In this document: positions 1-64,000 of the stretch, piece by piece
Layout of the letters: every line of letters begins with the position of its first letter
How positions within the stretch are numbered: position 1 is the first letter of the stretch
Origin: Paenibacillus sp. IHBB 10380
GTDB taxonomy: Bacteria > Bacillota > Bacilli > Paenibacillales > Paenibacillaceae
Assembly (NCBI RefSeq): GCF_000949425.1
Contig: NZ_CP010976.1
Coordinates: forward strand, 62,001 to 126,000
Length of the DNA: 64,000 nt
Direction of reading: 5' to 3'
The notes under the pieces: model-generated
Seen by the model: the letters and a program-made list of their open reading frames with translations, nothing else
What the model was told of the DNA's origin: nothing
Databases searched by the model: none
Program-made: the position numbers and the translations under genes

Positions 1-765
1 GAACGACTCCAGTACGTCTCAAATAGGCGTACTATTTTTTAGAGACATAAAATTGCTTTCAGAAGTTTCTAACACCATACTATTTTGTAGCGTTTGTAAT
101 AATGTCATAGTGACAACTGTCATATGTTGGATGATGAAATATGTTGTATTATACAAAAAAGAGGTAATATATATATTTTGTTATTATTTACAATTATTTT
201 TCAATATTTTAATATTTATCTTGTAGAATTATCTATGTATGTTTATGCGATAGTAGAGAATTTATCGAAATAGACATCATTAAGTATTCGTTAAACAACA
301 AGAAAAAGCGCTTTATTTTTTAAGTAAGGCGAATGGAGAAAACCTTAATTTAAGCTTTTATTGAAAGTAGTGATTTTTTAATAAATACTTACTGTCTTCC
401 CGTATTAAGGAAATAGAGAATTGGACTAAACTTATTCCAATCTCTGCTTTCGATTTGTATACGGAAGAACTCTCAGTTAGTTTTAGTGTGTTTAATACTT
501 AATTTTCCTACAAACATTGATAGGTCTGCTACACATCTCTTGAAATACCAAAATGATTATTAAATGAAAAACAATACAAACATTTTCATCTGATGGATAT
601 TTAGGATCTCAAAGTTCGGTGTATAGGCTCTAGAATTACTTACAATTTATAAAAGTAGTATCTCGACAAAAAATCTTCAAATAATTCCTTATAAGTTTTA
701 AATATTCAATGTATGCGAATCAATTATCTATAAAGCTCGAAAATATCTAAAAAGTAACAAATTAC
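1..765. other. AT-rich intergenic stretch, no gene seen
   Basis: No open frame with a recognisable product is visible on either strand. The stretch is very AT-rich with many stops in all frames. The only structured element noticed is a short perfect dyad, TGACA-AC-TGTCA, at 111-122, inside a slightly larger run of overlapping TGTCA/TGACA words (about 103-124). It could be an operator but no regulator gene is nearby. Confidence 0.5.
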
Positions 766-767
766 AA

Positions 768-1041
768 TAGCCATCGACGGCTTTCACCGTTGGCTTCAGC
801 AAGGCGAGAATTTGGATCGTGAAGCTATTCAACGTACCTTGAAGACCATTCGTCATTGGCAGAATGAAATTATCAATTACCATATTGCCGGTGGACGAAT
901 GCCACCGTAGAAGGCCGCCATAATCGCATTAAAGCCTATCAGCGGAGACACTATTTAATCGCAATCGCGTTTGCTACACAGCCGGCATTTTAGTCGAATG
1001 CAATTGCCATCGCTTATCTGGCAGAAAATATCAACCACTGA
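768..1041 (+). pseudogene. ISL3-family transposase remnant (C-terminal end)
   Basis: Translating across small lesions gives a stretch beginning near DGFHRWLQQGENLDREAI and continuing, after a frame change near 900, as ATVEGRHNRIKAYQRRHYF and then a region typical of the C-terminal end of ISL3-type transposases. There is no start, the frame is broken and the N-terminal two thirds are missing, so this is a dead fragment. It lies just upstream of the biosynthetic cluster and may mark an insertion boundary. The family call rests on recalled sequence style. Confidence 0.55.
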
Positions 1042-1149
1042 TTTTTTTGTTGAGCCTAAAATTGACGAAGAAATTTGAAAAAAAATTCATCGAGTGATCT
1101 ACTTATTATCAAAATGTTGAATTTATTAATGGTTTGAGGAGTACGAAAT

Positions 1150-2904
1150 ATGGATGTATATACTAGATATAGAGCGGCGATCTTAGAAATTAAAAATGGA
1201 AATAGTGATATCGGATTTCAATTATTGTTGAAACTATGTAACGATGAAGACGCCGGGAACATAGTTGTCAACATGTTAATAAAAGATTTTTACGAACCAA
1301 GCCTGAAAATGATGAAGAACAGATATGAATTAAACCGAAACCTGTTTTTAGAATATCCTTATTTCTTTCCTAAGGATGTTCCAGTATATGAGGAGCTGAG
1401 TTTTTATGCTTTTAAAGTTGATGAAAAAAAATCGTGTTTATTTGATAAATCTACTTTCACGCACAGATGGATCGAAACCAATTCTGAACGTGAGACTGCA
1501 TATTTTTTTTCTGAAATTAAGGAACCGTTGCTTGTTGAAAACGAAACAAATGAGTTTAATTTTAGATTTTTAATGGATAATGTACGGATGAGCGAAGATG
1601 TTGCTATAGATAACCATATATACATGTATTATGAAAACCCTGATCTATTCTATGCCCTAATGCAATTGATTGATTTTTCTGCCTTGGTTAAAAACCATCA
1701 GTTCGTTTTCTTGCTTGGGCAAGAGGAACGTCTGAAATATCCTATTGACTTTAAAGAAGTATTCGGAATTGATTATAGCAGTATGACTCCGGTACCCGTC
1801 AGACTAGAGGAGTTAAAGCGGTTGTGTATATGGGCAAATCGTCCATATTCAGGTACAGCTCTATCTCTCGATGCATTGGGGAATAATTCCCAAGTGGAAT
1901 ATGCTTTTGAAAGCGATTTCCATATTCTCTCTACAATAAATGACAGGTTGATTACACAGGACCCTACCTTTGTAAAAATCCTCTTTAAAGTACATAAAAC
2001 GTATACACTTGATCAAATAAAATCATTTGTTAATCAACAAGAGGTTTCAATTAAATTAGCGGATCTAGAAGAATTATTTTCTCAGGCAGAATCACACTTT
2101 AAAGACAAGCAGCATTTTAATGTCATTGAAATCTTTAAGGCTATTTTTCTACTTCGTTATTTGAGAAAGAAAAAAAACCCTAGGATAGTCCCTTTGATCC
2201 TGTTTGAGCCTCATTTGCTCAATTTCCATAAAGCATACAGCCATATCATGGAACAATTTCAATACTTAACAGTCCTGACTTGCGTCCGTGATCCTATACG
2301 TGCATTTTTGAGTGGATATGAGAGAAAAAATTTAGTGACAGAAAGATTGCTAAAATTTGTACTGAATTCTGAATATGGATATTCAGATATGGTCGATTCC
2401 AAATATTGCAACCACTACTTCGCCTTTAGATTTGAAGATCTAAAATTGTATCCATCGCAAATGCTGATGGCTGCTTGTGAATTGCTGAATATCCCTTTTG
2501 AAAAGGAAATGTTATTGGTGGAAACTCCTACGGTTGATAGTGAAGGCAAACTTATTACTGGTTTCGATCTGACACCTTTGACAAGAGATTTTAGCGATAT
2601 GATTTCTGAATTTGACAACATACGTTTGAAAATATTCTATGGACGCATTTATAAGCATTATGGTTATGAGTCTTTCGATTTGCAAGAATATGTGTTAAAA
2701 GATGAACTAGTTATGGAGCTATTTGAAATTCCATTTCGTTTTGAGAAGTACCATCAAAACTTATATGGTCATTTGCCTGATGTCCCCAATGCTGTAACTT
2801 TAAGAAGTTGGATTTTTGATACTTTAAGATCTGGTTACTTGAAAAGTAAATATGATGAAGTACTCTTTCCACGGTTACTCTCTCCAGCAGAAAAGAAACA
2901 TTGA
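1150..2904 (+). CDS. Sulfotransferase-like protein, candidate phosphoramidate transferase
   Basis: This 584-residue cytosolic protein has no signal peptide or membrane segment. The clear landmark is CVRDPIRAFLSGYERKN at about residues 378-394, which resembles the 3'-phosphate-binding segment of sulfotransferases (hydrophobic strand, RDP, then R..SGY). The N-terminal 300 residues are not recognisable. The ATG follows a strong GAGGAG at about 1136-1141. It is the first gene of the long plus-strand cluster and sits 39 bases before an APS-kinase-like gene. A conventional reading is PAPS-dependent sulfation. Because the following genes match the Campylobacter phosphoramidate pathway, whose final donor is a 3'-phosphorylated CDP-amidate resembling PAPS, I infer that it could transfer the phosphoramidate to the natural product. 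The length is well above that of simple sulfotransferases (about 300 residues). Confidence 0.6.
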   Translation: MDVYTRYRAAILEIKNGNSDIGFQLLLKLCNDEDAGNIVVNMLIKDFYEPSLKMMKNRYELNRNLFLEYPYFFPKDVPVYEELSFYAFKVDEKKSCLFDKSTFTHRWIETNSERETAYFFSEIKEPLLVENETNEFNFRFLMDNVRMSEDVAIDNHIYMYYENPDLFYALMQLIDFSALVKNHQFVFLLGQEERLKYPIDFKEVFGIDYSSMTPVPVRLEELKRLCIWANRPYSGTALSLDALGNNSQVEYAFESDFHILSTINDRLITQDPTFVKILFKVHKTYTLDQIKSFVNQQEVSIKLADLEELFSQAESHFKDKQHFNVIEIFKAIFLLRYLRKKKNPRIVPLILFEPHLLNFHKAYSHIMEQFQYLTVLTCVRDPIRAFLSGYERKNLVTERLLKFVLNSEYGYSDMVDSKYCNHYFAFRFEDLKLYPSQMLMAACELLNIPFEKEMLLVETPTVDSEGKLITGFDLTPLTRDFSDMISEFDNIRLKIFYGRIYKHYGYESFDLQEYVLKDELVMELFEIPFRFEKYHQNLYGHLPDVPNAVTLRSWIFDTLRSGYLKSKYDEVLFPRLLSPAEKKH

Positions 2905-2943
2905 AATTGAAAACTTATTCAGTTGGATAGGGGGAGTGACAGT

Positions 2944-3456
2944 ATGGTTTATTGGTTAACAGGCTTACCAGGAGCTGGTAAAACTACTATCGGTATGGAG
3001 TTGCACGAACATATAAAAGTTGAACATCCTGGTGTTGTTTTTCTTGACGGGGATCTTCTCCGCGATGTTTTCGGGGGAATTATGGGCTATGGAGTTTCAG
3101 ATCGATTATCATGTTCAATGATATACTCCAGGTTGTGCAAAATGCTGTCTGAACAGGGTCTAATAGTAATTTGCTGTACAGTTTCTATGTTCGATAGCGT
3201 TAGAGCATGGAATATGGAAAATATTTCGGGATATTTTGAAATATACATCAAAGCCTCCTTTTCCACTCTTCGTCAGAGGGACCAAAAAAAACTATATAGC
3301 GGGTTTGATTCTGGAATTCACTCTCAAATAATTGGACTTGATCAAGACATAGAGGAACCTAAAAATCCGAACATAGTTATACAAAATGATGGCGTCTATT
3401 CTGTGGAGGAATGCGTTGGAAGAATTTTATCGCAGGTACAACTAGGCTCTAAATGA
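2944..3456 (+). CDS. APS-kinase-like P-loop kinase (Cj1415-type CDP-amidate kinase candidate)
   Basis: The protein of about 170 residues has a Walker A motif GLPGAGKT at residues 7-14 and the APS-kinase-like LDGDLLRDVFGG. I place the start at the ATG 2944 because AGGGGGA lies 9 bases upstream; an upstream TTG at 2923 is possible. Known relatives phosphorylate the 3'-OH of adenylylsulfate. A capsule-locus relative in C. jejuni (Cj1415) instead phosphorylates cytidine diphosphoramidate. No ATP sulfurylase or sulfate uptake gene is present in the window, whereas candidates for the three enzymes that supply CDP-amidate follow directly, so I favour the latter substrate. The usual C-terminal E.P region of APS kinases is still discernible as EEPKNPNIVI. 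Substrate assignment is inference. Confidence 0.65.
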   Translation: MVYWLTGLPGAGKTTIGMELHEHIKVEHPGVVFLDGDLLRDVFGGIMGYGVSDRLSCSMIYSRLCKMLSEQGLIVICCTVSMFDSVRAWNMENISGYFEIYIKASFSTLRQRDQKKLYSGFDSGIHSQIIGLDQDIEEPKNPNIVIQNDGVYSVEECVGRILSQVQLGSK

Positions 3457-3504
3457 GATTTTCATGTGACTAATTCTTTGAAAAATGATAAAGGACGTGT
3501 GTTC

Positions 3505-4266
3505 ATGAAGGTTAATTGGGATTATACAGATTTGGCAGATGCTTATTTGAAAAGACCAGAATATGTGTCATCAGCTATTGACAGTATGCTACAGAAAGTA
3601 AAACTGTCTGAACCAGGTACGATATGTGATGTAGGGGCTGGAACTGCTCATCTTACACATATGCTGGCAAGCAAAGGACATACGGTTTACGCCGTTGAGC
3701 CTAACTCGAAAATGAGAGCACATGGAATGAAAAGGACTTGTAAGCTTTCCAATGTCTTATGGTTTGATGGAGTAGGGGAAGAGACTGGAATGGAAACTGG
3801 GAAATTTGCTTTGGTCACATTTGGTTCTTCGTTTAATGTGTGTGATCAAATAGCCGCACTCAGGGAGAGCTATCGCATCCTAAGGCCTAATGGTTTTTTT
3901 GCCTGTATGTGGAATCATCGTGGTTTGGACAATCCTTTACAACAGGAAATAGAATCAATAATTCAAAAATATATTATAAATTATAGCTATGGAAGCCGCA
4001 GAGAAGATCAGTCTGCTTTAATTGAGAGTTCAGGTCTTTTTAAATGCTTAGATTATATTGAAGAATCAGCAATAATGAGTATTCCAACGGAAGACTTCAT
4101 TGAAGGTTGGAAATCTCACGGGACTCTATATAGGCAAGCTCAAGACAAGTTCCAAAATATTATAGATGAGATCAGAAATAGTGTTTTAAAACATGATGAG
4201 AATGGTTTTGTAAAAGTCCCTTATACTACCCGAATATGGGTCGCTTTGAGAAATGAAGTAGTTTGA
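3505..4266 (+). CDS. Class I SAM-dependent methyltransferase
   Basis: A Rossmann methyltransferase of 253 residues. Motif I is ICDVGAGTAHLTHML, followed by the acidic VYAVEPN strand end and the post-motif LRESYRILRPNGFFACMW. I choose ATG 3505, preceded by AAAGG at about 3490; a GTG at 3466 would add 13 residues. It sits between the APS-kinase-like and the PPDK-like genes in an apparent operon. In C. jejuni the analogous capsule locus also holds methyltransferase genes needed for the O-methyl group of the phosphoramidate, so this enzyme may methylate the phosphoramidate. It could equally methylate the peptide-polyketide scaffold. Confidence 0.8.
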   Translation: MKVNWDYTDLADAYLKRPEYVSSAIDSMLQKVKLSEPGTICDVGAGTAHLTHMLASKGHTVYAVEPNSKMRAHGMKRTCKLSNVLWFDGVGEETGMETGKFALVTFGSSFNVCDQIAALRESYRILRPNGFFACMWNHRGLDNPLQQEIESIIQKYIINYSYGSRREDQSALIESSGLFKCLDYIEESAIMSIPTEDFIEGWKSHGTLYRQAQDKFQNIIDEIRNSVLKHDENGFVKVPYTTRIWVALRNEVV

Positions 4267-4282
4267 ACTGAGGTGCGAATCA

Positions 4283-6592
4283 ATGCTGAATTTTTCCACA
4301 AAGGCCGAAACCTTAAAACAGGTAGAGGGGAAAGTTGTTAAAAGTAAGGTTTTGTCACAATATTGTTTTACAGTTCGGATGTTGGAAACACAGCCAGACT
4401 TTATTATCGACTCTATTAATTCGCAGTTTGCTAATCATTTACTGATCGTCCGTTCCTCTGCACTCACTGAAGATTCTATCAACAGTTCTCAAGCAGGAAA
4501 GTTTATGTCCGTTTTCAATGTCTCAACAGAAAATGTCATTGAAGCAGCCACAGAAGTTGCAGAAACATTTGTCGATGGTTGTTTGGAGAATCAGATATTT
4601 GTTCAGCCTATGCTGACTAATATCATTATGTCTGGTGTAATTTTCACGATAGATCCTAATACAGGTGGTAATTACTATGTAATTAACTATGATAATACCG
4701 GTTCCACTGATTTAATCACATCAGGCAAGGGAGTAGATACTAACATAAGTTATATCTTCCACCATAAGAAAAGCGGAGAAAAACGATTGGATAGGCTCGT
4801 TGAAGCTGCAGAAGAAATGGTAGAATTATTTAATCATAAAAGTATTGATATCGAATTCGCATTCAATCAAGACGAGGAATTATTTCTCCTACAAGCTCGC
4901 CCACTTGTGCTTAAAATACCAATTGCTGATTATGAAGAACAGCGTAAGGCATTAGAAAGGGTCGAATCGTTTATACAACGTGATATGAAAATAAAACCAT
5001 ATGTGAGCGGAAAACGGACAATTTATGGAGTAATGCCCGACTGGAATCCTGCTGAAATTATTGGAATACGGCCTAAAATGTTGGCTCAGACTTTATACCG
5101 TAGATTGGTTACAAATGGAGTATGGGCATACCAGCGAAATAATTATGGCTACAAAAATTTAAGAAGTTTTCCATTAATGGTAGATCTATGCGGCCTCCCG
5201 TATATCGACACCAGAACGAGCTTTAACTCGTTTATCCCAAAAGACACCGATGAACTGTTAAGTGGAAAACTGGTGGATTATTATCTTGATAGGCTAGCTG
5301 CAACTCCCGATAAGCATGACAAGATTGAATTTGATATCGTTTTATCTTGTTATACCTTTGACCTGCCTGATAAAATCCAAGCGTTAGGCGCTCATGGATT
5401 TACAAAGCTAGAGCAGAAAGCTCTCCAACATTCGCTGCACAAAATGACTAATAACATTATCAATATGAAAAACGGACTTTGGATCGAGGATAGCCAAAAG
5501 ATTAATACACTTAAGGCGCGCCACAAGATAGTTATGGATAGCGATCTAGATTTGATATCCAAGATCTATTGGTTGTTAGAAGACTGTGCAAGATATGGAA
5601 CATTACCTTTTGCAGGCCTCGCTCGGGCAGGGTTTATTGCGGTTTCGCTTCTTAATTCCCTTGTTTCTATAGGTGTACTTTCAGACCAGGATTGCAGAAA
5701 CTATATCGCATCACTGGAGACTGTGAGTTCAAACTTAGGTAGTGATTGGAATAATTTATCATTTAGTGAATTTATTAAAGAGTATGGTCACTTGCGACCA
5801 GGGACATATGATATCACCTCTGAGCGATATGATATGATACCAGATTTTTATTTTGGTTCCCATAGGCAATCAGCTAGGGTGAAAGAAAAGCAATCATTCA
5901 CACTTGAAATTGACCAATACTCAGCCATCCAAAAAGAAATGAATAAGCATGGTATAGAAGGCGATGTTCTTTCATTTTTCGGATTTATAAAAGCAAGCAT
6001 AGAAGGACGTGAATACGCAAAATTCATTTTCAGCCGTAGCCTTTCTGATTGTTTGGAGTTAATAGCTAAATTAGGAAGTGAATATGGATTCTCACGGGAG
6101 GAAATAGCACACATGGACTGTAATATCATTGACCAATTATATTCTTCTGCTGATGATATTCATGCGGTAATTGCTAAATCTATTGCAATAGGTAAAGAAA
6201 AGTATGCGGAGAAGTTAAGTCTTACGATGCCCCCGGTCATTTTGTCATATGAAGATATTTACTCATTCTCCCTGCCTTCAGGTACACCTAACTTTGTTAC
6301 TTTAAATGAAGTTTCAGGAGATGTTTGTTCTGATGATTTCAGAAGAGAGGCAATAAGTAACAAAATCTTACTGATTCCAGCTGCAGACCCGGGTTATGAT
6401 TGGATTTTTTCATGTAACATATTAGGGTTTATTACTGCTTATGGTGGCGTGAATTCCCATATGGCTATTCGTTCGGGAGAACTAGGAATTCCTGCGGTTA
6501 TTGGAGTAGGTGAAAAAATGTTTTTAAAATATCAGCAATCCAAAACTTTACATATCAATTGTGCGAACAAAAAGATTGAAATATTACAATGA
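4283..6592 (+). CDS. PEP-synthase/PPDK-like dikinase, candidate L-glutamine kinase (Cj1418-type)
   Basis: A 769-residue protein with the architecture of the PPDK/PEP-synthase superfamily: an N-terminal ATP-grasp part beginning with VRSSALTEDSINSSQAGKF (about 56-74), a long central domain, and a C-terminal swivelling phosphohistidine domain with YGGVNSHMAIRSGELGIPA, where His is about residue 726. It lacks the C-terminal PEP/pyruvate-binding barrel of true PEP synthases. Members of this shape include rifampicin phosphotransferase and the C. jejuni glutamine kinase Cj1418, which phosphorylates the amide of L-glutamine. The immediate neighbours, an amidotransferase overlapping its stop codon by four bases and a nucleotidyltransferase, support the glutamine-kinase reading over drug inactivation. 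RBS GAGGTG lies 10 bases before the ATG. Confidence 0.75.
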   Translation: MLNFSTKAETLKQVEGKVVKSKVLSQYCFTVRMLETQPDFIIDSINSQFANHLLIVRSSALTEDSINSSQAGKFMSVFNVSTENVIEAATEVAETFVDGCLENQIFVQPMLTNIIMSGVIFTIDPNTGGNYYVINYDNTGSTDLITSGKGVDTNISYIFHHKKSGEKRLDRLVEAAEEMVELFNHKSIDIEFAFNQDEELFLLQARPLVLKIPIADYEEQRKALERVESFIQRDMKIKPYVSGKRTIYGVMPDWNPAEIIGIRPKMLAQTLYRRLVTNGVWAYQRNNYGYKNLRSFPLMVDLCGLPYIDTRTSFNSFIPKDTDELLSGKLVDYYLDRLAATPDKHDKIEFDIVLSCYTFDLPDKIQALGAHGFTKLEQKALQHSLHKMTNNIINMKNGLWIEDSQKINTLKARHKIVMDSDLDLISKIYWLLEDCARYGTLPFAGLARAGFIAVSLLNSLVSIGVLSDQDCRNYIASLETVSSNLGSDWNNLSFSEFIKEYGHLRPGTYDITSERYDMIPDFYFGSHRQSARVKEKQSFTLEIDQYSAIQKEMNKHGIEGDVLSFFGFIKASIEGREYAKFIFSRSLSDCLELIAKLGSEYGFSREEIAHMDCNIIDQLYSSADDIHAVIAKSIAIGKEKYAEKLSLTMPPVILSYEDIYSFSLPSGTPNFVTLNEVSGDVCSDDFRREAISNKILLIPAADPGYDWIFSCNILGFITAYGGVNSHMAIRSGELGIPAVIGVGEKMFLKYQQSKTLHINCANKKIEILQ

Positions 6593-7212
6593 AAAAACTA
6601 ATTTGCATCAGTCAACGTGAAGATTACATACTTGATTATCAAGAAAGAAGGGATGCACTGGATCAAAGATGGGCGTTATTTTTGAAAGAAGTTGGTGGAA
6701 TCCCTCTACCTCTTCCTAATGTACCCAATGTAGTTCAAGATATACTCTCAGCTGTAAAACCTGATGGGATACTTCTTACTGGAGGTAACACTTCATTAGT
6801 CAATGGTGGTGACCCTTCAGAACGAGATATAGTAGATTCATTGTTAATATCTTATGCCATTAACAATTCTATACCGATCATCGGTGTTTGTCTTGGAATG
6901 CAATCCTTGGTGATTTACTTTGGGGGGACATTAAAACCTATTGATGAACATGTTTCAAGTCGTCATATGGTTAATGGGATCATTAACAGAGAGGTAAATA
7001 GTTATCATAAGCTTGCTGTAGACACAATGCCGTCAGAATTAATTGCGCTCGCTAAGACGGAAGGCGGTGTTGTCGAGTGCATCGGTCATCAGTATCTTCC
7101 TATACTGGGGATCATGTGGCACCCTGAGAGGGAAAATCAATTTAATCCAAAAGATTTACTTCTTTTTAAAAATTTTTGGCATGGTCAAATATATAAAAAT
7201 ACTCCATATTGA
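6589..7212 (+). CDS. Class I glutamine amidotransferase-like hydrolase (Cj1417-type gamma-glutamyl-CDP-amidate hydrolase candidate)
   Basis: A 207-residue stand-alone class I GATase domain. The nucleophile elbow GVCLGMQSL puts Cys at 101, and MWHPERE supplies His178 and Glu180, so the triad is complete. The oxyanion-side LLTGGNTSL is also present. It resembles PuuD-type gamma-glutamyl hydrolases. There is no synthetase partner, which fits a hydrolase that cleaves a gamma-glutamyl bond rather than an ammonia donor. In the C. jejuni pathway Cj1417 releases glutamate from CDP-L-glutamine, leaving cytidine diphosphoramidate. The start overlaps the preceding stop by four bases, suggesting translational coupling with the candidate glutamine kinase. 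Confidence 0.75.
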   Translation: MKKLICISQREDYILDYQERRDALDQRWALFLKEVGGIPLPLPNVPNVVQDILSAVKPDGILLTGGNTSLVNGGDPSERDIVDSLLISYAINNSIPIIGVCLGMQSLVIYFGGTLKPIDEHVSSRHMVNGIINREVNSYHKLAVDTMPSELIALAKTEGGVVECIGHQYLPILGIMWHPERENQFNPKDLLLFKNFWHGQIYKNTPY

Positions 7213-7222
7213 AGGGATTAGC

Positions 7223-7981
7223 ATGAAGGCAATTATTTTGGCAGCAGGCCGAGGCAGCCGTATGGGTGCAGTGACAGATAGCCAACCTAAATGCACTGTA
7301 AAGATTTTTGGCAAGACTTTATTGGATCATTGTCTAGAAACATTAGAGAAATCGGGAATTGAACGGTCGAATATCGGTATAGTTACTGGATACAGAAAAG
7401 AAATGATCTGTGCTGAAGGCGTTCATTTTTTTTATAATAATCTATGGGACCAGACCCAGATGTTATTTTCATTGACAATGGCTCATGAATGGCTATGTAG
7501 CGAACCATGTATCGTCACCTATTCGGATATCATATTTCATGAGAATGTAGTGGACAAACTGATTAACAGCAAAAGTGAGATAGCAATCAGTTCTTATTCA
7601 GGATATTTGGATCTGTGGAAAATGCGGTTCCAGAACCCTTTTGAAGATCTGGAGACTTTTCAGTACGAAAATGGAGAACTGATAGACATCGGAAGAAAAC
7701 CGTCTACACAAGAAGAAGTTCAGGGCCAGTATATGGGAATGCTTTATTTTGAACCATCAGGTTGGAGAAAAGTAGAACAGACGATAAAGCATTCCTTACA
7801 TAAGTCTATAGATAAGCTGGAGATAACGACTTTACTACAGCATATGATTCTTTTAGACCACGTGATTAAGGTAGTCGATACGGATGAGATGTGGCTGGAG
7901 TGTGACTCTTTTTCGGACTTGTGTTTATATGAGAAGCATTTTAGCAAGGGAATTAGTAATGCAACTCATTCGAATGGGTAG
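7223..7981 (+). CDS. Nucleotidyltransferase, candidate CTP:phosphoglutamine cytidylyltransferase (Cj1416-type)
   Basis: A 252-residue nucleotidyltransferase. It begins MKAIILAAGRGSRMG, the NTP-binding signature, followed by the substrate-binding PKC (Lys23) and the metal-site strand VTYSDIIF. The size and the later YMGMLYF segment are like LicC/phosphocholine cytidylyltransferase relatives. The ATG at 7223 has GAAGGG about 8 bases upstream. In the C. jejuni phosphoramidate pathway the equivalent enzyme couples CTP with L-glutamine phosphate. The adjacency to the candidate kinase and hydrolase is the main reason for that assignment; on sequence alone it could use a sugar or alcohol phosphate. 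Confidence 0.75.
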   Translation: MKAIILAAGRGSRMGAVTDSQPKCTVKIFGKTLLDHCLETLEKSGIERSNIGIVTGYRKEMICAEGVHFFYNNLWDQTQMLFSLTMAHEWLCSEPCIVTYSDIIFHENVVDKLINSKSEIAISSYSGYLDLWKMRFQNPFEDLETFQYENGELIDIGRKPSTQEEVQGQYMGMLYFEPSGWRKVEQTIKHSLHKSIDKLEITTLLQHMILLDHVIKVVDTDEMWLECDSFSDLCLYEKHFSKGISNATHSNG

Positions 7982-8006
7982 AACACTACGGAATGGAGCG
8001 ATCAAT

Positions 8007-9263
8007 TTGTCAAATATCATATTCTTTTCTATACCGCTTTTCGGTCATGTCAATTACGGACTGAAAATAGCGAAGCAGTTGGCAGTGGAAGGTCATCAGG
8101 TTTACTATTTTTCAGGAGTGAGCTTTAAAGATTTTATACGGAAAAAAGGAGTGCAATTTTGTCATTATTCTGATGGAATCGAAGCCTTATTCAATTTGCA
8201 AGATAGTACGTATAATAAAAAAAAAATGAGTGAAGGGCTTGATCCTGATATTGATTATCTAGAAGAGCTCTGGAAGCTTTCCAATCATTTGTTTGATATT
8301 ACACGCATCATTTCAAAAATTGATTTGGAATATATAAAGACTTTAAATCCAGATCTAATTCTATATGACAATATTGCTATCTGGGGGAAATTAATTGCAG
8401 AAAGCTTAGGGATAAGGTGTATCTCATCAGGGACGCCATATTGTTATAGTCAGGAAATGATCACGAACTATCCTGAAGAGTTTGCCCGTTGTATCTTGAA
8501 AAAACCGAATATTAATGGGAATTCGATAAAATCATTACTTCGCATTTATGATAAGATGCTTCATCAACATTATCCAGAGTTTAAAGACTTCCATTTCACG
8601 ATGAATTATAGCGGCAGTGGGGACTTAAATTTTATTTATACCTCACGAAGTTTTCAGCTTCATCCAGAATTAATAGATGAGTCAATAAATGCTTTTGTAG
8701 GCGTTATCATTGATGATGACGATCAAAAGGCTGATATTACTTCTTATCTTTCACAGTGTAAAAAGACAATTTATGTAGCACTAGGTACTATTTATAATAA
8801 TAAAAATTTGTATAAAGCCTGTATTAATGCACTACGTGGGTATGAAGCAAATATTATTATGAGCATTGGAGATTCAAATGTTTTGGAGGATTTTATTGAT
8901 GTACCATCTGAATGGCATATAGGAAACCACCTGCCGCAGATAAAACTACTTGAACATGTTGATGTATTTGTAACACATGGCGGTGTGAACAGTGTAAGAG
9001 AAGCGGCTCACTTTGGTGTACCTGTAGTGGTTATTCCACAGACAGGTGATCATTTTCTAGTCGCTGAAGATGTAAAGCGTACACAGATTGGTCGTGTTAT
9101 TGATGGTGAATTTGACCCTACACAATTACTGAGTGCGATTGAGGACTGTTTGTATAATCCCTCTATTCAAAGAGCATGTGCAAGCATTTCAAAGGAAATG
9201 CAACAGTGTGGGGGACTGGATGATGTAGTCAGTAAGATCCAAGCATTAATTCATAATAATTAA
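8007..9263 (+). CDS. MGT/UGT-family glycosyltransferase 1
   Basis: A GT-B glycosyltransferase of the macrolide type (GT1). It starts with NIIFFSIPLFGHVNYGL, the acceptor-side N-terminus, and has the donor-binding VFVTHGGVNSVREAAHFGVP and the following QTGDHF. I choose the TTG at 8007 because GGAG lies 8 bases upstream and it leaves the family's usual short N-terminus; an in-frame ATG at 7974 would overlap the preceding gene. The protein has about 419 residues. It probably glycosylates the natural product from a UDP or dTDP sugar. No deoxysugar genes are in the window, so a housekeeping sugar nucleotide is likely. It could serve scaffold decoration or self-protection. Confidence 0.85.
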   Translation: MSNIIFFSIPLFGHVNYGLKIAKQLAVEGHQVYYFSGVSFKDFIRKKGVQFCHYSDGIEALFNLQDSTYNKKKMSEGLDPDIDYLEELWKLSNHLFDITRIISKIDLEYIKTLNPDLILYDNIAIWGKLIAESLGIRCISSGTPYCYSQEMITNYPEEFARCILKKPNINGNSIKSLLRIYDKMLHQHYPEFKDFHFTMNYSGSGDLNFIYTSRSFQLHPELIDESINAFVGVIIDDDDQKADITSYLSQCKKTIYVALGTIYNNKNLYKACINALRGYEANIIMSIGDSNVLEDFIDVPSEWHIGNHLPQIKLLEHVDVFVTHGGVNSVREAAHFGVPVVVIPQTGDHFLVAEDVKRTQIGRVIDGEFDPTQLLSAIEDCLYNPSIQRACASISKEMQQCGGLDDVVSKIQALIHNN

Positions 9264-9398
9264 AACAAAGGGGGTATTAGTTCTTAATGAGGTAAGAATA
9301 TTATGTAAAAAGGCGTCACTAAGACAATAAGAAAAGCAAATACAAATTACATGAAACAGATTTGTTTTGTAGTCTATAAAAAAAGGAGACTAAATTAC

Positions 9399-9647
9399 AT
9401 GGAAAAGAATGAGATAGTTATTTTGGTTGCTAATCAGGTAAAAGAACTTCTTCAAAGTGAAGAACAGCAAATCACTTTGGAAACATCAATTCAAGAATTG
9501 GGATTGAATTCTATTGCGTTTATAAAATTGCTAGTGTTCTTGGAAGATGAATTCAACATTGAATTTGAAGACGATGATTTGCTGATAGAACAATATTCGA
9601 CCTTTGAGGATATGGTTAACAAAATATGTGAAAAACAGAACGTTTGA
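9399..9647 (+). CDS. Discrete acyl carrier protein
   Basis: An 82-residue acidic carrier protein. The phosphopantetheine site is ELGLNSIAF, with the Ser at 38, and the helix II region FLEDEFNIEFEDDDL is typical of an ACP. The ATG at 9399 follows AAAAGGAG with good spacing; an upstream in-frame ATG at 9351 lacks a site. It lies in a cluster with an FkbH domain, an SHMT-like enzyme and a class III aminotransferase, so it may carry a special building block such as a glyceryl-derived or aminoacyl unit. It is not the housekeeping AcpP, since no fatty-acid genes surround it. Confidence 0.85.
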   Translation: MEKNEIVILVANQVKELLQSEEQQITLETSIQELGLNSIAFIKLLVFLEDEFNIEFEDDDLLIEQYSTFEDMVNKICEKQNV

Positions 9648-9676
9648 GATAATTTCAATTGAGAAAGGGTAGGTCT

Positions 9677-11236
9677 GTGGAACTGAGTAAATCGTACAAT
9701 AAGTTTTATTGGATATGCGAAAATAATTTTCGATACTTTAGAGATAAATACCCATTTGTTCAAATCAGTGCTGGTTTGATACATCAACATGTTATTTGGA
9801 CAAGCGGGGATCATGAGCTGGGGACCGACAAGCTTTTAGCTGAACCTTTCCCCGTATATTCTGTTTCCAAACTTTATACCATGCTTTGTTTTTTTGCTGC
9901 CGAAAAAGAAAATCGTGTAGCATTAGAAGATCCAATTACAAAATATTTACCTCAATTTGAATTAAAATACGAAGATGTCAACTGTGCCTCTTCTATCACT
10001 TTCGAACATTTATTGTCCCATACTTCGGGATTACAACATGAAGCATCGGTAGGAAACAATTTCTTTATGAGCAATTCTGTCAATGAGCATATCGACAGTA
10101 TTAACGAAAGTCAGCTTTTATTCTTTCCTGGAAAGAACTACAACTACTCTAATCTAAATTATGATTTAATTGGCTATATTCTTAGCCAGATTTATGGTAT
10201 CTGTTTCGAAACGCTAATCTGCGATTTAGTGTTGGACAAATTAGAAATGACTGATACCTATTATCAAAATATAAATATATGTCAAAATCCTTCGTGGGGA
10301 ATGGTTAGTTCGATCCAGGATTTGCTTAAAAGCCTACGTGCTTTTACTGATCAGGAATATTCCAAGAACTTCTTTAGAGCAGGAATTTTGGATAGAGTAC
10401 AAAGAATTTTTAATGTTAAAGTTGGACAGTATTCCGGATTTGGTTTAGGAATGAAAATAATTCGAGTAGGAAATACCTTCATTGGTATACTAACTGGTAT
10501 GTACTCGGATAACTTTATCGAAATAATGTGGTCCCAGAAGTATAAACTGGGTTTTGTATTATATTTTAGTAGATTTGATAAAAGAGTACTGAAAGAATTA
10601 GATGATTATGATGTTTTCTACAATCTGATATCAGAACTCGAGAACATTAGTTTTACGGGGAATGAATTATTTAATACTTCATACTATTATCCGTATATTT
10701 GTTTAGATAAGATAGGAAGCTATCTCTCTTGTGACAATCATATACTCTACATCAAAGAAACTGATAGTTGTTTGTTTTTAAACTGCTTTGGTGAGGATTG
10801 GATACCACTCCAATGTCTAGAAGAGAATAAGTTTGTTACAGTCGGAATAAAGGATGTTTTAGAAGTCCAATTCGAAATGGTAAATAATGATATTTGTGCT
10901 GTATATGTGAATGGTTATTCGTATTTTAATTACTTTTACCGTAATGATCCCCCTAATACGAATGATCCGAAGTATCAGGGGACGAAATACCTGAGGTTTT
11001 TAGGTAGATATTGTCTTGATATCTCCCGAACAAGTAGTAGAGAGGAACGCCAGAGAATATCTCTGTATAACAGGATTAGTAAAATTGAAGTAACATGTGA
11101 GCAGGGCTGGCTGTATCTCAACAAGAAATATAGACTTATCCATATACGGGACCACTTATTTAAAAAAGTGAATGGTGAACCTGTTTGTTTTGGAGAAAAC
11201 TACGTTATTGTCGGAAATATACGCTATGACAGATGA
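9677..11236 (+). CDS. Beta-lactamase-fold serine hydrolase within the cluster
   Basis: A class C beta-lactamase/penicillin-binding-like protein. With the GTG at 9677 (AAAGGG 8 bases upstream; TTG 9659 is the alternative) it has 519 residues and no signal peptide, so it is probably cytosolic. The catalytic SVSK is at about 62-65 and the YSN motif occurs in NYNYSNLNYD. The C-terminal 200 residues form a separate unassigned part. Cytosolic members of this family in biosynthetic clusters act as esterases, amidases or acyltransferases. Because no thioesterase domain exists in the NRPS/PKS proteins, a role in chain release or acyl transfer is possible but unproven. Its stop overlaps an upstream possible start of the next gene. 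Confidence 0.75.
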   Translation: MELSKSYNKFYWICENNFRYFRDKYPFVQISAGLIHQHVIWTSGDHELGTDKLLAEPFPVYSVSKLYTMLCFFAAEKENRVALEDPITKYLPQFELKYEDVNCASSITFEHLLSHTSGLQHEASVGNNFFMSNSVNEHIDSINESQLLFFPGKNYNYSNLNYDLIGYILSQIYGICFETLICDLVLDKLEMTDTYYQNINICQNPSWGMVSSIQDLLKSLRAFTDQEYSKNFFRAGILDRVQRIFNVKVGQYSGFGLGMKIIRVGNTFIGILTGMYSDNFIEIMWSQKYKLGFVLYFSRFDKRVLKELDDYDVFYNLISELENISFTGNELFNTSYYYPYICLDKIGSYLSCDNHILYIKETDSCLFLNCFGEDWIPLQCLEENKFVTVGIKDVLEVQFEMVNNDICAVYVNGYSYFNYFYRNDPPNTNDPKYQGTKYLRFLGRYCLDISRTSSREERQRISLYNRISKIEVTCEQGWLYLNKKYRLIHIRDHLFKKVNGEPVCFGENYVIVGNIRYDR

Positions 11237-11289
11237 AAAATGTATCTGCTACTCGTAGAGTACATGATGACGAAAGGGAGAATATAGTA

Positions 11290-12525
11290 GTGAGTGAAAT
11301 ACTAGAATTGATAATGAAAAATGAGTTAAAAAGCTATGATACTTTAAGACTTGTGGCCAGTGAAAATATACCGGATGTTGAAGAACGGCTTCCTTTTATG
11401 CTAGATTTGTTCTCCAGATATTCATTTAACAATACTGAAACTTGGAAATATCCAAGCTATTATCTAGATGAAATTGAAAATAACGTAGAATCTATGCTCA
11501 AGGACTATCTAGATTGTAAGTTTGTTAGTGTAAAACCGATTTCCGGTTTAAATGGCATGTTGTCAACAATCGCGGCTTTCAATGAACTTGGTGATCTAGT
11601 GCTATCTCTTGATCCAAAAGATGGAGGTCATCTTGAGACAAGCGGTATAATCAAAAAAATTGGCCTTGAATCAGAGTATCTACCTTTTGATAAAAAAAAA
11701 TGGAAGATTGATGTAGAGAAATTGAAATCCTTCAAGGATTTAGAACGTGTCCAAATGGTATATATCGATTTGTGTATGGTAGCTTTTCCTCAACCAATAA
11801 GGGAACTGAAGGAAGTTTTACCGAAAAAAACGATCCTTGTATATGATGCTTCTCATGTATTCGGTCTAATTTTGGGGAATCAGTTTCAACAACCATTGTT
11901 AGAAGGAGCGGATATTATGTTGGCGAATACACATAAAACGTTCCCAGGCCCTCACAAAGCGGTTTTTGCAACTAATCGTAAATTATTGAAATGGCAGTTT
12001 GAACAGTCTAGTGGACACTTTGTTTCACATCACCATATGGCAGATGTTTCATGTCTTGGACTTGTCCTTGAAAAGGGAAAGGAATATTTCGAGATGTATG
12101 CATCTGAAACTGTCCGCAATGCCGGAAAACTAGCGGAAATTATGAATAAAAATGGTATACACGTGCAATTGGAGCATTTAAATTATACAGCATGTCACCA
12201 ACTCTGGATCGAATGCGGTGATAAAAGTAGCGTTGATGAGGTTATCGATCTTTTAAGCGGGATTGACATAATAGTTAATGGTGCATTGATCCCTTCTCTT
12301 AACGGTGGATGGGGTATTCGAATTGGTGTTCAAGAGATAACTAAGCATCAAATTACGGATGAGGGTATAGAAATCGTAGGAGATATTCTAACTAGCGCAA
12401 TAATAGAGAGAAAAATTTCAGATGAGTTAAAAATAAAGAAAGATCATCTTATGAAATTCTGTTTCGGAAAGATGATTGACAAGAATAAAGTTCAGAATAT
12501 CATTCGTATTCTTACTGAGCGTTAA
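11290..12525 (+). CDS. SHMT-like PLP enzyme (fold type I)
   Basis: Similar to serine hydroxymethyltransferase: LRLVASENIPD near the N-terminus, YDASHVFGL in place of the housekeeping DMAHIAGL, and the PLP lysine in ANTHKTFPGPHKAVF (Lys216 with this start). The sequence is strongly diverged from GlyA. I prefer the GTG at 11290, preceded by AAAGGGAG; ATG 11233, which overlaps the previous stop, is the alternative. Divergent SHMT relatives in biosynthetic clusters act as transaldolases or alpha-substituted serine synthases, making beta-hydroxy or alpha-methyl amino acids. The direct neighbour is a class III aminotransferase, so together they may make an unusual amino acid for one of the adenylation domains. 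Confidence 0.75.
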   Translation: MSEILELIMKNELKSYDTLRLVASENIPDVEERLPFMLDLFSRYSFNNTETWKYPSYYLDEIENNVESMLKDYLDCKFVSVKPISGLNGMLSTIAAFNELGDLVLSLDPKDGGHLETSGIIKKIGLESEYLPFDKKKWKIDVEKLKSFKDLERVQMVYIDLCMVAFPQPIRELKEVLPKKTILVYDASHVFGLILGNQFQQPLLEGADIMLANTHKTFPGPHKAVFATNRKLLKWQFEQSSGHFVSHHHMADVSCLGLVLEKGKEYFEMYASETVRNAGKLAEIMNKNGIHVQLEHLNYTACHQLWIECGDKSSVDEVIDLLSGIDIIVNGALIPSLNGGWGIRIGVQEITKHQITDEGIEIVGDILTSAIIERKISDELKIKKDHLMKFCFGKMIDKNKVQNIIRILTER

Positions 12526-12537
12526 AGGAGGCATAGT

Positions 12538-13623
12538 ATGGATATTAAACAGAATATTTATTTGGATGATTGGAATTGTGTATTCCGCAAGATTCCTGAA
12601 GAAATCACAAAGCGTTCTACAGATATACTGGCCAAAGGTATTAATTATAATGACTCATACGGTTACGAACTTTTAAAGCAGAACATTAAGGATGAATTAC
12701 AGGATATCGGGGAATATGAGCTTTTGTGTTACATCAGCGGAAGCCAGGCAGTTGATCAAGCAGTTTTGATAAGTCAGCACCAGTATAAATGCACTAAATT
12801 ATTTAAGATGAAAGAAGTTTATCATGGATTAGAAATTATGCATGTAGATAATGCAGACCGTTCATTTAAAGAACTTGAATTATGTTACTTTTCTATTGAC
12901 GAAAAGGGAGAATTGATAGCAGATGGCCTGATGGAGGCATCTAACTGCATTATTTTGACAGAACCATTATATTTATTTGCCCAGTATGGCAGTCAGGCGT
13001 TTAACATCATGAAGAATATTCAACGAATTGCTGATCAAAACCATCATATACTAATTGTGGATGAGGTTCGGTCGGGAGTATGGAAATCGGGGACATTCTT
13101 GTTATCTGAACAATTTAATCATGTGACTCCGCATGTCATCTGTTTTTCAAAAGGGTTAGGATTAAGTATTTCAATATCAGCTGCATGTTTTAATAAGCAA
13201 TTTTATAATAATACTCTACTGAAAAAAATGGACGTAATAAAATCAAATTTATCTTTAAGTGAATTGGCCATTCAGAGGGCAAATGATTTACTGGGATATA
13301 GCCGCAAAAATGAGATGTTCATTAATAATAAGACTGAGACAATCAACAGTTGGATAAAAAATGGTTACAGTTCCATTGATGCAAATGATGTGATAAAGCA
13401 GTTCCATACTTCAGGACTCATTCTTGTTTTGGTTTTTAATGAGAATTTATCAAAAATGAGAGTAAAAATGTTTCGGCAGATACTTCTTTCAAAGAAGATT
13501 ATTGTTAGACATTGTGAAGATAGGTTACTTTATATCAATTTCCCTATAGATACAGAGGAAGCAGAAGTCATTATTACGTTTGATATTATGAAAGAGACTA
13601 TCAAAGCGGTTAGTGGAGAGTAA
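12538..13623 (+). CDS. Class III pyridoxal-phosphate aminotransferase
   Basis: A 361-residue PLP enzyme resembling glutamate-1-semialdehyde aminomutase and other class III aminotransferases. The Asp that binds the cofactor nitrogen is in IVDEVRSGVW and the Schiff-base lysine is in CFSKGLGL (Lys205). An early cofactor-binding glycine/serine segment is visible in YISGSQAVDQAV. It is shorter than typical class III enzymes (about 420-450 residues), mostly through a short N-terminus. A strong AAAGGAGG precedes the ATG. It may aminate a carrier-bound or free precursor; the product is unknown. Confidence 0.8.
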   Translation: MDIKQNIYLDDWNCVFRKIPEEITKRSTDILAKGINYNDSYGYELLKQNIKDELQDIGEYELLCYISGSQAVDQAVLISQHQYKCTKLFKMKEVYHGLEIMHVDNADRSFKELELCYFSIDEKGELIADGLMEASNCIILTEPLYLFAQYGSQAFNIMKNIQRIADQNHHILIVDEVRSGVWKSGTFLLSEQFNHVTPHVICFSKGLGLSISISAACFNKQFYNNTLLKKMDVIKSNLSLSELAIQRANDLLGYSRKNEMFINNKTETINSWIKNGYSSIDANDVIKQFHTSGLILVLVFNENLSKMRVKMFRQILLSKKIIVRHCEDRLLYINFPIDTEEAEVIITFDIMKETIKAVSGE

Positions 13624-13694
13624 CAATTTGTAACCGCTTAATATAACTTTATAAAATATTTTTGTATATAGGATTTTAGGGGAGGATATAAAGA

Positions 13695-14477
13695 ATGCTA
13701 GATCTATCAAAGACAACAATTTTATCTTTCGAAATCGGTGATGATTGTAATTTACAGAAATGCCATAAAGAATGTCCGATTAACGCTAGAACTTATCTCA
13801 AACAAGAAAAACATCTTACCGTTGAAAAAATAGTCGAAAGTATCAATCAGGCAAAAGATATGAATTTTAACGGTTTTGTAGCGTTCCATAACTACAATGA
13901 GCCATTGCTTCACAAAGATAAATTATTAGAAATAATTGAAAAAGCTCAACCTTGCAAGTATTTATTGTGGACAAACGGGTTACTGTTGAATAGAAATGTA
14001 GAAAAAAATGAATTTCTAAAAAAATTTGATTTTATCTGTATTACTTGTTATTTCAAGAAGGATATTTCGTTTTTTGAACAGATAAAGGAATTTCACGGAA
14101 ATGTACACATTTTTGACTGGGAACTTGATGATCGTCTCGACGCCTACTCGAGAGATTATTTTAACGAAATAGGATGTAAAAGACCATTATTTGAATTACC
14201 CATTGATTATTACGGAAATGTACATCTATGCTGTTTTGATTGGAACAATACTTATGAAATTGGGAATATTAACGACACCTCTTTAACAGAAATTGTTAAT
14301 TCAGATACTTACCAAAACATATTAGCAAGCACGAAAAAAAAGCTTTTAGACAGAACAACCTGCCCTGAAATTTGCAAAAACTGCAATCACCCTTGGATCT
14401 CTTATACCAAATATTACGATATTTATTATGGGCAGCGTCAAGAATTATGTGTAAATGAGAATAAACTGGTCTTGTAG
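13695..14477 (+). CDS. Radical-SAM/SPASM-like protein 1, 3' end replaced by an IS
   Basis: The N-terminus carries a cysteine motif with unusual spacing: Cys18, Cys23, His24 and Cys27 in DDCNLQKCHKECP, instead of the canonical CX3CX2C. The family-like GFVAFHNYNEP and LLWTNGLLL follow, and the C-terminus is a SPASM-like region with LCCFDWNNTYEIGN and TCPEICKNCNHP. A paralogue lies at 32825. The last residues after about GQRQ are encoded inside the left end of the IS256-type element, so the native C-terminal tail is lost; the shared domains appear complete. It may catalyse a radical modification in the pathway, or be an Fe-S protein without normal radical-SAM chemistry. The RBS is GGGGAGG. Confidence 0.7.
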   Translation: MLDLSKTTILSFEIGDDCNLQKCHKECPINARTYLKQEKHLTVEKIVESINQAKDMNFNGFVAFHNYNEPLLHKDKLLEIIEKAQPCKYLLWTNGLLLNRNVEKNEFLKKFDFICITCYFKKDISFFEQIKEFHGNVHIFDWELDDRLDAYSRDYFNEIGCKRPLFELPIDYYGNVHLCCFDWNNTYEIGNINDTSLTEIVNSDTYQNILASTKKKLLDRTTCPEICKNCNHPWISYTKYYDIYYGQRQELCVNENKLVL

Positions 14478-15754
14478 AACTAGGGTTAGTCTTTGGTGGA
14501 GAACATATCTAGCAGTTCTGAACGAGCTTTATCAAAACCAATGTGACAACGGGTAGCAAAGCGTTGGTTATAGCTTTCAAACTGTGCAACCAAGAATTTT
14601 TCTAGTGCTTCTTCATGGGGGAATTGCTCCTTACGATTCGTGTATTTCTTAATCTGTTTGTTAAACGACTCGATTAAATTCGTCGAATAAATGCTTCTCC
14701 ATATCGGCTTAGGAAAACTGTAAAACGTAAAGATATAGGGGTTTTCTCGTAGGGATTTAATGACCTTAGGATAAGCGGTTTTCCACTTGTCACAGAAGGC
14801 TTTTAGCGCTTCTTTACCAGCTTGTTCATCGTTCATCGTCGGATCGATAGACGGATTTGAAGTCCTCACAGACTTCTGCTCGATCTGAGACTCGAACTTT
14901 ATGGGCAATATTACGAACTAAGTGAACACAGCATGTTTGGTACTTCGCATGCGGATAGATCTCCTGAATCGCATTCACAATGCCTGTGAGTCCATCGGAG
15001 ATAAACAGAAGGATTTGTTCGGTACCACGCTCTTTCACGTCCTGGAGCAGTTCTTTCCAGATGTAAGCTGATTCGGTCGGTGCAACGGCGTACGTGAGTA
15101 CTTCCTTGGTGCCATCCTCACGAATTCCTACGGCAATATAGACCGCTTCCTTAGATACGGTTTTACGCTTAACCGCGATATAGGTAGCATCGATATAGAC
15201 GCACACATAGCGCTTCTCAAGTGGTCGTTTCATAAAAGCATCGACATGTTCGACCATTACTTTGGTCATGTTCGATACGGTTTGCGGCGTGTAGTGGTGA
15301 CCATACATTTTCTCGATTAGGTCGGCAATCTCCGTCATCGTGACACCCTTTTGAAACATGTGAATAACGAAAGATTCTAGCGTGTCATTTGAGCGTTTAT
15401 ACGGTGCTACGGTCTGTTGCTTAAACTCTCCATTACGATCTCGAGGAATGTTTAACTGCAGGTCCCCATACTCGGTATGAAGCGTTCGACAGTAGCCACC
15501 GTTTCGAGAATTACCTGAATTTACGCCTATACGGTCATATTTTTCATAGTCTAGAAATGCAGTAAGCTCCGTCTCTAGCAGATGATTCATGGCAGCTTCT
15601 AAGTGATTACGAAAAACCTCCGTCACATCTTTTTTTGTGACTAGAGCTTGAACTAAATCTGTTGTAAAATGATTCATAGGGAAGACCTCTCTCTGTGAAT
15701 TTTGTGTGGTAACTCAATTCTACAAGAAAAGGTCTTCCTTTTTCTATTTACACA
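14448..15754 (-). mobile_element. IS256-family insertion sequence (frameshifted copy)
   Basis: An element of about 1.3 kb bounded by imperfect inverted repeats. The left end begins TGTGTAAAT at 14448 and the right end finishes ATTTACACA at 15754; inside both ends a second matching block (CTTGTAGAA) is seen. I could not identify a convincing 8-9 bp target duplication. It carries one minus-strand transposase gene broken by a frameshift. It separates the plus-strand genes of the cluster between the radical-SAM-like gene and the first NRPS gene, and may be polar on transcription. Confidence 0.8.
14486..15677 (-). pseudogene. IS256-family (mutator-type) transposase, frameshifted
   Basis: Two overlapping minus-strand frames together give a nearly complete mutator-type DDE transposase. 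The N-terminal 283 residues (14826-15677) include VCVYIDATYIAVKR and LLFISDGLTG, carrying the first two catalytic Asp. The C-terminal frame (to 14486) includes IYSTNLIESFNKQIKKYTNRK. The frame breaks at a perfect 7-bp tandem duplication, GTTCATC at 14824-14830 and again at 14831-14837 on the plus strand. Removing one copy restores a continuous YRSDDEQAGKEA. The lesion therefore looks recent and simple. Confidence 0.9.
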
Positions 15755-15853
15755 AAATATTTTACGCTCTCTTATTATGAGAAACCATTCAGTAAGGTGT
15801 AATATACCATTTTAGTTTATTTTTTAAACAAACTTTCAAGAAAGGATACATAT

Positions 15854-18800
15854 ATGGATCAGAATATTGAACAATTGATGTTGCTGTCTGATGTGCAAAA
15901 AGGCTTACTATTTCGAACTCTTTCCGAAGAAACAAATGTGTATACGGAAATGTTGTGTCTTAAAATGGCAAAACACTTCGATGCATCACGTATAAGAGAA
16001 TGTTGGGATATTGTCCTGAGAAAAAACAAAATGCTAAGAAGTGCAATAAAATGTGAGAACCTAAAGCAACCTGTTTTGATTGTATTCAAAACAAAAGAGC
16101 TTGAAATAAAGGAATATGACCAAGTTCAGTCGATTGAGGATTTGATAACAAAGGAAAGAGCTGCAGGCATTGATATTTCAAAGGAATCTTTTCGTGTTGT
16201 TTTATGTAAGGATCTGAATAATGAGCATTTCATGATATTAATTAGCCATCACATTTTTGTAGATGGGTGGAGTACTAGCCTAATCGTTTCTGATTTCTAT
16301 AAGAGCTATTACGGAAAGGTCATCAATAAAGAAAGGGAGTATAAAGATTACTTGCAGTACCTAAAAAATAAAGATACTCAAATGTCCGAAGAGTTTTGGG
16401 ACAAACAACTGTACAACTACAGTGGGGACATGTTTTTACCCTATCAGTCCACCGATCCAAGTCATAAAGTGATCGAAAAAAAGTTGGATGTGAACACGGA
16501 AAATAAAATAAAAAAATTTATTTATCAAAACTCTATCACACTTTCAACACTTTTTTATACGGCATGGTCCCTTTTTTTATCTCAGTATAATAAAGATAAC
16601 ATTGATTTTGGAGTAGCTAGTTCGGGAAGATTATGTGGTAACCAAAACTTTAATGATGTGATTGGCTTATTTATGACTGTATACCCTTTTCATATGAATA
16701 ACCATAAAAAATACAGTATCTCTGAATGGATTAAGCGAGTTAAAGAAGTACATATAACTTCCCTAGAACATTCGGAGATGCCTTTTGCCAAAATCAAAGA
16801 AAAACAAGGTGGAAAGTTAAAAGAGTTTAATACGCTTCTTGTAGTAGAGAACTATCCGGTAGTTACAGAAATGGAGAAAGATATACAAGTATACCAAGTA
16901 TCAGAGGACACACATTATGATTTAGTAATTCAGGTCCATGTATATGATAGTCTTTCCATAAAATACTTAACAAGCGGTCAGAACTCACTTAATCTTGAGC
17001 ACATCTCAAATGAATTAGTAAAAATCATATCAAAATTGGTCTCTTCAGATATCAACGAAAAGATTGAAAACCTTTTTCCGTCAAAATATATTAATGTGAT
17101 CAGCTATTCTCCATTCGAGCAGGCTTATTTAAGCGACTATATACAAGAATTTGGAAGAACCTTTCATATGAACTGTCAGATTACATATAAAGATATACAT
17201 TTATTAGGGACCTCTATCGATGAAGAGAGGGGGAAAGTTATTAAAAACCTTTTTATAGGTTTAGAGTATATGGTACAACAACTCCATGATGTGGATATGG
17301 CAAGGCGTACGCTTTTACAATTTGCTGATCAACTTCAATCCAATATAGAAAAAAACCCGCATGAACCAATTATAATTAACAGTATGCAGGGATTGTATAT
17401 ATATATGCTCGATCCTGAAATAGAAGCGTTATGTAGCGAGTTTTATGATTTAATCTTTACTACAGTAAGTAGAGCTAGGAATGTCAAGTATATTGCTGCA
17501 AATCAAGCCATTGAAGTTACGCGCACTACAGAACTGTATGACCCTGTTTCTTTTCATGAAGCCAACATACCGTACAGTAGAGAACTATATAATGCTTTGG
17601 CTGCGGTATGTTTCAGAAATATACGAGCGTTATTTGGTGATGTTTTTAAAATTATTATATTAGATTGTGACAATACCCTTTGGAAAGGAATATGTGCAGA
17701 GGACGGATGGGAAAATGTGGAATTATCAGAAGACTTTGCACAATTCCAGCGTTTTTTGCTTCAAAAAAAATCTGAAGGTTTTTTGCTCGCGCTTTGCAGT
17801 AAAAATAACGAAGAAACTGTGTTAGAGCTATTTAAAAATCATCCGGACATGATATTAACATATTCGGATTTCATTGTAAAAAAAATAAACTGGCAAAGCA
17901 AGGCACAGAATATCAAAGAGATTTGTCAGTCACTGGATCTCAGTGAATCAAACGCTATATTTGTGGACGACAATATTACAGAATGTGCATCGGTAATCAA
18001 TGAACTCCCACATGTACTGACACTCATGCTGCCCTGTGGAGAGGGCGGAATAATGAATTTTATGAGGAATATCTGGGCATTTGATAAATATCAGGTGACG
18101 GAAGAAGACAGAATGCGACACACGTTGTATGAAAACAAAAAAGACCGAGATGAGCTTTGGAACACAGTTACTGATGAAAAGAAGGTAATAGAAAAGCTAA
18201 GTCTTAATGTCTCGTTTTCTACATTGAACTCAGAAAATGTTGAACGTGTATCGCAACTTAGTTATCGCACCAATCAATTTAATATGAACGGTAATCGCCT
18301 CGATATTACAGATCTGTTTAACAGCGCAAAGCAGGAAGAATCATTTGTGATATATGCTAGCGATTGCTACGGTTATTATGGAATTGTCGGTTTTGTTTCT
18401 GTCTGTGAAGATAATGATCGCGCTGTGCTTACACATTTTTTTCTTAGCTGCAGGGCTTTAGGGCGCTACATTGAGCATAAAATTTTAAATGTCCTTTTGG
18501 ATTATTTTAAGAACAAAGGTATTAACCGACTTGAACTCTTTTATAAAATTACTGATAGAAATAAATACTTTGGAGATTTTTTACAAAATACAGATTGGGA
18601 AATACTCGACAAAGAATCGGATATTCATTTTTCACGTCCAATCTCTAATAAAATGAAAACTGAATTTACAGACTTGATATCGTCAGATTGTATTGGTGGA
18701 GATGTCCAACCTATTTTTAAAAACAATAACGAACAGCTTCAGTTGAGGGAGACTCACCAAGGAGGCGATTTTTCTAGCCAGAGAATATGGATTTCAGATA

Positions 18801-21800
18801 TCTATTTAAATGCGGTCAAAAGTTCCTTAACAGCCCAGTATCTTAAACCAATTATACTTGCGAATGAATTAATGACTGAGAATGGCTTTAAGACGACGGA
18901 AAGCGTGGATGCTTCGATCCTACAGAAACTTTCCAACATATGGAATGATGTCCTTGGGAACGAAGTTAGAGGGATATCAGAAGATTTTTTCAATAGTGGC
19001 GGAAGTTCTCTCAAAGCCATGGCTCTTGTTTCAAGAATAAACCAAGAATTACATGTGAAAATGAGTATTGTCGAAGTTATGAAATATCCTGTACTTAAGG
19101 ATATGATGGTACTGGTCAAACAAAAGGCTCACACTGAAAACATGGTTATTTCCAAAACTTCACTCGGAAAATATGCCATTTCACCATTTGCTGAAAGGAT
19201 TTATACCATGCACACCCTTGATGGCGGCATGCTGTTTAATATACCTTTCGCATTCAGAATTCAAGGTGACTTTCAGGTGGCACAATTGGAAAATTATATG
19301 CAAGAAATGGTGCGGAACCACAGGATTTTTAGAACTTCATACCAATTGATTGATGATATCCCAACGGCTGTTATTGCCGAATCTATCAATTTTCAGATTT
19401 CAATTATTCAATCTGATAAATCACCGGATGAACTCTGTTTAAATGAGTTACTCGAGCCATTTGATCTAAATCAAGCTCCGTTGTTTAGGGTAAAGGTAGT
19501 TCGAACGAATTTAAATAATGTAAATGTTGTTTTTGCAGAATTTCACCATCTTATTATGGATGGACAATCGTTTTCTATGTTTATAGAAGAGCTAAATGCA
19601 TTCTATCAAGAAGTTCCAAGTCCAATCCATGAGGTTGATATAGACTATTTTGATTACGCTCATTGGTTTGAACAATTCAGTGAAAAGGGAATTGAGTCAA
19701 AACGGAAAGAATACTGGGAGGTAGAACTAAATGGAAGTAGCGGAAAACTAGACCTTCCATATGAAATTATCACCAACCGATACAGTAAGTATGCTGGGGA
19801 CCAAATTCGTTTTACTATATCGGAGATGCTTTTCAGCCAAATTCGATTAGCTGCTATGGAGCATAAGGTAACACCATATACATTTATGCTGGCCGTGTAC
19901 TTCTTGTTTCTCAGCAAATTAACTAACAGCACTGACCTAAACATTGGAACGCCTGTAAGTTTAAGAGATAATAAGCAGTCATTAAGAGTAATGGGAATGA
20001 TGGTTAACACTATTGTTATAAGAGGTCGGATGGATATTAATGATACTTTTGGAGTCTTTCTACAAAAATTGAATAACAAGGTACTTAGTGGTGTGGATCA
20101 TAAAGAATGCATGTACCACAGTGTCTTAAATACTCTACGACAGAATGATGAAGATATGGATACTCTTTTTGATACGATGTTCGTTTTCCATGATTATAAT
20201 ATTCCTGACCTGCATATTCCGGAATGTACCGTCGAATATGAACCTATCAATCAACGCTTTTCTCAAAGTAGCCTGATTTTTGAGGGTATCTGCATGGAAC
20301 AAACGATAAGCTGCAACTTTACCTACGACAGCAATAGATTGAATAGGGAGAGTATCCTAAAATACAAAGATATGTTTTTGAAGGTACTTGTGGATATTCT
20401 CGAAAATCAAGACAAATCGTTGCAACAGTATCAGCTTATAAGCCCACATGAAATGCAAAGAATTAGAAGTTTTGAATTAACTGAATGTTGCAATCGACCT
20501 TTTACACCTCTTCATCGACTGTTTGAATTCCAAGCAGAAATTCGCCCTCTTGATACTTGCTTGCTTTATAATGAAACTTCTTTTAGTTATGAAAAGGTAA
20601 ATTCAATGGCTAATGCACTAGCGATGAGTATTCTCTCAAGGATTGAGCCGCAAGATGTTGTGATGGTGATATGCGATAAGGCACCAGAAGTTGTCGTCTC
20701 TATGTTAGCGGTTATGAAAAGTGGAGGAATTTACCTGCCTGTTTTAAAGGATACGCCATTAAAGCGGATTCGAGAAATTGCTGAAACCTGCAAAGTCCGT
20801 CTTATCATATCGAATGAACCAGTATGGTGCGGTAATATACCGGTTATCGAACCTTCTCTAGACATTGGATTTATCGTCGGGAATCCAGATGTATGTATTA
20901 ATGACGATGGGGCAGCATATATCATCTTCACCTCAGGCACGACGGGAAAGAGCAAAGGAGTGATCGTTCAGCACAGATCAATTACTAACGCTGTAATGAG
21001 CAGAGCAGAAGAGTTCCAATTTAATGAATTCGACATAGGGATACTACTAATGGGATATGCGTTCGATGGGTTTATGACAAGTTTCTTTTGCCCAATTTTA
21101 TCCGGATCTTCACTTGTACTGTTAGATAATATTTTTGATGTAGATGCGATTGTTGATATGATCTTGAAACACAGTGTTACCCATTTCATCGCCACCCCCA
21201 CTATGTATCAGGCAATGCTTGAAAATTCAAAGATGCTAAAGGCTGACACTCTCAGAACTGTTTCGCTTGCCGGTGAACAGATCCCGACGGCCTTGGTTGA
21301 GAGTAGTAGACAAAAGCTACCTATGACAGAAGTAGCTAATGAGTATGGGCCTTCCGAAAACAGTGTTCTGTCTACCTTAAAGAGAAATATAGCTTCTGAT
21401 TGCATCACTATAGGGAAACCAATTAAGAATTGCCGCGTCAGGATTATCAATAATAAGGGCGAGTTATGTCCAATAGGGGTCTTTGGGGAGCTTTGTCTAT
21501 CGGGTGCTGGTCTTGCTAATGGATATGTTAATGATAATTTATTAACCCAGGATAAATTTGTTCAGGGAATTAATGGGGATAATTTTCGCTGGTATAAATC
21601 AGGTGATTTGGCAAAATGGCTCGACAACGGTGAAATTGTATTGGGTGGACGGATAAATGAACAAACAAAAGTAAACGGCTATAGAGTTGATTTGCTTGAA
21701 ATCCGGAATGCTATACTACGCATGCCGTTAGTCAAAGAGTGCTGTGTGCTGAATATAGATGATTCTTTCTTGAAGTGTTACTATACGGCAGATCGCATAA

Positions 21801-22795
21801 TATCTAACTATGAATTTATGGAATGTTTAGGTGATTATCTACCGATGTACATGATCCCTCGTGTCTATGTAAGAGTAGCTAAAATTCCAATTAATCCAAA
21901 CGGAAAGACAGACACTTCGAAGCTGGAAAATTATATTATCCAGAAAGAAACTATACAGCTTTCGGACGGGATATTGGCAGGTCAATTGCTTTCGTTGTTT
22001 AAAAGAGTGCTAAACAACGAAGAAGTTACGGAGAATGATAACTTTTTTGCCTATGGAGGGACATCACTGAAAGCGACATCTTTACAACGTTTTATTGATC
22101 AAACATTGCAGATTCCCATAAGTATCGTCGATATATTCACATATCCGACCGTAGCCTTGCTCAGCGAATGGATAACAAGCAAAAAAAATGCTGGCGGTCA
22201 AAAAGCCGTGTCTATTGAGAAGTCGGCAGCAAACACAGGAAAACTGTCATTTATGCAACAAAGAACGAAATTGTTAAGCGAATCCATCATAGATAATATC
22301 CGTTACCTGTCCGATGTTACTCATCTAGAATTTAGGTTTGTTTTTTATGCGGCGTTAATGTATGCAATTCATTCCTCTATGCTTTCCAGGGCGCAGATCT
22401 TCTATATTTATAATGAAGAAAGCACTGATATAAGCCTTGTTGAGTATGATTATGATGAGGATATGGAATTGGATGAATATTTTGCATTTGTTAGTTCCTC
22501 TATTCTGAAAAATCGAAACAAATCAGATGTTAATCTTAACGAATGGATAAACGGGAAGAGTGACCGTATTGTCATGACATTCGATCCTGTATATCTAGAG
22601 AGTGGAGAGGTGTGTACGTTACTTCTTTACACCAAAAAAATTGGAATCACACAACGACAATTAGTTGTTGAATACAATTCAACTGTTATAGACGATAATA
22701 TAGCTCAGTCAGTTCTTGATTCCTTTACCGACTTTATTGAGACAGCTTGGTTTGAAATGTATAAGAGTAAGCCGGTGATGCAGGAGGGGATTTAA
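15854..22795 (+). CDS. NRPS with embedded FkbH domain: C-FkbH-T-C-A-T-(unassigned)
   Basis: A 2313-residue assembly-line protein. A first condensation domain (about 1-410) has HHIFVDGW near 131-138. An FkbH block (about 420-930) has the HAD motif LDCDNTLWKG (Asp604 and Asp606) and a GNAT-like C-terminal part containing RTNQFN. Carrier T1 has Ser1052 in GGSSLKA. A second condensation domain has HHLIMDGQ near 1230. The adenylation domain (about 1535-2040) has FTSGTTGKSKG, NEYGPSEN and NPNGKTD. Carrier T2 has Ser2071 in GGTSLKA. The last 200 residues match nothing I know. FkbH domains dephosphorylate 1,3-bisphosphoglycerate and load glyceryl on a carrier, so a glycerate-like starter or extender is expected. 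I do not predict the amino acid. RBS AAAGGA precedes the ATG, about 100 bases after the IS. Confidence 0.9.
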   Translation: MDQNIEQLMLLSDVQKGLLFRTLSEETNVYTEMLCLKMAKHFDASRIRECWDIVLRKNKMLRSAIKCENLKQPVLIVFKTKELEIKEYDQVQSIEDLITKERAAGIDISKESFRVVLCKDLNNEHFMILISHHIFVDGWSTSLIVSDFYKSYYGKVINKEREYKDYLQYLKNKDTQMSEEFWDKQLYNYSGDMFLPYQSTDPSHKVIEKKLDVNTENKIKKFIYQNSITLSTLFYTAWSLFLSQYNKDNIDFGVASSGRLCGNQNFNDVIGLFMTVYPFHMNNHKKYSISEWIKRVKEVHITSLEHSEMPFAKIKEKQGGKLKEFNTLLVVENYPVVTEMEKDIQVYQVSEDTHYDLVIQVHVYDSLSIKYLTSGQNSLNLEHISNELVKIISKLVSSDINEKIENLFPSKYINVISYSPFEQAYLSDYIQEFGRTFHMNCQITYKDIHLLGTSIDEERGKVIKNLFIGLEYMVQQLHDVDMARRTLLQFADQLQSNIEKNPHEPIIINSMQGLYIYMLDPEIEALCSEFYDLIFTTVSRARNVKYIAANQAIEVTRTTELYDPVSFHEANIPYSRELYNALAAVCFRNIRALFGDVFKIIILDCDNTLWKGICAEDGWENVELSEDFAQFQRFLLQKKSEGFLLALCSKNNEETVLELFKNHPDMILTYSDFIVKKINWQSKAQNIKEICQSLDLSESNAIFVDDNITECASVINELPHVLTLMLPCGEGGIMNFMRNIWAFDKYQVTEEDRMRHTLYENKKDRDELWNTVTDEKKVIEKLSLNVSFSTLNSENVERVSQLSYRTNQFNMNGNRLDITDLFNSAKQEESFVIYASDCYGYYGIVGFVSVCEDNDRAVLTHFFLSCRALGRYIEHKILNVLLDYFKNKGINRLELFYKITDRNKYFGDFLQNTDWEILDKESDIHFSRPISNKMKTEFTDLISSDCIGGDVQPIFKNNNEQLQLRETHQGGDFSSQRIWISDIYLNAVKSSLTAQYLKPIILANELMTENGFKTTESVDASILQKLSNIWNDVLGNEVRGISEDFFNSGGSSLKAMALVSRINQELHVKMSIVEVMKYPVLKDMMVLVKQKAHTENMVISKTSLGKYAISPFAERIYTMHTLDGGMLFNIPFAFRIQGDFQVAQLENYMQEMVRNHRIFRTSYQLIDDIPTAVIAESINFQISIIQSDKSPDELCLNELLEPFDLNQAPLFRVKVVRTNLNNVNVVFAEFHHLIMDGQSFSMFIEELNAFYQEVPSPIHEVDIDYFDYAHWFEQFSEKGIESKRKEYWEVELNGSSGKLDLPYEIITNRYSKYAGDQIRFTISEMLFSQIRLAAMEHKVTPYTFMLAVYFLFLSKLTNSTDLNIGTPVSLRDNKQSLRVMGMMVNTIVIRGRMDINDTFGVFLQKLNNKVLSGVDHKECMYHSVLNTLRQNDEDMDTLFDTMFVFHDYNIPDLHIPECTVEYEPINQRFSQSSLIFEGICMEQTISCNFTYDSNRLNRESILKYKDMFLKVLVDILENQDKSLQQYQLISPHEMQRIRSFELTECCNRPFTPLHRLFEFQAEIRPLDTCLLYNETSFSYEKVNSMANALAMSILSRIEPQDVVMVICDKAPEVVVSMLAVMKSGGIYLPVLKDTPLKRIREIAETCKVRLIISNEPVWCGNIPVIEPSLDIGFIVGNPDVCINDDGAAYIIFTSGTTGKSKGVIVQHRSITNAVMSRAEEFQFNEFDIGILLMGYAFDGFMTSFFCPILSGSSLVLLDNIFDVDAIVDMILKHSVTHFIATPTMYQAMLENSKMLKADTLRTVSLAGEQIPTALVESSRQKLPMTEVANEYGPSENSVLSTLKRNIASDCITIGKPIKNCRVRIINNKGELCPIGVFGELCLSGAGLANGYVNDNLLTQDKFVQGINGDNFRWYKSGDLAKWLDNGEIVLGGRINEQTKVNGYRVDLLEIRNAILRMPLVKECCVLNIDDSFLKCYYTADRIISNYEFMECLGDYLPMYMIPRVYVRVAKIPINPNGKTDTSKLENYIIQKETIQLSDGILAGQLLSLFKRVLNNEEVTENDNFFAYGGTSLKATSLQRFIDQTLQIPISIVDIFTYPTVALLSEWITSKKNAGGQKAVSIEKSAANTGKLSFMQQRTKLLSESIIDNIRYLSDVTHLEFRFVFYAALMYAIHSSMLSRAQIFYIYNEESTDISLVEYDYDEDMELDEYFAFVSSSILKNRNKSDVNLNEWINGKSDRIVMTFDPVYLESGEVCTLLLYTKKIGITQRQLVVEYNSTVIDDNIAQSVLDSFTDFIETAWFEMYKSKPVMQEGI

Positions 22796-22797
22796 AT

Positions 22798-25700
22798 ATG
22801 AAATTATCAGAATTAAAAAAAACAACAAATCTGAAAAAAGATACTGATAATATCGGCACAAACCAAGGTATTTCTATTATTGGAATTGACTGCTCTATTG
22901 GAAATGCTCAATCCACACACGATTTTTGGAATCATCTAAAGAATAAAGTTGACTTCATTGGAGCAATTGATAGCCGCAGAGAAAAGATAACAAATGATAT
23001 TTTATCACTAATGCAAGAAGACGGGAGTAACTCACATAAGCTTCAAATGTGCTATTTGAGGGATATCGACCAGTTTGATTATTCCTTCTTCGGTATAGCA
23101 CCAAAAGAGGCCTCTATGATTGACCCGGCTCAAAAGCTTTTGCTGCAATCTGTTTACCGTTGCCTAGAAGATTCTAACGTTATAGTTGACAAGTATAGAG
23201 GAATGGATATTGGCGTATTTATAGGATATGACGATACCGATTTGGTCCGTTATAAAGACGTCATCTATAAATCAAACCCTGAAATGTACAATATGGCGAT
23301 ACCAGGAAATCATACAGCGATTATTTCTGGTAGGATTTCAGATTATTTTGATTTTAACGGGCCGACATATGTTGTGAACACGGCATGTTCGTCTTCCATG
23401 TCAGCACTACATCTCGCTAGTACAGCGTTAAAAAATGGGGAATGTAGCCTCGCCATTGTATGCTCAATAAATTTTACGCTTACTCCGGTGGAAAACAAGA
23501 ACTTTATTTTAGGGATAGAGGCTTCCGACGGACGTACTAAGACTTTCAACGACAATTCTAATGGAACTGGAAAAGGCGAGGGGATTATCAGTTTATTACT
23601 CAAACCCTATAAGAAAGCTATTGAGGAGAGGGATGCGATCTACGCTGTCATCAAAGGTTCAGCTGTGGGCCATGACGGTAAATCTAGTAGCTTGACCTCT
23701 CCGAATGTTAATGCACAAGCAGACGTACTTCGTAAGGCGTGGGACAATGCACAGATTAATCCGCGAGAATTAACTTATATTGAAGCACATGGAACAGGAA
23801 CCAAAATAGGTGACCCTATTGAGGTTGAAGCGATAAACCAAGCCGTTAGCTCCTATACTGATGAAAAAATGTTTTGCGCTATTGGTTCTGTCAAAAGCAA
23901 TATAGGTCATCTTAATGGAGCTGCAGGTCTCGCAGGTATTCTAAAAACTGCTTTGTGCTTGTATCATAAAGAGCTTGTCCCAACACTACACTTCCATTTT
24001 CCGAACAGCAATATTGATTTCTTTAACACTCCACTGTATGTCTGCTGCGAAAATAAAAAGATTATTGAAGATGTAATGTATGCAGGTGTGAGTTCGTTTG
24101 GTTTAAGCGGAACAAACTGTCATGTTGTCATGAAAAACCATCATGAGCAGAGGCAAGAAAATATAATTATTAAAAACTCCTATGAGGTTTTGGCATTATC
24201 GGCAAAAACAGAAAATTCCCTGAGGAGCCTTGTGCGGGAATACAGTAAGTTTCTTGTGAATGCAAGTGAAGAGGATTTGTTTTCTATCTGTTACACCGCT
24301 AATACTTGTCGTCAGCATTATCCATTTAGGAAAATCTTTGTTGTTTCATCCATCAGGGAATTACGATGTCAAATGTTTGCTTACATTTATTCCTTGAAAA
24401 CTCATAATGAAGACATATTTTTTTCTAACGTTAGTTATGACATTACACATATGGATCTGAAAGGCCTTCTTGTTAATAATAAGCTAATTGACTTGAACCG
24501 TATTTTGGCTTTATGCGATTTGTATATGGGAGGAGCAGAGATCAACTGGAATAGTTGTTATGCACCATATTCTTTCTCTACTGTACATATCCCGACATAC
24601 CAATTTGAAAAAACTTCATGTTTTTGGAATAGTGAAACTTTATTGCCTTCATCTCGGCGCATCGGGGGGAGTTATTGTTATAAAGCCACCTGGGTTCCTG
24701 TTCAACAAGACTCACTTTCACACAGAGATTTAGCGGATACAGTGGTGATAATTTATTCATCTACAAATCTTTCATTAAGCCTAAGCCAAAGATTGATAAA
24801 AAAATTACGTTGCGATAACCGTAAAGTCATTACAGTCAAACTGGAAGAAAACATTTCAGGTAAGACTAGCATGGATTCTTTTATTTATTCATCGCAAGAG
24901 GAAAAATATACCGAGTTATTAGCCGAAATTGGTAGTAGTACAGATGTTTCGGTAATATTTTTGGCGACATTACAAGAGAAATTTGATTATTCACTTTATG
25001 AGAAGTACTTATCTAGTAATATTTATACGCTGAATGACATTTACCGAGCGTTCAACACATTAAAACAAAGACTTAGAGATTTTATATGTATAGGTGACTA
25101 TGGTGATAATGTAACTGGAGACGAGGGTTATGTTAATCCATACAATGGGGCTTTATACGAATATATAAAAGGAATACAGGCTGAAAATATGTTGTTTCCT
25201 GAAACTTTCCGTAGCATCGATGTGTGTAATGATGTAACATTTGAACTTTTGTGTGAAGCAGTTGAAATAAAGGGAAGTGGGAAATATGCGCTGCGTAATG
25301 GGCGGATATTTATAGAGACTGTCGCTCGTAATAAGGAATTGGAAGAGGTACAGATGCTCCATGATGGCGACGTTTATGTAATTACTGGAGGGTTCAGCGA
25401 AAACGTCCTGCATCTGTGCAGAACGATTGCTGAGCGTGTCCAGGTTACCTTTTATCTGCTTAGTAGAAGTGTTGAGCAACATCTGGAAAAGAAGAATGTT
25501 AACTTAATCATTTCAAACATCAAAGAACTAGGCAGTACGGTTTTTTATAAAAACTGTAATGTTTCCTCTGCTAAAGAAGTTAATACGGTATTGAATACGA
25601 TCCGCGGTGAAACCGGTCAGAATATTTCCGGAATCATTCATTGCGCCGGAGTAGAGTCGGTTGGAGTTCTCAGTAGAAAATCACGTTCTCAAATTCAAGC

Positions 25701-27288
25701 AGTGCTTGGTCCAAAAGTTATGGGGTGCGTGAATCTTCATCAAAGCACAAAGGCAGACAATCTTTCATTCTTTTTAATGTTTTCATCAATGTCCTCCTTT
25801 GTACCCACTCCCGGTCAAGCGGATTATGCATATGCGAACAAATTTATGGATATTTATAGCCAAATCATTGCGGGTGATGCGCGAAAAGTGCTGAGCATCA
25901 ATTGGCCAGCTTTCAAAGATGCAGGTATGGCTGTTAGAAATATGGTGAATTTCGAAAGAATGGTCGTGCCTGCTTTATCATTTAAAGCTTTAGCTGACCT
26001 GTGTCTATTTGCTCTTGAACATGCGGAAGGACAAGTAATCGTTTCTAATTCAGTAATTAGTTTTGAACTGGATGAGAATAACCGTTTTAATGATTATGAA
26101 GTGACTTCTTCTAACGAGCTATCGGATTTCCCAGGGATGACAGCGCTTCAAAAAAGCATTGCCACAATCTGGAGCAAAGTATTAGGAATTCGTCAAATAG
26201 GCTTAGATGACGAATTCACTTCATTAGGTGGAAATTCAATTAGTGCTATTCAACTGGCTTTAGAAATAGAAAAAAAGTACAAAATAGTACTCGATGAAAA
26301 TTTTCAATACTCCGTCATGAATATACGTCAGACAGCTGAGTTGATTGAACAAATGAGCGGGGAGAATAAAGTTGTTCTAAATGCTATTGAACCGTTCAAT
26401 CAATTTCTTTTTATCAATTGTTTCTACTCTTCCTTGTTTTCCGTACTTTCATATTATAAAGTACCCGTCAGTAGTTTTATCTGTAAATATAAAGCCTATG
26501 CTGATTGGAATGACGGACGATTTGACATTAAATACAATGCTCCTAACGATTTTGAAGAGATTATGTCTTCACTAGGCCTGGCGGTCAATGTACAGAGAAA
26601 ATTGCAGGACTGCTTTGAACCAACTATCACAAGTTTGCAAAATGGTCATCCAGTGATTTTGTCTGTTGATTGCTTTTATCTTCCTATCAGATCCGATATG
26701 TATCAGCGTATTCACTGTGAACATAGTCTACTTGTTATTGGTTATGAGAAAAGCAAGGAAATATTTTATGTACTGGAGCAAAAAAATGCCGAGAGCCTTT
26801 CCTATCAAAAGCAAGAAATTAAATTTGAAGATATGAAAGCAGCCTATAACGGTTATCAGAACAACTTCGGGACAAAATCTACTATTGAGTTTATGGAAGT
26901 ATTTCCTCTTGAAGAAGATGAAATACGAAGTGTCGGTGCTGCTAAAACTGTTTTTGACGAAAGCTTTACAAGAACAAAAGAGATAATTGATTTGTCTTTA
27001 CAATATATCAATTCAATTGATTCATTCGATATTTCTGAGAAAGAGCGAGACAGTAGATTTCTGCATATGCTTAACCAGTGTATTTCTTATATCCAAGCAC
27101 AGTCCTATATTAATAACGAGTTGTACCAATCTGATGACTACGGTCTTCTCTTAGCCCAAATGAATGATTTATATCTCAGGTCCCGTGTGAAATTGGTTAA
27201 GAATAATCTTATTGGTGAAAGTGGAGAAAAAGTTCGCAGGAACATGCTTACTACAGGACTACCGAATAAGATACGGAGGTTGTCATGA
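22798..27288 (+). CDS. AT-less PKS module: KS-KR-ACP-BtrH-like domain
   Basis: 1496 residues. The ketosynthase (about 20-450) has the intact triad Cys197 (TACSSS), His331 (EAHGTGT) and His371 (NIGHLNG). There is no acyltransferase domain; a short docking-like region ends at PTYQFEKTSCFW. The ketoreductase region (about 630-1090) keeps Tyr1010 in ADYAYAN, but its nucleotide motif reads TGGFSENV rather than TGGxGxxG, so activity is doubtful. The ACP has Ser1147 in LGGNSISA. Beyond about 1195 follows a papain-fold-like region resembling the N-terminal domain of BtrH, with a candidate Cys1208 (NCFYSS) and His1309 (HCEHSLLVIGY). The discrete acyltransferase at 33582 probably supplies extender units. 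The stop overlaps the next start. Confidence 0.9.
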   Translation: MKLSELKKTTNLKKDTDNIGTNQGISIIGIDCSIGNAQSTHDFWNHLKNKVDFIGAIDSRREKITNDILSLMQEDGSNSHKLQMCYLRDIDQFDYSFFGIAPKEASMIDPAQKLLLQSVYRCLEDSNVIVDKYRGMDIGVFIGYDDTDLVRYKDVIYKSNPEMYNMAIPGNHTAIISGRISDYFDFNGPTYVVNTACSSSMSALHLASTALKNGECSLAIVCSINFTLTPVENKNFILGIEASDGRTKTFNDNSNGTGKGEGIISLLLKPYKKAIEERDAIYAVIKGSAVGHDGKSSSLTSPNVNAQADVLRKAWDNAQINPRELTYIEAHGTGTKIGDPIEVEAINQAVSSYTDEKMFCAIGSVKSNIGHLNGAAGLAGILKTALCLYHKELVPTLHFHFPNSNIDFFNTPLYVCCENKKIIEDVMYAGVSSFGLSGTNCHVVMKNHHEQRQENIIIKNSYEVLALSAKTENSLRSLVREYSKFLVNASEEDLFSICYTANTCRQHYPFRKIFVVSSIRELRCQMFAYIYSLKTHNEDIFFSNVSYDITHMDLKGLLVNNKLIDLNRILALCDLYMGGAEINWNSCYAPYSFSTVHIPTYQFEKTSCFWNSETLLPSSRRIGGSYCYKATWVPVQQDSLSHRDLADTVVIIYSSTNLSLSLSQRLIKKLRCDNRKVITVKLEENISGKTSMDSFIYSSQEEKYTELLAEIGSSTDVSVIFLATLQEKFDYSLYEKYLSSNIYTLNDIYRAFNTLKQRLRDFICIGDYGDNVTGDEGYVNPYNGALYEYIKGIQAENMLFPETFRSIDVCNDVTFELLCEAVEIKGSGKYALRNGRIFIETVARNKELEEVQMLHDGDVYVITGGFSENVLHLCRTIAERVQVTFYLLSRSVEQHLEKKNVNLIISNIKELGSTVFYKNCNVSSAKEVNTVLNTIRGETGQNISGIIHCAGVESVGVLSRKSRSQIQAVLGPKVMGCVNLHQSTKADNLSFFLMFSSMSSFVPTPGQADYAYANKFMDIYSQIIAGDARKVLSINWPAFKDAGMAVRNMVNFERMVVPALSFKALADLCLFALEHAEGQVIVSNSVISFELDENNRFNDYEVTSSNELSDFPGMTALQKSIATIWSKVLGIRQIGLDDEFTSLGGNSISAIQLALEIEKKYKIVLDENFQYSVMNIRQTAELIEQMSGENKVVLNAIEPFNQFLFINCFYSSLFSVLSYYKVPVSSFICKYKAYADWNDGRFDIKYNAPNDFEEIMSSLGLAVNVQRKLQDCFEPTITSLQNGHPVILSVDCFYLPIRSDMYQRIHCEHSLLVIGYEKSKEIFYVLEQKNAESLSYQKQEIKFEDMKAAYNGYQNNFGTKSTIEFMEVFPLEEDEIRSVGAAKTVFDESFTRTKEIIDLSLQYINSIDSFDISEKERDSRFLHMLNQCISYIQAQSYINNELYQSDDYGLLLAQMNDLYLRSRVKLVKNNLIGESGEKVRRNMLTTGLPNKIRRLS

Positions 27289-30200
27289 ATCGATTAACTT
27301 ATTCACAAAAAGGAGTTTATAATGCCGAATGTCTCTATAACAATTCTCCGCTTTTTAATATCGGCGGATATATTCTTTTGTCTGATATGGTTGAATATCG
27401 CATTTTAGAAAAGGCAATCAACTATTTAGTCCAAGGACAGTCAGCTTTCAGGACAATGATAACCAAGACTGACTCTGGACCTTTTCAATATGTTGTCGAT
27501 CCGGGATGCATAAACATTCCACATAAGGAATTTAACCCCAGTGAGTATTTCGATTATGTATCCGAGTTGTTTAAAAAGCCCTTCAACTTATATGAGTCCC
27601 CTCTGTTCTACTTTGAAATATGTGGAATTTCGGATGGAACTTCTATTCTAATTGTTAAATTACATCATATTATTTCTGACGGCTGGTCTATGGCAGTGAT
27701 AGCACGTCAGATAAGTGAATATTATGATAAATGTTCTCAGGAATTACATCCAAGTATTAATGTTTTTGATTTCCAAAATGTTCTTAAACGGGAACAAGCA
27801 TATATTGAATCAAGTCATTCTCTAAAAAGCTACGAATATTTACTTCAAAAGAGGGAGGAAATATCATCAATAGAAAAAGTATGCAAATCGTCAGTAAATA
27901 CGAGAGGAGAACGGAAAACATTCATTCTCTCTAAGGAATTAATTGAATCCATGCATAAGTTCGCAAATGAAAATGGATACAGTATTAATCATTTATTTAC
28001 AGCTGCCTTTTCCTTACTAATTCGATATTTTGACCAGAATGACAACGTGAATATTGGAGTACCGATTTACAATCGGCAAAATGCTAACGAGAAAAATACT
28101 GTGGGTATGTTTACCAACATGCTACTTCTCATTTTAAATATCTGTGACGAGATGACCATATCCGAATATCTGAAATTGGTAAAAAGCCAATTGAGGGCCG
28201 AAAGTAAACACGTTAAGTATCCTTACGAAAAATTCCAAGAGGATATAGGAAATGATTCCGGATACACATACGAATATTCGATAAACTTTTATAATATGGA
28301 GTTTGCCGAAATGTTTTGTGGAATTAAATCAACATATCACAACGTCTACTCCGGATGCCAGCAGTATAAGCTTCAGATGATCGTATACGGGTGGGAATCA
28401 GATAGCCGAATTAATGTTGCGTTTGATTATAGGCTGGATAGTTATGATGAGGCGATGATTAATGAAGTATTTTCAGTTTTAGAAAAAATATGTTTGTGCA
28501 TTACAAGAAATGATGGGGAAATTGGAGATATAAACTATATCTCAGAAAAAGAAAAACACAAATTGATAAAGGTTTATGATCATACAGAGAAAATTCATAA
28601 AAATGGGATATTTTCCATGTTTATGAACAATGTAACTTCTAATCCTTCCACTATTGCGATTATAGATCAAGAAACCACATATACTTATCAGCAGCTTTAT
28701 GAACTAATTATGAAATATGCCGCCGGTTTAAACGAGTTACAGGTCCGGCAGGGTGATATAGTCGTGCTAAATGCGTCGCACTCTGTTGAACTAGTAGCTA
28801 CAATCTATGCAATAACGTATATAGGCGCGGTATTTGTACCACTTGACAAAGAATGGCCTGATGAACGAAAAAGTTACATCATTAATGAAGTGACTCCTAA
28901 ATTAATTCTTACCGATGTGGAATTGAAAATATCAAATTACACAGTTGTGGATCTTTATGGAGAATTTAGTTGCGGAAATTGTACCAGCCTACCGAAGTTC
29001 TCTGATAAACAACGGAAAACTTTGTATATGATTTACACTTCGGGAACTACAGGGTCACCAAAGGGTGTAGTCGTCTCAAACACAGCAGTACTTAATTATC
29101 TCTTGTGGGCCGGACATGCATATTCTGTATCAAACATGGATACTTTTCCTTTGTATTCTACTTTGGCTTTTGACTTTACACTGACCTCACTATTTCTACC
29201 ACTTTGTTTCGGGGCTGCTATAAAAATATATCAGGAAAGTAAACTATTATCGCACCCTATCTTTAGTATTGTTCAAGATAATATTGCCACTATCGTTAAA
29301 GTGACACCATCACATCTTAATTTGTTGAATAGCAGATCCTATTCAAACAGCAGTATTAGGGCGTTTATTGTAGGAGGCGAGAAACTTCTAGGAGAAACGG
29401 TGGAAAAATCTATTGGCTGCTTTAATCATCAAATACAATATTTTAACGAATATGGTCCTACAGAAGCTACAATCGGTTGTATGTACTATTCATATGATGG
29501 TATTACAGCGGATGGGGCAGTCCCGATAGGTAAACCAATTGATAATGTAAGTATTTATATCCTGGATAGGAAATGTAGAGCAGTCGGGAAGTATGTTACA
29601 GGAGAAATATATATATCAGGCAGATGTCTAGCCGAGGGTTACTATAACAATTTTACACAAACAGAAGAAAAATTTTTACCTGATCCTTTTTCTCCGGGTC
29701 AAATGATGTATAAAACAGGTGATATTGCAAAATATATGTCTGATAATACGATGGTATATCTTGGACGCATGGATAGTCAGGTGAAAATAAGAGGATACAG
29801 GGTCGAACTTGCTGAAATTTCCACAATTACTATGAGAAATGAAGCGATAATTGATTGTGTTGTCGATGTTGAAGAAGAGAATGGATCTATTATTCTAGTT
29901 TTATATACGGTTTGGAAAAATGGATATACTTACTCGGAATATAGTCTACGGGACTATCTCTCAAAATATCTTGCGAGTTATCTGACTCCAAGTGAAATTT
30001 ATCAAGTAGATGAGTTACCTTTGACGACGAATGGTAAATTAGACTATCGGCGGTTGTGGGAAATACGGATAGAAAGGAATTACCAGAGCAAGCTAAATAA
30101 AGATTATTTTGAAGATTTATCACCAGACGAAGCAGTTCTACTAAAAGTAGTTTCTCAAGTGCTTAACACTACAGATTTATCTGTTTACGACAATTTTACC

Positions 30201-31541
30201 AGGCTTGGGGGAGACTCGATTAAAGCAATTATTACTGTTCAAAATCTGCAGAACTACCACTACACTGTCCAAGTGAATGACATACTTACTAGTACAGATT
30301 TGCGCGAATTGGCTGGAAAAATGCAGAAAGAGCAGTCCAAAATAAGGGGGAAGGATGCTTATTATGGACAGGTTCGACTATCTTCTGTTATTCGTAGATT
30401 TGTTGAGACGCAGAGTCTTATGAATAATACCAGCAGTCATTCGATAGTGATCGAACTAAACAACCAAATAAGTGTGGAGAAACTTCAAGATGTTTTTAAT
30501 CGGATGCTAGCTATGCACCCAACCTTGACTATGAATCTCAGTGAGGACAAACAACATTTATACTACAACCCAAAACATCGTATGAATGAAATCTCCATTC
30601 TTAACCATGGCGGTTTATGCAACGAGGATAGGGAGTTTAACTTATACAATGATCTTCTGATACGTGTAGACAGGTTGAGTTTACAAACCTTCAGAATAAT
30701 TATTCATCACCTTGTCATTGATTACGTTTCATGGAATATCCTTTTGCAAGATTTGCAGTACTTACTGAACTATGTAGATAAACTTGATCAAGCGATAGTT
30801 CTACCAGAAGCTGCAAGTTATGCAGATTACATTCTTCAGGAAAATGAGGAGTGTCAAGGGAAATTGTTCTCTAAATTATGTAATCAGAGTAGTAAAGAAA
30901 AATATATGTATTCCATTGAACAAAAAGGTTTGCGTGATAAATTGACACATTCCAGTGAAAACCATCATATATCGGTTGAGTCTCTCCTATACACTTTGTT
31001 TGCTAAACAATGTATGGAATCTTATGGGCTCGAGCGTATTTCGATTGAATTGGAAGGGCATGGTAGAGAACATGTTGGGGAAGGCTTGGAGCATGTTGTT
31101 GGATGGATGACACATTTTAACTATGTAAGCTTTACAAATAATATTGCCATTAACTTTCACGAGTCTTTACCTCCAGCTTTGGAATATTATGAGGATCTAA
31201 ATCAAGTAGTTCGATTCAATTATCTCGGACAAATGAGGTCTCAGTACGATGCTTTTAAAATAAAGCAGCTTAAAGAGGAACTGCAAAGCTTTAAATATGA
31301 TGATTTACTTGATTATTTTATGGAAGTGGACATGTTCTTCGAAAGTGATGACCAACTGTCAATTTGGATCACGACCAACACAGCAAAGTATAAAGAACCC
31401 TTGAACTTTATAAACGAGTATATGGAGGGCCTGAAATACTTACTTGACAACTCCTCCCAGGATATTAAAACAAATATTACGTATATTGATGAAGATATTG
31501 AGTTAGAGGATTTGGAGACCCTACTAGGGAAAAACATATGA
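27285..31541 (+). CDS. NRPS module C-A-T-E
   Basis: 1418 residues. The condensation domain has HHIISDGW (His127 onward). The adenylation domain (about 450-945) has YTSGTTGSPKG, FNEYGPTEAT, YKTGDIAK, IRGYRVELAE and the Lys motif TTNGKLD. The carrier has Ser978 in LGGDSIKA, the GGDS form typical before epimerases. The epimerization domain (about 1020-1410) has HHLVIDYVSW (His1141-1142) and FNYLGQ. A D-configured residue is expected. No thioesterase follows, so release must be by another protein. It overlaps the PKS gene by four bases, consistent with assembly order PKS then this module. Amino-acid specificity is not predicted here. Confidence 0.92.
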   Translation: MNRLTYSQKGVYNAECLYNNSPLFNIGGYILLSDMVEYRILEKAINYLVQGQSAFRTMITKTDSGPFQYVVDPGCINIPHKEFNPSEYFDYVSELFKKPFNLYESPLFYFEICGISDGTSILIVKLHHIISDGWSMAVIARQISEYYDKCSQELHPSINVFDFQNVLKREQAYIESSHSLKSYEYLLQKREEISSIEKVCKSSVNTRGERKTFILSKELIESMHKFANENGYSINHLFTAAFSLLIRYFDQNDNVNIGVPIYNRQNANEKNTVGMFTNMLLLILNICDEMTISEYLKLVKSQLRAESKHVKYPYEKFQEDIGNDSGYTYEYSINFYNMEFAEMFCGIKSTYHNVYSGCQQYKLQMIVYGWESDSRINVAFDYRLDSYDEAMINEVFSVLEKICLCITRNDGEIGDINYISEKEKHKLIKVYDHTEKIHKNGIFSMFMNNVTSNPSTIAIIDQETTYTYQQLYELIMKYAAGLNELQVRQGDIVVLNASHSVELVATIYAITYIGAVFVPLDKEWPDERKSYIINEVTPKLILTDVELKISNYTVVDLYGEFSCGNCTSLPKFSDKQRKTLYMIYTSGTTGSPKGVVVSNTAVLNYLLWAGHAYSVSNMDTFPLYSTLAFDFTLTSLFLPLCFGAAIKIYQESKLLSHPIFSIVQDNIATIVKVTPSHLNLLNSRSYSNSSIRAFIVGGEKLLGETVEKSIGCFNHQIQYFNEYGPTEATIGCMYYSYDGITADGAVPIGKPIDNVSIYILDRKCRAVGKYVTGEIYISGRCLAEGYYNNFTQTEEKFLPDPFSPGQMMYKTGDIAKYMSDNTMVYLGRMDSQVKIRGYRVELAEISTITMRNEAIIDCVVDVEEENGSIILVLYTVWKNGYTYSEYSLRDYLSKYLASYLTPSEIYQVDELPLTTNGKLDYRRLWEIRIERNYQSKLNKDYFEDLSPDEAVLLKVVSQVLNTTDLSVYDNFTRLGGDSIKAIITVQNLQNYHYTVQVNDILTSTDLRELAGKMQKEQSKIRGKDAYYGQVRLSSVIRRFVETQSLMNNTSSHSIVIELNNQISVEKLQDVFNRMLAMHPTLTMNLSEDKQHLYYNPKHRMNEISILNHGGLCNEDREFNLYNDLLIRVDRLSLQTFRIIIHHLVIDYVSWNILLQDLQYLLNYVDKLDQAIVLPEAASYADYILQENEECQGKLFSKLCNQSSKEKYMYSIEQKGLRDKLTHSSENHHISVESLLYTLFAKQCMESYGLERISIELEGHGREHVGEGLEHVVGWMTHFNYVSFTNNIAINFHESLPPALEYYEDLNQVVRFNYLGQMRSQYDAFKIKQLKEELQSFKYDDLLDYFMEVDMFFESDDQLSIWITTNTAKYKEPLNFINEYMEGLKYLLDNSSQDIKTNITYIDEDIELEDLETLLGKNI

Positions 31542-31598
31542 TGCATCAGCGAGAAAGGAAATTGTGAAAAGAATGTGTGTAATACAAGGTGAATTAGA

Positions 31599-32828
31599 AT
31601 GTTCAATATTATGATTTTTTCATTTCCGTATTATGGACACACGAAGTGTTTGCTACATATTGCGGAATATCTTGTAAAACAGAGCCACAACGTTTTCTTT
31701 GACATCAGTGATGAATATAAAGTACAGGATTTTGTTGGTCTCCAATTTCTTGACTGCAGATTTACCTCTTTTAAACAAGCAAGTAAGAAAGTGGAATTAG
31801 AGGATTTGTACGCAATTTATTATTTTGCTGATGGAATTTTGACCTGTAACAATGAATACCTTGACCACATCGAGGATTATCGAAAATTGCAATTGGATCT
31901 AATTATATATGATTCTTTTGCTTTTTGGGGAAAACAAATAGCTCTTCAACTTGATATTCCTTATATATCCTCAGTCACTACACAGCCATTGCTGAAAGAA
32001 TCTTTCCTTAAAGACAGTAACACTATTTTTGAAGGATATACTTCTGATAAGAGTGAGATTCAACAGTTAAACTTAAACACACTTCGCATGTGTGAAAAGG
32101 CAATACGGAAAAAATACAGTTTGGATTCCAGTTTTACACTTGTAGATCTACTCTGTTCTAAAGGAATGCGCAATATCGTTTATATTAATAGGGAATTCTG
32201 TAGCTATGAAGAAAATTTAGATGAATCCTACCATTTTATAGGCCCATTAATTAAGAAGGTAGGTGGAGCCTTGGAGAAGAAACAAGTGAATCAGAAAATA
32301 ATTTACATCTCGTTTGGCACCATTATGGTTAAAAAGGAATTATTGTCTATATGTATAGATGCTTTAAAAGATAGGGATTTTCAAATTTATGTAAGCGCAG
32401 GGTCTGCCGCCGAATTATTAAGTGAAAAATATAAACAATTTGGGCATATACATGTTGCCGAAACTGTATGTCAGTTGGATATTTTAGAAAAAGCCGACCT
32501 CTTTATTACTCATGCTGGTCAAAACAGTATTATGGAATCTCTTTACTTTTCTGTGCCAATGCTGATGATCCCTCTTGCAAATGACGCATTTATTAATGCT
32601 CGGTGGGTTGAAAAAGAAAAATTGGGTTTTTTCTTAAAAGAGCGGGAGGCAAGCATAAAAACCGTTGGAGAAGCTGTGACTTCCCTTTACAGCAATGAAG
32701 TGATATTGAATCGAGTGCAAGCTGTCTCAATGAAAATGAAGGCAGCAATGCCGTACAATACTATCCATAAGTTGGTAGAAGAACTGTTGCATAAAAAAAA
32801 GTCTGAAAGTACTAAGGAGAGTGTATGA
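31599..32828 (+). CDS. MGT/UGT-family glycosyltransferase 2
   Basis: A 409-residue GT1-type glycosyltransferase similar in style to the one at 8007. The N-terminus is IMIFSFPYYGHTKCLL, and the donor site is LFITHAGQNSIMESLYFSVP followed by PLANDAF. The Gly-Gly pair of the usual HGG is HAG here. RBS AAGGTGA lies upstream of the ATG, and the stop overlaps the start of the next gene. Two glycosyltransferases imply two sugars, or one for scaffold decoration and one for protective inactivation. The sugar is not predictable from the window. Confidence 0.85.
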   Translation: MFNIMIFSFPYYGHTKCLLHIAEYLVKQSHNVFFDISDEYKVQDFVGLQFLDCRFTSFKQASKKVELEDLYAIYYFADGILTCNNEYLDHIEDYRKLQLDLIIYDSFAFWGKQIALQLDIPYISSVTTQPLLKESFLKDSNTIFEGYTSDKSEIQQLNLNTLRMCEKAIRKKYSLDSSFTLVDLLCSKGMRNIVYINREFCSYEENLDESYHFIGPLIKKVGGALEKKQVNQKIIYISFGTIMVKKELLSICIDALKDRDFQIYVSAGSAAELLSEKYKQFGHIHVAETVCQLDILEKADLFITHAGQNSIMESLYFSVPMLMIPLANDAFINARWVEKEKLGFFLKEREASIKTVGEAVTSLYSNEVILNRVQAVSMKMKAAMPYNTIHKLVEELLHKKKSESTKESV

Positions 32829-33562
32829 GTATGGTGTTTGATTTGTCTTTACTTCAATTATTATCGTTTGAAATTGGTACGGATTGCAACTTGAAATCGG
32901 CACATGATAACTGCCCTATTAACTATATCAAACGTCCAAAGAATAAACCGACGCTTACCGTTGAAAAAATATGTGAGGCGGTACATCATGCCAACGATTT
33001 AAAATTTGATGGATATGTAGCGTTTCACCATTATAATGAGCCGTTAATGTACATCAAACAAATCTCGCAAGTAATACAAAAATTGCCAAACAATCGTTTT
33101 CTGCTTTGGAGTAATGGACTTTTGATACCTCATATTGAAAGATTGGGGTATTCACTTGATATGTTCGATAAGATCATTTTGACATGCTATGACGAAAAGA
33201 ATCGCGACCTTCTGAATAGAGTGAAAGACAGGCACCGAGATGTTGTAATCAATTCAGCCAAAATGGATGAACGTGTTGAGATATACGAAAGTAAATATGA
33301 GAATTTAGTTGCATGTAAAAAAGTTTTTTTAGAAATACCAATTGACCATTATGGAGAAGTGGCGTTGTGTACCCATGATTGGAAAAATACATACCGCTTA
33401 GGTAATATCATCGAGACATCACTATATGATGTAATAAGTAGCGAAAGATATCAAAATATGTTGGCTATGGCTAAAAAAATCAAATTGCAACCTGGAGCAC
33501 CAGATATTTGCAGAAATTGCCAATTCTCTTATTTGACTTATAATCCTAAAGCAGAAGAGTAG
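32825..33562 (+). CDS. Radical-SAM/SPASM-like protein 2 (incomplete Cys motif)
   Basis: A 245-residue paralogue of the protein at 13695. The two share the FEIG start, EKI at a similar position, GYVAFHHYNEP, LLWSNGLL, and the C-terminal LCTHDWKNTYRLGN and ICRNCQ. The N-terminal motif is DCNLKSAHDNCP: Cys21, Ala26 where the paralogue has Cys23, then His27 and Cys30. The conserved pattern in the pair is therefore C-X5-H-X2-C, with His at the place of the second cluster cysteine. Either the cluster is ligated in an unusual way or the protein is a non-catalytic partner. ATG 32825 overlaps the previous stop; ATG 32831 is an alternative start. Confidence 0.7.
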   Translation: MSMVFDLSLLQLLSFEIGTDCNLKSAHDNCPINYIKRPKNKPTLTVEKICEAVHHANDLKFDGYVAFHHYNEPLMYIKQISQVIQKLPNNRFLLWSNGLLIPHIERLGYSLDMFDKIILTCYDEKNRDLLNRVKDRHRDVVINSAKMDERVEIYESKYENLVACKKVFLEIPIDHYGEVALCTHDWKNTYRLGNIIETSLYDVISSERYQNMLAMAKKIKLQPGAPDICRNCQFSYLTYNPKAEE

Positions 33563-33581
33563 AAGAAACAGAGGTGAAGAT

Positions 33582-34778
33582 ATGAATGTAGCGTATTGTT
33601 TTGATGGACAGGGAAAACAAAGTGAAAATATGTTTAAGGAACTAGTCAATTTATACCCTAGAGCGAATAAATGGTTAGCACGTGCAAATGAGGTTGTCGG
33701 TTACGATTTGAAAAACATACTTAGCAGTAAGGAGCATATAAATAGTTTTCGATATATGCCAATTGTTGTGTTTGTACTTAATCATCTCATCTATCAATAT
33801 TATCAGGAATATTTAGAGTTTAAACCTTCTTATTTATTCGGTCATAGTTTAGGACATTATAATGCGTTAGTAAGTGCTGAAATTCTTTCTTTTGAGCAGG
33901 CTCTTTCATTGGTGGCGTTTCGTACTCAATTAGTTCAAAAAGCTGTTGAAGGTCATTCCTGTGGTATGTTACATGTGAAGTGTCCTTATTCCAACCTCAG
34001 CAGCCTTGAGGCACTATGTGAGACTTTAAGCGGTAGCAATCGGTATGTGGGAGTTTCCATTATAAACTCCCAAGAGGATATTATCATTTCATATGATAAC
34101 TATACCCGTGAAGAGATATGCTCCTATCTTAAAGATTATAAAGCTGTTCCTATTGCTGTAGCAGCGCCTTATCATTCTCCAGCTTTAAATCCAGTATGTT
34201 CGGAATTCTACAGCTATGTTGATCGAGTTACATTCTTACCATCAAAAGTACCAATTATCTCAAATGTTACCGCACTGCCATTAGGACAGGAGAATATGAA
34301 GTATGATCTAGTTAGGCATTTGACAGAAAAGATTGATATGCGTAGATGTATGAATTATCCCTATAGTCAAGGTGTTAGGATGTATTTTCAGTTCAGCTCT
34401 ACAAGGGTGCTTCCAGAACAGCTAAGCAAAAACTGTCCTAATTCAAGGTGTTACCAGATAATTAACTCTGATGACTTCGAAAAGTTTCGCAGTTACAATA
34501 TAGAGTCATTGCAGCACAGAAGGCTGCTTCTATGTAAAGAAATGCTAGGCAGAACGGTGACGATGGCTGAAATCCCCACATTCGGAACTGAATTAAGCAA
34601 TGAATTGCAGTTTTATATAAAGGAATTTCAGAACCTCCATGATGACAGTTTGATAGATATGCAAAAACTAAAACAAGTCACGTCCCTTTTCCAAATGGCG
34701 TTGTCCCATTTGAAAGGGAACACAGATAGTGTTATTAAAGAAATTTATCATAAATTTGGAATTCCTTTCCATAATTAG
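33582..34778 (+). CDS. Discrete acyltransferase (trans-acting AT) with C-terminal extension
   Basis: A 398-residue FabD-like acyltransferase. The N-terminal motif is FDGQGKQ (usually FPGQGSQ), the nucleophile elbow is FGHSLGHYNAL with Ser89, and the active-site His lies in APYHSPAL. The catalytic domain ends near residue 290. The remaining hundred residues are helical in appearance and unassigned. As the only acyltransferase in the cluster it should load the AT-less PKS module. The residues before the active-site His do not match the common malonyl or methylmalonyl signatures, so the extender unit is open. RBS GAGGTGA precedes the ATG. Confidence 0.85.
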   Translation: MNVAYCFDGQGKQSENMFKELVNLYPRANKWLARANEVVGYDLKNILSSKEHINSFRYMPIVVFVLNHLIYQYYQEYLEFKPSYLFGHSLGHYNALVSAEILSFEQALSLVAFRTQLVQKAVEGHSCGMLHVKCPYSNLSSLEALCETLSGSNRYVGVSIINSQEDIIISYDNYTREEICSYLKDYKAVPIAVAAPYHSPALNPVCSEFYSYVDRVTFLPSKVPIISNVTALPLGQENMKYDLVRHLTEKIDMRRCMNYPYSQGVRMYFQFSSTRVLPEQLSKNCPNSRCYQIINSDDFEKFRSYNIESLQHRRLLLCKEMLGRTVTMAEIPTFGTELSNELQFYIKEFQNLHDDSLIDMQKLKQVTSLFQMALSHLKGNTDSVIKEIYHKFGIPFHN

Positions 34779-34819
34779 ATGTAAGACATGCGAAAATCAT
34801 TCAATCAAATCGTTAATAT

Positions 34820-36451
34820 ATGTTGGAAAGGTTAGGTGTAAGTGTGAGAAAGAATGAAAATAGATACAAATCAGCCCTACAGTTTTTGTGGAAGGTCATA
34901 AAACCTCATCAAAAATGGTTTATATTAGCGGCAGGTATCACATTGATTACAGTTGGATCAGGTCTTATGCTAGCAAAAACAACTCAGCTGTTAATAGATT
35001 ATACAAGCTCAGGAAATAAGTGGATGATCCTGATTTCACTTCTAAAGTTTATTCTATTAATTATCGCCAATCTTGTGCTCTCATATATAAGCGGAATATG
35101 TGTATCAAGACTTGCGGCATTCGCTGGGAAAGATTTAAAGCAACACGCTTCTCATTTGTTACTTAACGCTGAGTATGGCGAGATGATCCAGTTAGAAACA
35201 GGTGATACGTTAAAAACTGTAAATTCAGACATTGGAACGGTTTGTTCCTTTATAGGTGGAGACCTTATCAGTATATTTTCGCAGTTTTCAATGGCTATAG
35301 GCGCTTTTATATACCTGCTTTTTATTAACCCGATACTGGCTCTGGTCACATTCATATACACGCCTATTGGAATATTCTTTACGCTATCATTAAATAAAAA
35401 AATGAATAAATTGTATCCTATTTGTGCCGATAGCGAAGGTCGAGCTTTATCCGTAGCAGAACAAATATTGTCCTCTATCCCAATAGTCAAGTCATTTTCC
35501 GCAGAAAAACTTATAAAAGAAAAGGTTAGACACGAATATGAAAAAGTCTATCAAGCGGATGTAAAGGTATCCATTTGGAATTCACTTATGCAAACAGCAT
35601 GCTCTTCCACATCAATGATACCTAGGATTACATATTTGTTCTTCGCCGGATATATGGTGGTTGAAGGCAATCTCTCTATTGGTACCTTCATATCTGTTTT
35701 TGATCTATTGACCTTTATCATTGGCCCAACCGTATATTTTCCATTTCTTTTAAATGGATTGAATTACAGTATCGCCTCGATTAATCGAATAGTGAAAATG
35801 GAAAAGTTACACCAACAAAAGCCTGTAAAACAGATTTCGGATTACACTAATACCTTGCCTAGTGTAAGGCTTAATAATGTATCTTTTTCATACATGGACA
35901 ATGCGCCTATCATTTCTAACATATCATTTGAGCATACAGGTCCAGGAATTGTAGCGGTTTGTGGTAAATCAGGAAGTGGTAAAACAACGCTATTGGATCT
36001 GCTTTCAGGATTATATGAGCCACAAACAGGAGAAATAGTTGTCAGTGGTGCAATTTCGGTCGTTTCACAGGATAGCTATTTATTTGCAGATACACTTTTA
36101 AACAATGTACGCCTCTCTAATCCTTTAGCATCGGACAAGGAAGTAGAAAATGCTATGAAGTTAGCAGGAGCAGATGTTTTTGTGTCTGAGCTATCGGCTG
36201 GTTTTGACACACTAGTAGGTGACGGAAATGCAGACTTTTCGGGCGGCCAAAAACAAAGAATTTCACTTGCACGGACAATTTTGTCAGATAGTAAGATCTG
36301 GTTATTGGATGAGCCTACAAGTGCACTTGATATTGAAACCGAATCAGTTATCCTTGAAACGATCAAAAAAGTGTCAAAAGATAAGTTGATTATCATAGCT
36401 GCCCACCGCCAGACGCTGATTGATATTGCTGAAAGGAAGATCGAATTATGA
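34820..36451 (+). CDS. ABC exporter subunit A (TMD-NBD half-transporter)
   Basis: A half-transporter of about 543 residues: six hydrophobic segments in the first 300 residues, then a nucleotide-binding domain with CGKSGSGKTT, the signature FSGGQKQR and Walker B WLLDEPTSALD. The ATG at 34820 has no clear ribosome site; GTG 34844, following GGAAAGG, would shorten the protein by eight residues. Its stop overlaps the start of the second subunit, so the two probably form a heterodimeric exporter. Position at the cluster end suggests product export and self-resistance. Confidence 0.9.
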   Translation: MLERLGVSVRKNENRYKSALQFLWKVIKPHQKWFILAAGITLITVGSGLMLAKTTQLLIDYTSSGNKWMILISLLKFILLIIANLVLSYISGICVSRLAAFAGKDLKQHASHLLLNAEYGEMIQLETGDTLKTVNSDIGTVCSFIGGDLISIFSQFSMAIGAFIYLLFINPILALVTFIYTPIGIFFTLSLNKKMNKLYPICADSEGRALSVAEQILSSIPIVKSFSAEKLIKEKVRHEYEKVYQADVKVSIWNSLMQTACSSTSMIPRITYLFFAGYMVVEGNLSIGTFISVFDLLTFIIGPTVYFPFLLNGLNYSIASINRIVKMEKLHQQKPVKQISDYTNTLPSVRLNNVSFSYMDNAPIISNISFEHTGPGIVAVCGKSGSGKTTLLDLLSGLYEPQTGEIVVSGAISVVSQDSYLFADTLLNNVRLSNPLASDKEVENAMKLAGADVFVSELSAGFDTLVGDGNADFSGGQKQRISLARTILSDSKIWLLDEPTSALDIETESVILETIKKVSKDKLIIIAAHRQTLIDIAERKIEL

Positions 36452-38091
36452 GGAACTTATTCAAAAACTTTAATATAATGACAATTGTACGTGTGGTATC
36501 ACTTATGGATAATAAGAAACACAGATTTATGAATTTCATCTATTTATTTTGTTTAGTTGAGTTTTTTTGTACAGTATTGTATACGGTTGGCATTAAGGGT
36601 GTTTTTAATTCAACTGTAAATGGAGATATTAGAGCATTTTGGACTTCAATGGCGTTTATTATTGTTAATTATTTAATTTGGTGGATTTATGCTCCCATAT
36701 CTACATATATAACTGAAAAAATAGCTAAAGCTACGTTGCGCGATTTTAAGACAGATTTGTGCGAACATAGTGTGCGTCTTCCAATGAAATATCATGATAG
36801 TAAATCCTCAGGTGATATATTATCGGCGCTTACAAATGATGTCCGTTGTCTTTCTGATATATACCATGGAACTATTTTTCAATTATTGCGCAGCGCATCT
36901 GGAGGAATTGGCGGTATCATCATTATGGTAGTCATTGACTGGCGGTTTGCCATTATAGTATTTGCGCTAGGTTCTTGTTCTGTACTGATCTCTTCCTATT
37001 TTTCAAAACGACTTGAAACGATTGGTACAGAGCAACAACAACGTTTGGCTAAAACAACTACGGACATGTACGAGCTTATAAGAGCAGCAAAAACCATAAG
37101 GATTTTTAATTTACAAAAAAGTAAAGAAACTGCTTTTGAGGAATCGGCAAAAGCAGAATCAGACATAAAGCTAAAAAGTGGAAAAATTAATGCAATAATG
37201 AAATCTGCACTAACCACAGTAGACATGGTATCCTATGTGGCGATAATTTTTGTAGGTGCGTTGTTTGTATATTATGATTTATCTGATTGGGGTACAGTTA
37301 TTGCACTGATGGCACTTAAAGGAACAGCTGATATGTTATTTGTGGAATGTGTACAGTTTATTGCCGGTATGCAAGGAAACATTGCCGGAGTAAAACGTCT
37401 CTTTGAGATCATTGATACTCCAAAAGAAAGTATGAATGATTTAATTTATGAACAATCAGATACACAGTATCCACTTGTAATAAATCATTTATCATTTGGG
37501 TATGACGAAAAATCTACAGTCTTGTCAGACTTTAACCTCGTTTTAAAAAGAAATGGCCTTACCGCACTTCTGGGAGAAAGTGGGTCAGGAAAAAGTACAA
37601 TAATGAAGTTAATTTTAGGTCTCTATACTCCTGATGCAGGGCAGATTTCCTTTAGTAGTAATGAAGAGACTTATACAAATATTAGGGATTATACGGCCTA
37701 TGTTCCACAAGAACCATTCTTGTTTAGGGGGACGATTTTGGAAAATATACAGTTTGGAAACCTTCATGCAACTAAAGATAAAATTATCATGGCAGCCAAA
37801 ATGGCGGGTGCAGATGAGTTTATTACTAACCTAAAGGATGGATATGACACTATTTTAGTTGATAATGGGAAAAGCTTATCTGGTGGGCAAAAGCAACGCA
37901 TTGCAATTGCTCGTGCACTAGTAAAAGAAGCGCCTATACTATTATTGGATGAAATTACTTCAGCCCTTGATAAGGATACGGAAGAGCATATATTTAAGAC
38001 AGTGAAACTTACAAGTCAAACAAGAGCAGTATTATTTATCACACATCGGCCGGATGTGGTAAATTGGGCAGATGATGTTATTTATTTGTAA
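36448..38091 (+). CDS. ABC exporter subunit B (TMD-NBD half-transporter)
   Basis: A 547-residue half-transporter with an N-terminal membrane domain and a C-terminal nucleotide-binding domain: LGESGSGKST, YVPQEPFLF (Q-loop), LSGGQKQR and LLLDEITSALD. Both ATPase sites appear canonical. It overlaps its partner by four bases and is the last intact gene of the long plus-strand run. No strong intrinsic terminator was found immediately after the stop. Confidence 0.9.
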   Translation: MRNLFKNFNIMTIVRVVSLMDNKKHRFMNFIYLFCLVEFFCTVLYTVGIKGVFNSTVNGDIRAFWTSMAFIIVNYLIWWIYAPISTYITEKIAKATLRDFKTDLCEHSVRLPMKYHDSKSSGDILSALTNDVRCLSDIYHGTIFQLLRSASGGIGGIIIMVVIDWRFAIIVFALGSCSVLISSYFSKRLETIGTEQQQRLAKTTTDMYELIRAAKTIRIFNLQKSKETAFEESAKAESDIKLKSGKINAIMKSALTTVDMVSYVAIIFVGALFVYYDLSDWGTVIALMALKGTADMLFVECVQFIAGMQGNIAGVKRLFEIIDTPKESMNDLIYEQSDTQYPLVINHLSFGYDEKSTVLSDFNLVLKRNGLTALLGESGSGKSTIMKLILGLYTPDAGQISFSSNEETYTNIRDYTAYVPQEPFLFRGTILENIQFGNLHATKDKIIMAAKMAGADEFITNLKDGYDTILVDNGKSLSGGQKQRIAIARALVKEAPILLLDEITSALDKDTEEHIFKTVKLTSQTRAVLFITHRPDVVNWADDVIYL

Positions 38092-38365
38092 GACAATAGT
38101 ATTAGAATGAAATGAGTCAGTTAGAGAGAGCCCATGAGTGTACTGTTAGATTTACCTACCTCACCATTCACATAAGCTTAAACCATTTAATAGTTTACAC
38201 TCAACTCTTATACTGATAGAGGCATAATTTATAGTTGTCATGCTCTAGCGTATTAATAAATCCAATGTTTGTTATATTGATAATTTTAAAATTAATGATC
38301 TAAAACTTAAATTTATGATTTTTTAATTGCTATATTTACACACTTAGGACTGGGAGGATATATAT

Positions 38366-38920
38366 ATGATAAATAGCACTTTAACAAGCATGTTTCATGA
38401 AATAAAAACGATTGAAGATAAAGGCATAACTTTCATTTACAGTGATACAAAAGAAGAATATATTCCATACCATTTTTTTATAGAAGGACGCTACAAGTCC
38501 TAAATCATATTCAAGAATTAGGATTAAAGCCGGGCGATGAACTATATTTATATCAGGATGCTCCTGCCCTACAGAAAGAGAAAATAATCAAATTCATTTA
38601 CTACCAGATAAATTTTTTTATGAAAAAATAATTGATCTTGGAGGGACAAATGCGTTGGTTTTTGATAATGATGAACTCACAGCTCTCTTTGGACCTATTC
38701 TAAGAGCAGATTATAAAATAACAGAAGAGTATATCGCAAGTAATCATAGAAAATTAAAAAACGATTTGTTTATTTTATTCGGTAATAAAGATACAAGTAG
38801 TGAAGGGGCAAAACTAATAAATTGGAAAAAGGAAACTAATGGTCGTGTCATTTCGAAGAGTTTGAAGAAGGACATTTTTTTATTTTAGATCAAGAGTCTG
38901 AAGTGATGAATTAGTTAAAT
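38366..38920 (+). pseudogene. Remnant of an NRPS/PKS starter domain fused to thioesterase-like sequence
   Basis: A short frame from ATG 38366 (after GGGAGGA) starts like a loading adenylate-forming domain: MINSTLTSMFHEIKTIEDKG, then GITFIYSDTKEEY, with a frame change into IQELGLKPGDELYLYQ. The next recognisable part (about 38600-38890) reads like the C-terminal half of a type II thioesterase: LFGPILRADYKITEEY, LFGNKDTSSEGAKLINW, and after a further frameshift near 38865 GHFFILDQESEV. The middle, thousands of bases in an intact gene, is deleted. It shows that another assembly line or a larger version of this one once lay here. Confidence 0.65.
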
Positions 38921-39329
38921 TCAACCTTAATGGCTTCAAAAAACACTATTTTGTGAAAGTTAGTATCTCTCTATCCTTCCCTTCTTAAGAATTATATTTT
39001 ATAAATTGAAAAGGACGGAGACCAATTTAAGTAGATGAAATTTGGATAAATTCCCCCCCCTGTGTTTGGATTTATTGTCATAGGATCCTAGAATAAGTAT
39101 ATTAGATTAATAAGCTCCAGAGGATCTTCCGACCAGAAAGAGCACTCCACACATGATGACCAGAATGTCCCTAGGCTGTCAGGCTTAGGTCGCTGGAGAT
39201 AATCGCAATCCACTCGATTTTTTAGAGTAATGACGGTTAAAGACGACCTTCATCGTCAGTTCCTATGGAATTGGGTTACAGAAGCAAAGTAGAAATTAAG
39301 CATAAAACATTTTTCGAGGAGAAGATATT
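38921..39329. other. Intergenic stretch, nothing recognised
   Basis: About 400 bases without a coding frame I can assign. A run of eight to nine C residues occurs near 39053-39061. The last bases contain the AGGAGA ribosome site of the gene at 39330. No promoter or terminator stands out. Confidence 0.4.
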
Positions 39330-40325
39330 ATGAAAAAGCTGCTACCCTTTTTAGTGCCTCCTATTAGGACATTCAACTATCTAGCTTGTGATTTAGGAAT
39401 AACGTCAACCATTGAAGAGGCAATACCATGGTATCATATGAATTATTTTCAATTATGTTGCCCTAAAACAGATTTAAACTTAGAAGACCATAAGCTAGTT
39501 TTTTCAGTATTAAGAAACCCTTTTTTAAGCAAAACTTATCTTTCAAAATCCTTTGTTGAAGATATTACTGATCCAATTCAGTTTATTATCGTTTCATTGA
39601 ATCATGGATATTATGTGAATACATATATCAACGAATACTTCTTACCAAACCGGCATGCCTATTATTCAAAAAGCTTTTTACATGATATTCTAATAATAGG
39701 TTATGATGATGATGAAAAGATACTAAATGTAGTAGGTTATAACAGAGAAGGTCAATTTGTTCCCGAAAAGGTGTCTTATGATGATTTTCGCGATGCTTTT
39801 ATATTTTGCTCTTCTATGAATAATACAGAGCAAAGAACATTCGGCTTAATAATTCCGGAAAAGGAAGATTTCCATTTTAATGTTTCATTTATATTAAATC
39901 AAATGGAAGACTTTTTAAATGGTAAGAATGATGCACAGTTTAAATACTTTGATATTCCAATTAACGAACAAGATGCCTATGGAAAAGATGTGTATGAATA
40001 TATAATATCCTACATTAAGGCGAATACTACTTTTTGGGACATAAGAGTTTTTCGTTTGTTACTTGAACACAAAGTGGCTTTATTAGAACGAATAAATTTT
40101 TTGGAAAAAATGGGATATATAAAGAATATAGATGAACTTATTATTAGTAGCGAGAAACTGGTAAAGACAGCTAATATATTATTTAATAATACTCTAAAAT
40201 TTAATATTACTAACGCTTTTGGAACTTATGAAAAGGATAAGTTGAGTGTACTCATTAAACAAATAGAACAACAAGAAGAGGACATTCTAAAAAACTTGAT
40301 ATTAAAGATCAAACAAATAATATAA
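39330..40325 (+). CDS. BtrH-like/papain-fold protein, stand-alone copy 1
   Basis: A 331-residue soluble protein related to the C-terminal domain of the PKS at 22798. Shared features are HGYYVNTYINEYFLPNR, then LHDILIIGYDDDEKIL with a conserved His, and a later basic-amphipathic region LLLEHKVALLERINFLEKMG. A Cys in LACDLGITS aligns roughly with the candidate nucleophile of the PKS domain. BtrH transfers an acyl chain from a carrier protein in butirosin biosynthesis; whether this copy is catalytic is unknown. It has a strong AGGAGA site 11 bases before the ATG. It lies just beyond the main cluster in a decayed zone together with two relatives. Confidence 0.6.
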   Translation: MKKLLPFLVPPIRTFNYLACDLGITSTIEEAIPWYHMNYFQLCCPKTDLNLEDHKLVFSVLRNPFLSKTYLSKSFVEDITDPIQFIIVSLNHGYYVNTYINEYFLPNRHAYYSKSFLHDILIIGYDDDEKILNVVGYNREGQFVPEKVSYDDFRDAFIFCSSMNNTEQRTFGLIIPEKEDFHFNVSFILNQMEDFLNGKNDAQFKYFDIPINEQDAYGKDVYEYIISYIKANTTFWDIRVFRLLLEHKVALLERINFLEKMGYIKNIDELIISSEKLVKTANILFNNTLKFNITNAFGTYEKDKLSVLIKQIEQQEEDILKNLILKIKQII

Positions 40326-40402
40326 GAGGCTGTTCAGGGGTTTGTCTAGGATCTGTCAAATCTTTTGTGTAACTATTTTAATAGTTCCTCCCCGAGGGGA
40401 GA

Positions 40403-40720
40403 AAAGTTATCTAAGATACTGCCAGATATGATCCGGAAAAAATACGAATAGTTGTAGGAGCATTTGTCCCCAATTATGTACACGCCCTTTCCATTTACGG
40501 GTAACATCATCGTAGCCAAGAAAAGCATTTTCAGTAAGGAATCGTCTGTAGGGAAGATGTTTTCCCTTTCGTTTCCTTGTGTAACTGACGGTGATAACTC
40601 TCAATGATGTTGGTCGTATAAATAATTTTACGGATCTCTGGATCTCTGCTGGGTATTTAAAAAAGTTTGCGAGTAGAGTAGTAGAGAGCCTTGCAAAACG
40701 AATACAGTTTTTGTGAAATT
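40403..40720 (-). pseudogene. IS256-family transposase fragment (C-terminal end)
   Basis: The minus strand encodes DVTRKWKGRVHNWGQMLLQL followed by FFPDHIWQYL, the C-terminal end of another IS256-type transposase lineage, preceded in a different frame by pieces of the YTTNIIESYHRQL region near 40590-40625. Several frame changes and the absence of the N-terminal part show that it is dead. It is not the same subgroup as the element at 14448. The group II intron fragment begins directly upstream of it in plus orientation. Confidence 0.7.
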
Positions 40721-40755
40721 CGACCCAATGCCACGTAGGCGTTGGGTTTGTTGTA

Positions 40756-41620
40756 GTGCGCCCAGCATGGGCACTATTTCTAGGGTTAAAGTCCCGAGTG
40801 GTGAAGGCAGTAGTAGCCATTAGCTTAAGGCAAGCGTGTCCACCGTGAGGTGGAATCTGAAGGAAGCCGGCGGCAAATCTCTGGTCTGAGGAACACGAAC
40901 TTCATATAAGGCTAACGTACGTTGGATGAGTTTGCTATACAAACCAAAGTCCATACTGTCGAGATGTACGAGAGTAAATGAAGCAGATAGATGGAGAGGA
41001 AGATAGCGTTCTTACCTGGGGAGATCTGTATGGCAAGCGAAGTGAACTTCGTAACCCTACTTGTGAGAGTAGGCTGAACTTACAGAAGTCAGCAGACGCC
41101 ATAGTACGCAGGTTGTTGCAACGATCTGCGGAAGGGCTGAACATGAAATAGGAATTGAATAATTCAGCGTTCAAGGGTGAGCAATGCAGACAATCCGAAA
41201 GGACTTACTCGAAGGAAGAAGCGGTGAATCCGTGGGGGACTTGGCGAGGGTAGAGCTTACCGATGGCACAAAGAAAGAAAAAATTCACGCAAGGAGGAGT
41301 AAATGGATGATTCAGGAGTTACTATCACGGGGAAGCCTACTGTCAGCTTTAAAGCGTGTCTAAGCAAATAAATGAAGCCACGGCGTAGATGGCATGTCCG
41401 TAAAATCCTTACGAGAACACATTCTACAAAACTGGTTTCAAATTCGGCAAGCGATAGAGGTTGGAACCTATGAACCTAGCCCAGTCCGAAGGGTCGAAAT
41501 CCCGAAACCCCGAAACCCGATGGCAAAGGTGTGAGGTTACTAGGAATTCCTACCGTATAAGACCGCCTCATCCAACAAGCGATTGCCCAAGTGTTGAATT
41601 CAGTGTTTGATCCACAATTA
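40756..41620 (+). mobile_element. Truncated group II intron with broken reverse transcriptase
   Basis: The plus strand starts GTGCGCCCAGCATGGGC at 40756, a group II intron 5' end, and continues with segments typical of bacterial intron domain I (GGTTAAAGTCCCGAGTGGTG, CACCGTGAGGTGGAATCTGA, AAGCAGATAGATGG). Past about 41290 fragments of the intron-encoded reverse transcriptase appear: IQELLSRGSLLSALKRV, then MSVKSLREHILQNWF, PVRRVEIPKP and DRLIQQAIAQVLNSVFDPQL in shifting frames. The rest of the protein and domains V and VI are missing. The intron lies after a small hairpin (about 40725-40747). Class B is my guess from the 5' sequence. It cannot splice or move by itself. Confidence 0.8.
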
Positions 41621-41730
41621 CATTTGAATTCAAATGAATGTAATGTTTGTGTTTACTAGAACACAATTTTTCTGTCCAGAAGAGTGTAAAAGACCATAGA
41701 GTCAAAAAATTGAATATAGGGAGTCGTAGT

Positions 41731-42760
41731 ATGTCTAATGTAAAGTTAAGCTGGCATTATCCTCTCATCGCATCTTATCCGAGACATGCATATCCTTTAT
41801 CTATAATCACAGGTTTACCAAATTCCAAGCCGTGGATCTATACTTATTACGTTCCATTAGTATGTAAAAAAAATGTGGAAAATTACACTGGTATTTTTTT
41901 AGACTTTGGTTCCTTCAATTGGTTAGTAGAATATAATCCTTGGATTAATTCTCAGAATATTAAGAGAGAAATTTTAATGAAATGTCATTCAGATATCATA
42001 GGGTTCACAAAGAAATGTATTGATATGAATTACTATTTATTCATCCATCTCGATGAATTTTTCATCCCTAATACTGAACCTTTTCAAAAATGGAAAAGCC
42101 CACATGCTGTGATGATTTTAGGGTATAATCCTTTAAAAAGGACATTTAACATATCGAATTTTACTAAAAATAGAAAGTATGAACAAGATGAGATTTCATT
42201 TGAACATTATGTTGAATCTTTTCAAAAAATGGAAACTACTGAAGACTATATGGAAAATAATTATCTACTGCAAATCAATAATAATGTCTCCTACAATTAT
42301 GATATCAATATTGTGATGGATATCATAAACGATTACATATCTTCAAAACGTACATCATATTCATATTATCGTTTGTCTGAAGCATTTAGCGATGATTATG
42401 TTTATGGGCTTGATATATACGATTATTTGAAAAATATTTCGATTTGTTATTATCTGACGTGGTCAAAATCGACATAAGAATTTTACATACTTTATGGGAA
42501 CATAAAACATGTATGTTACAACATATTCAATATATGGGTAAGTAAAACTATATAAGACAGGTGGATAAATTTTATATGAATTATAGTGAAATTGAAAAAA
42601 ATGTTTAATCCTTCTCAACTTATTATTAAAATTTGCATTAACAAAAAATACGGCTATTATTAAAAAAATAATCTCTTCCCTCGGAGATATTCGAACAAAT
42701 GAAGAAAACGTGTTGAGATCTTTATTAAATGAACTTTATCGAGTTAAAAGTTTAAAGTGA
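41731..42760 (+). pseudogene. BtrH-like protein, copy 2, frameshifted
   Basis: The intact part (41731-42477, RBS GGGAG) encodes SYPRHAYPLSII near the start and MNYYLFIHLDEFFIPN and PHAVMILGYNPLKRTF in the middle, matching the stand-alone copies at 39330 and 43552. The reading frame then breaks at about 42455. In another frame the homology resumes as DIRILHTLWEHKTCMLQHIQ, followed by further stops. The position of the candidate Cys in the PKS-linked domain is Ala here. The gene is probably dead but recently so. Confidence 0.65.
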
Positions 42761-42984
42761 TCAGGCGGAGTTAGGATTAGTCTTACATAGCAGGGGACAC
42801 GACTCTCACTATCCAATAGGAAGAAAATTTCATTGTTAAGATAACGCTGATTTTATAGATAATCTCGGTAAATCTAAATACCTGCCACAATCTTATCGAT
42901 ATCGGGATTTTCAGAATCAATTCCAATTTGATGGCGACAGGATCACAGCCTCTTGAATAAATGCGATGGTTAACTGACGATTTG
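42761..42984. other. Intergenic, nothing recognised
   Basis: About 220 bases between the broken BtrH-like gene and an IS3 fragment. No frame, hairpin or known element was recognised. Confidence 0.35.
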
Positions 42985-43313
42985 AGACTTGGATCATTCG
43001 TCCTCGGGGTCCCCCCAGATCGCTCGGGCCTTTTTTCGCAACACCGGTAAGGCTGCCGCTTCAGCTAATGTGGCATCTTTTCTTTTTAATTCACGAGTTA
43101 GTGACTTCATCTCGCGTTCTTTGTCACGTAGTTCCTTTTGTGGTTTTGTAGCTTGTTCTGCAACGCCTCCGTTACTTGCACAAAAGCATCACGCCAGGCT
43201 TCCACTTGCTCTACAAACAGACCTTTCGTTCTACAGTACTCAGACAATTCGATCTCATTTAACGTGGCTGTCTCTACTAGAATGGAAAACTTATCTCGTG
43301 TGCTCCACCTCAT
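42985..43313 (-). pseudogene. IS3-family OrfA remnant
   Basis: The minus strand begins MRWSTRDKFSILVETATLNE and continues ELSEYCRTKGLFVEQVEAWRD, a typical IS3-family OrfA with an HTH and coiled-coil region. After a frame change near 43130 it ends with TLAEAAALPVLRKKARAIWG at the plus-strand position 42990-43060. The second gene of the element is absent here; a fragment of an IS3 OrfB lies 1.3 kb away in opposite orientation. Confidence 0.75.
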
Positions 43314-43551
43314 TCTCTATTTTAACTACTGTACATTCTATTGAGAGGTACTACAACTATTGTGACAGAGGGGGGCTAGCCCGGAACTTAATTCATGATG
43401 AGATGAATAACGTATTTTCGTAAGTTCTATCAGATTCCCACTAACGCCTGTGCCCTCAAGTAACGTAAACAATCGTCGGTTGAATCTTTGATCGTTTAAT
43501 TATGAAAATATAAATATCTTCATTTAATTTATATAGATCAAGACTTGGGAA

Positions 43552-44556
43552 TTATGAAATTGATTCAATTATTTTTTCAATCGATTCCCTATCTGATATT
43601 CTTAATTGTTCTAATAAAATCGATACTTTATCATTATGTTTGTTATTGTGCATAGATTTTAAAAGCACATTTCTAATAATAAGTGCATCATGTTCTACCT
43701 TTTCAAAACAATCTATTAAATCAGAATGCGATTTAATGAAATTATTTTCAATTAAAAATTTCACACGCATCTTCATAAGTTTTTTGTGCTCATATAGAGC
43801 ATGAATAGACCTTAAAGTTACACTCGGGATTATTTCTTCTTTGAGAACTTTTAAAAGGGTGTTGTATACACCCAATCCCCAAGTTCTATTATCATCCTTA
43901 CTAAATGGACCTTCAAACTCTTTGTATCTATAAGAAGTGTCTTTCTCATATAAATAATCATGTAAATTATTCTTAAGATGCTCAACATCTAATGAGTATA
44001 GAGGATTAATAGGCTTCTCATTTATCTTTAACAGTTGTACATCTTTAAAGTCATTCAAGCCTGTACCTAAACTCTCTACAGCTAATTTCATAGAGTCAAA
44101 ACCTATATCTTCATGAGTATAGTGGCTGTTAAAAAAATCTGCTGCATGAAACACTTTTCGATCAGAATCATATCCAAAAAGAAAGAGATCATGAGTTGAA
44201 TGCTCTTTACTAGAGTAAGTAGGTATATAATAAGTATCTACACTTAAATAAATATAGTACCCCGAATTAATGCAATTAACAATAAAATCACAAGTGTCTA
44301 TATTATTTGCTTTTAATAGATCTTTACTCATCGATTGCATCTCTAATAAAGGATAATAAACTCTATGCAAAGGTTCATAAGTATCTAAATAAGTATCATG
44401 ATTTGTCTCACCGTTATAAGTTAAACAGAATATTTGTATATGATTATTGAAAAGCCACTCATTAAAATTATTATGTTTAGCAAGTATAGATGTAATATGC
44501 GCATGTTTAGGATAAGTTTGAATTGTAGGGTTAAACATCGGTAATTTATTTATCAT
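43552..44556 (-). CDS. BtrH-like/papain-fold protein, stand-alone copy 3
   Basis: An apparently intact 334-residue protein on the minus strand with GGGAG upstream of the ATG. It shares with copies 1 and 2 the start TYPKHAHITSIL, the core SGYYIYLSVDTYYIPTY, THDLFLFGYDSDRKVFHAADF with the conserved His, and the later LYEHKKLMKMRVKFLIENN. The candidate catalytic Cys position is Ala. It is very AT-rich. It lies between pieces of IS3 elements, in reverse orientation to its relatives. I infer a non-catalytic or altered role; no function is known to me. Confidence 0.6.
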   Translation of the reverse strand: MINKLPMFNPTIQTYPKHAHITSILAKHNNFNEWLFNNHIQIFCLTYNGETNHDTYLDTYEPLHRVYYPLLEMQSMSKDLLKANNIDTCDFIVNCINSGYYIYLSVDTYYIPTYSSKEHSTHDLFLFGYDSDRKVFHAADFFNSHYTHEDIGFDSMKLAVESLGTGLNDFKDVQLLKINEKPINPLYSLDVEHLKNNLHDYLYEKDTSYRYKEFEGPFSKDDNRTWGLGVYNTLLKVLKEEIIPSVTLRSIHALYEHKKLMKMRVKFLIENNFIKSHSDLIDCFEKVEHDALIIRNVLLKSMHNNKHNDKVSILLEQLRISDRESIEKIIESIS

Positions 44557-44639
44557 TATATAACTCCCTTGGCATCTTTTTAATTGTACTTCGTTGGTAA
44601 ATTATCTTCTATCCTTCGCTTCTGTTAATATGTTGGGAA

Positions 44640-45115
44640 TTCGGCAGGCATATTGACGCCCTCAAGCAATGTTGATGTACAACTAACTATTTTCAAAGCA
44701 CCCAAGATTCATGCGGTTGTCGATATCTCCGACGGGACACGCTTTTATTACCTGTCGGCAATTCAGGACTTGTTTAACAATGAGATCGTAGCTTGGCAAA
44801 TATCCTCCTATCGTAACGGGTTGATAAGTGTACAAGAAAAAGAGACGTATATTGGAAGCCGTACTCCATTCGGATCAGGGCTTCCAATATACGTCTCAAG
44901 CGTACAACAAACGATTAGAAGCATTCAGCGTCAAAGGCAGCCACTCTCGCAAAGCAACCTGCCTGGATAACGCATGTATCGAATCCTTCTTTTCGCATCT
45001 CAAAACAGAGAAGTTGTATCTTCATCAGTGTAAGTCAGAAGCCGAGATACATCAAGCCGTTGAAGATTATATCTACTTTTATAACTATCAACGGTTTCAG
45101 GCTAAACTTGGCTGC
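44640..45115 (+). pseudogene. IS3-family OrfB (integrase domain) remnant
   Basis: Two overlapping frames give pieces of an IS3-type DDE integrase: KIHAVVDISDGTRFYYLSAI with a frame change near 44840 into AVLHSDQGFQYTSQAY and CLDNACIESFFSHLKTEKLY, ending in YINFYNYQRFQ-like sequence. The DDE residues in the last two motifs are visible, but the N-terminal third is missing. TACTTGACAGGGG at about 45135 resembles the right end of such elements. Confidence 0.8.
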
Positions 45116-45184
45116 ATAGCTTTTTTCATCTGTCTACTTGACAGGGGTATGATCAATGAGCAAAATCAATTGTCGGCTTCTGTA

Positions 45185-45739
45185 TTGGATAACCAAGTGT
45201 AAAAAAATACTTTTGTCTCAGCGACCATTCTGTCCCTCCCATTCTTGAACGTTGCTGTGGACTTGATGTTCATCGCGAAACCGGTGCTAGCATTGGCCTT
45301 AATGTGCCAACCGTCAATAAAGACGTTTTCTTCATCAATAAAACCATGCTTTATGATTTCAGCTACTACTCTTGTAAATATCTGCTCGAATAAGTCTGTA
45401 CCCTCAAAACGCCGTGAATAGTTCTTACTGAATGTAGAAAAGTGCGGTATCTTTTCGGATAATCCATAACCTATATACCAACGATAGGCAGCATTTACTT
45501 CAACTTCTTTGATTGTCTGCCGCATGGAGCGAATACTGAATAATGTTAAGCTTTATCAATACTATGGGGTCTATACTCTCCTTGCCGAATGGTGAATAAA
45601 GGTCTATGACTAATTCATGAATAAAACCTAAATCTATCGCTTTTTCAATCTTTCTCACCAAATGTTTTTCCGGCACAAGGTTATCAAGACAAAGCATTTC
45701 TACTTGAAATTGATCTATCGAATTTTTTATCCCCATCAT
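45185..45739 (-). pseudogene. IS1182-family transposase remnant
   Basis: The minus strand encodes the N-terminal part of an IS1182-type transposase in two frames: LDNLVPEKHLVRKIEKAIDL and SIDPIVLIKLNIIQYS, then after a break near 45520 RWYIGYGLSEKIPHFSTFSK and ENVFIDGWHIKANAS. The C-terminal catalytic half is missing. The fragment abuts the IS3 remnant. Confidence 0.75.
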
Positions 45740-45871
45740 TGTATATCACCCATACCATTATAGTATAAATTAGGGTAATTTGGGGTTTTTACACGAAAAC
45801 AGCGCATACAATTATTTCGTATGCGCTGTATATTTATGGTATAATGCGTGGAAAATGCTTATACTGTACTC

Positions 45872-46621
45872 TTATAGCTTTCTTGCCTTGATTACAAAAG
45901 TTAAAGGAAGCATCTTTGCTTTTTTTGCAAAATCGCTGTTATCGTCCCACGATTGCATAATTTCATCATCAGATTGCTCAATCATTTGCTCAATGACAAA
46001 TCCCGCTTTTGCCAACGCATTCACATAGGTTGATAGTTTACGGTCCGATAATGCTAGCACACCTTCTCCGGCTAAATCAAGAGATACCGAATACCAAGAT
46101 TCATCGAAATAACACTTGTTAAAAGCAAGCATATTATTTTCTGCAACAACACATTTGTGTATAGGATGAGACCAACTGAAAATAAATACGCCGTCTTTTT
46201 TTAGGTAAGAAGCGATCCGGCAAAAAGTACCCTCAAGGTCGGTGGTCCAGCCTATGGCATAAATCGAATAAACAAAGTCAAAATAATCCTCTGGTATGCC
46301 ACATTCTTCTTCTATGGGAGAGCAGATCAATTTTGCTGAAAGACCGCACGACGTCAAATGTTGCGTTGCCTTTTCGATTTGTTTTTCTGATATATCCATA
46401 CCCCATAGTTCAGATGCTTTGCGGTCCCCCTGATACTGCAAGGATTGACCGTTTCCACAGCCTATCTCCAGCATCTTTTTTCCTTAGACATCACCAAAAA
46501 GTTGGCATTTTTCTTCTGAGACAAATGCTCCATAAAAAGGAAGCACGATTGCTCCTAAAAAGTCATTACCTTTTGTATCCCAATAGAAGCTGTTTGTTTT
46601 ATAAACTGCATTCTTGTCCAT
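45872..46621 (-). pseudogene. SAM-dependent methyltransferase with one in-frame stop
   Basis: From ATG 46621 (preceded by GGGGGAGG) the frame reads MDKNAVYKTNSFYWDTKGND through to FGDV, meets a TAA at about 46486, and continues in the same frame with GKKMLEIGCGNGQSLQY, the SAM-binding motif I, to a natural end at 45872. The remaining domain includes WGMDISEKQIEKAT and RIASYLKKDGVFIFSW. Apart from the stop the 250-codon gene looks complete and resembles small bacterial methyltransferases that act on small molecules. Re-initiation at the ATG after the stop could give a 200-residue product lacking the N-terminal helices. Confidence 0.75.
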
Positions 46622-46745
46622 GCCGGCGCCCTCCCCCAATATAAATTTTCCGTACTTCATTATCCGACTACAGTTCATTATAACATGATTCATTCTTGAT
46701 TAAAGGCATAAAAGAGCCATCAGCATATAGAATGTCGACGGTCTG

Positions 46746-46785
46746 AGGCCCCTACACTACTTGAAGTAGGGGCCTTTATTTATTT
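46746..46785. terminator. Strong hairpin terminator
   Basis: A perfect 10-bp stem, AGGCCCCTAC pairing with GTAGGGGCCT, with a 10-base loop (46746-46775), followed by TTATTTATTTT on the plus strand. It sits at the 3' end of a minus-strand ATPase fragment and may work in the plus direction. Confidence 0.75.
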
Positions 46786-47032
46786 TAATCCATACTTTAC
46801 GTTCTCCTTTTCCAAATGCTCTTTCCCCACCCTCAAGGATGTCACACACATGTTCTCGTATACCTTGTTTTAATAGAGAGTCAGTTAATGATCTATTTTT
46901 AAAGGTGTTTTCCAATGATCCGCTAACATATGATAGAAGTTCACCATTGTTACCTGCAACAATAACTTGTTCAGCATCAGCGTTTACGACAAGATTGGCA
47001 TTATGAGTCGCTATAATGATTAGGCAAAACAA
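46757..47032 (-). pseudogene. C-terminal fragment of an AAA ATPase
   Basis: The 91-codon fragment includes IIATHNANLVVNADAEQVIV, a Walker B/sensor region with THN as in SMC/TrlF-like ATPases, and REHVCDILEGGERAF near the end. No N-terminal domain or Walker A is present; the sequence stops at a junction near 47030 where an ABC-transporter fragment on the other strand begins. It is probably a leftover of a mobile defence-type or phage gene. Confidence 0.6.
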
Positions 47033-47352
47033 CGACCATTCGAATGATTACCAACCTTGTATTTCCGACAACAGGTGATGTCTGGATTAATGGATTATCG
47101 ATAAAGCAAAACCTTAAGACAGCCATCTCCAATGTCGGAAGCATTGTCGAGACTCTAACATTTTACCCACATTTGAGTGCTGTTCAAAGTTTGAAGCTCA
47201 GCGCTGCTTTCTTAAAAAAAGTCGGAATAGATCGAATTGAGGAAACGCTGGAGATTGTCGGTCTGTCGGATGTGAAGACACAGAAGGTTGGAACCTATTC
47301 GCTCGGAATGAAGCAGCGGTTGGGATTTGCCAATGCCATCTGTTCGCCTTAG
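47027..47352 (+). pseudogene. ABC transporter ATP-binding fragment (BcrA-like)
   Basis: The frame enters in the Walker A motif (KTTTIRMITNL) and runs through LVFPTTGDVWINGLSI and ETLTFYPHLSAVQSLKL to the signature region YSLGMKQRLGFANAI, then stops before Walker B. It resembles bacitracin-type and lantibiotic-immunity ATPases. Both ends are missing, so it is not functional. Confidence 0.7.
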
Positions 47353-47806
47353 GATTCCATCATGGTATAATAAATGATAAATTTTTGAGACGTGAACGTA
47401 AAGGCAGGTGTGTAAGCGTGGCAAGGAATATCTAAAGAAACTGATTAATACCATCCATGATCAGGACGCGGAGGAAGTGTATGATTTGTATCGGATTTTT
47501 TAAAAATGACTAACTTCAAAACGTTACGGAAGGAGATTATCTGGTTCTGACCACAACAGGAGATTTAGATGAGGGGCTGCTAAAAAATGAACGATATTTT
47601 GCCAAACTCTCGTTATTATAGACCTGTTTTCTATGTTTTCTATGTTTTCTATGTTTTCTATGTTTTCTATGTTTTTTATGTTTTTTAGATCGAAAATCCG
47701 TGATTTCAGAATGGATTTATGGGAAGGATTTTTGCAACAAAAATTATAATAATTTGGCAGAGAAACAAAACGAAAAAACATTGGATTAAGGAGAGAAAAC
47801 TATATT
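47353..47806. other. Intergenic stretch with a tandem repeat
   Basis: About 450 bases with no gene I can support. It holds the 9-bp tandem repeat listed separately and, near 47415-47500, a short open stretch that may be a fragment of a regulator but is not recognisable. AAGGAGAG before 47807 is the ribosome site of the next gene. Confidence 0.4.
47625..47687. repeat. 9-bp tandem repeat (TATGTTTTC)n
   Basis: Six to seven head-to-tail copies of TATGTTTTC, the last two changed to TATGTTTTT. Read on the minus strand in one frame the array encodes repeated Asn-Ile-Glu, but the open frame there has no other sign of being a gene. Slippage during replication could change the copy number. Confidence 0.85.
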
Positions 47807-48529
47807 ATGGAACTGAAAAAAATAAATAAATGTATTTATTATTTGGAAAGTGTTAGAGAAACAGACCGGCCTGTTCTGGGGTATGTTTTAGGTGAGAACT
47901 TTTCAATTATGATTGATTGTGGAAATTCAGAGTCGCATATTGATGCATTTATAAAGCATTTGGATGATAACCATCTACCACATCTCAAATATGCGTTTAT
48001 AACGCACTGGCATTAGGATCATACATTTGGTATGCATGCATTTGATGGAGAAACGATAGTATCTTCATTAACGAATGAAATGCTAAAGCGAATGAAACGG
48101 TGGAGGTGGGATGAAGAATCTGTTTTAAAGCGCTTAGAGACAAAAGAAGAAATAGAATTTTCCTATAACTGTATGAAAGAAGAATATGATAGCTTTGATA
48201 ATATTACGGTTAGTACAGGAACCATTATCTTTGAAAATTCCTTAGCGTTGGACTTAGGGGGTACCACTTGCCAAATTATTAAGGTAGGTGGACCGCATGA
48301 AGAAGATTCATGCGTTGTTTATTTAAAAGAAGCGGGAATTTTATTTGCAGGTGATGCACACAGTGGTGATTATTACCATGAAGAAGGTAAGATTGATCCA
48401 ATAAAAATGAAGGAATATATTGCATTTTTAGAAAACATTTCATTTACTACTTATATTCCGGGGCATGGCGCTCCTATGAACAAGGAGCAAGTAATTCAAG
48501 TATTGAGTCAATTTTGCGCTGAGGAGTAG
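47807..48529 (+). pseudogene. Metallo-beta-lactamase-fold hydrolase with amber stop in the metal motif
   Basis: The frame from ATG 47807 (AAGGAGAG upstream) is complete to 48529 except for a TAG at 48014-48016. The stop lies exactly inside the metal-binding motif: THWH, stop, DHTFGMH, where relatives read HWHWDH, so a TGG-to-TAG change is enough. Later family motifs remain: GPHEEDSCVVYL, LFAGDAHSGDYYHE and YIPGHGAPM. The gene looks freshly inactivated unless the stop is read through. The substrate is unknown. Confidence 0.8.
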
Positions 48530-48544
48530 GTGTAGCCTCGGGCG

Positions 48545-48870
48545 AACACAATTATAGTATGGCTATAGCGGAACTCAACATGACAAATCAATCGGTGCAA
48601 AGCTAAATCCGTCCGACCACCCAAGCGTCAGCATATTGTAGCCACGAGCGAATCTACCTGTCGTATGATCGAATACACGTGCAAGCAACTCGGCCTTCTT
48701 GCTGCGATCTTTATGAATGCCAGCACTCTTGTTTCTGAATTGAACGATTCAAACTGCTGGATGATCTTGAAGCTTAGCAGATGCAAGAATTTACGCCAAG
48801 CAAAACGAGAATGATTTAAGAAGCGATACACGACATCCTTGCCAGGTAACTATTCTCCACGATTACTCTC
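48545..48870 (-). pseudogene. IS4-type transposase N-terminal remnant
   Basis: The minus strand encodes GKDVVYRFLNHSRFAWRKFL and QQFESFNSETRVLAF, then in shifted frames LLARVFDHTTGRF-like and YNMLTLGWSDGFSFA-like pieces, as in IS4-group transposases of Bacillales. It is short and frame-broken. The assignment is by recalled resemblance. Confidence 0.6.
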
Positions 48871-49210
48871 AAGCAAGCGAAACCCAAGTTCGACCTTGAA
48901 AAACTAAGGAGAACACAAGCTGAAAGACAGCTAAACTAAATGATTTAGATATGCCAGTTTTACGCAACATGTATCCGATTTTTAAAGATGACAGTGCAGC
49001 AGAAATTCGATCTTCGACCTTTTCAGACGGTATATTGTGGTGGGGAAGTTCTATTTCCCTCATGGCTGCAGAAGCTGGAGGGAGTGCCCTAAATGTGGGA
49101 AACTTACCATGTACTTGGGTAGTGACTGGCGGATTAATGAAGGGAGCTAGGGCCTTCGGTGTCTTTGGAGCCTGCAATCACGCGCGGAATTTGTTGTGAT
49201 GCTGATGAAT
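48871..49210. other. Unassigned stretch with open frames on both strands
   Basis: The plus strand is open from about 48951 to 49199 and the minus strand over almost the same bases, but neither translation is recognisable and neither has a convincing ribosome site. It may be scrambled remnants between the IS4 piece and the SLH piece. Confidence 0.3.
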
Positions 49211-49221
49211 GCGTTGAAGTC

Positions 49222-49362
49222 GCAAGAAGCAGGAGCGGATCAATAAAGAAGCTTGGCATTATTGAAGGTACAGGCACAAACAAATTCAATCCTGATGCCC
49301 AAGCAACAAGAGCAGAGGCCGTAACGGTACTGCTGAAAGTGCTGGCATACAAGAGCCAGTAA
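49222..49362 (+). pseudogene. S-layer-homology (SLH) domain C-terminal fragment
   Basis: The last 40 or so codons read KKLGIIEGTGTNKFNPDAQA followed by TRAEAVTVLLKVLAY and a stop, which is the second half of an SLH repeat at the C-terminus of a cell-surface protein. SLH domains anchor proteins to pyruvylated wall polymers and are common in Paenibacillus. The body of the gene is gone. Confidence 0.75.
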
Positions 49363-49402
49363 AGTAAAGAACGTCAGTCCAAACTGACTTTAGATTTAAA
49401 TA

Positions 49403-49455
49403 ACAAGGGTTATCCTTTAAGCGGTAGAATAAACTGCTTAAGGGATAACCCTTGT
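49403..49455. terminator. Long hairpin after the SLH fragment
   Basis: ACAAGGGTTATCCTTTAAGC pairs with GCTTAAGGGATAACCCTTGT (19 of 20 bases) around a 13-base loop. The 3' T-tract is weak (CTAATTTC). It is probably the terminator of the lost SLH gene; a remnant of a small inverted-repeat element is the alternative. Confidence 0.6.
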
Positions 49456-49511
49456 CTAATTTCAAATATGAAGTCTCCAAACATGTGGAGTGTCATTAGT
49501 GAATGAAAAAT

Positions 49512-49538
49512 TCAAGTTGCTACCACTTGAGTTTTTTT
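49512..49538 (+). terminator. Small terminator-like hairpin
   Basis: TCAAGT and ACTTGA (49512-49517, 49525-49530) form a 6-bp stem with a 7-base loop, followed by GTTTTTTT. Its gene is not evident. Confidence 0.5.
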
Positions 49539-49854
49539 GTTTAAGTCAATGAGAATTTCAATCTAAGATTGTTTTTGAAAGAGGATTCCGGGAAATTTCG
49601 CAGAAAATTGTAGTATGGTAAATACATAAAGTGTTTTCTTTTAGCTAAAAAGTAAGGTCTAGTACAGAAAGTACAGCAATGGTCATTATTCTCCTTGCAT
49701 CATATCCGTTAATCATAAGGGGAGAGCGGGTGAGATTTTGCCGGTGTGTGTCCTATATGCTTTGGCAGATGGACATTCAGTTGTTTTGGAAAAATAAAAT
49801 GTTATTTTAATGAAATGCTAGTGACTACAAATAGTCTCTTCGAGGAGCAATCAT

Positions 49855-50546
49855 ATGAACACAACATTACTTGTAGTAGAGGACGATATTAGTCTGAATA
49901 AGGGAATTGCGCTCACGCTTGCTCAGGATGGCATTAGGATTAAACAAGCTCATGATTTGGTTACGGCTGAGACATTATTTGCTGCGGGCGGGATCGATTT
50001 GATTATACTTGATGTGAATCTTCCTGATGGGAGCGGCTTGGATTTCTGTGAGAAGCTACGGAGAGAATCGAAGGTTCCCATATTATTTTTGACCGCTAAT
50101 GATATGGAATTTGATATTGTGACAGGCTTTGAGCTTGGGGGGACGATTACATTACCAAGCCGTTTAGCTTAATGGTACTGCGCGCCCGGGTAATGGCAGT
50201 ATTGAGAAGGTCGGATCAACATAGTGGGGACAAACTGACCATCGATCATATGACATTTGATTTTGGAAAGATGGATTTTCGCAGTCATAACCAAGCTGTG
50301 ATCCTGAGCAAGATGGAGCAGAAGCTATTGAAGATACTTGTGATGAATAAGGGTAACATTTTGACGCGGGAGCAGTTAATGGATAAGATTTGGACCCAAG
50401 ATGCGGAGTTCGTAGATGAGAATGCCTTGACTGTGACCATTAGAAGACTACGGAGTAAACTTGAAGATGAACCTTCTTCACCTAAGTACATCAAAACTGT
50501 CTATGGTCTAGGTTACATATGGGTAGGTGGCAGTGCGCATGAATAA
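49855..50546 (+). pseudogene. OmpR-family response regulator, frameshifted
   Basis: The receiver domain starts MNTTLLVVEDDISLNKGIAL and contains the phospho-Asp region LIILDVNLPDGSG. At about 50137-50142 a G-run (GGGGGG) is one base short, so GFELGGDDYITKPFSL breaks into two frames. The second frame carries the winged helix with LTREQLMDKIW and ALTVTIRRLRSKLED. No histidine kinase follows, so the partner also appears lost. The type resembles regulators of peptide-antibiotic resistance in Bacillales. Apart from the one-base lesion the gene looks complete. Confidence 0.85.
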
Positions 50547-50589
50547 GGTTGGAGAACAACAAATTAACAGAGTCTACATCGTTTTCTCA

Positions 50590-50725
50590 ATAGTTCCATA
50601 CCAAAGACGGCTAATGCTAGAACTAAACCGAGTGCTACGAGCAGGGAGCCCACCAAGGTAGTGATGAGATTCCCGTATGTGTAATGATCCAGCCACCCAA
50701 AAAGGCTCCAGCGGCATTTCCCTTC
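50590..50725 (-). pseudogene. MFS transporter C-terminal remnant
   Basis: The minus strand reads GNAAGAFLGGWIIT and, after a frame change, TLVGSLLVALGLVLALAVF, the last two membrane segments of an AraJ-like drug-efflux MFS protein. Only about 45 codons survive. Confidence 0.6.
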
Positions 50726-50742
50726 AAATAAATGGTTTACTT

Positions 50743-50787
50743 AGACGGTGAAGTTGTAAATAATTTTTACATCACCGTCTTTTTTTA
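50743..50787 (+). terminator. Intrinsic terminator
   Basis: AGACGGTGA pairs with TCACCGTCT (50743-50751 and 50772-50780) with further A-T pairing inside, followed by seven T residues. It would end plus-strand transcription from the broken regulator region. Confidence 0.75.
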
Positions 50788-51025
50788 TGTCGACACGTTC
50801 TACCAGCCTGAGCAGAAGTTTGCGATTGAGCTTTTCAAATGAGGTTAATCCTCAGCATTATACTTTTGTAGTTCCACCTGTTCAATTTTTATCTTGAAGT
50901 TCAATCTGACGAGTCTCCGCTTTTGTGAATGCCAGGTTCACGCTCCGTTCATATTTTTTTGATATGCTTTCCAATGAAAGTCGAGAGTTAGTTATCACAA
51001 ATATTCTGAATATTGGAGGCTTATC

Positions 51026-52996
51026 ATGTTATCATCTATGAGGAACAGATCCTGCGTAATATTGTTACTGGTGTTGCTGGTTGTTGGGCTGGGAGCAAAT
51101 TTGTTTGGGGCTCAGGCGTCCGCATCGGAAGCGCTTCCTGCTTCAACATTGCCATCCGACAAACCAGAGGGAATGGCGACCGATTTGAACGACGCCACTG
51201 AGCTAACAGCATTCATTGATCGTGTCATGAAATCGCAAATGGACGATTTCAAAATTCCAGGCGGGGTCATCTCTATTGTTAAGGATGGAAAGAACCTGTT
51301 CGCTAAGGGCTACGGTCACTCCAACCTCGAAGAAGGCAAGTTAGTCGACCCTGAGGCCAGCCTATTTCGGATCGCTTCGACAACGAAGCTGTTTACATGG
51401 ACGGCAGTGATGCAATTGGTCGAGCAGGGTAAGCTTGATCTCGATACTGACGTCAACACCTATTTAAAAACGGTGAAAATACCGAAAACCTATCCGCAGT
51501 CGATTACTTTGCGTCATCTCTTGACCCATACCGCCGGGTTTGAGGAGGGGGGCGTCGGCTATCAAATCACCACGGATCCTGAGAAACTGCCAGTGTCGAT
51601 TTCAAAAACGCTTGCCAAGCATATGCCGGCGCGGGTTCGGCCTCCGGGCGAGATGTTGTCTTATTCTAATTATGGCGCCTCGTTAGCGGGACTAATCGTT
51701 GAGGAAGTTAGCGGCATTGCGTATAACGACTATATACAGAAAAACATCTTCGACCCGCTCGGAATGAAATACGCAACGGTCCAGGAGCCTATTCCCGCGT
51801 CTTTAGAGCCCTATGCCATGCTAGGCTATGCCCAAGAGAACGACCGATTCGTAACCAAGCCCCCTACGTTCGAGGGAGGTTTCCGCCCCGCGGGATCGGG
51901 CTCGGTCTCGGCTCTCGATATGGCCCGGTTCATGATCGCCCATCTACAGGACGGACGTTATGGAGATCAACAAATTCTCAAACCGGAAACCGCCAGATTG
52001 ATGCATTCACCGGCTTTTCAGTTTGACAAGCGTTTACCAGCAATGGACCTTGGCTTTTATGAGATGAAGATGAACGGACTGCGCATTATTTCCCATGGGG
52101 GCGCCGACACGCTGTTCAATACTGGGCTTTATCTTGTACCCGATAAGCAAATCGGCATTTTCGTATCCTATAGCGGGGGGGATGGTGGAGCAGCAGCAGC
52201 AGGGGTGGCGAAAGCCTTTTTCGATCGTTACTTTCCGATGCAGGAAGTCATACTGCCTCCTACATCCGCCAATCTTGAGGATTCCGTGCAGAAATACGCC
52301 GGTTCCTATCAATTCACGCGCCGTAACCACACGGATATAGATAAGTTTTTCAGTTTTCTGTCCCAGATCAGCATTACGGTTTCCAATAACCAACTATCCA
52401 TTGGAAGCGGAGCAGAACAGCAAGTATACGCTCCGATCGGACGGGATTTATTCCAAGAAGTCGGAGGCACACATCAGATGGGATTCCGCACCGATGCATC
52501 CGGAAAGGTCACTTATCTGTTTCTTGATGAACTTAATCCCATGCCACTCGAACGCACGCCGCTGTTCGATCAATCTAAGTTCTGGTTGCTCTTGCTTGGG
52601 ATCTCAGCAGTTCTATTCATCAGCATTTTGATTGGGTTCGCTTTTCGCAGGCGTGAAATCAAAGCGATGCCGAAACCGCAGAAGTGGGCAGTTCGGCTGT
52701 CGGCAGCTACCGCCGCTTGGGCGCTAGCGACCTGCGTCGCAACGTTCTTCGTACTGTTTAACATGGATCTGCTGGATCGGCTTAGCCGCATTCCGTTATC
52801 GTTAGCTCTCTATCTGTTCATGCCTATTATACTTGTCGGATTGACCGTGACGATAATGGCTTTAAGCGTAATGGCATGGAAAAATAAGTATTGGACGGTA
52901 CCGAAGCGCGTGCATTACACACTCGTGGCGCTAGCGGCAGTGGTGATGAGTTTGTTCTTTTATCATTGGAATCTATTGGGGTGGCAGTTTGGATGA
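51026..52996 (+). CDS. Membrane-anchored beta-lactamase-family serine hydrolase
   Basis: 656 residues. An N-terminal hydrophobic segment (about 10-28) followed by AQASA looks like a signal peptide, so the catalytic domain is outside the cell. The domain holds S118xxK121 (ASTTK), YSNYG and ISHGGAD, the three motifs of the class C beta-lactamase/low-molecular-weight PBP fold. After about residue 510 there are four hydrophobic helices and a short tail, so the protein is anchored at the C-terminus. The RBS GGAGG lies before the ATG. The gene is visibly richer in G and C than the cluster. A response regulator and kinase follow, so a role in envelope stress or peptide resistance is possible. Confidence 0.88.
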   Translation: MLSSMRNRSCVILLLVLLVVGLGANLFGAQASASEALPASTLPSDKPEGMATDLNDATELTAFIDRVMKSQMDDFKIPGGVISIVKDGKNLFAKGYGHSNLEEGKLVDPEASLFRIASTTKLFTWTAVMQLVEQGKLDLDTDVNTYLKTVKIPKTYPQSITLRHLLTHTAGFEEGGVGYQITTDPEKLPVSISKTLAKHMPARVRPPGEMLSYSNYGASLAGLIVEEVSGIAYNDYIQKNIFDPLGMKYATVQEPIPASLEPYAMLGYAQENDRFVTKPPTFEGGFRPAGSGSVSALDMARFMIAHLQDGRYGDQQILKPETARLMHSPAFQFDKRLPAMDLGFYEMKMNGLRIISHGGADTLFNTGLYLVPDKQIGIFVSYSGGDGGAAAAGVAKAFFDRYFPMQEVILPPTSANLEDSVQKYAGSYQFTRRNHTDIDKFFSFLSQISITVSNNQLSIGSGAEQQVYAPIGRDLFQEVGGTHQMGFRTDASGKVTYLFLDELNPMPLERTPLFDQSKFWLLLLGISAVLFISILIGFAFRRREIKAMPKPQKWAVRLSAATAAWALATCVATFFVLFNMDLLDRLSRIPLSLALYLFMPIILVGLTVTIMALSVMAWKNKYWTVPKRVHYTLVALAAVVMSLFFYHWNLLGWQFG

Positions 52997-53004
52997 AGAA
53001 ACAA

Positions 53005-53022
53005 TCCTCCCTTCGGGGAGGA
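53005..53022. promoter_or_regulatory. UUCG-loop hairpin between hydrolase and regulator genes
   Basis: TCCTCCC-TTCG-GGGAGGA is a perfect 7-bp stem with a UUCG loop, starting 9 bases after the hydrolase stop. No T-run follows, so it may stabilise the upstream mRNA or partly reduce readthrough rather than terminate. Confidence 0.6.
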
Positions 53023-53052
53023 ACACGGTAGAGATCGGAGGAGTACACTCTT

Positions 53053-53727
53053 ATGGCCAAAATCCTGATCGCGGATGATGATGAGTACATTCGCGAGTTG
53101 ATTACCTTATTTTTGCGGAATGAAGGATTCGAGATATTAGAGGCAAGAGACGGTGCGGAAGCGCTAGCGATTGTCGAAAATTCTCAAATAGATTTGGTTA
53201 TCCTCGACATTATGATGCCCCAATTAGACGGTTGGGAATTGTGCAAGGAGATCAGGCGCATAGATTTGAATATCCCTATATTGATGGTTACGGCCAAGGG
53301 GGAATCGGCGCAAAAGGTGAAGGGCTTTCAGCTTGGAACAGACGATTACGTAACGAAGCCGTTCGATCCACTGGAGCTTGTGATGAGAGTAAAAGCGTTG
53401 CTGAAACGTTATATGATTGTCTCTTCACAGACCGTACAATTGGGCGGCATTATGCTGAATCGCCGTAACTTTCAAGTTATTCGCGGAGATGAGACGTTTA
53501 ATCTGCCGTTAAAAGAATTCGAGCTGCTGTTCAAGCTGGCTAACCATCCCGGGCAAATTTTTACCCGGGAACAATTGATCGCGCATATCTGGGGGATGAA
53601 TTACGAAGGGGATGACCGGACCGTCGATGTTCACATTAAGCGACTAAGGGAAAAATTTGCTGGCGATTCGCAACATTTTCAAATTGAAACGGCCCGCAGT
53701 CTCGGGTACCGGTTGGTGATCACATGA
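53053..53727 (+). CDS. OmpR-family response regulator
   Basis: 224 residues. The receiver domain has the acidic pocket DDD (8-10), phospho-Asp52 in ILDIMMPQLDGW and Lys in VTKPFDP. The winged-helix DNA-binding domain ends with DDRTVDVHIKRLREKF and a standard C-terminal hairpin. It has a GGAGG site before the ATG and overlaps the sensor kinase start by four bases. It probably regulates the upstream serine hydrolase gene or itself. Confidence 0.93.
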   Translation: MAKILIADDDEYIRELITLFLRNEGFEILEARDGAEALAIVENSQIDLVILDIMMPQLDGWELCKEIRRIDLNIPILMVTAKGESAQKVKGFQLGTDDYVTKPFDPLELVMRVKALLKRYMIVSSQTVQLGGIMLNRRNFQVIRGDETFNLPLKEFELLFKLANHPGQIFTREQLIAHIWGMNYEGDDRTVDVHIKRLREKFAGDSQHFQIETARSLGYRLVIT

Positions 53728-55076
53728 TCAAAACCTTATACGTCCGTATCATTTGCACGTTTCTGGCCGTTATCATCTTCAGCCTGCTATCCTCTTTCTT
53801 TATTGGGCGCTTTCTATTCCAGAAAGAAATAAACCAGACAGGACAGAACGACATGATTGCAGTAGGAGAGGAGATTATACGTCTCTATGAACAATCAAAA
53901 CCCGATGATCGGGATGTGTTCATAAAGCGCATGGTGAAGGTATCCGCTTATCCGATTCATATGTATGATGCTTCTGGTAACGTAACGTTCTATGACTTAG
54001 ACGATACGAACAACGTCGAAATTGCGCCGGAAGCGGTTGAACAGGTGCTGCGGGGACAAGTTTATCGTTCTCCCGGTGAGGTAGAACAAACGTTCATCGG
54101 TCTTCCCTTTCCATTCGAGGGGCAGCCGCATGCTATGTTTATGCAGTTTTCCTCACAGAACGAAAATATTATGAATCGGATGATGCTACTTGTATTTCTG
54201 CTCGGCCTATTGATTGGAAGCCTATGCATTCTCATTGCGGCTAGGTATTTGGTGAAACCTCTTCAAGCATTGACGCAAGCGACCAAACGACTTGCGAAGG
54301 GCGATTTCGATGTGGCAATACAAACGAAACGTGTCGATGAAATGGGAGCCTTGACACAAAGTTTCAATGAGATGGCGAGTGAGCTTAAACAGCTGGAGCA
54401 GATGAGGCAGGATTTCGTGTCGAACGTCTCTCACGAAATTCAGACCCCGCTAACGTCTATTTCCGGTTTTGCTGTGGCTATGAAGAACAGCAACTTGGTA
54501 GCAGACAGTGATCGGAATTATTACCTAGATATTATTATCGCAGAGAGCGGGCGACTATCCAGACTTAGTGATAATTTGCTGGAGCTCGCTTCCCTAGATT
54601 CGGAGCATCATCCATTCGAGGCGACCACATATAACCTCGACGAGCAAATTAGACAAATCGTCGTCACTTGTGAGCCCCAATGGTCAGCCAAGGGTATTCG
54701 AATTGATTTAGAATTGCCTGATGCGGTCAAAATAACGGCAGATCGGGACCAGCTTAACCAAGTATGGATGAATTTACTCGGCAATGGCATCAAGTTTACC
54801 CCCGTAGGCGGGCATATCGAAATACGCATTACCCATTCGGTGAATGAAATCTTCTTCGCGATAACCGATTCGGGAATCGGAATTGCGCCGGAGCAGCTCG
54901 ATTATGTTTTCGAGCGGTTTTACAAAACGGACCCGTCGCGGAACCGCAACATCGGCGGTAATGGCCTAGGGCTTGCCATCGCTAAGAAAATTGTGACTCT
55001 TCATCATGGAAGCATCGAAATGAAAAGTCAGGTAGGCCAAGGTACGACAGTGGTTGTTCATTTGCCTATCCGATAA
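53724..55076 (+). CDS. Sensor histidine kinase
   Basis: 450 residues: an N-terminal membrane segment (about 8-30), an extracellular sensor of about 120 residues, a second membrane segment (about 155-177), a HAMP domain, the H-box VSHEIQTPLTS with phospho-acceptor His237, and an ATPase domain with DRDQLNQVWMNLLGNGIKFT, DSGIGIA and GNGLGLAIAKK. The N-box reads LLGNGIKF with Gly in place of the usual Asn-Ala. It is translationally coupled to the response regulator. Confidence 0.93.
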   Translation: MIKTLYVRIICTFLAVIIFSLLSSFFIGRFLFQKEINQTGQNDMIAVGEEIIRLYEQSKPDDRDVFIKRMVKVSAYPIHMYDASGNVTFYDLDDTNNVEIAPEAVEQVLRGQVYRSPGEVEQTFIGLPFPFEGQPHAMFMQFSSQNENIMNRMMLLVFLLGLLIGSLCILIAARYLVKPLQALTQATKRLAKGDFDVAIQTKRVDEMGALTQSFNEMASELKQLEQMRQDFVSNVSHEIQTPLTSISGFAVAMKNSNLVADSDRNYYLDIIIAESGRLSRLSDNLLELASLDSEHHPFEATTYNLDEQIRQIVVTCEPQWSAKGIRIDLELPDAVKITADRDQLNQVWMNLLGNGIKFTPVGGHIEIRITHSVNEIFFAITDSGIGIAPEQLDYVFERFYKTDPSRNRNIGGNGLGLAIAKKIVTLHHGSIEMKSQVGQGTTVVVHLPIR

Positions 55077-55400
55077 CGGTAAGTGTTTTTAAGTTTATCA
55101 TCAAGCTTATATAAATCCCCCTGTACCCTCTTCAAATTCCTGTTGTAAAAAAGTTTCCTCTATCGCCTCGACACCTAAATAGAGTCCCCATTCTTGACTA
55201 TTAATCTGACGTACATATAGGAATAGGAGGGGGCACCCCCATGGTTTCCATTGAATACACATCAATCCCAAATTAAACGACATACTATGGGAGAAGTTAG
55301 CTTGTTTTTTATTTAATATAAACAGACAAAATTCGACAAATCTTTATTTTTTGTTATAAGATAAACCAGATTGATGTAAAGGAATAAATAGAACGGATGG
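55077..55400. other. Intergenic stretch between two regulatory operons
   Basis: About 320 bases. A 36-codon open stretch on the minus strand (about 55110-55220, reading YVRQINSQEWGLYLGVEAIE) has no start or recognised product. No clear terminator follows the kinase gene. The last 100 bases are AT-rich and probably hold the promoter of the LytS-like gene. Confidence 0.4.
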
Positions 55401-57161
55401 ATGAATGTGTTACATCTACTGCCTTTCATGATAGAAAAAATAGGAATCATTGTGATCGTAGCTTTTTTACTTTCTCAAATGAAATCTTTTCGTCAAATTG
55501 TACAAGGGGAACACAAAACAAGTGGGAAAATTCAACTCACCATCCTGTTCGGAGCCTTTGGAATTATAAGTAACTATACGGGGATCGAAATCCATCATAA
55601 TGCAATCGCCAACCATAGTTGGTTAGTTACTATTGGTTCGGATAATGCAATTGCTAACACGAGAATCATGGGTGTTTTCATTGGAGGCTTGATAGGAGGA
55701 CCCGTAGTTGGATTGGGAAGTGGGCTGATTGCTGGTATACACCGTTATTCACTTGGAGGTTTTACTGCTGCAGCCTGTGCCATATCAACCATTTTGGCAG
55801 GCGTTACTGCGGGATATATAGGAAAATGGCGCAGGAAGTCTAGGAAAATTACTCCGTTTTTTACCGTAACAGTAGGGATGACACTAGAAGCTGTCCAAAT
55901 GATTATTATTTTGATAATGGCAGAACCATTCGCAAATGCTTGGGAGCTTGTTAAGTTAATTGGACTGCCAATGATTATTGGGAACGGCTTTGGGGCGTTG
56001 TTATTTGTCGTTATTATTCAGTCGGTGCTGGGTGAAGAAGAGAGGACCCGCGCATTCCAAACGAATCGCACTTTTCAAATTGCTGATCAAACGCTGCCTT
56101 TTTTTAGACAAGGGTTAAATCCAGTTTCGTGTAAAGAAATTTCCGAAATTCTGCTCTTAGGAACGGATGCAGATGCTGTTGCTATTACTGACGACCACAG
56201 GGTACTGTCACATGTTGGTGCTGCTTCTGATCATCATACGCCTCTTGAGGGACTGGCAACAGGATTAACTAAAAAAGTGCTTGAACAAGGCGTAATTCAT
56301 GTAGCGAGAGCAAAGAAAGATATTTATTGTTTTCAAGATGACTGCCCCTTGCAGGCCGCTATTGTGATCCCATTGAAAGTCCATAGTACAACGGTTGGCG
56401 CACTTAAAATGTATTTCACACATCCTGAAAAATTAAATGAAGTTCAGCAAGAATTAGCTGAAGGATTAGCCAATTTATTTTCCACCCAGCTAGAATTAGC
56501 TCAAGCTGAGCAACAAACGAAGCTACTGAAGGATGCGGAAATCAGAGCCTTACAAGCCCAAATACACCCACATTTCTTATTTAATGCGATGAATACAATT
56601 TCTGTATTATGCCGTACTGACGCCGAAAGAGCGCGAGAACTACTCATTGATCTGAGCGCTTTTTTTCGCAGTAATTTGCAGGGTGCACGTCAATTACTCA
56701 TTCCCCTAGAAAAAGAATTAGAACATGTTAAGGCCTATTTATCACTAGAGCAAGCTCGCTTTCCGAATAAGTATCACATTGTTTGGGAAATGGAATCAGG
56801 TCTTGAGAAAGTCCTTCTGCCTCCATTTTCCTTGCAGCCATTAGTGGAGAACGCCATTCACCATGCTTTTTCAAATATAAAGAAGAACGGAAAAATAATC
56901 ATCAGCATTTATGCCGAAAATGAATTCATGAATATTGTAGTTGAAGATAATGGGATAGGCATCAAGAGTGAGAGGATGCGTGTACTTGGTGGGCAAACTG
57001 TAGATTCGAAAAAAGGTACTGGAACGGCAATTTATAATATTACTGAACGCTTGGAAGGCATTTATAATGGGAGAGCTTCATTAATGATCCAAAGTGAAGT
57101 TGGAAAAGGAACCCTAATTACAATGGCTATCCCCCTTGATCATAAAGGAGAGAATGAGTAA
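55401..57161 (+). CDS. lytS: LytS-type sensor histidine kinase (pyruvate-sensing candidate)
   Basis: 586 residues. The first 210 residues are a multi-helix 5TM-5TMR_LYT sensor (GVFIGGLIGGPVVGLGSGLI is its typical repeat), followed by a GAF-like domain (about 235-370). The His-kinase part has QIHPHFLFNAMNTIS with phospho-acceptor His391 and an ATPase with LQPLVENAIHHAF and DNGIGI. LytS/BtsS/YpdA-type kinases respond to extracellular pyruvate or to membrane state. The overlap with a LytTR regulator and the CstA transporter just downstream fit a pyruvate/peptide uptake switch as in BtsSR-BtsT of E. coli. Confidence 0.93.
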   Translation: MNVLHLLPFMIEKIGIIVIVAFLLSQMKSFRQIVQGEHKTSGKIQLTILFGAFGIISNYTGIEIHHNAIANHSWLVTIGSDNAIANTRIMGVFIGGLIGGPVVGLGSGLIAGIHRYSLGGFTAAACAISTILAGVTAGYIGKWRRKSRKITPFFTVTVGMTLEAVQMIIILIMAEPFANAWELVKLIGLPMIIGNGFGALLFVVIIQSVLGEEERTRAFQTNRTFQIADQTLPFFRQGLNPVSCKEISEILLLGTDADAVAITDDHRVLSHVGAASDHHTPLEGLATGLTKKVLEQGVIHVARAKKDIYCFQDDCPLQAAIVIPLKVHSTTVGALKMYFTHPEKLNEVQQELAEGLANLFSTQLELAQAEQQTKLLKDAEIRALQAQIHPHFLFNAMNTISVLCRTDAERARELLIDLSAFFRSNLQGARQLLIPLEKELEHVKAYLSLEQARFPNKYHIVWEMESGLEKVLLPPFSLQPLVENAIHHAFSNIKKNGKIIISIYAENEFMNIVVEDNGIGIKSERMRVLGGQTVDSKKGTGTAIYNITERLEGIYNGRASLMIQSEVGKGTLITMAIPLDHKGENE

Positions 57162-57901
57162 TGCTGAGGGCATTTATCGTAGATGATGAACCACTTGCAA
57201 GGGACGAGTTGAAGTATCTTTTGCTTCGGAGTAAACAGGTAGAAATCGTCGGTGAAGCAGATTGTATAGAAGACACACTTGAACAAATTTCATCCGTGAA
57301 GCCAGATGTTGTATTTTTGGACATAGAGCTTGCAGAAGATAGCGGGCTTGAGTTAGCCAAACAATTGCTTACCTTTAATCCGACTCCTGCAATTGTATTT
57401 GCTACGGCCTATGATGAATATGCCCTTAAGTCATTTGAAGTAAATGTTGTTGATTATATCTTAAAACCATTTAATGAGAAGCGAATCCAGCAAACTTTAG
57501 AAAAAGTTCATAGTCTGCAAAGAGTTCCCGAGAAGGATAGTCAAGCTACGCCATTCGTCATACCCGTTGAACAATTCGGGAGAATAGCGGTCCTAGTTGA
57601 GGAACGAATTGTCTTAATCGATTGTCAAATCATCGCATATTTAGGTTCGAGTGAAGGCAAATGTGCAATTAAGACATTGGAATGTGAATACAAGGTGGGC
57701 GATTCGCTCATTATGTTAGAAAAAAAACTCAATCCCCATCGATTTATCAGAGTTCATCGTGGATTCATCGTAAATATTGATCACATATCTGAAATTCAGC
57801 CTTGGTTTAATTCAACCTATAATCTGATAATGAAAGAAGGATCCAAAATACCTGTAAGTCGTACTTATGTGAAAGATTTAAAAAAAATATTAGGTTTCTA
57901 G
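57161..57901 (+). CDS. lytT: LytTR-family response regulator
   Basis: 246 residues. The receiver domain has DDE (8-10), phospho-Asp54 in FLDIELAEDSGLEL and the conserved Lys in ILKPFNEKR. The C-terminal LytTR DNA-binding domain runs from about 135, with CAIKTLECEYKVG, FIRVHRGFIVNI and PVSRTYVKDLK. The start codon directly overlaps the kinase stop. It probably activates the cstA gene 170 bases downstream. Confidence 0.93.
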   Translation: MLRAFIVDDEPLARDELKYLLLRSKQVEIVGEADCIEDTLEQISSVKPDVVFLDIELAEDSGLELAKQLLTFNPTPAIVFATAYDEYALKSFEVNVVDYILKPFNEKRIQQTLEKVHSLQRVPEKDSQATPFVIPVEQFGRIAVLVEERIVLIDCQIIAYLGSSEGKCAIKTLECEYKVGDSLIMLEKKLNPHRFIRVHRGFIVNIDHISEIQPWFNSTYNLIMKEGSKIPVSRTYVKDLKKILGF

Positions 57902-57937
57902 CTTAAGAAGCTATTTAGTTCTCACTATTTTGTAAAA

Positions 57938-57951
57938 TGAAAGCGCTTTTG
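57938..57951. promoter_or_regulatory. cre-like catabolite control site
   Basis: TGAAAGCGCTTTTG matches the CcpA consensus TGWAARCGYTWNCW at 12 of 14 positions, differing only in the last two. It lies 124 bases before the CstA start. Carbon-source control of the transporter by CcpA is inferred. Confidence 0.5.
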
Positions 57952-58074
57952 TATTTCACCGTTCTATATTTGTAATCCACCTTCTCTTTTCTGTGTTTTA
58001 GTATGAAAATCATAAAAATCAGTTTTCATTGAGTATGATTATCTTATATTTTAAACGGATGGAGGGATTCTAAT

Positions 58075-59880
58075 ATGAACGCAGTTACAATAGTAGTGGC
58101 GTCTATATGTATTTTATTAATCGCTTATCGTTTATACGGTACGTTCATGGCAGCTAAAATATTAAAACTTGAGGCAATGGATGCCGCAATGAAAACGCCT
58201 GCACATGAGCTAGAGGATGGCAAAGATTATGTGCCAACCAATAAATGGGTCACATTCGGTCACCACTTTGCAGCAATTGCTGCCGCGGGTCCATTGGTAG
58301 GTCCAATCTTGGCCGCACAATTCGGTTATTTACCTGGACTCATATGGCTGCTTGTTGGAGCCGTTATCGGCGGAGCGGTACATGATGCCGTTGTCTTATT
58401 TGCTTCTATGCGAAAAAATGGACAATCTTTATCTGAAGTAGCTAAAGCGGAACTGGGTCCTGTTGCGGGCTTTTGTACAGGGCTCGCAATGTTATTTATC
58501 ATTACGATAACAATGGCAGGACTTTCTATGGTCGTACTTCATGCCTTAGAAAACAATCCATGGGGTGTTTTTGCAGTGGGTATCACGATTCCAATTGCAA
58601 TGGGTGTGGGAATCTACCACCGGATTACAGGTCACTTAAAAGGAGCCACCATAGTCGGTTTTATCTTAATTATGGTCGGAATTCTGCTTGGGCCGAGCAT
58701 CCAAGGTACAGCGCTTGGAGATTTCTTAACACTTGAATCAAGCACGCTTGCACTTATTTTACCCATATATGCATTCTTTGCTGCGGCATTACCTGTTTGG
58801 ATATTACTTGCACCTCGTGATTATTTAAGTACCTTCATGAAAATCGGAGTTTTCGGAGCATTAATTGTTGGGGTGTTTTATGTAAATCCCACGATTCAAT
58901 TTCCAGCTTTTACTGAATTCATTAATGGCGGCGGTCCAGTCGTAGCAGGTCCAGTTTGGCCATTTATCTCCATTACGATCGCTTGTGGTGCCATTTCAGG
59001 ATTCCACGCATTCGTGGGATCAGGAACAACACCCAAAATGTTAAATCGGTGGAAAGATATTAAACCTGTAGCCTTCGGCGCTATGCTTGTTGAATGTCTT
59101 GTAGCCATTATGGCTTTGATTGCTGCTGTTTCTCTTCAGCCAGGAGATTACTTTGCAATTAACTCCTCACCTGAAGTATTCGCAACACTCGGGATGGATA
59201 CCGTTCATCTGAAAGAATTAGCTGCAGAGATTGGAATGGATCTAGAAGGACGTACGGGTGGAGCGGTCACCTTAGCTGTTGGTATGACTTATATTTTCAC
59301 TAAACTTCCTTGGTTTGAAAGCTTAGCCTCTTTCTTCTACCAATTTGTCATTCTCTTTGAAGCAGTTTTTATTTTAACTGCAATCGACTCTGGTACTCGT
59401 GTAGCACGATATTTGATTCAAGATTTCTTCGGAGATATCTATAAACCATTAAAGAGAACGAGTTGGTTACCTGGTAACATTTTTGCAAGTGCGTTAGCGT
59501 GTTTTGTTTGGGGCTATCTTCTCTATTCAGGGGATATCGGCTCGATCTGGGCACTGTTCGGAGTTTCCAACCAGTTAATGGCATCCATTGGATTAATTAT
59601 CGGTGCAACAATTGTCCTGAAAATTGCAGATAAACGTTGGTATATGCTCACATGCTTGATTCCACTAGCTTACTTATACGTAACAGTCAACGTAGCAGGA
59701 TACTGGATGGTTAAGAATGTGTATCTGAATACAGCTTCCAAAAGTTATAGTATGTTAAATGGCGTTCTTTCCATCATTATGTTGGTCTTAGGGTTAATCA
59801 TTATTATTGCCGCTATCAAAAAGTGGATAGAGCTTTGGAAAATACCTCAGAAAGAATTAGCAAGAAAATATGGAATATAA
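58075..59880 (+). CDS. cstA: CstA-family pyruvate/peptide transporter
   Basis: 601 residues with about 15-16 hydrophobic helices. CstA hallmarks are FGHHFAAIAAAGPLVGP near residues 62-78, GAVIGGAVHDAVVLFASMR, GAISGFHAFVGSGTTPKML and DSGTRVARYLIQDFFGD. The E. coli relatives CstA and BtsT import pyruvate; CstA was first described as a peptide-uptake carbon-starvation protein. The site GGAGGG precedes the ATG. The length is close to that of Gram-positive CstA proteins, shorter than the 700-residue E. coli form. Control by the adjacent LytS/LytT pair and by carbon catabolite repression is likely. Confidence 0.93.
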   Translation: MNAVTIVVASICILLIAYRLYGTFMAAKILKLEAMDAAMKTPAHELEDGKDYVPTNKWVTFGHHFAAIAAAGPLVGPILAAQFGYLPGLIWLLVGAVIGGAVHDAVVLFASMRKNGQSLSEVAKAELGPVAGFCTGLAMLFIITITMAGLSMVVLHALENNPWGVFAVGITIPIAMGVGIYHRITGHLKGATIVGFILIMVGILLGPSIQGTALGDFLTLESSTLALILPIYAFFAAALPVWILLAPRDYLSTFMKIGVFGALIVGVFYVNPTIQFPAFTEFINGGGPVVAGPVWPFISITIACGAISGFHAFVGSGTTPKMLNRWKDIKPVAFGAMLVECLVAIMALIAAVSLQPGDYFAINSSPEVFATLGMDTVHLKELAAEIGMDLEGRTGGAVTLAVGMTYIFTKLPWFESLASFFYQFVILFEAVFILTAIDSGTRVARYLIQDFFGDIYKPLKRTSWLPGNIFASALACFVWGYLLYSGDIGSIWALFGVSNQLMASIGLIIGATIVLKIADKRWYMLTCLIPLAYLYVTVNVAGYWMVKNVYLNTASKSYSMLNGVLSIIMLVLGLIIIIAAIKKWIELWKIPQKELARKYGI

Positions 59881-59889
59881 ATAAAAAGG

Positions 59890-59928
59890 AGCTTAATTCA
59901 TTGAGGTTTCATCCCTATGAATTAAGCT
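59890..59928. terminator. Hairpin after cstA
   Basis: A perfect 12-bp stem, AGCTTAATTCAT with ATGAATTAAGCT, and a 15-base loop, 9 bases after the cstA stop. The T-rich tract is on the minus-strand side, and the plus-strand tail is only CTAACAG, so termination for cstA may be weak. Confidence 0.6.
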
Positions 59929-60048
59929 CTAACAGTAACCACACATGTGGAGTGTTTAATATTGATGGTGTTAAAAGAAATACCTAGAATTGAAGATGTG
60001 GTAAAAACATGTGTTGACACAAAAGTGATTAGGAGCCATACTATATAT

Positions 60049-60609
60049 ATGAACAACAATAATAAAGTAACAAATGACATTAATGCTATTCCCTCGCTTG
60101 TACAATCCAAGCGTCAGATTGATCGCTATAACCTAGACATAGACGCACAGGCTATACTCGTCGCGTCTAGGCTAATGGCAGCGGGAGCCAAGCTTGGACA
60201 TGCCTCGGAGATTCATTTCTCTAGATTCGGTTTATCAACAGGGCGATATCGTTTATTGGCAGATCTTGAAGATAACGAAGGAGAAGAGTTGCCTTCGCAA
60301 TTAGCGGAGCATCTAGGCGTTACACGTGCTACAGTGACTGGTCTTATCGACATTCTTGAGCGAGATGGCCTAGTATCTCGGCGATCAAGCTCAGACGATG
60401 GACGTCAGAGATCGGTTATTTTGACGGAGGAAGGCGCGAAGAAGCTCCGTGAAATGGCTCCTGAGCATTTTGCTCGGCTGGAAGCAATGGTGGGCTTACT
60501 CAATATCGAGGAGCGCAGCGTATTTCTCGACCTGCTAGGCCGAGTTACACAAGGCATCTCAGCACTTACGGGCGAACTAGGTTCGGAAACCAAAGGAAAA
60601 CATCAGTAA
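60049..60609 (+). CDS. MarR-family transcriptional regulator
   Basis: A protein of about 186 residues. The winged helix has LPSQLAEHLGVTRATVTGLI (recognition helix), DILERDGLVSRRSS and DGRQRSVILTEEGAKKL, the wing. I favour ATG 60049; AGGAG lies 13 bases upstream, somewhat far, and in-frame starts back to 59947 exist. A TTGACA at about 60014 with TACTAT 19 bases later could be the promoter, which would exclude the longer forms. It probably controls the two following genes, a small membrane protein and an NmrA-like reductase. Confidence 0.88.
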   Translation: MNNNNKVTNDINAIPSLVQSKRQIDRYNLDIDAQAILVASRLMAAGAKLGHASEIHFSRFGLSTGRYRLLADLEDNEGEELPSQLAEHLGVTRATVTGLIDILERDGLVSRRSSSDDGRQRSVILTEEGAKKLREMAPEHFARLEAMVGLLNIEERSVFLDLLGRVTQGISALTGELGSETKGKHQ

Positions 60610-60620
60610 TGAGTAGAACG

Positions 60621-60645
60621 GGCTAGTGAAGCTAGCCTATTTTTA
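60621..60645 (+). terminator. Terminator after the MarR gene
   Basis: GGCTAG-TGAAG-CTAGCC gives a 6-bp stem followed by TATTTTTAC. It lies 12 bases after the MarR stop codon, so the next two genes likely have their own promoter. Confidence 0.7.
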
Positions 60646-60727
60646 CTCTTATATAGTTAGGTTCCTAATTATTATATTGCTGAAATGAATCGCAGAACTA
60701 TTTAAAAAAGTAAGGAGGAGTAACTAG

Positions 60728-61231
60728 ATGAACAAAATGAACTACCCGAATCAGACAGATGGTGTTTACGGCATCAAGGCCGCTGGTTCCAAGGGAAAGA
60801 CTTTTGTACTGTGGCGTGAAGTTGTAATGGCCTATGCTGGTCCTGCCATTATGGCAGGTATCGGGGGCTTGATCTCTGCCGACAAGGGGCTCCAAATAGG
60901 GGCCTTAACCACAATCGGTGGAACATCGGCCTTGGTGGCTTTGATTCTTGGCCTTTGGTTGCGCAGCCGAGGAGGCCGTAAACGATGGATCATCGGCGCA
61001 CCTCACTTGGTTGTGGTAGGGATGTTCGCGTTGGCCGGGGCTTTGTTGGGGCTATTCGCCGCATGGGTGACATCAGATTTACTGGGAATTTTTATTCCCA
61101 TCGATCACTTGGCCTGGGTCGGTCGTGTCTGGATCGATTTCCCGTTATCTGGATTTATAGCAAGCACGATAGTGACATGGCGGTGGCGTCTTGCCGTCAC
61201 AACTAATTTTTCATCCAAAAGGAGAAGATAA
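60728..61231 (+). CDS. Small integral membrane protein of unknown function
   Basis: 167 residues with four hydrophobic segments: about 35-55 (YAGPAIMAGIGGLI), 58-78 (ALTTIGGTSALVALILGLWL), 90-118 (LVVVGMFALAGALLGLFAAW) and 132-150. The loops are short and basic (RSRGGRKR), placing that loop inside. AAGGAGGAG lies before the ATG. I recognise no family. It is 2 bases from the NmrA-like gene, so the two are co-transcribed. Confidence 0.75.
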   Translation: MNKMNYPNQTDGVYGIKAAGSKGKTFVLWREVVMAYAGPAIMAGIGGLISADKGLQIGALTTIGGTSALVALILGLWLRSRGGRKRWIIGAPHLVVVGMFALAGALLGLFAAWVTSDLLGIFIPIDHLAWVGRVWIDFPLSGFIASTIVTWRWRLAVTTNFSSKRRR

Positions 61232-61233
61232 AA

Positions 61234-62100
61234 ATGATAGTTATTATGGGAGCAACAGGTACGATAGGCAGTGCGCTTTTGAAACGTTTGGTTGATCTTG
61301 GCGTGCCCGCCCGGGCGCTTAGCAGAGAGCCTGAGAAGTTGCGTGTTCAGATCGAGGATAAAGGCTGGTCGACTATCGAGGTTGCATCGGCTGATGCTTC
61401 CGACCCCGAATCGCTGCGTGGCGCGTTTGCAGGAGGTAGCCAGCTCTTCCTTGCAATGTCCAACAGTCCAAGACAAATCGAATTGGAGACTTCGATCATT
61501 CAGATTGCCGTCGAAGCTGGCATCAAGCATATCGTAAAGATTTCCAGTCCTGCCTTTGAGAAGAGCTCTCCAGTAGCAGTGGCTGGCTGGCATCACGAAA
61601 TCGAGAAAACCCTGAACGAATCGGGTATCACTCACACTGTGTTGCGCCCCTATGCGTTCATGCAAAATTTACTTCGCCTTGTACCAACAGTCACAGCGCA
61701 AGATACTTTCTTCGGATCCATGGGCGATTCACCATGTAACTTCATTGACTGTCGCGATATCGCGGATGTTGCCGCAGAGGTTCTGACCAACCGAGAGGTA
61801 TCAGGCCAAATATATACGCTTACGGGTCCGGAGATTTTCAGCTATCCCCAGATCGCGAGTAAACTATCCGCGCTGCTTGCTCGGCCGATACGCTATATCA
61901 ACATGGACCCCCAAGTACTACTCAGCAATCTAATCGAGCACGGACACATGCCTCCTTGGCTCGCGAACCACGTTGTGGAAATTCAAACCATGTCTACGGT
62001 TGTGCCAGAAAAGCCTAATGACACTGTGAAGCGCTTGCTCGGCAGAGAGCCCCGCACGATAGACGCCTTTTTACATGAGTGTATAGAAAATTTCCGGTAG
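61234..62100 (+). CDS. NmrA/SDR-like NAD(P)-binding reductase
   Basis: 288 residues. The nucleotide-binding motif is IMGATGTIGSALL at residues 4-16, followed by ARALSREPEKL, with an Arg expected to favour NADPH. KISSPAF and WHHEIEKTLNESGITHTVLRP are typical of the NmrA/atypical SDR family, often annotated as quinone reductase or nucleoside-sugar epimerase-like. AAAGGAGAAG lies before the ATG. The MarR regulator upstream suggests a response to redox-active or toxic compounds. The substrate is unknown. Confidence 0.88.
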   Translation: MIVIMGATGTIGSALLKRLVDLGVPARALSREPEKLRVQIEDKGWSTIEVASADASDPESLRGAFAGGSQLFLAMSNSPRQIELETSIIQIAVEAGIKHIVKISSPAFEKSSPVAVAGWHHEIEKTLNESGITHTVLRPYAFMQNLLRLVPTVTAQDTFFGSMGDSPCNFIDCRDIADVAAEVLTNREVSGQIYTLTGPEIFSYPQIASKLSALLARPIRYINMDPQVLLSNLIEHGHMPPWLANHVVEIQTMSTVVPEKPNDTVKRLLGREPRTIDAFLHECIENFR

Positions 62101-62136
62101 ATAAGTCATTGAGTAACGAGTCACGATAGTTCAATT

Positions 62137-62170
62137 AACCGCTCACTTCAATCATAGGCGGTTTTTCTTT
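62137..62170 (+). terminator. Terminator after the NmrA-like gene
   Basis: AACCGC and GCGGTT form a stem (62137-62142 with 62158-62163) around a 15-base loop, followed by TTTCTTTTGTTT. It closes the membrane-protein/reductase unit. Confidence 0.6.
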
Positions 62171-62402
62171 TGTTTAAAATCAAAGAGAAGTCATAATCAG
62201 GTCCAGCCATGAATTAAATGTGATAAAATAGAAGGAAACAAATGTATCTTACTTATGCTTTTCAGAATGGAATGGCTAAGTAAAAGAGATAAATTTTGGG
62301 TAGAGGGTATCCATTTTTGAATAAAATAGCAGATGTCGCGGTCCGTTCTCTATTCACTAGTCTACATAAACTTAGTAGGATTTGTACAAGGGGTTGAATG
62401 GG

Positions 62403-63440
62403 TTGAATGAGAAAATTAAATATCAAATCATCATGCAAGGAACCACCAGCAAAAATGTGACCAAAACCTGTAAGGAGTTTGGGATTTCCAGAACAATTTA
62501 TTACCAGTGGTATAATGCATATAACAAACATGGCATGGAAGGACTTGCAGAGAAAGAAAGAAAGCCCGTAATGCCAAATAAGGTAGATAAACGAACAGAG
62601 AATCTGATTTTAAAGTACGTTGCAAAGTTCCCTGAGGATGGGCCTAAGCGAATTTATTATGAATTGCAGGATGAGGGAGTAAAGGTCGGGGAGTCAGGTA
62701 TTTATAATGTGCTAAGGAGAAACGGGCTAAGCAAGAGGGAGCAGCGAGAGAGTTACGCCAAAGAGATGAAAGAAAAGAAGGGGCAAAACAGAGAAATTCG
62801 TAAAACTCATGGGGGTAAGGAGAGGCAGAAGCTCCTAGACTATAAGATGAAAAATCCGAAAAATGCCTACCCCGGCTATATGTGTCAACAGAGTATTCAT
62901 TATATGGGGGTTTTCCCTAAAATCGGAAGGGTATATCAATATGTGATATATGATGTCTACTCCAGATTAGGACTAGTCAAGCTGTATAATCGTAAGTCCA
63001 CCATTCACTTCATCGACTTTATGAATTTTAAAATCATACCCTTGATGAAGACATTGCACTTTGAAATCGATAATCTTGTGACCAATAAAAGTCGGGAATT
63101 TACTACAAACTGGGATAGGGGAAACCATAAATACACTGAATTTTTACATAAAAATAATATTAATCAAGTGGCCTTTACAGCAAAAAACAAAGAGATATTT
63201 CAGCCTTTGGAAGCATTTGTGGCCGTGTTGACGAAGGAATTTTATCAGCCGGCTTGGGCAGATGATACCATAGATTCCTTTGAGTTACTAGAAAAGCGGT
63301 TACATGAGTTTTTAAGACACTACAACTTCAGCAGGGTAATTACAGACGGGCCTAATCAAGGGCAAATACCATCGGATGTCGTACTTGGCTATACGGGTCA
63401 ACAAGAGACCTTGCCGCTCTGGTTGTTTACGAGGAGATAA
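62403..63440 (+). CDS. Transposase/integrase-like protein with degenerate catalytic triad
   Basis: About 345 residues. An N-terminal helix-turn-helix (TSKNVTKTCKEFGISRTIYY) and a second HTH resemble IS481/IS3-type transposases, and an RNase H-like core follows: QYVIYDVYSRLGLVKLYNRKS, then EIDNLVTNKSREF. Where transposases read W..D before the SR segment this protein reads YMCQQSIHYMG, so the first catalytic Asp is missing; a later Glu (PLEAF) remains. I choose TTG 62403 with AAGGGG upstream; TTG 62382 is an alternative. No inverted repeats were seen, and the gene is 6 bases from a FAD-enzyme gene. It may be a domesticated transposase acting as a DNA-binding protein, or a dying one. Confidence 0.65.
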   Translation: MNEKIKYQIIMQGTTSKNVTKTCKEFGISRTIYYQWYNAYNKHGMEGLAEKERKPVMPNKVDKRTENLILKYVAKFPEDGPKRIYYELQDEGVKVGESGIYNVLRRNGLSKREQRESYAKEMKEKKGQNREIRKTHGGKERQKLLDYKMKNPKNAYPGYMCQQSIHYMGVFPKIGRVYQYVIYDVYSRLGLVKLYNRKSTIHFIDFMNFKIIPLMKTLHFEIDNLVTNKSREFTTNWDRGNHKYTEFLHKNNINQVAFTAKNKEIFQPLEAFVAVLTKEFYQPAWADDTIDSFELLEKRLHEFLRHYNFSRVITDGPNQGQIPSDVVLGYTGQQETLPLWLFTRR

Positions 63441-63446
63441 TGAAAG

Positions 63447-64000
63447 ATGGCAAATGTGAAGTGTGAAGAGAAGATTGGTATCATCGGTGCCGGAATTTCT
63501 GGTGTTACTACTGCCTATCAGTTAGCGAAAAAGGGATATACTAACATCACCATCCTAGAGAAAGATGATCGAGTAGGTGGAAAGTGTCATTCGATCGAGT
63601 ACAAAGGAAAAACATATGAAATGGGTACTCTTATCGGTCTACCATCCTATAAAAATACGATGAAACTCATGGAGGAATTTGACCTCATGGACGAGGGGCC
63701 TCTATTGGAACGAGGATTTTTCGATATTCATGGGAGGAAAACTTCGCAGATTCCAATGGATCAGATGCAGGTTTTTATTGAGGAATTCAAACGGCTGCCG
63801 GATATTTTGAGCCAATATGAGACTCTAAAAGAGCCGGGTTTTCTGCATTTACCAAAGGAATTGTGTCAGCCTTTTTCATCATGGTGCGAAGAAAATGAAT
63901 TGTCTGTCATTAATCAGGTATATATGCACTACTTTAGTACTTTTGGATTTGGTAGTATTCATGATGTGCCTGCCGCGTACGTTTTGAAATTTCTGAGTTA
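63447..64000 (+). CDS. FAD-dependent amine-oxidase-like enzyme, truncated by the window end
   Basis: The first 184 codons of a flavoprotein. The dinucleotide-binding motif GIIGAGISGVTTAYQLAKKG (residues 10-29) and the next strand ITILEKDDRVGGKCHS are typical of monoamine-oxidase/phytoene-desaturase-type enzymes; YEMGTLIGLPSYKNTMKL follows. GAGGAG lies 10 bases before the ATG, and the start is only a few bases after the transposase-like stop, so the two are likely co-transcribed. The remainder is outside the window. Fatty-acid isomerases have a similar N-terminus, so the reaction cannot be stated. Confidence 0.85.
   Translation, partial: MANVKCEEKIGIIGAGISGVTTAYQLAKKGYTNITILEKDDRVGGKCHSIEYKGKTYEMGTLIGLPSYKNTMKLMEEFDLMDEGPLLERGFFDIHGRKTSQIPMDQMQVFIEEFKRLPDILSQYETLKEPGFLHLPKELCQPFSSWCEENELSVINQVYMHYFSTFGFGSIHDVPAAYVLKFLS

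Follow-up and report, generated by a model that had tools for sequence, protein, structure and literature searches.

A gene cassette in Paenibacillus sp. IHBB 10380 is probably, at roughly two chances in three, a phosphoramidate tailoring unit that serves the NRPS/FkbH/PKS cluster downstream of it. The cassette is located in the window, by which we refer to the whole stretch of 64,000 nucleotides that was analyzed (contig NZ_CP010976.1, positions 62,001 to 126,000), and all coordinates below are given relative to its first letter. It consists of 6 co-directional, tightly spaced genes in the order TRF-APSK-MT-GLNK-GAT-NTP, spanning positions 1150 to 7981:

1150..2904, + strand: TRF, putative phosphoramidyl transferase of 584 amino acids; C-terminal half of the PAPS-sulfotransferase type
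2923..3456 (likely start ATG 2944), + strand: APSK, APS-kinase-like protein, candidate CDP-diphosphoramidate 3'-kinase (PRK05541)
3466..4266, + strand: MT, SAM methyltransferase, candidate for phosphoramidate O-methylation (PF08241, 2.9e-11)
4283..6592, + strand: GLNK, L-glutamine kinase family protein of the Cj1418 type (PRK05849, 922 bits)
6589..7212, + strand: GAT, class I amidotransferase, candidate gamma-glutamyl-CDP-amidate hydrolase of the Cj1417 type (NF045546, 106 bits)
7223..7981, + strand: NTP, candidate CTP:phosphoglutamine cytidylyltransferase of the Cj1416 type (PF12804, 1.6e-15)

The 5 genes that an initial annotation of this DNA had assigned to one operon, APSK to NTP, were all recovered at their positions, open and co-directional. 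The TRF gene (1150-2904) was absent from that annotation. With TRF, the cassette is more complete than first described and looks like a full set of genes for both the synthesis and the attachment of a rare P-N group known best from the Campylobacter coat.

Gene order and the proposed pathway

The same order, a transferase gene followed by APSK-MT-GLNK-GAT-NTP, was identified in loci L002, L003, and L005, which are assemblies of uncultured bacteria that belong to other groups and are titled Epulopiscium, Selenomonadales, and Rhodospirillales, respectively. Because the order of all 6 genes recurs in these loci, the cassette is more than a chance grouping. The APSK, MT, GLNK, GAT, and NTP proteins showed 39% to 55% identity to their counterparts there; for MT the values were 52% to 55% at the same position, and 58% to the MT of L075. 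It was also noted that L003 contained a second MT (33%) and that the APSK frame of L005 was short (122 amino acids).

In Campylobacter jejuni, Cj1418 phosphorylates L-glutamine, Cj1416 couples the product to CTP, Cj1417 removes glutamate to give cytidine diphosphoramidate, Cj1415 adds a 3'-phosphate, and methyltransferases complete the O-methyl phosphoramidate of the capsule. By analogy with the Campylobacter literature, from which the chemistry of the first steps is taken, GLNK would phosphorylate the amide nitrogen of glutamine, NTP would couple phosphoglutamine to CTP, GAT would release glutamate to leave cytidine diphosphoramidate, and APSK would add a 3'-phosphate to produce a PAPS-like donor, 3'-phospho-CDP-phosphoramidate. 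MT may provide the O-methyl group. TRF would then recognize the 3'-phosphonucleotide and transfer the (methyl)phosphoramidyl group to the assembly-line product, the acceptor being a hydroxyl that may belong to its glyceryl unit, to tyrosine, or to sugar, and the ABC exporters would secrete the product. For this cluster we infer the enzyme activities, the role of TRF as the transferase, the timing of methylation, the acceptor, and the product, which would bear a P-N group.

Family assignment of the donor-forming enzymes

GLNK scored 922 bits against the NCBIfam model PRK05849 (cut-off 501), a family that we take to include Cj1418. Its Pfam domains were PPDK_N and the mobile His domain of PEP-utilizers only, in agreement with its earlier description as a PEP-synthase-like protein without the PEP barrel, and His726 in the swivelling domain was invariant across 29 loci. 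A rifampicin phosphotransferase identity, which the initial annotation had raised against its own reading, was rejected (29 bits in the rifamycin phosphotransferase model, cut-off 999), as was a PEP synthase identity (best model 58.5 bits, cut-off 850).

For GAT, the best of 23 models was gamma-glutamyl-CDP-amidate hydrolase, NF045546, which at 106 bits was about 52 bits ahead of the next-best model and under the cut-off of 250; GATs from 7 other tested GLNK loci were also under this cut-off, with 103 to 139 bits. The residues Cys101, His178, and Glu180, previously described as intact, were confirmed and found to be invariant in 24 aligned sequences, GAT itself included. Such a triad in an amidotransferase encoded directly after GLNK is expected if glutamine is the carrier. 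In L078, GLNK and GAT were encoded by a single ORF.

The best relative of NTP in the PDB was CTP:phosphocholine cytidylyltransferase 1jyk (3e-8). However, its top NCBIfam match was to a family of sugar-1-phosphate nucleotidylyltransferases (72.7 bits against a cut-off of 292), and no function-specific NCBIfam model was found among the best 25 matches, which were mostly sugar-1-phosphate nucleotidylyltransferases and all below cut-off. 

APSK scored 183 bits against PRK05541 (cut-off 127), which presumably includes Cj1415, and only 99.1 bits against the apsK model TIGR00455 (equivalog cut-off 138.7). A true APS kinase was therefore rejected, as the initial annotation had anticipated, and the APSK of L041, which adjoins GLNK, likewise belonged to PRK05541. 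None of the matches listed in PDB searches with GAT, APSK, GLNK, and NTP was named Cj1415 to Cj1418. Candidates for the 4 enzyme types of Cj1415 to Cj1418 occur together here, and the comparisons made favor the initial annotation over the outcome that it had named as refuting, with GLNK and APSK in the PRK05849 and PRK05541 families, GAT best matched by the hydrolase model at a score below its cut-off, and NTP nearest to a CTP enzyme.

TRF is related to PAPS-dependent sulfotransferases

As a single sequence, TRF had no match in Pfam, even at E ≤ 1. A profile of 25 sequences (A1) matched the CurM sulfotransferase 4gbm at 1.1e-9 and also the polyketide synthase chain 4gox at 1e-5, and PF13469 was matched at E ≤ 1 by 21 of the 25 members, TRF not being among them. 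In 7 of the 394 genomes examined from the bacterial family, a sulfotransferase domain fused to an adenylation (A) domain lies beside GLNK; the TRF profile also matched these domains, and the reverse profile built from these fused domains matched TRF at 5.5e-13, a value obtained in a small local set. In the alignment, SGT at position 234 of TRF corresponded to the SGT of the fused domains and RDPIRAFLSG at position 380 to their RNP..S; we take SGT and RDP..S to be the PAPS-binding motifs. TRF is hence placed in the PAPS-dependent sulfotransferase superfamily by profile, not by single sequence. Across the whole genome, PF13469 had no match at E ≤ 0.1. Among solved structures, TRF is closest to the CurM sulfotransferase of the curacin PKS, an enzyme that transfers sulfate from PAPS.

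The cassette operon continues towards an NRPS/PKS assembly line

The gaps between the listed ORFs from 1150 to 14477 were all at most 90 bases, and the genes downstream of NTP were as follows:

7884..9263 (start probably about 7974), + strand: GT1, macrolide-type glycosyltransferase (TIGR01426, 214 bits, cut-off 260)
9351..9647, + strand: stand-alone acyl carrier protein (ACP; PF00550, 3e-11)
9659..11236, + strand: S12 (beta-lactamase-fold) serine hydrolase, candidate prodrug peptidase (PF00144, 1.8e-27)
11233..12525, + strand: SHMT/fluorothreonine-transaldolase-like PLP enzyme (PF00464, 9.3e-18)
12538..13623, + strand: class III aminotransferase-like protein (PF00202, 1.3e-14)
13695..14477, + strand: RSAM1, SPASM protein (PF13186, 8.1e-15)
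14486..15677, - strand: Mutator-family transposase remnant between the 2 operons (PF00872)
15854..22795, + strand: NRPS1, C-FkbH-carrier-C-A-carrier plus tail (Pfam: Condensation, 2; AMP-binding; PP-binding, 2)
22798..27288, + strand: PKS, KS-KR-ACP plus C-terminal BtrH-like domain (Pfam)
27285..31541, + strand: NRPS2, C-A-PCP plus second condensation-superfamily stretch (Pfam)
31599..32828, + strand: GT2, macrolide-type glycosyltransferase (TIGR01426, 191 bits, cut-off 260)
32825..33562, + strand: RSAM2, SPASM protein (PF13186, 4.9e-11)
33582..34778, + strand: trans-acting acyltransferase (PF00698, 45.6 bits, cut-off 32.7)
34820-36451 and 36448-38091, + strand: two ABC exporter half-transporters (annotation)

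A link of the cassette to the NRPS cluster is supported by the closely spaced run into the ACP, SHMT-like, and RSAM1 genes; RSAM1 and RSAM2, the latter encoded in the NRPS operon, are paralogs (43% identity). A search of 100 genomes of the genus at E ≤ 1e-10 detected RSAM1 in a single one, namely this genome. The transposase remnant, which the initial annotation had left unmentioned, matched PF00872 positions 13 to 285 of 379 over 14826-15677 (3.8e-90) and has an overlapping ORF at 14486-14908.

Residues 598 to 913 of NRPS1 were identified as FkbH (TIGR01686, 258 bits, cut-off 146.65). No AT domain was found in the PKS (22798..27288), and the trans-acting acyltransferase scored 156 bits against fabD, below the cut-off of 260.9. 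The SHMT-like enzyme scored 181 bits against TIGR04506 (cut-off 650). Hand-read from motif positions, and to be taken as weak leads, the adenylation codes are presumably Tyr-like in NRPS1 (DGTISAEVLK) and Asn-like in NRPS2 (DFTKIGEIGK). The second condensation-superfamily stretch of NRPS2, which we take to be an E domain, carries the epimerization-like motif HHLVIDYVSW at position 1141, and the ClbP peptidase ranked third among the PDB matches of the S12 hydrolase (8.3e-12), behind Flp and IS11. A D-Asn prodrug mechanism may be suggested by these 2 features, as a lead only.

No capsule or polysaccharide-assembly genes were found among the 5 annotated upstream ORFs (L037:12650-18091) and the genes annotated in the window from 1150 to 44556, apart from the macrolide-type glycosyltransferases GT1 and GT2, which are 27% identical to each other. 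The cassette's setting near an NRPS/PKS line and exporter rather than capsule genes was in this way upheld for the annotated part, with the transposase remnant intervening.

Other GLNK loci

Members of the GLNK family were identified in Paenibacillus-type genomes, in genomes from the order to which an Epulopiscium assembly belongs, and on proteobacterial plasmids, and in at least 2 types of thiotemplate clusters; a phage collection contained one GLNK relative. The clusters with A-domain-sulfotransferase fusions beside GLNK (L038, L039, L041 to L044, and L046) all contained GLNK, GAT, a KS-like gene, and a sulfotransferase-type domain, while NTP, MT, and APSK were each read in 6 of the 7. They resemble the present cluster in combining a thiotemplate setting with GLNK, GAT, and a sulfotransferase-type domain. 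However, they are compact, the transferase is fused to an A domain (by Pfam, seen in L041), and their GLNKs form a separate clade with a support of 0.996.

A strict rule whereby a sulfotransferase-type gene is present whenever APSK is present failed in a set of 30 GLNK loci. Both genes were found in 11 loci, APSK alone in 5 (L047, L048, L049, L054, and L079), the transferase alone in 3 (L039, L040, and L076), and neither in 11 (Fisher p = 0.014, which overstates the case because 6 of the 11 loci with both genes belong to one clade). The pairing was read within stretches of 14 to 26 kb per locus (40 kb of the window). Two genes were left out of the count: a PF13469 match in L004, whose distance from GLNK seems to be about 8 kb, and, in L049, a gene that RefSeq names "sulfotransferase family 2", 4.4 kb from GLNK. 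A CDP-glycerol phosphotransferase-like gene was located nearby in L050 and L074, and a CDP-alcohol phosphatidyltransferase gene in L053, all 3 of which lacked APSK; L047, which has APSK and also a CDP-glycerol-transferase-like gene, is a counter-example.

Alternative explanations

The most serious competitor, which we consider improbable, is that the cassette, like its Campylobacter counterpart, supplies methylphosphoramidate to a surface glycan or to flagellin and that its NRPS/PKS neighborhood is due to chance. Several relatives do occur in such settings: that of L075 lies among NeuB, UDP-GlcNAc 2-epimerase, and UDP-galactopyranose mutase, that of L074 adjoins flagellin and glycosyltransferases, and those on Pseudohalocynthiibacter and Vibrio plasmids are located among glycan genes. 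Here, the transposase remnant parts the cassette from the NRPS genes. However, the annotated surroundings hold no assembly genes for capsule or polysaccharide, bar GT1 and GT2, and the cassette operon itself runs on into the ACP, the SHMT-like enzyme, and the RSAM2 paralog.

It is still less probable that APSK and TRF form an ordinary sulfation pair of PAPS synthesis and sulfotransferase acting on the product, with a separate role for GLNK-GAT-NTP. The APS_kinase Pfam match of APSK, its naming by NCBI as an adenylyl-sulfate kinase, the similarity of TRF to the CurM sulfotransferase, and a Vibrio plasmid with cysN and cysD adjoining its GLNK locus would fit a sulfation role; against it, APSK scores under the apsK cut-off and falls within PRK05541, as does that of L041 beside GLNK, a stronger APS kinase is encoded elsewhere in the genome (C1:3808183), the 5 genes keep a fixed order with GLNK, and no sulfate adenylyltransferase was found among the genes annotated in the window. 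An equally slim chance is given to GLNK acting on an amide other than glutamine, in which case a substituted phosphoramidate or other amidate, not a free-NH2 phosphoramidate, would be transferred. The score of GAT under its function-specific cut-off and the presumed Asn-like adenylation code are compatible with this, whereas an amidohydrolase of the gamma-glutamyl type, its triad intact, is encoded directly after GLNK, which is what a glutamine carrier predicts.

For the phosphoramidate tailoring of the NRPS/FkbH/PKS product, which we prefer, the points that count against it are the equivalog cut-off that GAT does not reach, NTP without a function-specific model, TRF without a Pfam match, the transposase remnant, the glycan setting of several relatives, and the exceptions to the APSK-transferase pairing.

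Comparison with known systems and implications

Compared via family models, the cassette resembles the Cj1415 to Cj1418 system in its putative glutamine kinase, candidate cytidylyltransferase and hydrolase, APS-kinase-like 3'-kinase candidate, methyltransferase, and separate putative transferase. Unlike the MeOPN genes of C. jejuni, it lies in a Paenibacillus-type NRPS/FkbH/PKS cluster rather than a capsule locus, and its TRF is sulfotransferase-like by profile. For talopeptin/phosphoramidon, a kinase reportedly N-phosphorylates the peptide directly, without a nucleotide amidate donor. Like the proposed product, talopeptin/phosphoramidon, whose N-P-bond-forming kinase is the subject of Baulig 2019, is a bacterial phosphoramidate natural product, as noted in PMC9961378. 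Two papers cover the glutamine kinase and 3'-phospho-CDP-diphosphoramidate (PMC6429109, PMC10971088), and a 2014 paper names Cj1421 and Cj1422, encoded by separate genes, as the MeOPN transferases of C. jejuni and cj1416-cj1418 orthologues in other Campylobacter (PMC3907429). In a 2022 review, the glutamine kinase is described as specific to C. jejuni (PMC9561416). The matches listed in the open literature, which most subscription papers lie outside, included no paper on a MeOPN cluster from a Gram-positive or with a link to an NRPS.

Whether the finding extends further is, in our estimate, an even bet: 3'-phospho-CDP-phosphoramidate might be a general PAPS-like donor outside capsules, used by enzymes of the sulfotransferase fold that have become phosphoramidyl transferases. 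The NRPS/PKS-type clusters of Paenibacillus and related bacteria would have recruited this donor on at least two occasions, and their P-N natural products would form a class not yet described. Since a P-N group can imitate a tetrahedral intermediate, these compounds might act as enzyme inhibitors. If the preferred reading of the cassette is right, it provides a testable donor, 3'-phospho-CDP-amidate, as well as a novel role for the sulfotransferase fold, and P-N natural products would become minable via a single gene, GLNK, and a recognizable adjoining transferase. The cassette suggests that a type of natural product still awaits discovery here.

Organization of the gene cluster

The window corresponds to G000:C1:62001-126000 of the 5.79 Mb genome, and contained six nearly gapless genes on the plus strand.

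Genes of the cassette (positions in the window)
1150-2904, +, TRF, putative phosphoramidyl transferase
2923-3456, +, APSK, APS-kinase-like 3'-kinase candidate
3466-4266, +, MT, SAM methyltransferase
4283-6592, +, GLNK, glutamine-kinase-family protein
6589-7212, +, GAT, class I amidotransferase
7223-7981, +, NTP, cytidylyltransferase candidate

The last five genes, which the initial annotation had named as a candidate donor cassette, were all recovered as open reading frames in their expected place, and TRF is an additional cassette gene that it did not contain. The same run extends to position 14477 with genes for a macrolide-type glycosyltransferase (GT1), an ACP, an S12 hydrolase, an SHMT/transaldolase-like enzyme, a class III aminotransferase and a SPASM protein (RSAM1), and is followed by a Mutator transposase remnant on the opposite strand. 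Beyond the remnant, to position 38091, were the genes for NRPS1, PKS, NRPS2, a second glycosyltransferase (GT2), a second SPASM protein (RSAM2), a trans-AT and two ABC half-transporters.

A few kb upstream of these genes was a gene for a 23S rRNA methyltransferase (12650-14098 in L037, a stretch of the same genome that includes the upstream DNA), the best named relatives of which were from Paenibacillus sp. DS2015, P. glacialis and P. macquariensis, with 84% to 86% identity, and the genome is accordingly taken to be of Paenibacillus type. The segment 5' of the cassette (L037:12650-18091) contained this gene, a peptidase S51-like gene, and then an S12-type gene in two adjoining frames and an IS110-type transposase.

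It was also noted that RSAM1 (13695-14477) and RSAM2 (32825-33562) had an N-terminus without the canonical CxxxCxxC and matched Pfam in the SPASM domain only; the SAM cluster site of RSAM2 seems degenerate. Three related proteins were encoded 3' of the exporters (39330-40325, 41647-42477 and 43552-44556), one of them weakly BtrH-like, and the C-terminal end of the PKS was also a BtrH-like domain. ClbP was among the PDB relatives of the S12 hydrolase (9659-11236), and an NRPS module (27285-31541) had an Asn-like code, read by hand, and an epimerisation-like motif; together they may point to a D-Asn prodrug scheme.

Assignment of the cassette enzymes

The window very likely encodes a phosphoramidate donor cassette. 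GLNK matched PRK05849 with 922 bits (cut-off 501) among the NCBIfam models; assignments as a rifamycin phosphotransferase (29 bits only) or a PEP synthase (at most 58.5 bits) were rejected. In alignments that excluded the split copy in L048, His726 in the swivelling domain of GLNK did not vary over 29 loci, nor did the Cys-His-Glu triad of GAT over 24 sequences, the window counted in both. The top model of 23 for GAT was gamma-glutamyl-CDP-amidate hydrolase, with 106 bits, about 52 above the next but below its cut-off of 250. Since the GATs of seven further GLNK loci likewise scored just 103 to 139 bits, the model may be tight, rather than the window protein being odd.

APSK matched PRK05541 with 183 bits (cut-off 127), and was rejected as a true APS kinase at 99 bits against the apsK model (cut-off 138.7). 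Another APS kinase in the genome matched PF01583 with 193 bits, versus 91 for APSK, and a third match was interrupted (50 residues, 37 bits). The closest solved relative of NTP was CTP:phosphocholine cytidylyltransferase, and its top NCBIfam models were sugar-1-phosphate nucleotidylyltransferases, all under cut-off.

A candidate phosphoramidyl transferase

As a single sequence, TRF matched no Pfam family and, weakly, one PDB chain, the CurM sulfotransferase (0.015). A profile built from 25 sequences, 21 of which matched Sulfotransfer_3 at E<=1, retrieved CurM (1.1e-9), the polyketide synthase chain 4gox (1e-5), a sulfotransferase domain, and tyrosylprotein sulfotransferases (1-2e-4). In the 394 genomes of the family, this profile identified a full-length TRF in one, the C-terminal domain of GLNK-adjoining adenylation fusions in 7, and a sulfotransferase-like protein adjoining GLNK in G161; its N-terminal part alone matched other proteins in 13, the single one inspected being a glycosyltransferase. 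In the reverse search, against a small local set, the fusion-domain model matched TRF at 5.5e-13, and the SGT and R-x-P...S motifs of TRF aligned with those of the fused sulfotransferase domains.

The Campylobacter pathway has 3'-phospho-CDP-diphosphoramidate as an intermediate (PMC6429109). This compound resembles PAPS, and for such a donor a PAPS-type transferase would be expected; TRF is likely to be the phosphoramidyl transferase.

Among 30 GLNK loci, 11 contained both APSK and a sulfotransferase-type gene, 11 neither, and 5 plus 3 were discordant (Fisher p = 0.014, with six of the 11 both-positive loci belonging to one clade). Concordant loci outnumbered discordant ones, and within the stretches read at each locus the exceptions are genuine.

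Distribution and rearrangement of the cassette

The gene order transferase-APSK-MT-GLNK-GAT-NTP was common to L002, L003 and L005, from assemblies titled Epulopiscium, Selenomonadales and Rhodospirillales; L003 had an extra MT, and L005 a short APSK frame and a transferase of 396 amino acids above the Sulfotransfer_1 cut-off. L075 carried a TRF-like gene, GLNK, MT, GAT, NTP and APSK amid glycan genes. GLNK and GAT were fused in L078 (3198-6233), APSK ended an 861 amino acid frame in L049 (8570-11155), and the N-terminus of GLNK carried an NTP-like domain in L050 (11326-14334) and L051 (11149-14358) and a cytidylyltransferase-like domain in L076 (2834-5614).

Other arrangements were also observed. 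On the Agrobacterium vitis plasmid pRvVAT039a (L053:7529-14844), GLNK-GAT-NTP occurred with a gene for a CDP-alcohol phosphatidyltransferase and one for a LysE-type exporter, with tRNA-ligase-like and TauD-like genes on the opposite strand; this may be a further cluster for a P-N small molecule, using another type of transferase. In L074 (6932-18682), GLNK-GAT-NTP was flanked by glycosyltransferases, a CDP-glycerol phosphotransferase-like gene and a flagellin gene, and phosphoramidate on a flagellin glycan is possible. The G161 locus (L040:4947-11974) contained GLNK-GAT and the sulfotransferase-like protein, with thymidylate- and guanylate-kinase-like genes at the expected place of APSK; NTP was not found at this locus, and an NTP_transf_5 protein lay on the other side. 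A GLNK relative with 33% identity was present in a 9.5 kb record from human faeces named Bacteriophage sp. (MT837632.1, 679-2994).

With the centre genome included each time, GLNK exceeded the family cut-off in 11 of 295 genomes of the family. At E<=1e-60 it was found in 2 of 398 genomes of the class, and the order to which the L002 genome belongs had it in 6 of 295, the genus Epulopiscium being placed in Lachnospirales. Among 100 genomes of the genus, RSAM1 was found at E<=1e-10 in this one alone. From this distribution, the cluster looks like a recent arrival.

Probable link to the NRPS/PKS assembly line

The cassette, ACP and precursor-type genes form one unbroken run, related genes occur in both operons (RSAM1 and RSAM2 with 43% identity, GT1 and GT2 with 27%), and no polysaccharide-assembly genes were seen among the five frames of L037:12650-18091 and nearly all larger frames of window 1150-44556; all three count for a link to the assembly line. 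Against it count the transposase remnant that parts the cassette operon from the NRPS operon and the glycan settings of several cassette relatives. An FkbH was identified in the assembly line (TIGR01686, 258 bits); FkbH proteins load a glyceryl unit, which makes a free hydroxyl on the product plausible. The adenylation specificities of NRPS1 and NRPS2, read by hand, are weak leads. On balance, the NRPS/PKS product is more likely to bear the P-N group than to lack it.

A second type of thiotemplate cluster

Seven of the 394 family genomes contained a KS-like gene, an adenylation-sulfotransferase fusion, GLNK and GAT (L038, L039, L041 to L044 and L046). As the loci were read, six of these clusters had MT, six had NTP and six had APSK, with MT and NTP missing from L046 and APSK from L039. 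The compact cluster in L041 (G292, 2226-18468) encoded KS, a carrier protein, an adenylation-Sulfotransfer_3 fusion, GLNK, GAT, MT, NTP, a BtrH-like protein, APSK, AraC regulators and an MFS exporter, the BtrH-like, regulator and exporter genes being annotated for this locus alone among the seven. Since the GLNKs of the seven clusters formed one clade (support 0.996) separate from the GLNK of the window, the cassette seems to have been recruited into thiotemplate clusters at least two times.
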